A stretch of 40,994 nt of DNA from Bacteroidales bacterium (lineage in GTDB: Bacteria > Bacteroidota > Bacteroidia > Bacteroidales > FEN-979): assembly GCA_003142515.1 (NCBI GenBank), contig PLMO01000166.1, positions 34,776 through 75,769 of the forward strand. The letters run 5' to 3'. Both the position numbers and the translations under genes were made by a program. Under the pieces are notes generated by a model that saw only the letters and a list, made by a program, of their open reading frames with translations, searched no databases and had not been told where the DNA came from. Positions 1-40,994 of the stretch are shown here, in pieces. Position 1 is the stretch's first letter. Every line of letters starts with the position of its first letter.

Positions 1-96
1 CAGGGCGAGATCAATCCCCCTTATATAAAATATTGTATAAACAAAGAAAACTGGGAAGAGGCAAAGGGTCTATTCAACTTATTTTATCAACGGTAA
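1..96 (+). CDS. C-terminal tail of a protein, probably an ArsR-family regulator (partial)
   Basis: The reading frame is open from the first base and ends at a TAA at 94-96, giving a 31-residue tail that ends in ENWEEAKGLFNLFYQR. A cysteine-containing segment followed by an ENW.EAK.LF helix resembles the end of Bacteroidota ArsR/SmtB regulators. That assignment comes from memory of the family and from position: the gene lies 36 bases upstream of an arsenic/thiol-type operon on the same strand, where an ArsR regulator is expected. Too little is visible for a firm call; it could be another small protein. Confidence 0.4.
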   Translation, partial: QGEINPPYIKYCINKENWEEAKGLFNLFYQR

Positions 97-132
97 GAAG
101 ATTATTTAAAATTACTATTAAACGAAAGGTCT

Positions 133-366
133 ATGGAAATTAAAATTTTAGGTCCAGGTTGTGCCAAATGCAAGACACTGGACAAACTCACACGTGAAGT
201 GGTTGAGAAAAATGGAATCAATGCTACGATAAGTAAAGTAGAGGATATAATGGAGATCATGAAATATGGGGTAATGTCGACGCCTGCCCTGGTGGTGGAT
301 GAGAAAGTAGTCATTAAAGGACGTGTCCCCTCTTCGGATGAACTCAAGCAATTATTAACAAAATAA
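133..366 (+). CDS. Small thioredoxin-like redox protein (ArsE-like position)
   Basis: This 77-residue protein is a minimal thioredoxin fold of the redox-active disulfide protein (TM0996/MTH895) type. The active site C10-A-K-C13 follows the first beta strand (GPGCAKC), and a STPALVVD segment supplies the cis-proline loop near residue 50. No signal peptide is present, so it acts in the cytoplasm, probably cycling a dithiol. It is the first complete gene of a run with an ArsF-like exported protein, an ArsG-like membrane protein and an ArsP-like permease. This matches the arsE slot of arsEFG operons described in Bacteroides for aromatic arsenicals. The substrate is inferred from context only; a general thiol-redox role is equally possible. 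Confidence 0.8.
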   Translation: MEIKILGPGCAKCKTLDKLTREVVEKNGINATISKVEDIMEIMKYGVMSTPALVVDEKVVIKGRVPSSDELKQLLTK

Positions 367-376
367 ATTCCTGTAT

Positions 377-772
377 ATGAAAAAGAACATCCTGTTTTTC
401 CTGACCATGTTTATGATTGCCGGGATATTTGCCGGAAATCTTGCCCCTACAACTAAAATTGAAGTCTATTATTTTCATTTTACACGTCGTTGCATGACTT
501 GCCAGAATGTGGAAAATGTATCTAAGAAGGCCGTTGAAACATTGTATCCGGAGAAAGTAAAACGCGGCGAGATCTCATTCCAAAGTGTCAACCTCGATGA
601 GAAAGCCGGAGAAGCTATTGGCGCTAAATATAAAATTGAAGGTCAAACCCTGATTGTGATTTGCGGAGACAAGCATGTGGATCTGACAGAAAAGGGATTC
701 ATGTATGCCAACAACAATCCGGAAAAGTTAAAGGCTGAGATAAAAAAAGTTGTGGATGGTATGATTAAATGA
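377..772 (+). CDS. Exported ArsF-family thioredoxin-like protein
   Basis: This 131-residue protein starts with a signal peptide (about residues 1-20, MKKNILFFLTMFMIAGIFAG). A thioredoxin-like domain follows with C39-M-T-C42 after a YYFHFTRR strand, and a further cysteine lies near residue 96 in VICGDKH. It resembles proteins annotated as the ArsF subunit of nitrophenyl compound reduction, which work with ArsG. It begins 10 bases after the small thioredoxin gene. Its stop codon (TGA, 770-772) forms the first bases of an inverted repeat that brackets the next gene, so the insertion lies exactly at the end of this gene. Export and the CxxC motif are seen directly; the arsenical role is inferred from family naming and neighbours. 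Confidence 0.8.
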   Translation: MKKNILFFLTMFMIAGIFAGNLAPTTKIEVYYFHFTRRCMTCQNVENVSKKAVETLYPEKVKRGEISFQSVNLDEKAGEAIGAKYKIEGQTLIVICGDKHVDLTEKGFMYANNNPEKLKAEIKKVVDGMIK

Positions 773-1202
773 TTTGAAAATTTGAAAATTTGAAAATAAT
801 AAATCTGAACAAGTAAGGGTTATGAGAAATGATAAAGAAAATCTGATAGTAAAGTTATCTCTTGACTTTGCATTAGAGATCATTGAGTTTTCAGAATTGC
901 TTGAAGAACATAAGAAATTTATCATTGCCCGGCAGATATTGAGATCCGGGACTTCGATTGGCGCGAATATTCAGGAGGCTCAAAACGCTGAAAGCAAGCC
1001 GGATTTTATACATAAAATGAAAATTGCTGCAAAGGAAGCTGATGAAACCGAATACTGGCTCCATCTGTGTGAAATGTCAAAGAACTATCCATATGATAAA
1101 AATTTAAGAGAAAATCTTCAGTCAATAATCAACATCATTTCAAAAATTATCAGCACCTCAAAATCCAAATAATCATCTTCAAATCTTCAAATTTTCAAAT
1201 CA
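770..1202. mobile_element. Inverted-repeat-bounded unit carrying a four-helix-bundle gene
   Basis: The sequence at 770-796 and the reverse complement of 1176-1202 agree at 25 of 27 positions. Both are built from ATTTGAAA/ATTTGAAG units. The 433-base unit between them holds only one gene, the four-helix-bundle protein at 822-1172. It sits between arsF-like and arsG-like genes that would otherwise be adjacent. The structure suggests a small element that moves with help from elsewhere, but no transposase and no clear target duplication is visible. Confidence 0.45.
822..1172 (+). CDS. Four-helix-bundle protein (23S rRNA intervening sequence / Avd-like family)
   Basis: This 116-residue, almost entirely helical protein has the family signature: RQILRSGTSIGANIQEAQNAESKPDFIHKMKIAAKEADETEYWL, seen here in segments around residues 39-85. 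Members were first noted in insertions of 23S rRNA genes, and relatives serve as Avd accessory proteins in diversity-generating retroelements. The function of free-standing copies is unknown. It splits an otherwise continuous operon and lies inside near-perfect 27-base inverted repeats, which suggests it arrived as a mobile unit. No reverse transcriptase or variable/template repeat is nearby, so a retroelement role is unlikely here. Family membership is secure; what it does is not known. Confidence 0.85.
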   Translation: MRNDKENLIVKLSLDFALEIIEFSELLEEHKKFIIARQILRSGTSIGANIQEAQNAESKPDFIHKMKIAAKEADETEYWLHLCEMSKNYPYDKNLRENLQSIINIISKIISTSKSK

Positions 1203-1209
1203 GTATCTT

Positions 1210-1914
1210 ATGCAATTTTTACAGAGTATTCTGGAAAATTCACAGTATGCGGCGCTGACGGCATTCATTTTAGGTCTGATGACGGCTATAAGTCCATGCC
1301 CGCTGGCAACCAATATTTCAGCTATTGGGTTTATCAGCCGTGATATTGAAAATCGCAGACGGGTTTTTATCAAAGGATTGGTTTACACTCTTGGCCGGGC
1401 GATTTCTTACACTGGATTGGGTGTGATTCTCTATTTCGGAGCCAGTAAAATGCATGTGAGCATGCTCTTCCAGGGATGGGGAGAGAAACTTCTGGGACCA
1501 TTACTAATTCTGATCGGGCTTTTCATGCTTGATTTTATCAAAATAAAACAGCCTGGGTTTTCTGGTTTGAGAGAAAAGATAGGGGAACACAGCAAACGAA
1601 GCTACTGGGGTACCTTGTTACTCGGAATGGTCTTTGCCATGGCTTTTTGTCCATACAGTGGTGTGCTTTATTTCGCTATGCTGATTCCAATGACAATTGC
1701 CAGTGCAAGCGGGTTATACCTGCCTATCGTTTTTGCCATAGCTACCGGTTTGCCGGTAATAATTTTTGCATGGTTGCTTGCTTATGCAGTAGGTAATGTC
1801 GGGAAACTGTATAACCGGATAAAACTGTTTGAATTGTGGTTCCGCAGGGTCATATCAGTATTATTCATCCTTGTGGGAATCTATTATATTTTGGTTTCAT
1901 TCGGGATAGTATAA
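1210..1914 (+). CDS. ArsG-like / CcdA-DsbD-type membrane thiol transporter
   Basis: This 234-residue protein has about six membrane helices. A cysteine-proline motif sits in helix 1 (ISPCPLATN, C30) and a matching one in helix 4 (AFCPYSG, C147). These paired cysteines are the hallmark of CcdA/DsbD proteins, which pass reducing equivalents across the inner membrane. The sequence also matches the family annotated as ArsG, an efflux permease for aminobenzyl-arsenicals. The upstream cytoplasmic CxxC protein and exported CxxC protein fit either reading: electrons could flow from cytoplasm through this protein to the exported ArsF-like protein. The ATG at 1210 follows the right arm of the inverted repeat by seven bases, so any promoter or ribosome site would lie in that repeat. 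Confidence 0.82.
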   Translation: MQFLQSILENSQYAALTAFILGLMTAISPCPLATNISAIGFISRDIENRRRVFIKGLVYTLGRAISYTGLGVILYFGASKMHVSMLFQGWGEKLLGPLLILIGLFMLDFIKIKQPGFSGLREKIGEHSKRSYWGTLLLGMVFAMAFCPYSGVLYFAMLIPMTIASASGLYLPIVFAIATGLPVIIFAWLLAYAVGNVGKLYNRIKLFELWFRRVISVLFILVGIYYILVSFGIV

Positions 1915-2006
1915 ATATTACTTGATCAAATGCGGGCATGGTAAGTAGAAATATCAGCAATTACAGAGAATGAGTTAAAAGGGATTGATTTTTTTTGAGA
2001 TTTAAT

Positions 2007-2022
2007 TTCGTCTTTCTACGAA
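2007..2022. promoter_or_regulatory. Short inverted repeat upstream of the permease gene
   Basis: TTCGT and ACGAA arms are separated by six bases, 22 bases before the permease ATG and just before its AAAGGAG ribosome site. It could be an operator for an ArsR-like regulator or part of a promoter: the CGTCT core resembles the repeats at 5261-5281 upstream of the ECF sigma operon. No experimental consensus is known to me for this organism. Confidence 0.25.
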
Positions 2023-2043
2023 TAACGAATCAAAAGGAGTAAC

Positions 2044-3066
2044 ATGAATCTGAAATCATATAAATGGCTAATTCCAATAATCCTCTTAGAGCTGTGGGTT
2101 CTGATATATTTCAATCTTCAACTGGTCACAAACTGGTTTATGGATGATATTTTAAAATTGCCCTTGGGAATGCGTCTCACTGAAACCCTGCGTTTCTTCA
2201 TCTTTGAGGTTCCGAAAGTTCTTCTATTGTTGGTTCTGATCATTTTCGTGGTGGGGATCATCCGGAGTTTTTTCACGCCTGAAAGAACCCGGAAAGCATT
2301 GGAAGGAAAGTCGCTTTTCACGGGGAATGTCATGGCCTCAATGCTGGGAATCGTTACACCATTCTGCTCCTGTTCGGCCATCCCCCTGTTTCTTGGATTT
2401 GTTGAGTCGGGAATCCCTCTTGGTGTGACATTTTCTTTTCTGATTGCAGCCCCTATGATCAATGAAATTGCGGTGATCCTGCTATTCGGAATGTTTGGAT
2501 GGAAAGTAGCCGTGATCTACATTGGTACGGGGCTGGTCATTGCAATCACCGCCGGATGGGTAATCGGTAAACTCAAATTGGAAAAATATGTTGAAAGCTG
2601 GGTTTACGAGATCAAAGCAGGAAATATGGTTGATCAGGATGAAAAAATCAAGTTCAGTGACAGGATTCAATCCGGTTACACTGCCGTGAAGGAAATCGTG
2701 GGTAAGGTTTGGATCTATATCATTATTGGGATTGCTGTTGGGGCAGCGGCTCATGGTTATGTGCCGGAGCAATTTATGGCAAATCTCATGGGAAAATCGA
2801 CATGGTATTCTGTTCCTTTGTCCGTATTAATAGGTATTCCGTTGTACTCGAATGCAGCAGGCATCATGCCTATCGTTAGTGTGTTGATTGAAAAGGGTGT
2901 GCCTTTGGGAACTGCACTGGCATTCATGATGTCAGTCATCGGTCTATCTCTGCCTGAAATGATTATCCTTCGAAAAGTACTTAAAATGAGACTGATATTC
3001 ACGTTCGTCGGCGTGGTTTCTGCAGGGATTATAATCGTGGGGTATATATTTAACCTGATTTACTAA
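2044..3066 (+). CDS. ArsP/DUF318-family permease
   Basis: This 340-residue membrane protein has roughly eight helices arranged as two repeats. The first repeat has PFCSCSAIPLFLGFVESGIPLG (C107 and C109) and the second has PLYSNAAGIMPIVSVLIEKGVPLG. This cysteine-pair motif is typical of COG0701 permeases, including ArsP, which exports trivalent organoarsenicals through cysteine thiols. The gene is separated from the ArsG-like gene by 129 bases with its own AAAGGAG ribosome site, so it may also have its own promoter. With its neighbours it suggests organoarsenical or metalloid resistance. Other members of the family have unknown substrates, so the substrate is an inference. Confidence 0.82.
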   Translation: MNLKSYKWLIPIILLELWVLIYFNLQLVTNWFMDDILKLPLGMRLTETLRFFIFEVPKVLLLLVLIIFVVGIIRSFFTPERTRKALEGKSLFTGNVMASMLGIVTPFCSCSAIPLFLGFVESGIPLGVTFSFLIAAPMINEIAVILLFGMFGWKVAVIYIGTGLVIAITAGWVIGKLKLEKYVESWVYEIKAGNMVDQDEKIKFSDRIQSGYTAVKEIVGKVWIYIIIGIAVGAAAHGYVPEQFMANLMGKSTWYSVPLSVLIGIPLYSNAAGIMPIVSVLIEKGVPLGTALAFMMSVIGLSLPEMIILRKVLKMRLIFTFVGVVSAGIIIVGYIFNLIY

Positions 3067-3078
3067 ATGGAAAGGCAC

Positions 3079-3645
3079 TTACTTGCCACAACTGTCATTC
3101 CCCATTATCTGCCTCCGGCTTTTTTGTCCTTGCCCCCTTCGATACTGGTGCATCATCCCTTTGCCTTGCCCCATTCCTTTGCATGTACCCTGACATCCAT
3201 ACAATTCAAAGTACAATGCAGAAAGCCTTTGGCATTGGACAGGAGTACAAATTTCTTTCAAAGCCATATATTGATCAACAGAAGCTTTTTGCATCTTTCT
3301 TTGGTACAAACTTATTTCTTCTGCATACTTGTTAAGCAAAGTTGTATCAGGTTCATCTTTCGCAAGTTCTTCAAGAAGCTGAGTACGGTAGTCCCGGATA
3401 GTTTTAGTGATCGGCTCAGTCGAATTTCTATAACCGGCAAGGATAATGTTAACTTTTTCAGATTGCGAAGGAGATAAAGACAATTCCTTCCGAAATGCCA
3501 TTCCCGGATTCTCTTGCGTTTGTTGTGATGATATGGTTGTTTTTTTTGAGAAGAACACGAGAAAAGTAATAAAGGCTGTGAGGTTGATGACTACCAGGAA
3601 AATCAGCAACCAGAAAACAAACCTGTTCTTTGAAAAGAAGTTCAT
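3079..3645 (-). CDS. Periplasmic heavy-metal sensor, Spy/CnrX-like
   Basis: This 188-residue protein has one N-terminal membrane helix (about residues 12-34) and then a helical periplasmic domain: LSLSPSQSEKVNIILAGYRN, followed by LLEELAKDEPDTTLLNKYAEEI. This is the LTxxQ-like pattern of the Spy/CpxP/CnrX heavy-metal-resistance family. The C-terminus is rich in Cys, His, Met and Gly (CTPVQC, YGCQGTCKGMGQGKGMMH), a plausible metal-binding tail. It is the last gene of a minus-strand run behind an ECF sigma factor and its anti-sigma factor. That is the arrangement of CnrYXH nickel/cobalt sensing, where the CnrX-type sensor releases the sigma factor. The metal is not determinable from sequence. 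Confidence 0.8.
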   Translation of the reverse strand: MNFFSKNRFVFWLLIFLVVINLTAFITFLVFFSKKTTISSQQTQENPGMAFRKELSLSPSQSEKVNIILAGYRNSTEPITKTIRDYRTQLLEELAKDEPDTTLLNKYAEEISLYQRKMQKASVDQYMALKEICTPVQCQRLSALYFELYGCQGTCKGMGQGKGMMHQYRRGQGQKSRRQIMGNDSCGK

Positions 3646-3655
3646 GGCTTAGGTT

Positions 3656-4105
3656 TTAATGATTATCGAAAAATATTTTATCCTCATCAATAAAATCCGG
3701 AATATGAAGACCTGATTTCATTGCCTGGATATCATCTTGATGTTTTGTGTTATCTGATAACCTTGTATCCTTCATCTTGACAATTGAAAAACCAATAATA
3801 ACGGCGATCAGCATTATGAAGGACACTGAAATTGGCCGAAGGATCCTCTGAAAAAAAGGATTGGTTTTTTCTCTTGTCTGTTCAATCTGGGATTCTAATC
3901 TTTGTATAATGCGTGTCCCGATAAATGGATTGGGTTCATTGGATTTTTTTTCATCAATGAAGGATGTGACGGATTGGAAATCTGAAACAATCCGGGAACA
4001 CTCCTCACATGAATGAAGATGATCTTTAAATTCTTTGTATTCCTTCTCGGAAAGTTGCCTTTCCTGATAAGAAAAAAGATTATTGCGAATGAAAGAGCAA
4101 TTCAT
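3656..4105 (-). CDS. Zinc-finger (zf-HC2) transmembrane anti-sigma factor
   Basis: A cytoplasmic zinc-binding motif (C3, H29, C33, C36; HLHSCEEC) is followed by a linker and one membrane helix near residues 88-108 (SVSFIMLIAVIIGFS). A periplasmic tail completes the 149-residue protein. These are the parts of a ZAS-type anti-sigma factor that holds an ECF sigma factor at the membrane. I chose the ATG at 4105 because zinc-finger anti-sigma factors usually begin with M-x-C and because it lies just after the sigma factor stop. A start at 4126 in the same frame would overlap the sigma gene. The neighbouring CnrX-like sensor is the likely signal input. Confidence 0.85.
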   Translation of the reverse strand: MNCSFIRNNLFSYQERQLSEKEYKEFKDHLHSCEECSRIVSDFQSVTSFIDEKKSNEPNPFIGTRIIQRLESQIEQTREKTNPFFQRILRPISVSFIMLIAVIIGFSIVKMKDTRLSDNTKHQDDIQAMKSGLHIPDFIDEDKIFFDNH

Positions 4106-4106
4106 T

Positions 4107-4694
4107 TTATTTATTTTTTTTTGCATATTCCGAAAAATGATTCACTAATTTCTTTTGAAGATTCAATTTTGCCCTGTGAATAAGGGATTCTATTGATGAT
4201 AAAGACAGGTTCATGATCTCAGCTATTTCTTTATAAGCCAGTTCCTCATATTTATTCAAAATGAATGCGATTCTCTGATTATCAGGCAATGAATTGACAG
4301 CGCTATCAAGGATTTTTCTTTTCTCTTTGTCATCGTTCCTGGTATCTATTGTTGCAGGCTCCTTATCAGGCCTATTCATTCCATCATTTGAAACCTGCAT
4401 GAATATTCCAATCTGGTGTAAGATATTTCTTCTCTTTTGCTTTCTAAGATGATCCAATGATTTATTCACCGTGATCCTGTATATCCAGGTATAAAGAGAA
4501 GAATTTTTCTTATACCGGCCAATGTTCTTAAGGATTTCAAGAAAAACATCCTGTGACAAATCCTCCGCATCCTCCATATTGGACACAAAATAATATGCAG
4601 TTTTAATGACATTTCTCTGATAATTTTTAACCAGATACTGAATTGCTTCCTTGTTTTGATTGATTAACCCATCTATTAGTTCCAATTCAGTCAT
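4107..4694 (-). CDS. ECF-type RNA polymerase sigma factor
   Basis: This 195-residue protein has sigma region 2 (YFVSNMEDAEDLSQDVFLEI, then YTWIYRITVNKSLDHLRKQKR). A linker follows, and then sigma region 4 with the helix-turn-helix YKEIAEIMNLSLSSIESLIHRAK near the C-terminus. There is no region 1 or 3, as expected for group 4 sigma factors. It is followed by an anti-sigma factor one base after its stop and by a CnrX-like sensor, so it most likely directs a metal-stress or envelope-stress response. Repeats resembling an ECF -10 element lie upstream of the preceding gene at 5261-5281, suggesting autoregulation of the whole run. Confidence 0.93.
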   Translation of the reverse strand: MTELELIDGLINQNKEAIQYLVKNYQRNVIKTAYYFVSNMEDAEDLSQDVFLEILKNIGRYKKNSSLYTWIYRITVNKSLDHLRKQKRRNILHQIGIFMQVSNDGMNRPDKEPATIDTRNDDKEKRKILDSAVNSLPDNQRIAFILNKYEELAYKEIAEIMNLSLSSIESLIHRAKLNLQKKLVNHFSEYAKKNK

Positions 4695-4801
4695 TATTCT
4701 TGTCTTTGGAGAAAGAGAATGAAGCCAAAATATCCCTGAAATATAAGAATATTATGGCTTCATTTTTAACCGTAGTATCTTTTACTTTTTGTTGTTGGAT
4801 T

Positions 4802-5221
4802 TTAGGGGAGCAGTGGCCAGAACATTTTGATTCCCCAGTTGCCATGTCTCTGCCGGTATCCATATCCGCTACCGCAACAATTTCCCTTACCTTGGCCGTG
4901 ACGATGCTGATAGCCCATTCCACAACAATTCGGATTCCCTTTTCCTTTCCCCTGACCGCCTGCCTGAAAATTATCACAAATCCCATCCCCGTTTTTGTCA
5001 ACGAAATTTGTACCGCGGCCATTTTTCATCCTTGTCTGATAGTTGTCACAAACTCCATCTTTATTGTTATCAACAAATTTTCCGGGTGTTGTGTTAGTCG
5101 TGGTTTGCATATTCTGGAAATTCTTCTGAGCATTGGTGGTCGATGCGTTTTGTGAGAACCCCTGGAAAGCAATGAATGACATGATTGCCATTAACACTGT
5201 GATTCTTTTGAATGTTTTCAT
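4802..5221 (-). CDS. Secreted EF-hand-like, Cys/His/Gly-rich protein
   Basis: This 139-residue protein has a signal peptide (about residues 1-23, ending FQGFSQ). Two calcium-loop-like repeats follow, FVDNNKDGVCDNYQ and FVDKNGDGICDNFQ, resembling thrombospondin type 3 or EF-hand loops. A low-complexity tail holds two CCG motifs with histidines between them (CCGMGYQHRHGQGKG, then CCGSGYGYRQRH). The ATG at 5221 was preferred over one 27 bases upstream because it leads straight into the signal peptide. It is the first gene before the sigma/anti-sigma/sensor run, so it is probably part of that regulon and may bind divalent metal in the periplasm or outside the cell. Its biochemical role is unknown. 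Confidence 0.7.
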   Translation of the reverse strand: MKTFKRITVLMAIMSFIAFQGFSQNASTTNAQKNFQNMQTTTNTTPGKFVDNNKDGVCDNYQTRMKNGRGTNFVDKNGDGICDNFQAGGQGKGKGNPNCCGMGYQHRHGQGKGNCCGSGYGYRQRHGNWGIKMFWPLLP

Positions 5222-5260
5222 AGTCTTGTTTTGAATTTGATTAAACATCTGTTTTAATAA

Positions 5261-5281
5261 TTAGACGAATCGTTAGACGAA
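5261..5281 (-). promoter_or_regulatory. Tandem TTCGTCTAA repeats, candidate ECF promoter or operator
   Basis: Read on the minus strand, TTCGTCTAA occurs twice at a 12-base period (plus-strand TTAGACGAA at 5261-5269 and 5273-5281), about 40-60 bases before the ATG at 5221. CGTC/CGTCTAA is a common -10 element of ECF-dependent promoters, so these could be autoregulatory start sites of the metal-stress run. No convincing -35 partner was identified. Confidence 0.35.
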
Positions 5282-5393
5282 AACTTGCGCTCAAAATAAT
5301 TTTTTTTGACAAATGGTTTAATCACTGGTATAACCCCATATTGACCTTGCCAATAAATTTCTCTTTAAACAGGGTAATTGAAAAACACCCGAA

Positions 5394-5418
5394 GGCGGAG
5401 TGACTTTTATCACCCGCC
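5394..5418 (-). terminator. Rho-independent terminator after the DUF2892 gene
   Basis: On the minus strand a GC-rich hairpin pairs GGCGGGTGA with TCACTCCGCC, allowing one bulged base, across a short A-rich loop. It is followed by GTGTTTTTC. It lies 38 bases past the stop of the DUF2892 gene and separates it from the downstream metal-stress run. Confidence 0.6.
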
Positions 5419-5455
5419 TGGCTTTCATTATCAAAAACGAACTTTAACGTTTTCT

Positions 5456-5659
5456 CTATTCTTTTTTTCGGGTGCTGATCCCAAAAGGAAGATATAAAGG
5501 GCAGAAGCTAAAAAAGCTTGTAACGATGAAGATCCCGGCAAAGATCAACAGTATTATTGCGAGTGTCCCTGAAATTACATGTGTAAAATACAGTACGATC
5601 ACTAAGGCTGCAATCACTAACCTGATCGTAATGTCGATGATTCCCATATTCTTTTTCAT
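5456..5659 (-). CDS. DUF2892 (YgaP-like) small membrane protein
   Basis: This 67-residue protein starts MKKNMGIIDITIRLVIA and has two membrane helices, ending in FCPLYLPFGISTRKK. The N-terminal GxxDxxxRxxxG-like pattern and the FCPLY(L)PFG turn are typical of the DUF2892 family, seen fused to rhodanese in YgaP and often found beside sulfur-handling proteins. The ATG at 5659 was chosen over a TTG nine bases upstream. It belongs to a group of small membrane and redox proteins (thioredoxin-like, DUF6132, DUF302) commonly seen together in Bacteroidota. Its function is unknown. Confidence 0.75.
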   Translation of the reverse strand: MKKNMGIIDITIRLVIAALVIVLYFTHVISGTLAIILLIFAGIFIVTSFFSFCPLYLPFGISTRKKE

Positions 5660-5842
5660 AAGATTCAAGTTTTTGGTTAAGAAATTAAATTATAAATAAA
5701 CAATGCTGCGAGTGCAAGGAAAAAAATCGTCTTTAATATTTTTTTTATTTCAAAAATACGGTAATTCCCTGGTGTTATCATATTCATTGATGATGAAATT
5801 TTTATTCCTATTAGTCAAGTATTTTTATCTCAGCATTAATCT

Positions 5843-6202
5843 CTACCGATTTTCATAAGAGGTTCCAAACTGCGTATCCAGGATCGTTGTGATCTGCTCC
5901 ATAGATTGTATACTCGTGGTTGCTTTGACGAGTTTCCCTTTTTTGTAGTAAACAGTGAAAGGTATTCCTATGAATCCCCTGCATTCAGGAGTATTCCTGA
6001 TGACATGAGATTCCGGGCTGTCGAATTCCATATCGCGGAATTTCACATGCTGATACTTCGGTTTAAGTTTTTCCATTATTCCGTAAACCGGGATACACAT
6101 TGGGCTCATCCTTCCGCAACATATCATCACATTTTCATTCTCATTGATAAACTTCTGATGCTCATCGGCAGTAACAATGTGTTTTAAATTTGTTTCTAAC
6201 AT
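5843..6202 (-). CDS. Atypical thioredoxin-family protein
   Basis: This 119-residue thioredoxin-like protein has C28-C29-G-R-M-S-P-M-C36 after the first strand (NVMICCGRMSPMCIPVYG), instead of a normal CxxC. The rest of the fold is recognisable: KFRDMEFD as central strand and GFIGIPFTVYYKKGKLVKATTS with the cis-proline loop. I took the ATG at 6202 because homology to the fold begins there; 13 residues upstream do not look conserved. With no signal peptide it should be cytoplasmic. The wide cysteine spacing implies it does not use the usual dithiol exchange and may act as a thiol carrier or sensor. Confidence 0.75.
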   Translation of the reverse strand: MLETNLKHIVTADEHQKFINENENVMICCGRMSPMCIPVYGIMEKLKPKYQHVKFRDMEFDSPESHVIRNTPECRGFIGIPFTVYYKKGKLVKATTSIQSMEQITTILDTQFGTSYENR

Positions 6203-6266
6203 ATAGTTTAATTTTTGATAGCTTTTACTGCATTCCCGCATTCCTGCATTCCTATATTCCCGAATT

Positions 6267-6506
6267 TTAACATTTACTGCATGGGCTGTTCAGGATGAAA
6301 AACCCAAGGAAGCTGCCGGCGATGATGCTCATGAACGGATTTCCGGTAATGGCGCAGGATCCTGAAGCACATCCCACAAAATGATAATAGAGGTACCCTG
6401 CAACTCCACCAATAACGATACCCAGGAGGGGTCTTAGGAAATAGGAGGATTTAATGACCTCCTTAAATGTCTTTGGTTTTTTCTTTACTTCACATGATTG
6501 ATCCAT
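6267..6506 (-). CDS. DUF6132-family small membrane protein
   Basis: This 79-residue protein has a basic N-terminus, two membrane helices (about residues 25-46 and 55-73) and cysteines in the loop (GCASGSCAITGNPF) and at the C-terminus (NSPCSKC). The loop resembles small Bacteroidota proteins annotated as DUF6132 that occur next to thioredoxin and DUF2892 genes. It shares the strand and probably the transcript of the atypical thioredoxin 64 bases downstream. The role is unknown; the exposed cysteines hint at a thiol or metal function. Confidence 0.65.
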   Translation of the reverse strand: MDQSCEVKKKPKTFKEVIKSSYFLRPLLGIVIGGVAGYLYYHFVGCASGSCAITGNPFMSIIAGSFLGFFILNSPCSKC

Positions 6507-6601
6507 GACTAAAAATATTTAATGCTGCAAAGATAAAAAGAAAATTTGAATAAAGCGCTTAAATATCACTTAAATCATTTTAACATCACTTTTGTAATGA
6601 C

Positions 6602-6609
6602 TACCTTTG
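6602..6609 (+). promoter_or_regulatory. Possible Bacteroidota -7 box (TACCTTTG)
   Basis: TACCTTTG fits the TAnnTTTG element of Bacteroidota housekeeping promoters and lies about 50 bases before the DUF302 start, in the spacer between divergent genes. A TTG/TTTG -33 element at the expected distance is not clear, so this is tentative. Confidence 0.3.
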
Positions 6610-6656
6610 TGGCTCTTGTTTTAAGAAAAGCAAGTATTACAAGAAAGAAAAGAACT

Positions 6657-7043
6657 ATGGAATATTATTTTAGTAAAACATTGGATGCTACATTTGATGA
6701 GGCTGTTCAGCGTATTACCGATGGCATTAAGACCGAGGGATTCGGGATCATTTCAGAGATTAACCTTCATGAAAAACTGAAGGAAAAACTGGGCGTTAAT
6801 TTTAAAAAATACAGGATCCTCGGGGCCTGTAATCCCGGCTACGTATATAAAGCCCTGATGATCGAGGACAAGATCGGGACAATGCTTCCCTGTAATGTCG
6901 TTGTCATTGATCAGGGAAATGGAAGGACCGAAGTTTCAGCTGTAAACCCGGTTGCTTCGATGATGGCAATTCAAAACAATGATCTTGAATCAATATTACT
7001 GGAGATAACAGAGAAGTTAAAACGAGCCATTGAATCCCTATAA
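6657..7043 (+). CDS. DUF302 domain protein
   Basis: This 128-residue protein is a single DUF302 domain: it begins MEYYFSKTLDATFDEAVQRITDGIKTEGFGIISEINLH, followed by YRILGACNPGYVYKALMIED and MLPCNVVVID. These are the conserved segments, including the two cysteines in ACNP and LPCN. The frame is open for 37 more codons upstream, but the domain begins exactly at the ATG at 6657. The family is widespread near sulfur, hydrogen and heavy-metal genes, but no activity is established. A truncated TSUP permease follows 12 bases downstream, so the two were probably once an operon. Confidence 0.82.
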   Translation: MEYYFSKTLDATFDEAVQRITDGIKTEGFGIISEINLHEKLKEKLGVNFKKYRILGACNPGYVYKALMIEDKIGTMLPCNVVVIDQGNGRTEVSAVNPVASMMAIQNNDLESILLEITEKLKRAIESL

Positions 7044-7055
7044 AATGATAAGAAA

Positions 7056-7211
7056 ATGAATCTGACAACAATTATAATCCTGGTCATTATTGGATTGATG
7101 GCCGGGGTGGTTGGAGGGAATGTTCGGTGTTGGCAGTGCCATTATCATGACTCCTGCACTGGTTTATTTCCTGGAAGTTGATCAACATACCGCTCAGGGA
7201 AAGAGTGTTAC
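7056..7211 (+). pseudogene. Truncated and frameshifted TSUP (TauE/SafE) permease
   Basis: The first 156 bases closely match the start of the intact TSUP gene at 23302, with about 20 differences by eye. An extra G in GGAGGGAATG (intact copy GGAGGAATG) shifts the frame after codon 21. Homology stops abruptly at about 7211, ten bases before the end of hicA on the other strand. The remaining 75 or so codons are missing and were not found on the far side of the defence island. It therefore cannot make a working permease. Its position just after the DUF302 gene suggests that the original DUF302-TSUP operon was broken when the hicBA/restriction island arrived or by a later deletion. Confidence 0.85.
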
Positions 7212-7220
7212 AGAATGGGG

Positions 7221-7460
7221 CTACTTCTCACCTTCAAGAAACTTGATAAAGTCATCTCGCTTAACTCCAAGAGTCCTAAGGGAATTTCTTATTATAAATT
7301 CGGGGATGGGGTCAATATGACTTTGCAAGACGATAGGTCTGTTTACAGGTTTACCGGCCCAAATTTCATGTCCCCCAGCGGATCTGATTTTTTTTAAACC
7401 TTTCCACTGAAGGTATTCTCTGAATAATTTAAGTGAAATATTTTTAAGGTTCTTTGTCAC
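7221..7460 (-). CDS. hicA: HicA-family toxin (mRNA interferase)
   Basis: This 79-residue protein has the HicA double-stranded-RNA-binding-like fold with the catalytic GGHEIW motif (H31). It is preceded by LQWKGLKKIRSA and followed by PVNRPIVLQSH, a fair match to HicA toxins that cleave mRNA. The start is a GTG whose G is shared with the TAG stop of the upstream hicB-like gene, so the two are translationally coupled with the antitoxin first. This reversed order occurs in many hicBA pairs. The gene ends ten bases from the truncated TSUP gene, marking the left edge of the defence island. Confidence 0.82.
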   Translation of the reverse strand: MTKNLKNISLKLFREYLQWKGLKKIRSAGGHEIWAGKPVNRPIVLQSHIDPIPEFIIRNSLRTLGVKRDDFIKFLEGEK

Positions 7461-7855
7461 TAGCAGCAGGCCAGAGGAAGATCAAAAGCTTGGTCGAATT
7501 TACGGAATGGATGTTCATTGAAGATACGGCTGAAATTGTCATTCGATTCGAGAAGGTGGCTCATAGGAGGCGGAGTCATAGGCTTGTTCTTGCTTTTCCT
7601 GATAACCCAACCCATAAGTTTCAATTCACTTGCCAAGGTTTTTTTATTCGTGGTATAATGGAAGAATTCACCCAATGAGACGTAGAAAGATTTCATCGCT
7701 TCAGTTTCGGTATTTCCATAACCGCTGACATCCAGGGCCGGACAATAAACAATCTGGGATCCATCTTCTTCAAATTCGATAAGAGAAAGATTGATTTTGA
7801 TCAGTTTCTCCCCTGAAACCCATTTACCTCTTAATGTTCTCAGCTTTTCTGACAT
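7460..7855 (-). CDS. hicB: HicB-family antitoxin
   Basis: This 131-residue protein carries the HicB partial RNase H-like fold: LSLIEFEEDGSQIVYCPALDVSGYGNTETEAMKSFYVSLGEFFHY, residues about 23-67. The C-terminal part is longer and lacks an obvious ribbon-helix-helix. HicB proteins bind and neutralise HicA and repress their own operon. It directly precedes hicA with a one-base overlap. Its position next to a type IIG restriction-modification gene fits a defence or maintenance role. The unusual proline-rich stretch (KPMTPPPMSHLLES) lies where the DNA-binding domain is usually found. Confidence 0.78.
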   Translation of the reverse strand: MSEKLRTLRGKWVSGEKLIKINLSLIEFEEDGSQIVYCPALDVSGYGNTETEAMKSFYVSLGEFFHYTTNKKTLASELKLMGWVIRKSKNKPMTPPPMSHLLESNDNFSRIFNEHPFRKFDQAFDLPLACC

Positions 7856-8023
7856 ATAATTGAATCAATTTGATGGAATTTTCAAACTACGATTTATCCA
7901 GATTATTGAGGCAAATTTAAACAATTATTTCGACAACCTCCAGGTAGAGAATGGCTTTTTGTCCTTGTAACAGTTCTGTTTTTCCAGAAACAACTTCTCG
8001 CTCCGTTAAAAAAGCATCTCTAT

Positions 8024-8119
8024 TTATCCATTCTCGACAATCTTTATCTCCTCCTCTGTCAACCCATATAACTTATAAACCAATTGGTCAATCTCCTTTT
8101 CCAAGGCGCTGGTGTCGGC
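8024..8119 (-). pseudogene. Duplicated 3' tail of a type IIG restriction gene
   Basis: On the minus strand the last 30 or so codons (ALEKEIDQLVYKLYGLTEEEIKIVENG, then stop) nearly repeat the C-terminus of the restriction enzyme encoded at 8319-12191, with only a few base changes. Nothing recognisable of that gene continues upstream of this tail. It is either the end of a second, deleted restriction gene or a partial duplication, separated from the intact tail by the palindrome cluster at 8140-8318. Confidence 0.75.
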
Positions 8120-8139
8120 GGAGTGGTTGGATTTGAAAT

Positions 8140-8318
8140 AATCCCGAAGGGATTAAATTCGAATAACACCGTATGGAATACGGTAGTACAGATAATCCTG
8201 TATCGTCACAACCACAAAGTGGTTGAATAAATTAAACCCTTTCAGGGTTTTGGTCTTATGTATTCGATCATCCACCGGTGATATCGGTGGTTATTAAAAT
8301 TAAAGCCCTTCGGGCTTT
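8140..8318. repeat. Cluster of seven short palindromes
   Basis: Seven small hairpins follow each other about every 25-35 bases: 8140-8154, 8168-8184, 8187-8202, 8210-8224, 8234-8250, 8272-8290 and 8302-8318. Each has 5-7 paired bases and a small loop (for example ACCGTAT-GGA-ATACGGT). The AATCCCGAAGGGATT type of element recurs in intergenic DNA of many Bacteroidota. It fills most of the 463-base space between hicB and the restriction gene together with the duplicated tail. No gene was seen in 7856-8023. Confidence 0.75.
8302..8318 (-). terminator. Hairpin immediately after the restriction gene stop codon
   Basis: AAAGCCCTTCGGGCTTT is a perfect palindrome directly abutting the TAA stop at 8319-8321. 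On the minus strand it is followed by AATTTTA, a weak U-tract. It probably terminates the restriction gene, and it is also the last unit of the palindrome cluster. Confidence 0.55.
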
Positions 8319-11300
8319 TTAGCTTTCTTCTATTATCTTTATCTCCTCCTCCGTCAACCCATATAACTTATAAACCAATTGGTCTATCTCCTTTTCCAAG
8401 GCGCTGGTGTCGGCTGTGGGATCGGAATTCTTGAGAGATATGATTTGGTCGACAAGTTTTATTAAACTATTTTTTATGTTATCATCAGGAGTGTCAATAA
8501 TCGGAAAATCTTTTAGGTAGGCAAAACCTGGTTCGTAAAAATTACCTCTTAGTTTTGGAAGAATTTGTTTAAAAAGAAAAAAAGTCAAGGAAGAGTTCAA
8601 AATGCTTAATAAATATTTGTCATCTTTCGGAATAATAAAGCACTTTTGATTAGTATATTGAAAACCCGCATCGTAAGTAAATTCCGGTTGTTTACAAATA
8701 TTGGGATAAACTATTTTTATCTTCTCGAAGGATTCATAATAATCACATGATCGAAGTTCCCACCAATATTCTCCTTTATCCCATCTGTTCTTTGCTAGAT
8801 CTTGATATTTTAAGAGATAATTACAAATAGCAGTATATTTTGCAGTTAATTTTCCCCAAGCTTCTTGTTCGGTTTGTTTTCCAAACCAGGCCTGTGTTTC
8901 TCCATTTTTTATAAGTATTAAATAATTCTCACCCAAAGGTATTTGATACCTCTTAATTTCTCTACCAATTAAAAATGGTTTAATTAACTGAGCACTATTG
9001 ACATCTTCTGCAATTAGCCGGGCTTTCGTCTCCTTGTCAATAACGAAAGCTTCATTTAAGCCAGTTAATATTCCTCGGAAGATATTTCCATTAACGTATT
9101 CATTTAATGAATATCCCTGATTTTTGATTTTTTTAATCAAGTCATTTACACTCAGATCATTTAGTATCCAACCTTGACTTTGAAAAGATGATTGATCAAT
9201 TTTACATGCATTCTCTTCCACAAAATGGAATAATCCTTCTGGAAAATTTAATGAAGAAATAGTCAAAGCCAATAATTTACCGGAGGAAGGTTGTTTGCTA
9301 ATATTTAAAATACAAGGATATGTTGTTGCCTCTTCAAAAACGGGTAGATCACCAAAATCGATGAGTGTCTTTATTTCAAGTCCTTGTAAGTAATCGCGTA
9401 AAGCTTTGCCGTAACCTGTCCGCATCCATTTATTTGGTAGGATAAAAATGAAACTTCCTTGGCTTTTAAGAAGAGACATTCCAAATTCAACAAAATACAC
9501 ATAGAGATCGGCTGTACCGGCAAAACATAAATATCGCTCTGAAAGATATGGTTTAATAGTAATGATTTCTTCCTGGCGGATATACGGCGGATTCCCGATC
9601 ACAACATCAAACCCTATGAAATCTCCTTCGTCATTTAAAACCTCTGGGAACTCAAACCGCCATTCAAAGGCATTCTCATAAATCTTATTGCTCTTGATCT
9701 CTTCGAGTTCGGTTTCAAGATGCTGGATGCTGGATGCAAGATGCTGGATTTTTTTGTTCCACTCTTCAAGCTCCTTTTTGCTGCGCTCAAACAAGGCTGT
9801 TTGATTGGTGAGGTTGAAAAGTTCGCCCTGTAATTGTTTCAGTTTGAGAAGCCGCTTGTCATTGGTCGCAACTTCCGTCTCAAAGTCGTGCTTAATGGAA
9901 TCGATCAGCCGCTCCATTGTCCGTTTTTCATCTTTACTTTGGGCGTTACGATAGGTCATTACAGCCAGACGGTAGCTGTCGATACTCCATTTGCTTTTCT
10001 TTAGCGCTTGCTTGATATCCGCATCCAATGCATAGCGTGAGACCAGCGAATTTCCACATTTGATGTTGATGTCAATATTCGGTAATGTTTCCAATTCAGC
10101 GGACAAGCGGATAAGCGGACGGGCGGACGAACTGAATTCTTTTTCACTTTGTGACTCTGTGACTCTGTTACTTTGTGACTCTGTTACTTTGTGACTTTGT
10201 GACTCCTTATAGTAAGCATTCTTCAAGAGCTCAATCCATAATCTCAACCGGCAAATTTTAACAGAATTTGGATTGATATCCACACCGAACAAACAGTTTT
10301 CAATGATCGTTTGTTTTTCCCGGAAAAGAGTTTCCTGTACCCGCTGACTCTCAGAACTGGTGGGATTATACTCGAACAAATCGCCATCTTCATCAGTAAT
10401 GATCAACTCGTCATTGACTACTTCAACATGGTATTCCTTCAGTCTCTTACCCTCTTTGTCCAATAATATTTTCAACTCACTCTTGATGGCTATAATTTCG
10501 TTCAAGGCCGAAACAAGAAAATGTCCGGAACCTACCGCAGGATCGCAAATCTTGAGTTGATTAATAATCTCATTGGCTTCTTTTATATCTTCAATTTTAT
10601 TGTATACGCCTTCCAAATCCTTGCAATTCCAGCCTTTCGCTTCATTGAACTTCTGTACAACTGCCCGGCGGATGGTTTCACGGCACATATACATGGTGAT
10701 GAACCCGGGTGTAAAAAATGAGCCATCTTTATAACCGTTAATCTTTTCGAAAATAAGACCGAGAACCGAAGCGTTGATCAGCGTTTTATTCTCTTCCTGG
10801 ATTTCTTCCGAACCTTCGCCGGCAAAATCGTAAGCATCGAGAAATTTAAAAAGGTATTCCAGTGTAAAAAGCTCGCCTTTATACTTTTTGCCGTTGTTGT
10901 CTTTAAGCACGGTTGAAGCGATGATAGGTAATTTTTCGTCTTTCAACTGGCTGATGAACAAACAGGAATGTTCTATTTCTGTAGGTTCAAACAGTGAACT
11001 GTTCAGATAAGGTACATTGGTATAAAGCTTTCTGACTTCTTCACTGCGGTCGCCCGGTATGCGGGCAAGCACGCCAAAGAAAAGCGTATTCAGGTCGTCG
11101 AAATTCTGAACCTTTTCCCAATTAAGAAAGGCAAATGATGAATCCCCTTTGTGGTACCTGATCATCTGGGCTTCCAGAAGTTTAAGGAAAAGGATCCGGT
11201 TGATCCAGGTAATGGATAGTTCCAGGGCAACATTAAACAAACGTTCCTGAATAGTTTCGCCGAAATGAGCAGGCTTTTCAAGCCGTGAAATTTTATCTAA

Positions 11301-12191
11301 ATTGTTGAGTTGAATAATTGAACTTTCAATGAGTGAACCGGAATTGCGTTCACCTTCATTTTTGCGTCCGATGAGTTTTTTACTGCCTTCTTTAGTTTCT
11401 ATTAACCCGATGATATGAAGCAATTCCGTATAAAACGCTTTATCCAGGCTGTTGCTATCGTTTGTGAACGGAAGTTTCAGCAAATGTTCCGGAGAAAACA
11501 GCTTATAAAGAGCGATCAATTTGGAATCATCTTTCTTATCTTCATTCCTGAGTGGTTTGTCATAATCCCTGAAGTCGAACCAGGTAAAGCAAAGTTCAGA
11601 AGTACACCCTGCCAGGAAAGGTTCTGCAATTTCTTTATAAAAGAAGTCGGTGTTCTTTCCCGCAAGCCGGCCTTCTTCAAAATCAGTGAACTGTTGTACA
11701 AAGGTTTTATTCTGTGCAAAAGCTTTCTCAAAGAGGCCGGCATCAAACACATACCATTCATAAATATTGGTAGCAATAAGATGTTTTATCTCAAGGTTAT
11801 GGTTAGTGATCCTTTCCCTGAGATAATACAGGATCAATTCATGAAAAGCTTTTACATTCAGGTCATCCAGCCGGATCATCTCGATTTTATTCGAAGGCTT
11901 TTTTGCTTCGATCAGTACACCGGGCAAGCTCTTTGAATCGGGGCCATTATGGATTACAAGGTCAGCGCGGTCTTTCGTGTTGATATAAAACTTTGGATGA
12001 TAAAACGTGTTCTTGAGAAAATCGCCAAGGTCATTTTTGTTATGTTCTTCTGATTCTGATTCATCCAATCCATCAAGCAATCCAATCAGGTTCTTCTTGA
12101 AAAGCTCAATATCGCTTCGGGAAGGCTTAACCTTGAGGTAGGCTTTATTGATAGACTTTCGGGGGGATAGTAGTGTTAATTGCATAATCAT
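8319..12191 (-). CDS. Type IIG restriction-modification enzyme (nuclease, N6-adenine methylase, TaqI-like specificity domain)
   Basis: This is a single 1290-residue polypeptide. A PD-(D/E)xK-like nuclease core lies at the N-terminus (ADLVI with D77, then GVLIEAKK with E95 and K97). The adenine methylase follows, with motif I ICDPAVGSGHFL near residue 547 and the catalytic NPPYI near 866. A TaqI-like specificity domain occupies the C-terminus, ending in the ALEKEIDQLVYKLYGLTEEE helix typical of this family. Such enzymes methylate and cleave the same DNA site. Two short repeat families lie in frame in its linkers (about residues 661-682 and 814-825). Its neighbours are hicBA and a methyltransferase gene. 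I do not see the pgl/brx genes expected for a BREX system. Confidence 0.9.
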   Translation of the reverse strand: MIMQLTLLSPRKSINKAYLKVKPSRSDIELFKKNLIGLLDGLDESESEEHNKNDLGDFLKNTFYHPKFYINTKDRADLVIHNGPDSKSLPGVLIEAKKPSNKIEMIRLDDLNVKAFHELILYYLRERITNHNLEIKHLIATNIYEWYVFDAGLFEKAFAQNKTFVQQFTDFEEGRLAGKNTDFFYKEIAEPFLAGCTSELCFTWFDFRDYDKPLRNEDKKDDSKLIALYKLFSPEHLLKLPFTNDSNSLDKAFYTELLHIIGLIETKEGSKKLIGRKNEGERNSGSLIESSIIQLNNLDKISRLEKPAHFGETIQERLFNVALELSITWINRILFLKLLEAQMIRYHKGDSSFAFLNWEKVQNFDDLNTLFFGVLARIPGDRSEEVRKLYTNVPYLNSSLFEPTEIEHSCLFISQLKDEKLPIIASTVLKDNNGKKYKGELFTLEYLFKFLDAYDFAGEGSEEIQEENKTLINASVLGLIFEKINGYKDGSFFTPGFITMYMCRETIRRAVVQKFNEAKGWNCKDLEGVYNKIEDIKEANEIINQLKICDPAVGSGHFLVSALNEIIAIKSELKILLDKEGKRLKEYHVEVVNDELIITDEDGDLFEYNPTSSESQRVQETLFREKQTIIENCLFGVDINPNSVKICRLRLWIELLKNAYYKESQSHKVTESQSNRVTESQSEKEFSSSARPLIRLSAELETLPNIDINIKCGNSLVSRYALDADIKQALKKSKWSIDSYRLAVMTYRNAQSKDEKRTMERLIDSIKHDFETEVATNDKRLLKLKQLQGELFNLTNQTALFERSKKELEEWNKKIQHLASSIQHLETELEEIKSNKIYENAFEWRFEFPEVLNDEGDFIGFDVVIGNPPYIRQEEIITIKPYLSERYLCFAGTADLYVYFVEFGMSLLKSQGSFIFILPNKWMRTGYGKALRDYLQGLEIKTLIDFGDLPVFEEATTYPCILNISKQPSSGKLLALTISSLNFPEGLFHFVEENACKIDQSSFQSQGWILNDLSVNDLIKKIKNQGYSLNEYVNGNIFRGILTGLNEAFVIDKETKARLIAEDVNSAQLIKPFLIGREIKRYQIPLGENYLILIKNGETQAWFGKQTEQEAWGKLTAKYTAICNYLLKYQDLAKNRWDKGEYWWELRSCDYYESFEKIKIVYPNICKQPEFTYDAGFQYTNQKCFIIPKDDKYLLSILNSSLTFFLFKQILPKLRGNFYEPGFAYLKDFPIIDTPDDNIKNSLIKLVDQIISLKNSDPTADTSALEKEIDQLVYKLYGLTEEEIKIIEES
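9717..9749. repeat. In-frame GATGCTG repeat inside the restriction gene
   Basis: AGATGCTGGATGCTGGATGC is followed by AAGATGCTGGAT. Units of 7-8 bases are repeated about four times, encoding the IQHLASSIQHLE stretch of a predicted coiled linker (residues about 814-825). This repeat type is usually met in intergenic DNA of Bacteroidota. Confidence 0.7.
10144..10206. repeat. In-frame GTGACTCTG/GTTACTTT tandem repeat inside the restriction gene
   Basis: About 63 bases made of GTGACTCTG, GTTACTTT and GTGACTTT units encode an ESQSHKVTESQSNRVTESQS linker near residues 661-682. Unit lengths of 8-9 bases mean that slippage by one unit could shift the frame, so it is a potential phase-variation tract as well as a spacer. 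It lies between the methylase motif I and NPPY regions. Confidence 0.75.
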
Positions 12192-12236
12192 TCATTATAA
12201 CTTCTGATGGTCTGCAGGCATGTGGAGTTATGGAAA

Positions 12237-12977
12237 TTATTTTTTCTCAAACTCAAAATAATTTTGATACGGTAAGAGGGTCGTATTTTTCCTGATTAAT
12301 GTAAAACCGGCCTGACTGACTACCGCTAACATTTCTTTCGACGATATTTTTATTTTCTCTGGAGGACCCTCAGGTAAATTACCTTCTTTGAATTCAATCA
12401 GGATTAGTTTTGCTCCTTTACTAATTTCAGAAGATAGCTTATTTAACCATTCAGCGCGGTTTTTTAAGTGATGTAGAACATCGCAAATAAAAACAATATC
12501 AACTTTTTCCGAAACCTTAGGATCATCTTCTGAAGCAAGCACTACTTCAATATTCTTAATGTCAGAAGACATAACCTTATGATGGATGTGTCTTATCATT
12601 TCGGGTTCTATATCAATAGCGATTACTTTTCCCTTTGGTAATTTTGAAGCAAACCGAAATGAAAAATATCCGGAACCGGCTCCGACATCAGCTATTGTTT
12701 CTGTACCTTTTAAATTCATTGAAGAAATTACTGTATCAGGTCTTTGCCAGATTGCTCTATCCTTTCTCTCCAGGAATTCAATATATTTTTCCATGTCTGC
12801 AAAAGGCTTCATGTGGTTCATATCAATTCCTTGTTTTCTTAAAGGGCAATCAATAGGAACCTCATTTTCTTTTTTATTATTATCCAAATTGCTTACAGTC
12901 TTATTGTCAGAATTATTACATGAACCATAAAGTAGTGTAAAACAAATAAAAATTATAAGTTGGACCAATTTTTTCAT
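12237..12977 (-). CDS. SAM-dependent methyltransferase with an export or lipoprotein signal
   Basis: This 246-residue protein begins with a typical signal sequence (MKKLVQLIIFICFTLLYGSC), suggesting a lipoprotein with C20, although the lipobox residues YGS are loose. After a charged spacer comes a class I methyltransferase: motif I IADVGAGSGYFSFRFA near residue 94, the acidic AIDIEPEM (motif II), and FICDVLHHL (post-motif II). An exported methyltransferase is puzzling because SAM is cytoplasmic, but similar signal-bearing sequences occur in Bacteroidota. It lies 45 bases upstream of the restriction gene on the same strand and may share its transcript. The substrate is unknown; the signal-peptide call should be tested. 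Confidence 0.82.
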   Translation of the reverse strand: MKKLVQLIIFICFTLLYGSCNNSDNKTVSNLDNNKKENEVPIDCPLRKQGIDMNHMKPFADMEKYIEFLERKDRAIWQRPDTVISSMNLKGTETIADVGAGSGYFSFRFASKLPKGKVIAIDIEPEMIRHIHHKVMSSDIKNIEVVLASEDDPKVSEKVDIVFICDVLHHLKNRAEWLNKLSSEISKGAKLILIEFKEGNLPEGPPEKIKISSKEMLAVVSQAGFTLIRKNTTLLPYQNYFEFEKK

Positions 12978-13168
12978 AATATTTCTTCTAAGAATACTGA
13001 TTGAAAAGTATATCTTACTTGATCGATAACCTTTAGCAATCTATTTGTCAAGATCAATAAAGACAAGTAAAATTAAACCAAAACTTTGATTAGAGAAAAT
13101 AAAAAAAAGGAAAACCATGCTCTTGGGATTTGTTTCGCAGGAAGAATCTGAATCACGGGTATGAACCC

Positions 13169-13296
13169 CAGGGCAAGCCCTGAACCTTTATTCCGGGGCA
13201 AGCCCCGGGGAATATAACCCTGGGATCCCGATTCGCTTCGCTCTCGGGATCAATTCGACTACAAAATTTTTCCGCACTCCGTTTGAAAAATTTTTG
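13169..13296. repeat. Palindrome-rich repeat
   Basis: Four hairpins in succession: CAGGGCAAGCCCTG (13169-13182), CCGGGGCAAGCCCCGG (13193-13208), GATCCCGA...TCGGGATC (13224-13251), and an AAAATTTTTC...GAAAAATTTT stem (13263-13295). They form a different repeat family from the 8140-8318 cluster. One or more may terminate transcription entering from either side. Confidence 0.65.
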
Positions 13297-13383
13297 TCTC
13301 ATTGATTTAATGTGAGGTGAAGCGGTTAAACAAACATTTATTCTGTCTTGAGAAGAGGTCATGGTTATATGCAAAAAAAAACA

Positions 13384-13403
13384 TTTGTGAAAGTATTCAC
13401 AAA
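13384..13403. promoter_or_regulatory. CRP/FNR-type palindrome upstream of the hydrogenase operon
   Basis: TTTGTGAA-AGTA-TTCACAAA is a perfect 8-4-8 inverted repeat containing TGTGA-N6-TCACA, the exact spacing of Crp/Fnr-family sites. It lies about 170 bases upstream of mvhD and is the best regulatory candidate for the operon. Function is inferred from the motif only; no promoter could be placed next to it with confidence. Confidence 0.5.
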
Positions 13404-13574
13404 TTAGATTTTATGTTTATATTTGAAAAAATAAAATCAGTAATTTCTTGTAGAACCTCATTCTGCTCTCATTTTTTGATGATCTTCCAGGCGGTCAGGT
13501 AATTTCCAGGTAAACAATTTTTTCAGATTGAATTTCAAGTAGTTATATAACTATAATAGAGGAGATCAAGTAAT

Positions 13575-14000
13575 ATGGAATTCAAACCGAAAGTAATTGC
13601 ATTTCTATGCAATTGGTGTTCTTATACCGGTGCAGACCTTGCCGGAACTGCACGTGTGAAGTATAAACCCAATGTACGGGCAATCCGGGTAATGTGTTCA
13701 GGACGCATTGAACCTACCTTTGTTCTCAGAGCCTTCCGGAAGGGTGCCGATGGGGTTCTTATATGCGGTTGTCATCCCGGAGACTGTCATTATCAGGAAG
13801 GTAATTATCGCTGCCTGCGAAGGTATCACCTCTTGCAAAAATATATCCAACAGATGGGCATCGAAACGGGAAGACTGAAACTGGAATGGATCAGCGCAAG
13901 CGAAGGGAAACAGTATGCTGAACTGATTGACAGTTTCACAGAAACGATCACTGAGCTCGGACCGTGTAAGATCAAAGAAACCATGGAAAATTTGACTTAA
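13575..14000 (+). CDS. mvhD: MvhD-type [2Fe-2S] hydrogenase/Hdr connector subunit
   Basis: This 141-residue protein matches the MvhD/FlpD family along its length: IAFLCNWCSYTGADLAG (C12, C15), IRVMCSGRIEP and GVLICGCHPGDCHYQEGN. The cysteines of these three motifs ligate the [2Fe-2S] cluster that passes electrons from a hydrogenase or formate dehydrogenase to HdrA. It has an AGGAG ribosome site 11 bases upstream and is the first gene of the operon. The hydrogenase small subunit follows after 14 bases. All key cysteines are intact, unlike the relative at 40514-40918. Confidence 0.95.
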   Translation: MEFKPKVIAFLCNWCSYTGADLAGTARVKYKPNVRAIRVMCSGRIEPTFVLRAFRKGADGVLICGCHPGDCHYQEGNYRCLRRYHLLQKYIQQMGIETGRLKLEWISASEGKQYAELIDSFTETITELGPCKIKETMENLT

Positions 14001-14014
14001 ACAAATTCTGAATC

Positions 14015-14989
14015 ATGAAAGAGCAAAAACCTAAACTTAAACTGGCTGTTTACTGGGCTGCAGCCTGCGGAGGATGCTGTGTTTCCGTACTGGATGTACA
14101 TGAAAAACTCTTTGATGTAGTTGCCGCAGCTGACCTTGTTTTCTGGCCTATTGCTCTGGACTTCAAGTATAAAGATGTGGAAGACATGCCTGATGGGCAT
14201 ATCGATGTCACACTTTTCAACGGAGCAGTAAGGAACAGTGAAAACGAGTACATGGCCAGACTTCTTAGAAAAAAAACCAAGATACTTGTCGCTTATGGCA
14301 GTTGCGCACATCTTGGTGGTATTCCAGGCCTGGCAAATTTCTTTACCGGAGAAGAAATATTCAAAAGAGTATATGAAGAAAGTGAATCTACCATTAATCC
14401 TGAAAAAATAAGACCACAGCATGAATACGAGGTACCGGAAGGCACCCTTGAGATTCCGGTCTTTTTTAATGACGTACGTCCTCTTGACAGGGTAGTGGAT
14501 GTGGATTATTATCTTCCTGGCTGTCCTCCTCAAACAGAAAGACTGCTGGAAGTATTTTTAGCTATTGTCACAGGAGCAGAGCTTCCACCGAAAGGTTCAG
14601 TGGTCGGCGCTGGTACAAAAGCCCAATGCGATGAATGTATACGGAAGAAAACTGAGAATAAACTCATCAAGAAGTTTTACAGACCTTGGGAAATTAATGA
14701 TGACGGTGAATCTTGTTTCATGGAACAGGGTGTATTGTGCATGGGCCCTGCTACCAGGTCAGGGTGTGGATATCGCTGTATTAAAGGGAATGCCCCGTGT
14801 CGCGGGTGCTATGGACCAACAGCCGATGTTATTGACCCTGGAACAAAAATGATGTCGGCAATAGCCAGTATTATCGATGCAAAAGACCCCGATGAATTAG
14901 AAAAGATCATTAGCGATGTGGTTGACCCTGCAGGAACATTCTATCGTTTTAGTTTGCCTTCTGCAATAATACGGAGGAAATTATTATGA
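14015..14989 (+). CDS. mvhG: Group 3c-type [NiFe] hydrogenase small subunit
   Basis: This 324-residue protein has the small-subunit cluster motifs: AACGGCCVS (C18, C21), GSCAHLGGIPGL near residue 96, and YLPGCPP near 168. A C-terminal extension has many cysteines (CDECIRKK; CFMEQGVLCMGPATRSGCGYRCIKGNAPCRGCYG). It lacks a twin-arginine signal, so the enzyme faces the cytoplasm as in Mvh hydrogenases. It lies between mvhD and the large subunit and overlaps the latter by ATGA. The clusters carry electrons from the active site toward MvhD and then HdrA. Confidence 0.94.
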   Translation: MKEQKPKLKLAVYWAAACGGCCVSVLDVHEKLFDVVAAADLVFWPIALDFKYKDVEDMPDGHIDVTLFNGAVRNSENEYMARLLRKKTKILVAYGSCAHLGGIPGLANFFTGEEIFKRVYEESESTINPEKIRPQHEYEVPEGTLEIPVFFNDVRPLDRVVDVDYYLPGCPPQTERLLEVFLAIVTGAELPPKGSVVGAGTKAQCDECIRKKTENKLIKKFYRPWEINDDGESCFMEQGVLCMGPATRSGCGYRCIKGNAPCRGCYGPTADVIDPGTKMMSAIASIIDAKDPDELEKIISDVVDPAGTFYRFSLPSAIIRRKLL

Positions 14990-16461
14990 AAAGAATCACC
15001 ATAGATCCGATAACCAGGCTGGAAGGTCATGGCAAGATTGAAATTTTTCTGAACGATGAAGGGGAAGTCAACAACGTATATTTCCAGGTTCCTGAACTCA
15101 GGGGATTTGAAAAATTCTGTGAAGGGAGACCCGTCGAAGAACTTCCGGCAATAGTCGCTAAAATATGCGGCGTTTGCCCAGGCTGCCATCATATGGCATC
15201 AGGGAAAGCGGTAGATGCTGTCTTTGGAGTCGAACCTCCTCCCACTGCCAAAAAGTTGAGGGAACTTTTTTATATGGCACATTTCGTACATAGTCATATC
15301 GCACATTTTTATGCCCTTGCAGCACCCGATTTTGTTGTTGGACCTCAGGCGCCAAAGGCGGAAAGAAATATATTGGGTGTTATAGGAAAAGTTGGAGTCG
15401 AAATCGGAACTGAAGTTATTAAACAGCGTCGAAAAGCCCAAGAGATACAGGCTTTGCTTGGTGGACATCAGACCTTTGTTGTCATGAACATTCCTGGTGG
15501 CGTTAGAAAGGGACTTACGGAACCGGAACGCGATGATATTATCGAAAAAGCAAAAGGCTTTATCGATTTCGCTAAATTCACACTCAAAGTATTCGATGAT
15601 ATTGTATTATCCAATAAAGATTATGTCGACCTCATTGTAAATGGGCCATACTCATTGAAACTACATTCAATGGGCCTTGTGGACGCGAACAACAAGGTGA
15701 ACTTTTATGACGGCAAAGTCAGAGTAGTCGATACGGAGGGCAAGGAGTTATGTAAATATTCTCCCGTTGATTATCGGGAATATATTGCTGAACGGGTTGA
15801 ACCATGGACTTACCTGAAGTTTCCTTACCTGAAAAAGATTGGCTGGAAAGGTTTCGTTGACGGACAAGATTCCGGCGTTTATCATGCTACACCTTTATCA
15901 CGACTAAATGCCGCTGATGGCATGGCTACACCATTGGCTCAAAAGGAGTACGAACGCATGTTTAACACACTTGGGGGTAAACCCATCCATGCCACGCTCG
16001 CCATGCATTGGGCAAGACTTGTGGAATTACTCTATTCTGCCGAACATTGCCTGGAACTTGCATTAGACGATGATATCACTGGTAAGGAACTCCGTGCACC
16101 GCTGGGCATAATTCCTGGTGAAGGAGTAGGGATCGTGGAAGCCCAGAGAGGTACTCTGACACACCATTACTGGACGGATAATAAGGGTATCGTAACTAAA
16201 GTCAACCTCATTGTCGGAACTACAAACAATAATGCCGCCATCACCATGTCAATCAAAAAAGCCGCCCAGGGATTGATTAAAAAAGACGTCGAAGTGACGG
16301 ATGGTATTCTTAATATGATTGAGATGGCCTTCAGGGCTTATGATCCATGTTTCTCCTGCGCTACACATAGTCTTCCTGGTGAAATGCCAATGATGGTGAA
16401 TATCCGGGACCCTGAAGGAAAATTACTGCAGCAGGTAACCAGGACTAAACAGGTTAAATGA
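14986..16461 (+). CDS. mvhA: Group 3c-type [NiFe] hydrogenase large subunit
   Basis: This 491-residue protein carries both nickel-binding motifs: ICGVCPGCHHMA near residue 61 and DPCFSCATH near residue 453. RITIDPITRLEGHGKIEI opens the protein as in other large subunits. It should oxidise or evolve H2 in the cytoplasm. After the second motif about 20 residues remain (LPGEMPMMVNIRDPEG and on), longer than the short cleaved peptides of many hydrogenases, so processing is uncertain. No maturation protease or hyp gene is seen in this window. Translation is coupled to mvhG by a four-base overlap, with GGAGG in the end of mvhG as the ribosome site. Confidence 0.95.
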   Translation: MKRITIDPITRLEGHGKIEIFLNDEGEVNNVYFQVPELRGFEKFCEGRPVEELPAIVAKICGVCPGCHHMASGKAVDAVFGVEPPPTAKKLRELFYMAHFVHSHIAHFYALAAPDFVVGPQAPKAERNILGVIGKVGVEIGTEVIKQRRKAQEIQALLGGHQTFVVMNIPGGVRKGLTEPERDDIIEKAKGFIDFAKFTLKVFDDIVLSNKDYVDLIVNGPYSLKLHSMGLVDANNKVNFYDGKVRVVDTEGKELCKYSPVDYREYIAERVEPWTYLKFPYLKKIGWKGFVDGQDSGVYHATPLSRLNAADGMATPLAQKEYERMFNTLGGKPIHATLAMHWARLVELLYSAEHCLELALDDDITGKELRAPLGIIPGEGVGIVEAQRGTLTHHYWTDNKGIVTKVNLIVGTTNNNAAITMSIKKAAQGLIKKDVEVTDGILNMIEMAFRAYDPCFSCATHSLPGEMPMMVNIRDPEGKLLQQVTRTKQVK

Positions 16462-16541
16462 TGAAGTTAATTTTAATTGTCAATCGAGGAATCGGATCTT
16501 TTGATCCTTAACATTTTGAAACATCTAAATCAGGAGGATAT

Positions 16542-18371
16542 ATGCGAACCGGAGTTTTTTTCTGCCAGGTTGAAAATGGCAAAAATCTTAATATTGATGC
16601 AATAGCCAAATATACGGCAAACCTTCCGGGAGTCGAATTTGTTCAGATTCTGGGCACAGCACCTCGTATCGAGGTAAATGTTTTGACAGATCTGATCAAA
16701 ATGAAGAGTCTGGAGAGGGTCGTCATTGCCGGAGATATGCCTGGCTACTTCAAACCAGTTTTTACAAAAGCTATGGCTCTGGCCGGGGGTAACACTGATG
16801 AAATACAGCTTGCTTCGTTCAAGGAGCGCGGAGCAAGTGGTGAATATGCGCAGGACAGGGCCAAGGCTGTTATTGCATGTGCCAGCATGGCGGTTCCCTT
16901 CTCACTCGTGGCTGTACCAGCAGGAAATCCGGTCAATCATTCTACCCTGATCATCGGTGCAGGCATTGCCGGAATCCAGGCTGCCCTGGAGATTGCCAAC
17001 GCCGGAAAGCAAGTTTACCTGGTTGAGCAGACCGGTACAATCGGCGGTCATATGGCAATGTTCGATAAAACCTTTCCTACGCTTGATTGCGCTGCCTGTA
17101 TCCTGACCCCAAAAATGGTTTCGGTAGGGCAACACGAAATGATTCACCTGTTAACAAATTCAAATGTCACGGAAGTAACTGGTAAACCTGGTTCTTACCG
17201 GGCAAAGATTCACCAGCGCGCACGACGCATTGACGTAAAATCATGCGTATCCTGCGCACTTTGTGTTGATGTGTGTCCGGTTAAGGTAGAAAGTGAATTT
17301 GATGCAAAAATATCTTTACGTAAAGCGGTTTATATCCCTTTCCCCCAAGCCGTTCCTAATGCCTTCCTGGTCGATGAAAAAAACTGCACTTACGTTTTAT
17401 CAGGAGGAAAAAAATGTGGTGTTTGCGTAAACAAATGCCCCAAGGAATGTATTAATCTTGATGAAACTGACAAAATCATTGACATAGAAGTAGGTAATAT
17501 CGTGTTGGCAACCGGTTATGAACTTCTTGATGTCGGGAAAATAGAGCAGTATGGTTATGGAGTTTATCCTGATGTATTAACGTCACTTGAATTCGAACGA
17601 TTGACCAACGCTTCGGGTTTTACCGGTGGGAAGATTGTTACCAAGACCAAACGTTTCAACAAGCGTACACAGCAGGAAGAATGGTTCTTCTCCCCCGATG
17701 GTGTGCCTCCCAGAAATGTGGCTATTATTCATTGTGTTGGTTCACGAAACAAAAAATACAATGCTTATTGTTCCCGGGTCTGTTGCATGTATTCTCTTAA
17801 ATTCGCCCATTTGATCAAAGAGAAAATACCAAATGTCAATTGTTATGAATTCTATATCGATATGAGAGCCTTTGGAAAAGGATATGAAGAGTTTGCCGAA
17901 CGGATCAAACAGGGGGGAACATTCGTTATTCGTGGACATTCCGCTTTTGTGACTATGAATAATGGACAAATGGTTGTTCGTGGAGAAGATATCATAAATG
18001 ATAAAATGGTTGAATTTAAGGTTGACATGGTAATTCTGGCAGTAGGTTTGATCCCGGCGTCCGGTAATGAAGAACTCAGCAGAATGTTAGGGATAACAAG
18101 AGACTCTGACGGTTGGTTCTCCGAACTGGATTATAACGGCAGCCCGACTGATACGGAAAAAGGGTGCATTTATGTGGCTGGAATGTGTCAGGGACCAAAA
18201 GATATTCCCGATACTGTGGCTCAGGCCGCTGCTGTGGCTGCCGGAGTTTTACGCACGATAACAAGTGGAAAAGGAGTTGGTCATTTGAGCAGCGTAACTC
18301 TCAACGAGATCGAAGCCAGAGCAAAAAATATTCACACTATATCAGGAGGTCATTATGTCAATCAGAGTTAA
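16542..18371 (+). CDS. HdrA-like flavoprotein, type I (inserted ferredoxin domain, no C-terminal ferredoxin)
   Basis: This 609-residue protein has an FAD-binding motif LIIGAGIAGIQAALEIANAG near residue 135, the HdrA motif TLDCAACILTPKM near 180, and an inserted ferredoxin domain (CVSCALCVDVCPVKVE near 234, KKCGVCVNKCP near 290). It continues with CSRVCCMYSLKFA and the closing IYVAGMCQGPKDIPDTVAQAAAVAAGV. The N-terminal 130 residues resemble the HdrA cysteine domain but have lost it: the CxCG is replaced by FCQVENG and the ACSP motif by AGDMP. No C-terminal [4Fe-4S] pair is present. It resembles QmoA with an extra N-terminal remnant. It should receive electrons from MvhD or from the second HdrA. 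A strong AGGAGG ribosome site precedes it. Confidence 0.9.
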   Translation: MRTGVFFCQVENGKNLNIDAIAKYTANLPGVEFVQILGTAPRIEVNVLTDLIKMKSLERVVIAGDMPGYFKPVFTKAMALAGGNTDEIQLASFKERGASGEYAQDRAKAVIACASMAVPFSLVAVPAGNPVNHSTLIIGAGIAGIQAALEIANAGKQVYLVEQTGTIGGHMAMFDKTFPTLDCAACILTPKMVSVGQHEMIHLLTNSNVTEVTGKPGSYRAKIHQRARRIDVKSCVSCALCVDVCPVKVESEFDAKISLRKAVYIPFPQAVPNAFLVDEKNCTYVLSGGKKCGVCVNKCPKECINLDETDKIIDIEVGNIVLATGYELLDVGKIEQYGYGVYPDVLTSLEFERLTNASGFTGGKIVTKTKRFNKRTQQEEWFFSPDGVPPRNVAIIHCVGSRNKKYNAYCSRVCCMYSLKFAHLIKEKIPNVNCYEFYIDMRAFGKGYEEFAERIKQGGTFVIRGHSAFVTMNNGQMVVRGEDIINDKMVEFKVDMVILAVGLIPASGNEELSRMLGITRDSDGWFSELDYNGSPTDTEKGCIYVAGMCQGPKDIPDTVAQAAAVAAGVLRTITSGKGVGHLSSVTLNEIEARAKNIHTISGGHYVNQS

Positions 18372-19512
18372 TCCCAGATTTATTAATGATCTGGTTCTTT
18401 TTGGAGCCGAAGACGTACAATTATGTTATCACTGTGGTGATTGTTCAACGGTTTGTCCACATGCCGATGAGGTCTATAAGTTCCCTCGTAAATCAATGCG
18501 CCAGTTGCAAATGGGATTGGAACGGAAAATTGAAACCACCCTTGAACCATGGTTATGCTATTACTGTGGTCAATGCTCGGAACAATGTCCTCGTGAGGCA
18601 GCTCCCGGCGAAACGATGATGAGTCTCCGGCGATGGCTTATTTCCCGTTATGATTTTACCGGGATTGCCAAACAATTTTTCAAATCCGGAATGACCGAAA
18701 TTATTACCATTATTGGTTTCGCTTTGTTGACCGCTGTATTCTTGTTTTATTATGGTTATTCCATGGGGAATATTCACATTTATGATGGAAAAGGTGCATT
18801 TTTGTCAAGTCCATTCATCCATAAATTCGACCTGACGCTGGGCTCTCTGCTTTTGATATTTCTTGCTATTAATGCTTTCCGGATGTGGTATTTCACAATG
18901 ATAAAAGGAACAAAGGTACCCGTGCCCTGGTGGCTATATGTCAAAGAATTGTACCTGCTTCCCTGGCATTTCTTTACCCAGAAACGTTACTCAGAATGTG
19001 AAAGTAAACGGAACCCGAAAATTTTCATGCCCTGGATCATCCACCTCGGATTGATGCTGGGATATGTTATCATGCTTATACTCGTGATGGTATTTATTGA
19101 AAGATTACAATCAGGACCGGCCATTCAGTGGCAGGTACATATTTTCGGATACCTTGCCACTATTGGGTTGGTCACCGGCACCATTTATATTATCCGGAAC
19201 CGGTTAAATAAAACATACGAACAATACAAGAAGTCACATAGTACCGATTGGGTTTTTATTGTCCTGTTGTTTTTCATCGTATTGACCGGTATCGCTCAAC
19301 ATATATTTCACCGGACCGGTTTGTATGAATTGGCCAATATCACCTATATTGTACATCTGATGTGTGTTGTTCCATGGTTGCTGAGGATGCCGTTCAGCAA
19401 GTGGGCACATCTTGTGTATCGCCCCCTGGCAATGTATTTTGCCGCCATCCGCAGAGATGCTATAACCAGGCGGGAGATTTCATTAAAATCTAATTCTGTT
19501 TCCATCAAGTAA
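18355..19512 (+). CDS. QmoC-like fusion: HdrC ferredoxin domain plus membrane cytochrome b
   Basis: This 385-residue protein has an HdrC-type ferredoxin domain (CYHCGDCSTVCP from C24; CYYCGQCSEQCPRE near residue 67) and then about six membrane helices. Histidines inside or at the edges of helices (PWIIHLGLMLGYV, QVHIFGYLA, GIAQHIFHRTG, YIVHLMCVVPW, KWAHLVYRPLAMYF) suit heme b binding. This is the architecture of QmoC and of HdrC-HdrE fusions, which link HdrA flavins to menaquinone. The ATG lies within the last codons of the HdrA gene (17-base overlap) with AGGAGG ahead of it. It anchors the otherwise soluble hydrogenase-Hdr complex to the membrane. No HdrB with CCG motifs is present, so a heterodisulfide is probably not the acceptor. 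Confidence 0.88.
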   Translation: MSIRVNPRFINDLVLFGAEDVQLCYHCGDCSTVCPHADEVYKFPRKSMRQLQMGLERKIETTLEPWLCYYCGQCSEQCPREAAPGETMMSLRRWLISRYDFTGIAKQFFKSGMTEIITIIGFALLTAVFLFYYGYSMGNIHIYDGKGAFLSSPFIHKFDLTLGSLLLIFLAINAFRMWYFTMIKGTKVPVPWWLYVKELYLLPWHFFTQKRYSECESKRNPKIFMPWIIHLGLMLGYVIMLILVMVFIERLQSGPAIQWQVHIFGYLATIGLVTGTIYIIRNRLNKTYEQYKKSHSTDWVFIVLLFFIVLTGIAQHIFHRTGLYELANITYIVHLMCVVPWLLRMPFSKWAHLVYRPLAMYFAAIRRDAITRREISLKSNSVSIK

Positions 19513-19523
19513 AAAAGGCAACC

Positions 19524-21275
19524 ATGAAAAATTGCAGAATCGGCGTATACATATGCATGTGCGGTACAAATATTGCCAAAATAGTTGACGTGGAATCTGT
19601 TTCGAAATTCGTTTCTGAACTTCCCAACGTTACGCTCGTCAGAACTTACAAATACATGTGTTCCAACCCGGGCCAGGAAATGATTGTACAGGATATCAAA
19701 GAAAACCAGCTTAACCGGATCGTCGTAGCCGCTTGCAGTCCAAATATGCATGAACGAACATTCCGCGGCGCCCTGAGATCTGCCGGCCTCAATCAATATT
19801 TGTTTGAGATGGCAAACATCCGTGAACAATGTAGTTGGGTTCATGATGATACAAAGGAGGCGACAGAAAAAGCAATGGCCATGATCCTTGCTGCCATCCG
19901 GAAAGTGGAACTTCACGAACCATTAGAAAGTATGTCCGTCGATATGTCTCCGAATGTGTTAGTCATCGGAGGTGGTATTGCAGGTATGACTGCTGCCTTG
20001 GAATTAGCTGATGCCGGTCATTCTGTACATCTTGTAGAAAAGAATGCTCAGTTGGGAGGCAACATCGCACGCGTTGATCTTACTGCCCCGTACTTATATT
20101 CTGCACGTGATCTTTTGACGGAACGTTTGACCCGTATCAGGGACAATAAGCACATTAAGGTTTATTATGGATCGAAAGTGATAAACCTAAGCGGATATAT
20201 CGGTAACTTTACTGCAGCAATCCAAAAACAGAATGGTAAAACAGGCACAAATCATGATCCTGTTGAGATCCATATAGGTAATGTCATAGTATGTACAGGA
20301 TATAAAGAGTTTGATGCCTCCCGCATTACTCATTATGGTTACGGGAAACTTCCGAATGTCATTACCTCCTTTGAACTGGAAAAAATGATCCGTGCAGGTC
20401 GTATCGAAACCAAGGAAGGCAAGGTACCCCAGTACGTTGCTATTATCCATTGCGTAGGTAGCCGAAGCCAGGAATTCCATACCTATTGTTCCAGGGTGTG
20501 TTGCATGACAGCATTGAAGTATGCTCATGAGATTAAATCTGCTAATCCAAAATGCTATATTTCCGATGTCTATATCGACATGCACGCTTTTGGGAAAGGT
20601 CATGAAGATTTTTACCTCCGTTCATCAGAAGCCAAAACACTATTCCTGATGTACGAAAAAAATGACAGGCCGGTCATTCATAGAGCAGGTCCAAAAGATG
20701 ATTGCGAAATGCTCATCGAAGTTAATGAGAAATTATCCGGAGAATTAATTGAGATTCCCGCGGACTTGGTAGTCCTGATGGTTGGGATGGAAGCCCGCCC
20801 GGATTCCGCTGAGGTGGCTCATCTTGTAAATATCAGCCAGGATAAAGACGGATGGTTCATTGAAAGTCATCCTAAGCTTGAACCGGTAGCTACCACCACG
20901 GATGGGATTTTTATTGCAGGAACCTGTGTCGCTCCTAAGGACATTCCGGATACCGTAGCCCAGGCCCGGGCAGCAGCAGCCCGTATTATGGCTAAAATTT
21001 CAAAGGGTAAGATCGAAGTGGATGCAGTCTATTCCGAAGTCAATGAAGATATCTGCTCCGGTTGTCGGTTTTGTAACAAATTATGCCCTTACAGCGCTAT
21101 CGAATTCAACGAAAAAGAAGGACACAGCCATATCATCAGCGCCCTGTGCAAAGCTTGCGGTGTCTGCGTGGCAGCTTGTCCCTCAGCTGCAATCAAGGGG
21201 CGCCATTTTACTGACGCACAAGTTTTATCCGAGATCGATGGGTTGACCCAGACAATTCAGTATGTTGAACCATAG
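19524..21275 (+). CDS. HdrA-like flavoprotein, type II (N-terminal cysteine domain and C-terminal ferredoxin, no inserted ferredoxin)
   Basis: This 583-residue protein begins with the full HdrA N-domain (GVYICMCGTNI, YKYMCSNPGQEMI, VVAACSPNMHE, NIREQCSWVH). FAD binding VLVIGGGIAGMTAALELADAG lies near residue 147. The TLDCSAC motif and inserted ferredoxin found in complete HdrA are missing; the segment between FAD and NADH-like domains is short. CSRVCCMTALKYA is kept. The C-terminus has two [4Fe-4S] motifs (CSGCRFCNKLCP near 510, CKACGVCVAACP near 541). It has exactly the domains that the first HdrA lacks, so the pair may form one electron-splitting unit. It is the last gene of the operon, 11 bases after the QmoC-like gene. 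Confidence 0.9.
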   Translation: MKNCRIGVYICMCGTNIAKIVDVESVSKFVSELPNVTLVRTYKYMCSNPGQEMIVQDIKENQLNRIVVAACSPNMHERTFRGALRSAGLNQYLFEMANIREQCSWVHDDTKEATEKAMAMILAAIRKVELHEPLESMSVDMSPNVLVIGGGIAGMTAALELADAGHSVHLVEKNAQLGGNIARVDLTAPYLYSARDLLTERLTRIRDNKHIKVYYGSKVINLSGYIGNFTAAIQKQNGKTGTNHDPVEIHIGNVIVCTGYKEFDASRITHYGYGKLPNVITSFELEKMIRAGRIETKEGKVPQYVAIIHCVGSRSQEFHTYCSRVCCMTALKYAHEIKSANPKCYISDVYIDMHAFGKGHEDFYLRSSEAKTLFLMYEKNDRPVIHRAGPKDDCEMLIEVNEKLSGELIEIPADLVVLMVGMEARPDSAEVAHLVNISQDKDGWFIESHPKLEPVATTTDGIFIAGTCVAPKDIPDTVAQARAAAARIMAKISKGKIEVDAVYSEVNEDICSGCRFCNKLCPYSAIEFNEKEGHSHIISALCKACGVCVAACPSAAIKGRHFTDAQVLSEIDGLTQTIQYVEP

Positions 21276-21319
21276 TTATAATTCATTTACAGTATTAATT
21301 TTTAATGAATTAAAAGAGT

Positions 21320-21709
21320 ATGAAAAACAAGATTTTATTAATTGATGATGACGAGGATCTTCTTCGCTCATTTCAGGTTATGATTGAAAGCAAAGGTTTC
21401 GATGTGATCACTGCGTCCGACGGGAAAGATGGGTATACTAAACTTAAAAACGAGAAACCTGATTTACTTGTCCTAGACGTGATGATGAATACAGATCTTG
21501 AGGGATATAATCTGCTGCATGTGATCAAACAAGAGCCAGCCTACAAAAAGATACCGATAATTTTGTTGACAGGTATGATTGATAAATTGGGGGTAAATTT
21601 AATTTCCGGGGTCGAAGATGAAGAGATGCTCCCCAATGTTCACTTTCAGGATAAGCCAATTGACCCGCAGGTTCTGGTGAAAATGATACAGGATTTGCTA
21701 AAAGAATGA
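21320..21709 (+). CDS. Receiver-only response regulator
   Basis: This 129-residue protein is a single CheY-like receiver: acidic pair DDDED (residues 9-13), phosphoacceptor D53 in LLVLDVMM, T84 in LLTG and K112 in QDKP. There is no output domain. It follows the hydrogenase-Hdr operon by 44 bases on the same strand and precedes a histidine kinase, so the pair may sense or adjust the redox system. A receiver alone must work by protein contacts or by phosphorelay. An inserted loop (NTDLEGYN and DKLGVNLISGVEDEEML) resembles receivers found next to Hdr and hydrogenase genes in other anaerobes, from memory. Confidence 0.88.
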   Translation: MKNKILLIDDDEDLLRSFQVMIESKGFDVITASDGKDGYTKLKNEKPDLLVLDVMMNTDLEGYNLLHVIKQEPAYKKIPIILLTGMIDKLGVNLISGVEDEEMLPNVHFQDKPIDPQVLVKMIQDLLKE

Positions 21710-21831
21710 TCTGTTGTTATTCCATTTTTAATAAATTTGGCCATTAATAAATATCCGGGGATCAAAGAATTGATCACTGAGATACGCATATTGGCCCGAT
21801 TCATCTTAACACGGGAAGAAGAGATTAATAT

Positions 21832-23172
21832 ATGGATGCAAAACTGGTTCCAGCGCATGTTCTGTTTGCAAAATGGTTCATCCGGATCAGGTGGATTGCT
21901 CTATTCACTCTGATTATTTCAACCTATGTTGTCAAAAACTTCTTTAAAGTTTCCATTCAGGATATTCCTATATATTACCTTTCCCTTATCCTCTTTGTAT
22001 TAAATTGTCTTCATCTATTCATCCTGAAACGAATTATTTTAAAAGATGGAAACAAGGTTATTATTAGAATCAAACAGGATATTCATTTCCAAATCATAAC
22101 AGACCTGATTATTTTGACCTTGATTCTTCACTTTTCGGGAGGCGTAGAGAATCCTATGATTATCTTTTTCTTCCTGCACATGATTATCGCAAGCTCCATA
22201 TTTTCAACTTTTGGAAGCTATCTGCATACCACTTTTGCACTTATATTGGTTGCCATATTAGCATTTCTTGAATATTATTCCATAATTCCTCATTGTCATT
22301 TGGAGGGTTTTATCAATCATGATTTGTACCAGAACAAATTTTTTATTTATGGAAGTGGGTTTATTTTCATCACTACCTCTTTCCTTCTGGTACATCTGAC
22401 GCATCTTATCGTTTCCAGGTCTATCAGAATTGAAGAGAACTACGTGAAGACTAACGATGAACTGGAGAAAAAAGACAAATTGCAAAATGAATATGTTCTC
22501 CGTGTTACGCATGATATAAAAGGTCACCTTGCTGCCATCCTCAGTTGTCTGGAAGTAATCCGGTCCACGATAATCGGGCCCTTGAATGAAAAACAAGCAG
22601 AATTCGTAAACCGTGCTTTTGAGCGAACGGAATTACTCGCCAATTTTGTCAAAGATCTTCTGAATCTTACAAAAAAAAGACTGAAACACGATACCGAATT
22701 TGAAGAGTTCTTATTAAAAGATTTGATTGCTAAAGTCGTTGCATCTGTTCAGATTCTTGCTAAAGATAAATCGATCGAATTTACTATTTTTATCGATAAT
22801 AATATTCATACAATAACGGGTGACCCATTTACAATTGAGGAACTGTATTCGAACCTGTTGTTGAATGCTATTAAATACACCCTACCAAAAGGTCGTATTG
22901 AATTATCTGTAAGAAACCGCCCTGACCATATTGTGACAGAAATATCAGATTCCGGAATTGGAATTCCAAAAGAAGAAATTCCGAAAGTTTTTAATGAATT
23001 TTACAGGGCAAGCAATGTACCTAAAGACATAAGAACCGGATCGGGATTGGGACTTTCAATAGTGAAGCAAATCGTTGAAAACCATAAAGGCAGGATCTGG
23101 GTCAACAGTGAGGTAGGTATCTGGACCAAATTCACTTTTACACTTCCTAAAAACCCGAATTTGATTGATTAG
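21832..23172 (+). CDS. Membrane histidine kinase
   Basis: This 446-residue protein has about six membrane helices in the first 200 residues. A short coiled segment (NYVKTNDELEKKDKLQNEY) follows, then the dimerisation/phosphoacceptor box RVTHDIKGHLAAI (H about 227). The ATPase domain has an N box (NLLLNAIKYT), ISDSGIGIP and GSGLGLSIVKQI. No separate periplasmic sensor domain is visible, so the signal may be read in the membrane, as with quinone- or gradient-sensing kinases. It lies downstream of a receiver-only regulator and the hydrogenase-Hdr operon, its likely functional context. A weak ribosome site (GAAGAAGAG) precedes the ATG. Confidence 0.9.
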   Translation: MDAKLVPAHVLFAKWFIRIRWIALFTLIISTYVVKNFFKVSIQDIPIYYLSLILFVLNCLHLFILKRIILKDGNKVIIRIKQDIHFQIITDLIILTLILHFSGGVENPMIIFFFLHMIIASSIFSTFGSYLHTTFALILVAILAFLEYYSIIPHCHLEGFINHDLYQNKFFIYGSGFIFITTSFLLVHLTHLIVSRSIRIEENYVKTNDELEKKDKLQNEYVLRVTHDIKGHLAAILSCLEVIRSTIIGPLNEKQAEFVNRAFERTELLANFVKDLLNLTKKRLKHDTEFEEFLLKDLIAKVVASVQILAKDKSIEFTIFIDNNIHTITGDPFTIEELYSNLLLNAIKYTLPKGRIELSVRNRPDHIVTEISDSGIGIPKEEIPKVFNEFYRASNVPKDIRTGSGLGLSIVKQIVENHKGRIWVNSEVGIWTKFTFTLPKNPNLID

Positions 23173-23301
23173 GTTCCAGGGGTTATTTGAACATCCACAA
23201 AGGAAATACATCAGTGATAAGATAGATAGGGGAAAAGTAATTATTAATCCCGATCAGGGTAACACATAAAGTTGCTTTATTAAAATTAAATATCTAAAGA
23301 T

Positions 23302-23688
23302 ATGAATCTGACAACCATTATAGTTCTGGTCATTATTGGTTTGATGACCGGGGTGTTTGGAGGAATGTTCGGAGTTGGTGGCGCCATTATCATGATCCCT
23401 GCACTGGTTTATGTCCTGGGAGTTGATCAGCACACCGCACAGGGAACCAGTGTTGCAATCATGCTGCCTCCAATAGGGCTGTTTGCTGCTTACAATTATT
23501 ACAAGGCAGGACACGTAAACATTTGGTACGCTGTCATTATTGCTATTGCATTTATGGTTGGCGGATATTTTGGTTCAATGATAGCATTAAAACTATCGGA
23601 AAACCTGATGAAGAAAATATTCGGGATATTATTAATCCTCGTGGCTTTGAGAATGATCTTTTCAAAGCAGGCGGGAGTGGCTGATTGA
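23302..23688 (+). CDS. Half-size TSUP (TauE/SafE) family permease
   Basis: This 128-residue protein has four membrane helices and the TSUP signature GVFGGMFGVGGAIIMIPALVYVLGVDQHTAQGTSVAIMLPP. Full TSUP proteins are about 250 residues with two such repeats, so this is a half-size form that would need to dimerise. Members export or import sulfite, sulfoacetate and other organosulfur anions. Two DsrE-family genes lie just downstream in the opposite direction. A related but broken copy lies at 7056-7211. The substrate is not determined, but the setting favours a sulfur compound. Confidence 0.85.
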   Translation: MNLTTIIVLVIIGLMTGVFGGMFGVGGAIIMIPALVYVLGVDQHTAQGTSVAIMLPPIGLFAAYNYYKAGHVNIWYAVIIAIAFMVGGYFGSMIALKLSENLMKKIFGILLILVALRMIFSKQAGVAD

Positions 23689-23709
23689 TCCTTCCATTTC
23701 AATAATTTT

Positions 23710-24063
23710 TCAGAAGGTCAGGGTTTTGTCGCTATCCACCATCCATTGTACCAACTCCTTCATGGTACTGATTTCAGCTCCTTCAATTAGTTTGAGATCT
23801 TTAATACCCCTTGCTTCTGCACAGGTACCGCAGATCTTCACCTTCCCGCCTTTTGAAATAACTGAACGGATCATCCTTTCAATATTATAATATCCCTGAG
23901 GAGTATTTTGATTTGGTAGTGCAGCGGTTGCAGCATCTGCCATCAGGAAAATGCGAACTTCTGTACTTTCATCTTCTTTCTGAATGGTCATTGCCATGCG
24001 TAACGCATTGTAGGGTTTCTCAGTCCCATATGGGGCATCATTGATAATGATAAGGATTTTCAT
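23710..24063 (-). CDS. Cytoplasmic DsrE/TusD-like sulfur carrier protein
   Basis: This 117-residue protein has the DsrE fold: MKILIIINDAPYGTEKPYNALRMA, VRIFLMADA and YNIERMIRSVISKGGKVKICGTCAEARGI. The cysteine pair C78-G-T-C81 sits where DsrE and TusD carry the active persulfide-bearing cysteine. No signal peptide is present. It lies 33 bases downstream of an exported relative on the same strand. DsrE-family proteins shuttle sulfane sulfur and often accompany sulfur-oxidising Hdr-like complexes, so a link to the HdrA proteins here is attractive but unproven. Confidence 0.88.
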   Translation of the reverse strand: MKILIIINDAPYGTEKPYNALRMAMTIQKEDESTEVRIFLMADAATAALPNQNTPQGYYNIERMIRSVISKGGKVKICGTCAEARGIKDLKLIEGAEISTMKELVQWMVDSDKTLTF

Positions 24064-24096
24064 AGAAGAACGGGGTATCTGAAAAAAGGATAGTTG

Positions 24097-24516
24097 TTAA
24101 AATGTGACTAATTTATTGCACCAATTAACGATTTCGTACATGTCCTGCATTGTGGAAATTGGACACATCACGGAACCCTCCATTTTCCGGCTGGTCAGGC
24201 AGGTCCCGCATGCAAATATTTTTCCGCCGTTCTCGGAAAATTGCATTATCTGGTCATTCACCTTAAATTTTGTATTATCTAACTTCTCACATTCAACCCC
24301 TTTTCCCAACAAAAAAACTTTTACGGTATCTCCTTCACCCAATGAAAAATTCCCAAATCTGAACGCATTCCATACTGTTTCAGGGTCATTGGAATAGATG
24401 ATCATTCCAATTTTCATATTGGGATCGGAAATTGAATTCTTCATGGAAACGATGTTAGATTGACTGATTGCAAAGAGAGGAAGAAGAAATAAGAGAAAAA
24501 AAATGATCTTTTTCAT
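24097..24516 (-). CDS. Exported DsrE-family protein
   Basis: This 139-residue protein has a signal peptide (about residues 1-18, MKKIIFFLLFLLPLFAIS) and then a DsrE-like domain: MKIGMIIYSNDPETVWNAFRFG, VKVFLLGKGVECEKL and GGKIFACGTCLTSRK with C103 and C106. The motif CGTC is shared with the cytoplasmic neighbour, so one paralogue faces each side of the inner membrane. This suits sulfur or thiol handling in the periplasm, possibly linked with the nearby TSUP permease. Four cysteines in total are present in the mature protein besides the CxxC pair (C76, C118 and C133 among them), which may form disulfides. Confidence 0.85.
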   Translation of the reverse strand: MKKIIFFLLFLLPLFAISQSNIVSMKNSISDPNMKIGMIIYSNDPETVWNAFRFGNFSLGEGDTVKVFLLGKGVECEKLDNTKFKVNDQIMQFSENGGKIFACGTCLTSRKMEGSVMCPISTMQDMYEIVNWCNKLVTF

Positions 24517-24594
24517 GATTTCGTGTTTTTTTTGTATTGTTGCAAAGATAGAATTAAAAAAAAGGAATGATTTGCTTATTAATCATAAACTTTG

Positions 24595-25371
24595 ATGAAG
24601 ACCATTGTTATCTGTCCTCCAATAATTGAATATTTCGCGGTTGACGATATAAAACGTCATAATATCAATTAACCTACTGATTCTACTAAAGCATTTCAGC
24701 AGCATGAAGAATTGAGATCTGTCATTTCTGAATCAGGATGCGAAGTGATTCGGATTCCTGAACTGGCCTGCCATCCAAATTCCGTTTTTACACGCGACAC
24801 TTCTTTGGTGACACCAAAAGGATACGTCAGATTAAGAATGGGACTGGAATCAAGAAGAGGGGAAGAAGATTGGATGGCAAACCATTTAGAATCACTTGGG
24901 ATAAAAAAAGCAGGAAATATCATAGGAAATGGCACGGTAGAAGGCGGAGATGTGATTTTAACTGGCTTCATTGCTTTTGTGGGCCTTTCGAAGAGAACAA
25001 ATGAGGAGGGCGTTAACCTGCTATCAGCAATTTTAAACGCTATGAATTTCGAGGTTAGGTCTATCGAAGTTCCTCAACCATTTTTGCATCTGGGCGGTGC
25101 CATGAGTATTCTTTCTTCTAATGATGTTTTGTGTTGTCAGGGGATTTTCTCAATTGATTTCTTCAATGGTTTTAGTCGAATTGAAGTACCAAGAGATAGC
25201 TTTGTTTTCGGTAATGTAATATCTCTGGGGAATCATGAAGTTATTGCAGAAAATACGAATACGTTTGCGATTGATATTCTTAAACAAAATGGATATCATA
25301 TCCATTCAATCGATTTTTCAGAGTTCATCAAAGGAACTGGTGGTCTATCTTGTTTGATTTTACCGGTTTAA
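24595..25371 (+). pseudogene. DDAH-like amidinohydrolase interrupted by one in-frame stop
   Basis: An ATG at 24595 begins a frame reading MKTIVICPPIIEYFAVDDIK that reaches a TAA at 24670-24672. Without a shift it then continues as PTDSTKAFQQHEEL and on to 25371. The downstream 219 residues match dimethylargininase/arginine deiminase-type enzymes: ACHPNSVFTRDTSLV, TVEGGDVIL, VGLSKRTNEEGVN, FLHLGGAMS and the catalytic cysteine in GGLSC at the end. A CAA to TAA change would explain the stop. Restart at TTG 24712 would lose about 39 residues. It is therefore probably a recent pseudogene, unless the stop is read through or is a sequence error. The gene ends four bases before a DsrE-like gene fragment. 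Confidence 0.7.
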
Positions 25372-25374
25372 AGG

Positions 25375-25464
25375 CCTGAAGACCTGCGTCCGGGGGTTAT
25401 CATCGCCGAAAAAGACAAATTTTTCAACTTCACGAAAGGCAGGATTGTGACATTGGATTATTAA
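25375..25464 (+). pseudogene. 29-codon 3' fragment of a DsrE-like gene
   Basis: The fragment reads PEDLRPGVIIAEKDKFFNFT and then KGRIVTLDY before its stop. It matches the end of the ORF at 35529-35741 at 25 of 29 residues and about 82% of bases, with mostly synonymous changes. It starts right after the DDAH-like gene stop and has no start of its own. It is the remnant of a second member of this family whose front part was deleted. Confidence 0.75.
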
Positions 25465-25567
25465 TGTTTTTCCTGTCGTTGAATCGGAATATTGAATAAG
25501 TTGTTGGTTTAGCCAGATAATTTAGAACTCTGAGAATGACTTCATGAATTGAGAACGCGAACTTCAA

Positions 25568-26443
25568 TCAAGTTGATAAACCAACATTACTCCTGACCCA
25601 ACATGGCTTATCGGAAGGACTTTTAATTTTTTTAATGTGGTTATTCATGATCGTTTTACTAATCGCAAAACCCAATGCCGAGCCAACAAACACATCTGAA
25701 AACCAGTGGTCATTCTCATAGACTCGTGAAGTGGCAGTAAGCCCTGCCAAGGTATAGCAAACGATGGGAACCTATATTGTTTTACTATATGCTGTTGCCA
25801 GCACTGTTGCAATTGCAAAAACATTGGTGGAATGCCCTGAGGGAAATGAGCTGTTAATGGTCAGGTGAAACGGACCTTCCCAAATATTCGGATTGGGCGG
25901 AATATCATTATACGGTCGGTGACGTTGTATCAGCTGTTTCATTAGGGTGGAAAAAACGTTGGCTAAAATATAAGCTTCTACCCCCTTTAAGGCCGTGTAA
26001 CGTGCTTTATCATTTTTCGTTATTGCGCCCACTCCATAAAGTATGCCCATTGCCGGCAGAGCATATAATCCGCTGCCCAGTCGTTCTAATCCATATTTTG
26101 AGACGTTGCCCATAAAAGGATTCTGATTCTTCTCAACTACTATCTGAATCCACGCATCCTGTGTAAATAACACAGCTGTTACGACGACTACTCCGGAAAA
26201 CGCAATCCATTGATAATTATTCCAACGGTAAGGAGAGATAGCTATGTCTCGCGTATCTGTAGGCCATGATTTAAAATAGGCTTTGTCCGGGACGGTTGAA
26301 AGAGTCCGTTCATCTTTGGGGATATCACTCAGAGGTCTGTTAGGTATTGTATCCTCCTGTGCAAATGCATTGAATTGAATCACCATCAGTAACCCGATCA
26401 AATACAATGGGTGATTTTTCATTAAGGTCAGCATAATTGCCAA
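25568..26443 (-). pseudogene. PAP2-family phosphatase interrupted by an in-frame TAG
   Basis: On the minus strand a signal sequence (ending FNAFAQ) and several membrane helices are followed by the phosphatase motifs. Motif 1 is KQLIQRHRP (KX6RP) and motif 2 is PSGHS. After AYSKTI comes a TAG at 25772-25774, and the same frame continues VPIVCYTLAGLTATSRVYEN to motif 3 SRVYENDHWFSD (SRX5HX3D) and a final helix. Family members often have Trp where the stop lies, so a TGG to TAG change is likely. Without readthrough the product loses the catalytic histidine of motif 3. The enzyme would have hydrolysed a lipid phosphate or pyrophosphate. An alternative ATG lies at 26422. Confidence 0.78.
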
Positions 26444-26650
26444 ATTCGGGTTTCAATTATTTCAATTTAAAATAAGTATTGTTAAAATAGCACATGTTAG
26501 GATAGCTTCGATAACAAATTTTTTTCTTTCTCGTTCGGTTTGTTTCAATATTTTAACTCTAATTAAGATGAATTAAATCCCAAAAAGTTGGTTACATGAC
26601 AAATCTGTTTTGTTTTTATGAAGAAAGTCGGTATTCGTGGATAAAAAACA

Positions 26651-26681
26651 GCGTTCATGGGAACGATTTTACCATGAACGC
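26651..26681 (-). terminator. Rho-independent terminator after the PepSY-like gene
   Basis: On the minus strand GCGTTCATGG pairs perfectly with CCATGAACGC over an 11-base loop and is followed by TGTTTTTTAT. It lies 24 bases past the PepSY-like stop codon. The 200 bases beyond it (26444-26650) are A+T-rich and show no gene. Confidence 0.8.
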
Positions 26682-26704
26682 CGGCATTAATATGAAAAGA
26701 TCGG

Positions 26705-27166
26705 TTAGTCTTTCTCTTCGCTTTTATCTTTCACAGGTTCTTTTTTTATCAGAGTCCCCTCTGCATTTATGGCGACTTCCATCTTAGTTTTGCCGGTCTG
26801 GACTTCTAGCTCAAACACTTTCCCTTTGGCAGTTTCGGATACTTCTGATTTTAACAGTTTGTAACCAGGAAATTCCTTGACTAACGTTTTTGTAACAGCA
26901 ACAGGAATTTCCTTTTCGCCGATTTTGTATTCAGTTTCAAGCCAGGTGCCATTGGCATTGAAATTCGCAGAATACTCCTTGTTGTTCATGGTAAATTCTG
27001 CCTCCCACTCAGTAGCATTTTCCTTACCCCATTTTACTTTCTGGGCTCCTTTAAATTTCTGATCAAAATTGGTTTTTACCTTGGCAGGTAAATCTTTGGC
27101 ATTTTGTGCACATGCTGTTACACTGATTAGGGTTGCAGCGGCAATAACAAGAACTATATTTTTCAT
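26705..27166 (-). CDS. Exported PepSY-like (DUF2874-type) protein
   Basis: This 153-residue protein starts with a signal sequence ending VTACAQ, which fits a lipoprotein box with C19. Two PepSY-like beta-alpha repeats follow: LPAKVKTNFDQKFKGAQKVKWGKE...EWEAEFTMNNKEYSANFNANGTW and the second from VTKTLVKEFPGYKLLKSEVSE to NAEGTLIKKE. These small periplasmic proteins are abundant in Bacteroidota; relatives bind or inhibit, but no clear activity is known. The gene stands alone with its own terminator (26651-26681). The neighbouring 214 bases upstream (27167-27380) hold no recognisable gene. Confidence 0.88.
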   Translation of the reverse strand: MKNIVLVIAAATLISVTACAQNAKDLPAKVKTNFDQKFKGAQKVKWGKENATEWEAEFTMNNKEYSANFNANGTWLETEYKIGEKEIPVAVTKTLVKEFPGYKLLKSEVSETAKGKVFELEVQTGKTKMEVAINAEGTLIKKEPVKDKSEEKD

Positions 27167-27380
27167 CTTTAAAGAATTTTATTTGTTAAAACTGGTGCAA
27201 AAATAAATGGGAAATCTAAAGGAATATTTAAGTTGAAATTAATTCCACTTCAATTGATAAACTATGTCCATTCAATAAATTCTGAGAAATGAAATTTATA
27301 AGCAACCAGAGTTATACCAATAAAAATATGGTTCTTCGCAAAGATGCTACCAACCATTACAAAGTTAGTATCCTAGACTA

Positions 27381-28133
27381 TTATTTCAAATATGATTCAT
27401 AAAGTTTGTTATACTTGACAAAAACATAAAAAGCAGAAAATAGAGACCACACAAAACCCGGATACCCGTTTAGAAAATTACATCTGACAAAATATTGTCT
27501 AAAAAATTCAAATGGAAATCGAAGCATAGGCCTAAATTTACCAACCTTCATCCCTTTTTTTATTGCTTCATGTTTATAAATGCTACTGTATTCATTGAAT
27601 TTATTAAAGTAATGATGAATATCCGTATAACTATAATGCAATATTTCATTTCTTAGTTTTGTTAATGTTCCTTCAACTTTCACACTCTCATGTAATTTTA
27701 GTGTGTTAAAATCACCTTTATTTTTATTGAAAAGCCTTAGGTGCGGAAACTTATTTTCAGACCCATAGTTGAAAACTCTATTCATGAAAACTAATGTAAT
27801 AGGCACATAGAATCCATCTGTTGCAATAATTGGAAGCGATAGAATAGCAATAATTTCATCGCGCAAGGTATTAGTTACAACTTCGTCAGCATCTAAAGAA
27901 AAAATCCAATCGTATGAAGCTTTTTCAACGGCAAATTTCTTTTGTGCTCCATAACCTAAAAATGGCTGAACATAAACCTTGCAATTTTTGTATTCCTCGC
28001 AAATATCTATTGTCCTATCAGTACTATTCGAATCAATAATTATTATTTCGTCACTCCATTTAATAGATTCAAGAGTCGGACGAATACGATTTTCTTCATT
28101 AAAAGTAATAATAACAACACTAATTTTGTGCAT
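27381..28133 (-). CDS. Family 2 glycosyltransferase (WaaE/KdtX-like)
   Basis: This 250-residue protein has the GT-A fold: ISVVIITFNEENRIRPTLESI, EIIIIDSNSTDRT and the metal-binding DADE (residues 81-84) in WIFSLDADEVV. RLFNKNKGDFNTLKLHESVKVEG follows, and the C-terminus has aromatic helices (FEFFRQYFVRCNFLNGYPGFVWSLFSAFYVF). This layout is typical of lipopolysaccharide-core beta-1,4-glucosyltransferases such as WaaE. It lies 46 bases after the RND permease gene on the same strand but is unrelated in function and is richer in A+T, so it may have been acquired separately. The sugar and acceptor are unknown. Confidence 0.88.
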   Translation of the reverse strand: MHKISVVIITFNEENRIRPTLESIKWSDEIIIIDSNSTDRTIDICEEYKNCKVYVQPFLGYGAQKKFAVEKASYDWIFSLDADEVVTNTLRDEIIAILSLPIIATDGFYVPITLVFMNRVFNYGSENKFPHLRLFNKNKGDFNTLKLHESVKVEGTLTKLRNEILHYSYTDIHHYFNKFNEYSSIYKHEAIKKGMKVGKFRPMLRFPFEFFRQYFVRCNFLNGYPGFVWSLFSAFYVFVKYNKLYESYLK

Positions 28134-28179
28134 ATAAAAACAGAGTATTATATGACTTGAACAACCCCTCTCATAAGAC

Positions 28180-31100
28180 TCAAAGGTTTTTGCCAGCTGG
28201 AATTCTGATAAACGTTTTTAGTAAGCCTGGTAACACGATCAATAGCAATGGCAATGCGACAATGAAACCGCCGATGACTGCAATGGCCAATGGTTGGTGC
28301 ATTTGTGCTCCGGTTCCAATGCCTAATGCCAGGGGTAAAAGCGCAGCGATGGCTCCTGAAGCGGTCATTAAGTTAGGTCGTAATCGTGTCGAAACTGCCA
28401 ATACAAGTGCACTGCTACCTCCGTTTTTCACTTCCGATAAAAACTGATAGATCGTAAAAATTGAATTTTCACCAATGATCCCAATGATCATGATTAACCC
28501 GGTGTAACTGCCAACATTCAACGGTGTATTGGTTAGATATAATGCAATTACACTTCCTGATATACCTAACATGCTGATAAAAAGTACGATCAACGAAAAT
28601 TTCAAGTTCTTAAACATGAACAGAACCACGGTAAATACCAGCAAGCCACCGGAAATAAGGATTTTCAGCAATTCAGCAAAGGAATTCTGTTGCTCAGCAT
28701 AGGAGCCACCATATACGATCTGGTAAGATGACGGTAAACTTATATTCTTCATTTTATGCTGGATATCTTTCATCACGCTGCCCAGATCCCTGTTATTCAA
28801 TCTTGCTGTTACCACTCCCATGGATTGAAGGTTTTCTCTTTGGATTTCTGAAACCCCGCTTTGTATGGTAAAATCTGCAAACTCGGATAAAGGAAAATAA
28901 TCTCCGGCAGCGGTACATATTGATACTTGCCTTAAGTCATTCAGTGGTGTTTTATCATTTACAGGGAAGATCAGGCGGATATTGGTCAGCTGCTCCTTTT
29001 CGGGAACTGTTCCCACAACAGTGCCTTCCAAAAAAGAACTCGACTGCTCTTGCAACAGTGAAGAGGTAAGCCCGAATTGTTTCATTTTGCCTTCTTTTGG
29101 CAGGATTTTCATTACCGGGCCGATTACAACAATACCATTAAAAACATCGGCTGTGCCTTTTACTGTTTGGATGCTGTCAGCTACTTGTTTTGATAACCGG
29201 AGCAATTTATCGTGATCATTTCCAAAAATTTTTATTTCAACAGGTTGCACGCTGCTCATTAAATCACCAAGCATATCGGTGATTACCTGCCCAAAATCAA
29301 CGGTTAGTACAGGGAGTACACTTTCCACCTTTTTACGGATTTCATCCGTTACCTGTTCTGTAGTTCTCTTTCTTTTTTTGTGCAATTCAAGTAAATAATC
29401 TCCCCGGTTTGGTTCGGTTATAAAGAAACCCATTTGGGTTCCCGTGCGTCGCGAATAGGTCTTCACTTCAGGGATTGTTTCAATAATCTTATCTACTTCA
29501 TTCAACATCCGGTCAGTCTCTTCCAGTGATGTACCTGCCGGGCTGTTATAATCCAACACGATCGACCCTTCGTCCATGTCTGGGAGGAAGCCGGTTTTCA
29601 ACTTTGGAAGAATAAACAGGATGGAAATACTCAATAGAATAACGATTACAAAACTGATATATGGCTTTTTAATAAAGAATTCAAGCCACTTGTATCGTGG
29701 AATGCGAAATGGTTGAGTTTTCTTCGAAAAAGCTTTGTCATTCGAAAAAAGTAGGTAAATAACCGGCAAACCAAGCCAGGTTATAAGAAAGGAACAGATC
29801 AGCGTAATGATCATTGTTTCCGTCAGAATCTTAAAATAAGCGCCGGCAACACCTGTCATTAACTCAAATGGAATGAGGATAACAATGGTACTTAAGGAGG
29901 AACTCACCATGGCAGGAAAAAGAAACTGGATGGCTTTTCCCACAAGTTCCTTTGACTTCCGCTGAGGATAGGCCTCATGGGTGCGGTGAATTTGCTCCAC
30001 AACAATGATGGCATCGTCAATGATCAGACCGATAGCCGCTGCAATAGCGCCGATGGCCATGATATTAAAATCGTACCCGATAGAGATCAGTACAACGAAC
30101 GTGAGCGCCAGGGTTAATGGGATGGTGATCAGAAGTACTGAACTGGCTTTGAATGACCGCAGAAATACGATGACAACCAAGATTGCCAGCAATAATCCGA
30201 TCCAAAGTACATCGATAATGCTGCTGATGCTGTTTTGTACAAATTCGGCCTGGTTGTAATAGGGTTTCAAAACTACGCCTTTGGGCAATATTTGATTGAG
30301 TTCTTTAGCATTTTCAGATACTTGAGCTGCTACATCAATCAAGTTGCTGTTGGGTTGCTTTACAATAGCTACCAATGGAAAATCTTTGCCATCGGCTTTG
30401 ATTTTCACGTATTCATTTTGTTCTGAAATCTCCACCGAAGCGATATCCGAAATTTTGATCTGTCGCGCAGCATCGTTAAAAAGAACAAGGTTTTCGAGTT
30501 GTTCTTTATTCGAAATTGAAGCATCGGTCACAGTAAGATAAAGTCGCTTATAATCAATTGTAAAACCGTTTGATTTGATGAAGCCGGTTTGTTTAACTGC
30601 GTTTGCGATATCCTGCGTACTGATCTTTAATAGCTTTAATTTCTGAAGGTCAGGAATTATCCTGTATTCCTTGGTTTTGCCTCCGATTACCTGAACTGCA
30701 GACACGCCGGCTATTCTCGAAAAATAGGGCTTCACAGTATATTCGGCAATCAATTTCAATTCTACCTGGGTTTTCGTATCCGATTGGAGAGAATACCCCA
30801 TTACGGGTAAAATGGAGGGATTCATTTTTTCGATCGTAATTTCCACGTCGGGAGGCAAAGCATTCCTTATCTGAGTAATCCGTGATTCAACCTGTTGTTT
30901 GTCAAGGTCAATATCGGAACCCCAATCCATGAAAGCTGAAATTTCACAGCTCCCCATACTGGTTGTACTGCGAATAAGTTTCAGGTTCTCAACCTGTTTG
31001 ATGGCATTTTCGAGTGGTTTCGTAACTGAAACCATCATTTTGTCTACAGGTTGCTCTCCATGGTTGGCAATGATCTTAATTTTCGGGAAAGTAATATTGG

Positions 31101-31206
31101 GGAACAGGGACGTTTTCATATTTTTATACGATAACGCACCTCCTATTAAAATTAATAATAAGATGACTGCCACCGGGCTTTTAAACCGTACAAATATCTT
31201 TTCCAT
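28180..31206 (-). CDS. RND efflux transporter permease
   Basis: This 1008-residue protein has the RND plan: helix 1 near residues 11-27, a large periplasmic loop, helices 2-6, a second loop and helices 8-12. The fourth helix reads AAAIGLIIDDAIIVVEQIH (D about 397-398). The paired aspartates are typical of hydrophobe/amphiphile exporters, whereas metal exporters such as CusA have a single Asp there. It is encoded with an exported adaptor and an outer-membrane channel, and all three follow a two-component system. It should pump a small toxic compound from the periplasm using the proton gradient. The substrate is unknown. Confidence 0.92.
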   Translation of the reverse strand: MEKIFVRFKSPVAVILLLILIGGALSYKNMKTSLFPNITFPKIKIIANHGEQPVDKMMVSVTKPLENAIKQVENLKLIRSTTSMGSCEISAFMDWGSDIDLDKQQVESRITQIRNALPPDVEITIEKMNPSILPVMGYSLQSDTKTQVELKLIAEYTVKPYFSRIAGVSAVQVIGGKTKEYRIIPDLQKLKLLKISTQDIANAVKQTGFIKSNGFTIDYKRLYLTVTDASISNKEQLENLVLFNDAARQIKISDIASVEISEQNEYVKIKADGKDFPLVAIVKQPNSNLIDVAAQVSENAKELNQILPKGVVLKPYYNQAEFVQNSISSIIDVLWIGLLLAILVVIVFLRSFKASSVLLITIPLTLALTFVVLISIGYDFNIMAIGAIAAAIGLIIDDAIIVVEQIHRTHEAYPQRKSKELVGKAIQFLFPAMVSSSLSTIVILIPFELMTGVAGAYFKILTETMIITLICSFLITWLGLPVIYLLFSNDKAFSKKTQPFRIPRYKWLEFFIKKPYISFVIVILLSISILFILPKLKTGFLPDMDEGSIVLDYNSPAGTSLEETDRMLNEVDKIIETIPEVKTYSRRTGTQMGFFITEPNRGDYLLELHKKRKRTTEQVTDEIRKKVESVLPVLTVDFGQVITDMLGDLMSSVQPVEIKIFGNDHDKLLRLSKQVADSIQTVKGTADVFNGIVVIGPVMKILPKEGKMKQFGLTSSLLQEQSSSFLEGTVVGTVPEKEQLTNIRLIFPVNDKTPLNDLRQVSICTAAGDYFPLSEFADFTIQSGVSEIQRENLQSMGVVTARLNNRDLGSVMKDIQHKMKNISLPSSYQIVYGGSYAEQQNSFAELLKILISGGLLVFTVVLFMFKNLKFSLIVLFISMLGISGSVIALYLTNTPLNVGSYTGLIMIIGIIGENSIFTIYQFLSEVKNGGSSALVLAVSTRLRPNLMTASGAIAALLPLALGIGTGAQMHQPLAIAVIGGFIVALPLLLIVLPGLLKTFIRIPAGKNL

Positions 31207-31207
31207 G

Positions 31208-32134
31208 CTATTTTACGATTTTTACAACAGCGCCATCCGGTAAACCATAAGCTCCTTCAATAATTACAGGATCATTGATCGATATATCTTTGGAAATTAC
31301 TTCCACCATCCGGGTATTTTCAATTCCTGTTTTTACAGGTACTTTGACGGCAATGCTATCATGCAGGATTTTCATCACCCAGAATTCCTGTTGTGTTTCG
31401 TTGGTCAACAGCGCTTTTTTAGGGATCAGCAAGGCTTTTGAATGATTTAACCCAACGAATTGAACAATCACATTTAAATTCTCAGGCACCTGGCGGTTAC
31501 TTCGGACTTTAATCAGGATAATCTGCGTTTGTGATGTTTCATTTATTAAAGGCATGATCTTATAAATGTTCCCATCAAGGAAAGTGCTGTCGGGCAATAC
31601 TATTCTACATTCCATATTAATTTTGAGCCACCGGTTGTATTTAAATGGAACATTAACTTGTACCCTCATTTCTGTGTTTTCAACGATCGTGCAAAGCTGG
31701 CTGCCTTCAGACACATACATTCCCGTTGAATTGATATTCAAATCGCTTATGATTCCATCGGAAGGTGCAACTACTCTGATAATGCCGCTTTTTGAAGAGG
31801 AAATTGCGGGATCCAAACCTGAATTTTCCAGGGCTTTATTCTCTTTCGTTTGAATTTCGAAAAGAAGGTCGTTTTTTTTCACCATATCCCCATACTGGAT
31901 ACACACTTCTTTTAGATAGCCCGGGATGGATGAGATGACTGCATTTTTCTTCAGAAAAACTGATTTGCCGTTTAAACTGATGATTTCATCAATACTGCCA
32001 TTTAATACCGTCGTGGTTTTAACCGGTATTTTTTGGTTCGCGGTATTCTCCGGAATTTCTGTCTTTTTGATTCTACAGGAGACAAATGAAGTTAGCAATA
32101 TTCCTATATAACAAAGCGTTAACGCTGATTTCAT
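31208..32134 (-). CDS. RND periplasmic adaptor (membrane fusion) lipoprotein
   Basis: This 308-residue protein has a signal sequence with a possible lipobox cysteine (C20, TSFVSC). A biotinyl-lipoyl-like half motif follows (ISLNGKSVFLKKNAVISSIPGYLKEVCIQYGDMVKKNDLLFEI) and its partner (GIIRVVAPSDGIISDLNINSTGMYVSEGSQLCTI). Beta-barrel and membrane-proximal domains complete it. The short helical hairpin between the two half motifs suggests contact with TolC is made by few residues. Its stop lies one base before the permease start, so the two genes are coupled. It bridges the permease and the TolC-like channel. Confidence 0.9.
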   Translation of the reverse strand: MKSALTLCYIGILLTSFVSCRIKKTEIPENTANQKIPVKTTTVLNGSIDEIISLNGKSVFLKKNAVISSIPGYLKEVCIQYGDMVKKNDLLFEIQTKENKALENSGLDPAISSSKSGIIRVVAPSDGIISDLNINSTGMYVSEGSQLCTIVENTEMRVQVNVPFKYNRWLKINMECRIVLPDSTFLDGNIYKIMPLINETSQTQIILIKVRSNRQVPENLNVIVQFVGLNHSKALLIPKKALLTNETQQEFWVMKILHDSIAVKVPVKTGIENTRMVEVISKDISINDPVIIEGAYGLPDGAVVKIVK

Positions 32135-32144
32135 ATTAATTTTA

Positions 32145-33425
32145 TTAGTAGTTCCAATAATTAAAACTGATTATAAGCGCCTGCTTTTCAAGATCAAGGA
32201 GTAACTTATCCTGTTTTTTTAATGCAAAGTCCTTAACTATGTTTTTATAATCTATCACAGAAATTTCACCCTGAGACAATTGGGCATGATAAACTGTCAA
32301 TAATTGATCGTATTTGCTTATTTGATTTTCAGTAAGCATAATTCTGTTTCCCAATGAAGTAAGCTGGCTAAGAATATTGTTTTTGTTGACCTGCTGTTGA
32401 GTCAGAAAATTTTGTCTCTCAAAATCTATCGTTTGCATATTTATATATGTTCTTTGATTTTGTATTTTCTTTTGGTTACCATCAAAGATATTCCAGCTAA
32501 ATGTAATCCCGGTACTGAAACCAAGCCGGTCGAATGATGGCAGATACACAGCATTTAAACCGGCATCCGCAAACAAATTAACCTGCGGCTTGTACTTCAG
32601 GTTACTGATTTTTTGTTCTGCATTAATATTCAAACTGTCAAGACGAAAAGAATCTAAAAATCCAGAAGAAACCGGCTTATTGTTATTTAACTTCAAATCA
32701 AGTTCTTGTAAATCAACCGTGGTGGTGTCATTTATACCACACAGGAGATTCAAATCATAAAGGTTTGTTTTGTACTCTGAAATTGACGACGCGTAAAACA
32801 ATCCATAGTTCTCATATTCAATTTGCATCAACATCAAATCAGATTGTTTATAGATAGCATTTTCCACCAGTTTTTGCATTATCAGCAACTGGCCTTCCAA
32901 CTCTTTCATTAGTTGTTTGTTAATATCTGACAAACGCTTCGCTTTAAGACAGAGAATATATTGATGATCGACGATTTTTTCCAATTCATGAATGGTCAGC
33001 GAAATACGGTTATCATTTATCTGACGGGCAATGTCAGCTTTGCTTGCGTATGTTTTTAAGCTACCCCCTGTGAACAAAGGCTGTTTAAGTAAAATAACCG
33101 ATTGATATTGCCCCCCATTTGTAATCGCCATGTCGTCGCCCGCGTAGTTTGTTGCACCATTAGAAACCAGCTCGAACCGATATGTATTGTTATCATGTGA
33201 AATAATCGGGGCAAATAAAACACTTGCATCTAAATTGACCTCAGGTTTTGACAGAATGCTTTTCATCTGTTCCAGATCAAGACCGATGATCTTATTTTCA
33301 TTTTTGCTTTGGTTAATGAGTGGGCTGAATGATTTAGCCTTTTCTAAATAAAAATCAAGGCTCCTCTTTTGAGCCTGGGTTGTATTTAGAAGGAATATTA
33401 TTAGAAACAATGTTAGTATTCGCAT
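32145..33425 (-). CDS. TolC-like outer membrane efflux protein
   Basis: This 426-residue protein has a signal peptide (ending TTQAQ). Long heptad-rich helices and a repeated architecture with beta segments follow (LLKQPLFTGGSLKTYASKADIARQ; later FSWNIFDGNQKKIQNQRTYINMQTIDFERQ), as in TolC-family channels. It lies ten bases ahead of the adaptor gene and four bases past the sensor kinase gene, so it is the first structural gene of the efflux operon. The TolC order (channel, adaptor, pump) matches many Bacteroidota RND operons. Confidence 0.88.
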   Translation of the reverse strand: MRILTLFLIIFLLNTTQAQKRSLDFYLEKAKSFSPLINQSKNENKIIGLDLEQMKSILSKPEVNLDASVLFAPIISHDNNTYRFELVSNGATNYAGDDMAITNGGQYQSVILLKQPLFTGGSLKTYASKADIARQINDNRISLTIHELEKIVDHQYILCLKAKRLSDINKQLMKELEGQLLIMQKLVENAIYKQSDLMLMQIEYENYGLFYASSISEYKTNLYDLNLLCGINDTTTVDLQELDLKLNNNKPVSSGFLDSFRLDSLNINAEQKISNLKYKPQVNLFADAGLNAVYLPSFDRLGFSTGITFSWNIFDGNQKKIQNQRTYINMQTIDFERQNFLTQQQVNKNNILSQLTSLGNRIMLTENQISKYDQLLTVYHAQLSQGEISVIDYKNIVKDFALKKQDKLLLDLEKQALIISFNYWNY

Positions 33426-33428
33426 AAT

Positions 33429-34679
33429 TTATAATGTTGCAATTTTTTGACTGATGGTAAAACAATGAAATTCATTTTTTGAATAATGAATCTCCAATTG
33501 ATGTGTATCGCAAATCTGTTTAACAATGGCTAATCCCAACCCATACGATTTTGAATTCCCTTTCACAAACCGGTTGAAGATGGTTTCATCAGTCAGTTCA
33601 TTGACTGTGCCTGTGTTACAAATGGTCATTTCATTCTGATCGACTGTAATTCTGATGGTACCGTTATCAATATTGTGATTTACTGCATTTGATAACAGGT
33701 TGTTTATCAGTATCCCGGCCAGGTTAAGGTTCATTTTCACCTGGAATACGGATTGGGATATAAATTCAATTTGAATATTTTTCTCCCTGAGCAAAGGGTC
33801 GAATTCCTGAATTTTATTTTCTATCAATTCGTTTAATACAATGAAATCGCTGGCTGCGAATTGGTTGTTTTCTATTTTAGTCAGCAGCAACAGGTTGTGG
33901 TTGAGTACAGTCAGCCGTTGGATGGCATTGATTGCAATTACTACTTTTTTGAAGGATTCTTCGCTTAACTTCTGTTGCAGGGTTTCTTCGAGGTTAAGAG
34001 ATGCAATGGTGAGCGGTGATTGAATTTCATGCGATGCATTCTCCGTAAATTCTTTCAGCGAGAGAAAATCTTTTTTAAGTTTATCAGTCAGATTTTTAAT
34101 AACCTGATTTAAACGGTCAAACTCATCAATGTTCGATGCACGAAGTTGAATTGCCTTATTCTCCTTGAAATTAAAATTCTCAATCTCCTTCAGGTTGTAT
34201 TCGAACCTGTGCCAGATCGTTTTATTCAACCTTCTTGTAATGAGATATGAAATCACAAATGCGATTAAAAGCAGAATGAAAATAACGACAGCAATGCTTA
34301 TCGCCAGGTCTTCACTTTCCACCGAGGCTTCCCTTATTTTTATCAGGTAGTAGGCGTTGTTCGCCTGAATGATCTCTGAATATTCAATATAAACTTCTTC
34401 CTCATTCTCCTTCGCGTTAAACAAGATGACATCTTTAAATTGTTTGTTCTTACCCGACTTTCCACTCAATTGAATTATCTCGATGAATGGTTTAAGTTCA
34501 GGTATGCGATTCGTTTCAGCGATTTGTTTTTTAATAAAAGCTCCTGTTACCATCAGGTTCTCCTTAATGTTTTCCTTTATGATCGTTTTCAGGACAAAAT
34601 AGGTTGAAAAAGAGATCACTAGCAGTATAACACTGAAAAGAATCAGGTAATTGCGGTTAATTTTTGTCAGGAATTTCAT
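33429..34679 (-). CDS. Sensor histidine kinase of the RND efflux operon
   Basis: This 416-residue protein has two membrane helices (about residues 11-30 and 125-147) bracketing a periplasmic domain of about 95 residues. A HAMP-like segment follows, with a phosphoacceptor box ENASHEIQSPLTIA (H about 216), N box NLLSNAVNHN and G box YGLGLAIVKQI. The DxGxG part of the ATPase domain is altered: ITVDQNEMTICNTGTVNE replaces the usual DNGxGI, as seen in some kinases of this type. The start overlaps the stop of the response regulator by four bases. It likely senses the compound expelled by the efflux pump. Confidence 0.9.
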   Translation of the reverse strand: MKFLTKINRNYLILFSVILLVISFSTYFVLKTIIKENIKENLMVTGAFIKKQIAETNRIPELKPFIEIIQLSGKSGKNKQFKDVILFNAKENEEEVYIEYSEIIQANNAYYLIKIREASVESEDLAISIAVVIFILLLIAFVISYLITRRLNKTIWHRFEYNLKEIENFNFKENKAIQLRASNIDEFDRLNQVIKNLTDKLKKDFLSLKEFTENASHEIQSPLTIASLNLEETLQQKLSEESFKKVVIAINAIQRLTVLNHNLLLLTKIENNQFAASDFIVLNELIENKIQEFDPLLREKNIQIEFISQSVFQVKMNLNLAGILINNLLSNAVNHNIDNGTIRITVDQNEMTICNTGTVNELTDETIFNRFVKGNSKSYGLGLAIVKQICDTHQLEIHYSKNEFHCFTISQKIATL

Positions 34680-35353
34680 TGATCGGTAAATTTATAACCC
34701 ATTCCATATAGTGTCGTGATATAGTCAGCTCCACCGGCTGCTTTAATTTTTTTTCTGATATTATTCAAATGCGTATAAATGAAATCGTAAGAATCAGTAA
34801 GATCAATGTTGTCCTCCCAAAGGTGCTCGGCAATAGCCTCTTTGGTCAGCACCCGGTTTTGGTTTATGATCAGGTATAAAAGAATATCGTATTCCTTTTT
34901 AGTGAGTGTAAGCTGTTTATCATGGATGGCAATGGTTTTACTATCGGTGTTAATTGATATTTCATTAAAGACCAAAATGTTTGACCCTGTATAATTGAGC
35001 CGGCGCAACAACGCTTTTACACGGGAGTTTAATTCTGTCAGTTTGAATGGTTTGGTTATATAATCATCAGCGCCCTCATCGAGTCCGATAATTTTATCAT
35101 CCAGAGAATCCCTAGCCGAAAGAATAATGATACCGGCCTTTAGATTGTATTTTTTGATTGATTTCAGCAATTCAAGCCCGTTCCCATCGGGCAAGGTAAT
35201 ATCCAACAGAATGATATCATATTCGTAGATGGTTATTTTTTCGTATGCTTTAGCAAAATTCTCAGCTAATTCACAGATATAATTCTCTTTGGTGAGATAA
35301 TTACTGATAGCTATCAGTAGTTCAATTTCATCTTCAACGATCAGGATTTTCAT
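34676..35353 (-). CDS. OmpR-type response regulator of the RND efflux operon
   Basis: This 225-residue protein has a receiver domain (acidic E7-D8, phosphoacceptor D51 in ILLDITLPDG, K101 in ITKPFKL). A winged-helix DNA-binding domain follows (LTLTKKEYDILLYLIINQNRVLTKEAIAEHLWED, ending IRKKIKAAGGADYITTLYGMGYKF). It heads the run of regulator, kinase, TolC-like channel, adaptor and pump, so it probably activates that operon. The gene upstream is 175 bases away and points in the opposite direction, so the operon promoter is likely within 35354-35528. Confidence 0.94.
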   Translation of the reverse strand: MKILIVEDEIELLIAISNYLTKENYICELAENFAKAYEKITIYEYDIILLDITLPDGNGLELLKSIKKYNLKAGIIILSARDSLDDKIIGLDEGADDYITKPFKLTELNSRVKALLRRLNYTGSNILVFNEISINTDSKTIAIHDKQLTLTKKEYDILLYLIINQNRVLTKEAIAEHLWEDNIDLTDSYDFIYTHLNNIRKKIKAAGGADYITTLYGMGYKFTDQ

Positions 35354-35528
35354 AATTCAAAGTAATGGATTAATTTTAAAGGAAATCTAAAGACATTTCT
35401 AAATATTAATGGTTTATCATACATTATTTGTCTCGTCAATAAAAGGCAATAAAGGATACTATGTCGTAGTATAACTTTGTTTCTGTAAAATTAAATAGCG
35501 TTAATAGACATTAAAATACAATCGATTA

Positions 35529-35741
35529 ATGTTTTTAAAGAAGATGAATTTTAAGGATTTCCCCACGTTGCATGAGTTGCTTGATCAGCTGGCCGATAAA
35601 AAGGTAACCATGATGGCCTGTCCTACCTGTATGAAAGTTGCTGGTTACAAGCCTGAAGACTTACGTTCGGGGATCATCATTGCCGAAAAGGAAAGATTCT
35701 TCAACTTCACAAAAGGCAGGATCGTGACGCTGGATTATTGA
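35529..35741 (+). pseudogene. DsrE-like C-terminal fragment, probably N-terminally truncated
   Basis: This 70-residue ORF reads MNFKDFPTLHELLDQLADKK, then VTMMACPTCMKVAGYKPEDL, and a C-terminal strand region ending GRIVTLDY. It looks like the second half of a DsrE-family protein, with the cysteine pair in ACPTC. The front part containing the first Rossmann-like strands is missing. An ATG exists, but a full-length gene would be expected to be about 110-120 residues. The last 29 codons are shared with the fragment at 25375-25464. It converges on the QmoC-like gene of the second Hdr locus. It may still encode a small protein; truncation is an inference from the family size. Confidence 0.6.
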
Positions 35742-35784
35742 TTTTATCCTGCGTCTGCGGCTTGATATTTCCCCGAAATATACA

Positions 35785-36921
35785 TTAGGATGTTTGATGG
35801 GAATAATAGAAATAAAGGGCCAGCGGACGGTACAAAGCATGGGCAAATTTGGAGAATGCAAACAGGATGATCAGTTCCATAGATATTACAGTATGGACCA
35901 GAAAGACAACCTGGGTGCTAAGGTCATTCCATCCTGACATGACCGCTATCTCCAGCCAGAACCCGGTAAATCCTGCTATCCATAAAAATAAAAGAAAGGT
36001 CCAGTCAGCCAGTTTGATGTCTGCATAGCTTTTAGTTGGTTTGGTCAGCCGGTAAAAAACAGCCAGTGTCGTCCCGTATATCAGCAGGATACCGGTCAGT
36101 GTCCCAAGGATCCGTGAAGGCAGCCACATAATGGTGGCCGGATCTTTAAAGATAAAATCCAGGATGGTGGCAATCAGAAGCCCAATAAATCCCCACATGA
36201 TACTCCAATGCACAAACCACGGCTTTATCAGCCACAGCTTATGTTTCCAATAGGAATCATCTTCAGCATCGCAGGTTTGGTAGCGTTTCATCATAGCCAG
36301 TTCAAGGCTGACTTTCTTTAATGCAAGAATAGTCCTTGAAAACGAGAACTTCCTTGGAACAGTAGCAGGATCATATGCATCTTTTTTGAGCAGTCTTCTG
36401 GCCAATGTATAGATCCCCACAACGGCTGTAATACCAGTCAGAGCAAAAATCCCTAACCCCATGTTGTGGATCACCTCATAAGGAATATAAGTGAACAGCC
36501 ATCTGGCAATGATCTCTTCAGGTTTTATAGAAAGAAGCATCAATCCCAACAGCAAGGCGATCACCAGGGTGATAAAAATTGCCCACGGATTATTGGTAAA
36601 GATCAGCCGTGCCAGCCCTGTTTTCTCTGTATTGGCAATTGTGTACCTGCGTAAAGCCGCCATGTATTCGCCCGGGTAAGCCTGGCGTGGGCAGGATTCG
36701 GAACAGTCGCCGCAGGCATAGCACAGCCAGATCTCTTTGCTGTTTAAAATTTTTTCCTTTTCACCCAATAATCCATACCGGATAAACATCCTGGGGAAGT
36801 TGGCTTGCTGCTCCGACAGATTGCAGACTGCCGTGCAATTCCCGCAATTATAACAGGCATTGAAATGACTGGCGCCGTATTTTGAAATTTCTTTGGCAAA
36901 CTGCGGATTCAACTCACTCAT
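35785..36921 (-). CDS. QmoC-like fusion (HdrC ferredoxin domain plus membrane cytochrome b), second locus
   Basis: This 378-residue protein has two [4Fe-4S] motifs (CYNCGNCTAVC near residue 22, lacking the usual final proline; CYACGDCSESCPRQ near 67). Membrane helices follow with histidines PWFVHWSIMWGF and VFLVHTVISMEL, and the closing KFAHALYRPLALYFYY. It parallels the protein at 18355-19512 closely in plan, with the same KxAHxxYRPLAxYF ending. It is the last gene of the second Hdr-like operon. Its start overlaps the stop of the 101-residue small gene by four bases. It should pass electrons between HdrA flavins and menaquinone. Confidence 0.88.
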   Translation of the reverse strand: MSELNPQFAKEISKYGASHFNACYNCGNCTAVCNLSEQQANFPRMFIRYGLLGEKEKILNSKEIWLCYACGDCSESCPRQAYPGEYMAALRRYTIANTEKTGLARLIFTNNPWAIFITLVIALLLGLMLLSIKPEEIIARWLFTYIPYEVIHNMGLGIFALTGITAVVGIYTLARRLLKKDAYDPATVPRKFSFSRTILALKKVSLELAMMKRYQTCDAEDDSYWKHKLWLIKPWFVHWSIMWGFIGLLIATILDFIFKDPATIMWLPSRILGTLTGILLIYGTTLAVFYRLTKPTKSYADIKLADWTFLLFLWIAGFTGFWLEIAVMSGWNDLSTQVVFLVHTVISMELIILFAFSKFAHALYRPLALYFYYSHQTS

Positions 36922-37190
36922 TTTTCTTTCAGTTTATAAAAGTAATACTCATCCATGTCGTCCAGTTCTCCTGTTTCCACTTCATTATATTTACGCATGG
37001 TCATAACCACAAAAAGCACTTGGTCGGCCGGGATCCCGGTCTTTAATGCGATCCCGGGAATTGTCTCAGGCTGCTCTTTCAAGACCTGCCTTATCTGCTT
37101 TCTCAGTTGAAGATAATCCTTATGATGTTGTTTGACAGCATCTGGAATTATCCATTTTTGTTTGATGATTTCTATGGTCTTTCTATCCAT
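36918..37190 (-). CDS. Small unknown protein in the Qmo-like operon
   Basis: This protein of about 90 residues is charged and helical, with a stretch like a winged helix: LQLRKQIRQVLKEQPETIPGIALKTGIPADQVLFVVMTMRKYNEV, ending DDMDEYYFYKLKEK. I took the ATG at 37190; a GTG at 37223 would add 11 residues and overlap the HdrA gene by eight bases. No cysteines are present, so it carries no cluster. Its position between the QmoB-like and QmoC-like genes, with a four-base overlap into the latter, suggests it belongs to the complex or regulates it. I do not recognise its family with confidence. Confidence 0.65.
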   Translation of the reverse strand: MDRKTIEIIKQKWIIPDAVKQHHKDYLQLRKQIRQVLKEQPETIPGIALKTGIPADQVLFVVMTMRKYNEVETGELDDMDEYYFYKLKEK

Positions 37191-37215
37191 GGATGAAGAA
37201 TATTTCTGATATCTT

Positions 37216-39165
37216 TTAACCACTCATTGCTTCAATCATGCTTCTGACCTCAGGGTTTGTATAACCCTTGATATCGATAGCTTCCGTCGGACAAACGGGG
37301 GTACACATCCCGCAACCCTTACAGTTTGATTCAATGATCCTGGCAACGGGTACCTTTTCTGTCTCTATTCTTTCAATCGCATCAAAAGGACAAGCTTCCA
37401 GGCATTTACCACACCATTCGCAGGCTGCCGGGTTCACAATTGCCAAAGTCGGTTCCAGCTTAATTTCTCCCTTATTAAGGATGGAATAGACTTTGGAGAC
37501 AGCTGCAAGTGCCGAGCTGGCTGATTCGGCTATATTCCTTGGTCCCTGGCAGCACCCTGCAATGACCAGACCGTCTATCATTGTTTCTACAGGTCGTAAT
37601 TTAGGATGGATTTCGTTATAAAAATGATCCTTTCCCAGAGGCACCTTAAGGATGCTGATCAACTCCGTATTTACACGGGGAACCATCCCGGTAATCAAAA
37701 CCACAAGGTCGGTCGTTACCGTGACTTCCATATGGGCAGTAAGCAGGTCGTTGACAGTTACTTTTATTGGGTTGTTCAGAACTTCTACAACAGGAGGGTC
37801 ATCTTCCACAAATTGCAGATAAACATCACCTGAAGTGGATGATTGTTCGTATAGTATTTCCTGTTTGCCGTAAGTCCTTATTCCTTTATTAATATGATAG
37901 ATAAAGGGGACCTTAAGTTCTTGCCTGAGTTGAATTGCAGCATGAATGGCGGATGTACAGCAATATCGGGCGCAATATTTATTTTCTCCGTCAATCTGTC
38001 GGCTGCCGACACAATAGATGAAGGCTACGCGTTCGATTTTTTTACCCCTGAACCGGAATTCCCCTTTGGTCAGATCGAGTAATCTTTTTAGTTGCTGAAA
38101 TGTAATTACATTCGGATGTTCCTGATAACCGAATTCCCCCTTTTTTGGTTCGTAAGGATTAAAACCGGTAGCCAGGAAGATGGACCCAACATGAATTTCT
38201 ATTATCCGGTACTGTTGGTCCAGACGTATTCCATGGCAATATTTCAAACACTCCTCACAACGTGTGCAAGCGGCCATATCAACAACTGGCATGGCCGGGA
38301 ATTCACTGCGATAATTAAAAAAAATGGCCTTCCGCTTTGTTAGATTAAAGTTAAACTCATCATCCACTTCAACCGGACAGGCTTCAATTGCTTTTTTAAA
38401 TGACTCCGGATCACAAGGTGGTTCAACATACCGGGGTTGAATTTTCACCTGGATATTGAAATTTCCAATACTTCCTTTTGAGGCAATAATATTTGCGCCT
38501 GTATAGACCCGGATGGATTCACGTTTTTTCACTTCATGATACAGTTCGGTGATGATCTCTTCCCCGGTCTGGTTTGTCATCGACATTTTTCCCCATTGTG
38601 CAACCCTTCCCCCGACAAAATGCTCCCGTTCTATGAGATGAACATTGACACCCAGGTCGGCCAGTTCAATGGCTGCTCTCATTCCAGCCACTCCGGCGCC
38701 TACAATTGCAACTGAATTCTCGGCAGGAATCGTCATAGGTGTCAATGGCTCGGAAAGGCTCACTTTGGCAATGCCTGCACGGATCAAATGAATGGCTTTC
38801 AAGGTTGCCTGGGCAGGTTTGTCTGAGTGAGCCCATGAATCCTGTTCCCGGATGTTGACCTGGACATAATTGTAAGGATTCAATCCCCCCCGTTCGGCAA
38901 CACCACGGAATGTGTTCAGATGAAGTTTCGGGGAGCAGGACGCCACGACGATAGCATCCAGGGGTTCGTTCTGAATGTCTGCGACAATTTCCTTTTGTGC
39001 CGAATCGGCACAGGCAAACATGGTGATCTTTGCAAGTGACACCCCTTTTCCCCTGCTGATCTCTTCCCGGACTTTTTCCACATCCACATAATCCGATATA
39101 TTTGATCCGCACTGACAGATGTAAACGCCAATCCTTTTCCCTGTAAAGTTTGGTTCTTTTATCAT
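37216..39165 (-). CDS. HdrA-like flavoprotein, QmoB-like (type II), second locus
   Basis: This 649-residue protein has a full N-terminal cysteine domain (GVYICQCGSNI, MFACADSAQKEI, VVASCSPKLHL, NIREQDSWAH) and FAD binding VAIVGAGVAGMRAAIELADLG near residue 151. A degenerate inserted ferredoxin keeps only one cluster motif (ACTRCEECLKYC). CARYCCTSAIHAA is kept, and two C-terminal [4Fe-4S] motifs follow (CEWCGKCLEACP, CKGCGMCTPVCP). It has no TLDCSAC motif. QmoB of sulfate reducers is an HdrA fused to MvhD; here the MvhD-like part is a separate gene three cistrons away. It ends one base before the QmoA-like gene start region, in a tightly packed operon. Confidence 0.9.
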   Translation of the reverse strand: MIKEPNFTGKRIGVYICQCGSNISDYVDVEKVREEISRGKGVSLAKITMFACADSAQKEIVADIQNEPLDAIVVASCSPKLHLNTFRGVAERGGLNPYNYVQVNIREQDSWAHSDKPAQATLKAIHLIRAGIAKVSLSEPLTPMTIPAENSVAIVGAGVAGMRAAIELADLGVNVHLIEREHFVGGRVAQWGKMSMTNQTGEEIITELYHEVKKRESIRVYTGANIIASKGSIGNFNIQVKIQPRYVEPPCDPESFKKAIEACPVEVDDEFNFNLTKRKAIFFNYRSEFPAMPVVDMAACTRCEECLKYCHGIRLDQQYRIIEIHVGSIFLATGFNPYEPKKGEFGYQEHPNVITFQQLKRLLDLTKGEFRFRGKKIERVAFIYCVGSRQIDGENKYCARYCCTSAIHAAIQLRQELKVPFIYHINKGIRTYGKQEILYEQSSTSGDVYLQFVEDDPPVVEVLNNPIKVTVNDLLTAHMEVTVTTDLVVLITGMVPRVNTELISILKVPLGKDHFYNEIHPKLRPVETMIDGLVIAGCCQGPRNIAESASSALAAVSKVYSILNKGEIKLEPTLAIVNPAACEWCGKCLEACPFDAIERIETEKVPVARIIESNCKGCGMCTPVCPTEAIDIKGYTNPEVRSMIEAMSG

Positions 39166-39166
39166 C

Positions 39167-40510
39167 TTATAAAGGCGTTGTGGCTTGGTGGGAAATGGAT
39201 GCCTGATGCTGTTTCATGTATTTGGCCGCCTGAGCAGCAGCTGCTCCCGCCGAAAGAATTGAATCCGGTATATCCATTGGGCCTGTCGACGTCCCGGCGA
39301 TGAACACGCCTGGCAGGTTGGATTTGAACGGATCAGTCATTTCATTCGGCTGATTGTAAAAATTGAATGGATCAAGCTTAAACTTTTCATCTCCGAACAA
39401 CTTTTCAATCCCCATATTGGGTAAAATCCCGACGGAAAGTACAACCATATCATGCTGTGTTTCCTTCACTTGCCCGGAAGCGATATCCTCATAGCGGAGC
39501 ATAAGGTCTCCATTTTCCAGTTCTTTTATCCGTCCGATTTTGCCCTTGATAAATTGCACATCCATCATTTTAGCTTGCTGATAAAATTCATCGAACCCTT
39601 TTCCAAATGCCCTGACATGCAGGAAATAGATCGTAACATCGGCCATGGGAACTGCTCCCAGGATCAATTGAGCTTGTTTAATGGAATACATGCAGCAGAT
39701 CTGCGAGCAAATCGGATTACCCACTGTGGCATCACGCGATCCGGCACAAAGCACATAAGCGATTTTGTCCGGTACTTTCCCGTCGCCGGGCCTCAGAACC
39801 GTATTGAATGGACGCGTTGGTACAAGTTGCCTTTCCATCTGCATGGCGGTGACCACATTTTTTAATTTTCCACCACCATACCTTGTAATCCGATCGGGAT
39901 CAAAAAGTTTGAATCCTGTTGCGACAATGATGCTATTGACCGTAATCTCCGTTATCCGGGTTTCCTGTGTAAAGTCAATAGCTCCGGGACCGCACGCTTT
40001 CTCACAAGCGCCGCATAGGATACAGTTATCCAGATCAATCGCGGCAATGCGGGGACTGGCAATGCTGAAGGGGATATAGGCCGCCTTACGACCAACCAGA
40101 TTATACTGGTACTCATCTTTCACAACCACAGGGCAGGCTTCTTCACAATCCTGGCAACCGGTGCAGAGGGAATCAATGACGTACCTCGGCCTTTGTTCAA
40201 TGACCGCCCTGTAAGAGCCATTCTCATCCCTTGAAATATGTTTAACCTCGCTATGGTTAAGGATCTCTATATTTGGATGGCGTGCTGTTTCGGAAACTTT
40301 TGGAGTAGTAATGCATGCCGAACAGTCGAGGGTAGGAAACACCTTACTCAGGTGGATCATCCGTCCGCCGATGGACAGGTCCTTTTCCACAATCATAACG
40401 TGAAACCCCATATGGGCAAGGTTGAGAGCAGATTCAAGACCTGCAATCCCACCACCTATCACAAGGGCATCCAATTCGTTTAAGGAAGAATTCCTGAAAT
40501 CATCACTCAT
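39167..40510 (-). CDS. HdrA-like flavoprotein, QmoA-like (type I), second locus
   Basis: This 447-residue protein starts directly with FAD binding (ALVIGGGIAGLESALNLAHMG near residue 16), with no N-terminal cysteine domain. It has the HdrA motif TLDCSACITTPKV and an inserted ferredoxin (CTGCQDCEEACPVVV, CILCGACEKACGPGAI). CSQICCMYSIKQA and a C-terminal FAD-contacting GVFIAGTSTGPMDIPDSI follow. The C-terminal ferredoxin is absent. This domain set equals that of QmoA and matches the type I HdrA at 16542-18371 except for the N-terminal remnant. It lies three bases after the MvhD-like gene. Confidence 0.9.
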   Translation of the reverse strand: MSDDFRNSSLNELDALVIGGGIAGLESALNLAHMGFHVMIVEKDLSIGGRMIHLSKVFPTLDCSACITTPKVSETARHPNIEILNHSEVKHISRDENGSYRAVIEQRPRYVIDSLCTGCQDCEEACPVVVKDEYQYNLVGRKAAYIPFSIASPRIAAIDLDNCILCGACEKACGPGAIDFTQETRITEITVNSIIVATGFKLFDPDRITRYGGGKLKNVVTAMQMERQLVPTRPFNTVLRPGDGKVPDKIAYVLCAGSRDATVGNPICSQICCMYSIKQAQLILGAVPMADVTIYFLHVRAFGKGFDEFYQQAKMMDVQFIKGKIGRIKELENGDLMLRYEDIASGQVKETQHDMVVLSVGILPNMGIEKLFGDEKFKLDPFNFYNQPNEMTDPFKSNLPGVFIAGTSTGPMDIPDSILSAGAAAAQAAKYMKQHQASISHQATTPL

Positions 40511-40513
40511 AAT

Positions 40514-40918
40514 TTATGTCGCATTGGTTGTTTTGTCAGCAAGTTCTCCAGCAAACAGCCTCATCTGGTTGACAAAAAGTTCTGCACATACCGAACAAAC
40601 GGCGGCCATTTTCAGATTTTCAGTCGGAATTCCTTTTTCCCGCATCATAACATGGGTCCTCTCGACAATCTTTGCGGTCTTTTCTATGCAGGTTTCGCCG
40701 TAAGGACAGTCAGATCCGTCAGCTGCTATAAAAACTCCCGCAAATCCGCATTCAAATGCATGCATGATCCAGCTTGGGCGAACCGAACTGGAACAGGGAA
40801 CAACAACCGCATGAACTGTAGGTGGATAGTGCAGTTTCATCAACCCTGCCAGATCCAGGGCCGGATCGGAAATCTTTTCCGTAGAAAAAACGAGTATTTT
40901 TGGAGGATCCTTCTCCAT
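40514..40918 (-). CDS. Divergent MvhD-like subunit lacking the first cysteine pair
   Basis: This 134-residue protein follows the MvhD fold: KILVFSTEKISDPALDLAGLMKLHYPPTVHAVVVPCSSSVRP, then AFECGFAGVFIAADGSDCPYGETC. In place of CNWC it has STEK, and the CGCHPGDCHY segment has become AADGSDCPYGETC. Remaining cysteines (VPCSS, SDCPYGETC, AVCSVC) could not bind the usual [2Fe-2S] cluster in the same way. I took the ATG at 40918 because the fold begins there; the frame is open to the window edge, so a longer N-terminus or further genes upstream cannot be excluded. It heads the visible part of the second Hdr-like operon. Confidence 0.78.
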   Translation of the reverse strand: MEKDPPKILVFSTEKISDPALDLAGLMKLHYPPTVHAVVVPCSSSVRPSWIMHAFECGFAGVFIAADGSDCPYGETCIEKTAKIVERTHVMMREKGIPTENLKMAAVCSVCAELFVNQMRLFAGELADKTTNAT

Positions 40919-40994
40919 TTCCGTCAGATAGATGTTATTTCTTAATATACAACCGGAAATAACCGTCTTCAAGAATATCCCCGAGATATTCAAA

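Follow-up and report, generated by a model that had tools for sequence, protein, structure and literature searches.

The window, a stretch of 40,994 nucleotides from the Bacteroidales bacterium MAG GCA_003142515.1 (contig PLMO01000166.1, 34,776-75,769; assembly 85% complete), contains a compact operon of Qmo-like genes on the minus strand and, outside it, the remnant of a further gene:

40935..40994, minus strand: 3' end of tusA, encoding the last 19 residues (FEYLGDILEDGYFRLYIKK) and the stop; identical to the TusA C-terminus of the relative L003
40514..40918, minus strand: FlpD/MvhD-like protein (Pfam FlpD, 87.7 bits), starting 16 bases after tusA
39167..40510, minus strand: QmoA-like truncated HdrA (HdrA-type family match)
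37216..39165, minus strand: QmoB-like HdrA (HdrA-type family match), in its own clade of the HdrA-family tree
36918..37223, minus strand: small winged-helix protein of 101 aa (BLASTP, AlphaFold, Foldseek)
35785..36921, minus strand: QmoC-like HdrC/cytochrome-b fusion (NCBIfam qmoC, 190.3 bits, cut-off 300)
35529..35741, plus strand: remnant of a gene for a lipoprotein-type DsrE2, of which only the last 67 residues are left; outside the operon (Pfam DrsE_2, 34 bits)

The junctions from FlpD through QmoA, QmoB and the small protein to QmoC measure +3, +1, -8 and -4 bases. Open reading frames, junctions and family scans agree with a sequence-only reading of the window, which placed five tightly packed genes (MvhD-like, QmoA-like, QmoB-like, small protein, QmoC-like) at these positions. 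That reading overlooked tusA, whose 3' end forms the final 60 bases of the window (40994-40935, minus strand). The gene is cut by the window end and by a 62-N scaffold gap (L001:71-132), beyond which dsrE is the next gene on the contig. In L003, whose QmoB is 91% identical, dsrE-tusA-flpD is uninterrupted, with tusA whole between dsrE and flpD. The DsrE2 remnant shares 84% identity with residues 94-160 of the 160-aa DsrE2 of locus L028, and no counterpart of the first 93 residues of that protein was found. A MetY-type sulfhydrylase, an Mrp/ApbC ATPase and a CGGC-domain protein adjoin the cassette here and in L003. A second, paralogous copy lies 12 kb upstream; its QmoA contains an inserted NfnB/GltD-like NAD(P)H module, and its QmoC scores 193 bits against the qmoC family (cut-off 300).

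Subunits and cofactor ligands

FlpD carries five Cys (C42, C71, C77, C108, C111) that are invariant in 66 sequences. The QmoA-like protein has the FAD fold with two [4Fe-4S] motifs inserted and retains the CxxC...C..CC ligands of HdrA; the N- and C-terminal Fe-S domains of HdrA are missing. The QmoB-like protein has an N-terminal Fe-S domain and a C-terminal dicluster ferredoxin, and the HdrA Cys194/Cys197 pair is missing from it. In the QmoC-like protein, an HdrC-type dicluster domain is joined to a cytochrome-b-type membrane domain, with C217, H238 and H361 invariant and H343 nearly so; these ligands are common to canonical QmoC, and the best fold matches, which are weak, are of the NarI type. 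Conservation of Fe-S ligands is 100% in FlpD, QmoA and QmoC and 92-100% in QmoB. The small protein had been left as unknown; the gene is indeed present, but its product can be assigned to the winged-helix proteins and is a homologue of the C-terminal part of QmoB from the paralogous cassette (QmoB2; 43% identity over 65 aa by BLASTP). Its AlphaFold model has a pLDDT of 86 and finds ArsR/MarR-type winged helices as its best Foldseek matches, and the protein is joined to the QmoB C-terminus in the paralogous cassette and in loci L078, L080 and L081.

Conservation of the cassette and its sulfur carriers

The comparison set comprises 80 named loci, mainly from Bacteroidota with some from Aminicenantes and Krumholzibacteriota. 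Wherever flanks suffice, the order DsrE/DsrE2-TusA-FlpD-QmoA-QmoB-wHTH-QmoC is invariant: all 55 of the 55 loci with more than 4 kb upstream have TusA immediately before FlpD and also a DsrE-type protein, and the winged helix and QmoC are found in 59/59 loci with enough downstream sequence. Because this order recurs in 80 loci of other genomes and again in further QmoB loci (L102-L130) of genomes that belong to the same order, a chance arrangement is excluded. Among 295 genomes of the order, only 53 carry the cassette; tusA is present in 51 of these 53 as against 70 of the 242 others (Fisher p = 5e-21), and 45 of 55 loci have a tusA on the same strand upstream of qmoB. The CPxP active-site Cys of TusA is kept in 48/48 sequences, and the active-site Cys of DsrE and DsrE2 in 48/48 and 20/20, respectively. 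The TusA homologue of L005 matches Pfam PF01206 with 81 bits; the copy here is only partly sequenced, and a complete TusA domain was found in this genome only in the paralogous cassette. Several cassette-bearing relatives are MAGs labelled from sulfidic caves, hydrothermal sites or a sulfidic spring.

Comparison with known Hdr and Qmo systems

The cassette shares with the type I QmoABC of Desulfovibrio, Archaeoglobus and Chlorobi a truncated-HdrA QmoA, a QmoB without the HA3 Cys194/197 pair, and an HdrC/cytochrome-b fusion with identical conserved His and Cys. It differs in that FlpD, fused to QmoB in type I, is encoded separately, an extra winged-helix subunit is present, DsrE-TusA is invariant and aprBA/sat are absent. 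The phylogeny suggested as a check in the earlier reading places QmoA, QmoB and QmoC each in clades apart from the Apr-linked sequences of Chlorobi; joining type I is disfavoured (AU p = 0.016 for QmoA and 0.033 for QmoB), a result weakened by long branches. QmoC also falls below the 300-bit qmoC equivalog cut-off, with 190 bits here and 165 in L005 against 497 for the Chlorobi control. Named plasmid references for Qmo gave nothing beyond distant HdrA-type matches.

For the locus to encode an ordinary Apr-linked Qmo, aprBA/sat would have to lie within the missing 15% of the genome. The sequence-only reading found no aprBA, sat or dsrAB in the window and named aprBA/sat upstream as what would overturn its view; targeted searches of the whole 85%-complete assembly, beyond the window too, likewise found no AprA, Sat or DsrA. 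AprA exceeds its cut-off in 12 of 396 genomes of the phylum, a positive control in which most of the 12 have AprA adjacent to qmo genes; this genome is not among them, its sole AprA match scoring 20 bits. The incompleteness of the assembly leaves this explanation some room, but given the separate clades, the low QmoC score and the invariant presence of TusA/DsrE where AprBA would be, it is close to refuted, and we give it almost no weight.

Other systems resemble the cassette in part. Type II Qmo (Vulcanisaeta, Ammonifex), with QmoAB closer to HdrA than to type I, has been reported also without Dsr and Apr; the likeness is drawn from a literature description, the accessible text of which mentions no DsrE-TusA cassette (PMC10504309). 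The sHdr system also combines an HdrA-type enzyme with TusA and DsrE2 as carriers, but here a QmoC membrane subunit is present, and no HdrB (in sHdr, HdrB1/B2) occurs among the cassette genes in any of the 80 loci. Genes for tusA and dsrE-like proteins (YTD cluster/DsrEFH type II) are found together in sulfur-disproportionating or sulfur-oxidising bacteria, and archaeal dsrEFH type II occurs near qmoAB (PMC12998232, PMC13293266). The pairing of tusA with dsrE-like genes is common to both, whereas the core of the present cassette is Qmo-like and no DsrF/DsrH partner was recognised. YedE/YTD was rejected as a constant part of the cassette, since a YedE-type gene occurs in only 9 of the 80 loci and yedE (PF04143) is absent from this genome. 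HdrB/HdrC, considered as a missing catalytic partner, lie on the same contig (L001:6184-7886) but are not associated with cassettes; genome-wide, HdrB is found in 20/53 cassette genomes and 70/242 others. A Mo-type polysulfide/thiosulfate reductase was also set aside, the two PF00384 matches sitting in clusters that resemble NADH-linked formate dehydrogenases. No Bacteroidota dsrE-tusA-qmo cassette was found in the literature searched, beyond whose reach most subscription papers lay.

Proposed function and its alternatives

We lean towards reading the locus as a menaquinone-linked, membrane Hdr/Qmo-type complex that serves a DsrE/TusA persulfide relay. FlpD, QmoA, QmoB, the winged-helix subunit and QmoC would form the membrane-bound complex, and its partner would be not APS reductase but sulfane sulfur, held as a persulfide on DsrE (or DsrE2) and TusA, the carriers whose genes come right before those of the complex in the operon. 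Sulfur would be loaded onto the single conserved Cys of each carrier, and TusA would dock onto the FlpD/QmoAB part. Electrons would then pass, in either direction, between the persulfide and menaquinone via the QmoA/QmoB flavins and Fe-S clusters and, in QmoC, the HdrC-type clusters and the b-type cytochrome. FlpD may let in low-potential or NAD(P)H electrons at a second point, a role that could fall to the NfnB/GltD-like domain within QmoA in the second cassette. Run reductively, which we consider the probable direction, the complex would convert persulfide to sulfide as an electron sink. Menaquinol by itself is, from known potentials, a weak donor for persulfide, and the reductive direction would therefore need a second, low-potential donor. 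Counted against the persulfide reading is the lack of an HdrB-type non-cubane cluster subunit in the cassette as a site for persulfide; nor is a conserved gene order proof that the products bind one another.

The same parts could work in the opposite direction, with sulfide or thiol-bound sulfur converted to persulfide on DsrE/TusA and electrons delivered to menaquinone. The complex would then act in the cytoplasm as an oxidoreductase from sulfide or persulfide to quinone and supply oxidases or fumarate reductase. Electron flow from sulfide to menaquinone is energetically downhill. This genome has genes for cytochrome bd and two COX1-type oxidases, so the oxidative direction is a possible one, and the best-studied DsrEFH and TusA proteins come from sulfur oxidisers (PMC13293266). 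We nevertheless think it unlikely, given that rDsr is absent, the cassette has no sHdr-type HdrB, FlpD and the NAD(P)H-type insertion hint that the donor is of low potential, and the MAG labels of relatives point to sulfidic settings. A biosynthetic role outside energy metabolism, in which the complex would be a redox station that sets the reduction state of TusA sulfur destined for tRNA thiolation, for cofactors or for sulfide used in homocysteine/cysteine synthesis, is improbable: a seven-gene quinone-linked membrane complex would be unusual for housekeeping and the cassette is confined to 53/295 genomes of the order, even if TusA is a biosynthetic sulfur carrier in E. coli and the adjoining MetY-type, Mrp/ApbC and CGGC-domain genes fit such a role.

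The sequence-only reading proposed instead that the locus follows the same plan as the hydrogenase-HdrA-QmoC locus of the window (13575-21275) and may exchange electrons with it. FlpD, HdrA and QmoC-type subunits are indeed common to both, but the order there is FlpD-S-L-HdrA-QmoC-HdrA, [NiFe] subunits are included, the operon lacks TusA/DsrE, and its HdrA proteins fall outside both cassette clades. On this proposal, the cassette would be a general quinone/electron-donor module for the neighbouring complex, and DsrE/TusA would be incidental. In methanogens, hydrogenases are linked to HdrA through FlpD-type proteins, and the distance between the loci, correctly given as 14.5 kb here, is only 3.8 kb in the closest relative, L003. 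However, L003 is the one locus of 80 with a hydrogenase-type locus in its available flanks, as against 55/55 for TusA and DsrE. The reading as a quinone-type Hdr/Qmo module is supported, but its constant partners are DsrE/TusA, and a dedicated hydrogenase partnership seems very improbable. Electron exchange with the hydrogenase complex is possible in this lineage; the general system is independent of it.

Qmo genes are usually taken to indicate that an organism reduces sulfate or oxidises sulfur in an APS-dependent way. The present complex is Qmo-like and widespread, but DsrE and TusA invariably accompany it and APS reductase is missing, so that automated annotation will probably misinterpret it. 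The role of Qmo complexes outside Apr is described as open in the accessible text of PMC10504309, and the invariant seven-gene cassette supplies a concrete candidate partner, TusA persulfide. Tentatively, it may represent an undescribed quinone-linked persulfide reductase (sulfur respiration) of anaerobic Bacteroidota, Aminicenantes and Krumholzibacteriota, with FlpD/NfnB-type inputs and flavin-based bifurcation or confurcation on protein persulfides. The cassette points to an undescribed route by which sulfur bound to proteins exchanges electrons with the quinone pool of the membrane, and could explain zero-valent sulfur use by many uncultured Bacteroidota in anoxic, sulfide-rich places.

Gene order of the cassette and its paralogue

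The window spans positions 34776-75769 on a 94.5 kb contig from a Bacteroidales MAG (2.86 Mb, 85% complete). Its Qmo-like genes are packed as tightly as the sequence-only reading had described, with junctions of +3, +1, -8 and -4 bases:

40514-40918, minus: FlpD (87.7 bits in the FlpD family scan)
39167-40510, minus: QmoA-like HdrA (HdrA-type in the family scan)
37216-39165, minus: QmoB-like HdrA (HdrA-type in the family scan)
36918-37223, minus: 101-aa winged-helix protein (wHTH)
35785-36921, minus: QmoC-like protein (qmoC 190 bits, under the 300-bit cut-off)

The final 60 bases of the window, minus strand, encode FEYLGDILEDGYFRLYIKK and a stop, the same sequence as the TusA C-terminus in the closest relative's locus (L003); this 3' end of tusA had been overlooked. 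A 62-N scaffold gap lies at the window end (L001:71-132, L001 being the contig beyond it), followed by dsrE and a divergent Crp/Fnr-type regulator gene. In L003, whose QmoB is 91% identical to that of the window, dsrE, tusA and flpD are contiguous, with no Ns. Given the tusA end, the dsrE past the gap and the L003 order, the operon is DsrE-TusA-FlpD-QmoA-QmoB-wHTH-QmoC. Beside it, L001:1396-7886 is an island with a sulfur-related character, encoding a MetY-type enzyme, an Mrp/ApbC ATPase, a CGGC-domain protein, small NifX-type proteins, HdrC and HdrB. Its MetY-Mrp-CGGC portion is also kept in L003.

A second cassette occupies L001:11244-18387 on contig C144, some 11-18 kb past the end of the window:

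L001:17842-18387: DsrE2
L001:17578-17829: TusA
L001:17047-17445: FlpD
L001:14365-17050: QmoA (2 N inside)
L001:12358-14361: QmoB with fused winged helix
L001:11244-12371: QmoC

Its QmoA, like those of L078, L080 and L081 in other genomes, contains a GltD/NfnB-type module, here inserted in the ferredoxin region; the nearest PDB entries are NfnA, NfnI and the GltD-like portions of a formate dehydrogenase subunit and of a molybdopterin oxidoreductase. The insertion would tie these versions of the complex to NAD(P)H, and a larger tusA-qmoB spacing (3.2-3.5 kb) suggests the same fusion in six further genomes. The 101-aa protein shares homology with the C-terminal end of QmoB in this second cassette (43% over 65 aa). 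Its model is a winged helix (pLDDT 86), nearest in Foldseek to ArsR/MarR types, with no match passing E 0.001, and the alignment of cassette homologues contains no conserved Cys. Since the paralogue, L078, L080 and L081 all carry the winged helix as part of QmoB, the protein is probably a subunit rather than a regulator.

Distribution

Scanning named genomes with a QmoB alignment retained 80 loci, mostly from Bacteroidota MAGs but also from Aminicenantes, Krumholzibacteriota and one genome labelled Chlorobiota. FlpD, TusA directly before it and a DsrE-type protein occur in all 55 loci with >4 kb upstream (DsrE in 43, DsrE2 in 20, both in some), 40 of which have the divergent Crp/Fnr regulator; winged helix and QmoC are present in 59/59 loci with enough downstream sequence. 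Within the order, 53 of 295 genomes carry the cassette (our own count, with an identity threshold near 45%). tusA exceeds the cut-off in 51 of these 53 versus 70 of the 242 others (Fisher p = 5e-21), and lies upstream of qmoB on the same strand in 45/55 loci of the order, mostly at 1.7-2.0 kb; several of the remainder are near a contig start, and one is the window's own, with its scaffold gap. The literature searched yielded no published description of a DsrE-TusA-Qmo cassette. L066, L074, L076 and L077, whose genomes mostly bear the label Paludibacter or one like it, have a DsrE2 gene placed between those for QmoA and QmoB (product 158-209 aa, with a lipoprotein-type signal in L077); window 35529-35741 holds a remnant of such a gene.

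Subunit architecture and relation to known Qmo

The putative carrier cysteines are conserved in TusA (48/48), DsrE (Cys97, 48/48) and DsrE2 (Cys140, 20/20), as are five Cys of FlpD (each 66/66). Fe-S ligands are invariant in QmoA and QmoC and 92-100% conserved in QmoB; QmoC always has C217, H238 and H361, with H343 kept at 92%. Compared with solved HdrA structures (5odc, 8rvu), QmoA still has its CxxC...C..CC set and the clusters of the inserted ferredoxin, without the N- and C-terminal Fe-S domains, whereas QmoB has both domains and lacks Cys194/197. Chlorobi QmoA and QmoB divide these features in much the same way, and Chlorobi QmoC has the same conserved His and Cys, so the cassette is built like a Qmo.

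The absence of Apr, Sat and Dsr genes noted for the window extends to the whole 85%-complete assembly: AprA gave at best a 20-bit match, in a search where 12/396 genomes of the phylum passed the cut-off, and Sat and DsrA were not found. Trees place QmoA, QmoB and QmoC of the cassette each apart from Chlorobi Apr-linked Qmo; forced joining is rejected (p = 0.016 for QmoA, 0.033 for QmoB, with a long-branch caveat). Cassette QmoC proteins fall short of the 300-bit cut-off, which the Chlorobi control passes at 497 bits. On these absences, separate clades and QmoC scores, membership in type I (Apr-linked) Qmo fails. Among the nearest known systems are YTD/DsrEFH type II (PMC12998232, PMC13293266) and, compared by description only, type II Qmo, which is reported to be nearer to HdrA and to occur with or without Apr, its function being open (PMC10504309). 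In L096 (genome G358, same phylum, other family), Sat-AprBA is followed by QmoC and two dsrAB-looking genes without QmoA or QmoB in that stretch, an odd layout for an Apr-containing genome.

Electron partners and direction

The suggestion that the cassette partners the hydrogenase complex was not borne out: a hydrogenase-type locus is nearby in only 1/80 loci, so any such link would be confined to this lineage. The distance between the cassette and the hydrogenase-HdrA-QmoC locus is 14.5 kb in the window but only 3.8 kb in L003, and most of it is therefore a local difference. A block at 25000-35350 that includes an RND-type efflux operon (TolC-like protein, 1008-aa pump, two-component system) lies between them in the window and not in L003. 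Downstream of the hydrogenase locus, 21320-24516 encodes a response regulator, a histidine kinase, a 128-aa fragment of a TauE-type permease and a pair of small DsrE/F-like proteins, of which one has a signal peptide. HdrB, which would bring a known site for heterodisulfide reduction, shows no linkage to the cassette (20/53 cassette genomes versus 70/242 others, our own count). The same genome has a separate HdrCBA-FlpD-Flx-like locus (L134:519-7162, contig C157), with HdrB in two ORFs and Ns in HdrC.

A reductive role would fit FlpD and the NAD(P)H module, both possible low-potential inputs, and the lack of any other recognised reductase of sulfur compounds; oxidation would suit the encoded cytochrome bd and two COX1-type oxidases, and electron flow from sulfide to menaquinone is downhill. 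From the observed parts, gene order, ligands and lack of Apr/Sat/Dsr, we infer a quinone-using complex with a persulfide substrate, its direction more likely reductive than oxidative. The best reading is that FlpD-QmoAB-QmoC would exchange electrons between a persulfide carried on DsrE/TusA and menaquinone.
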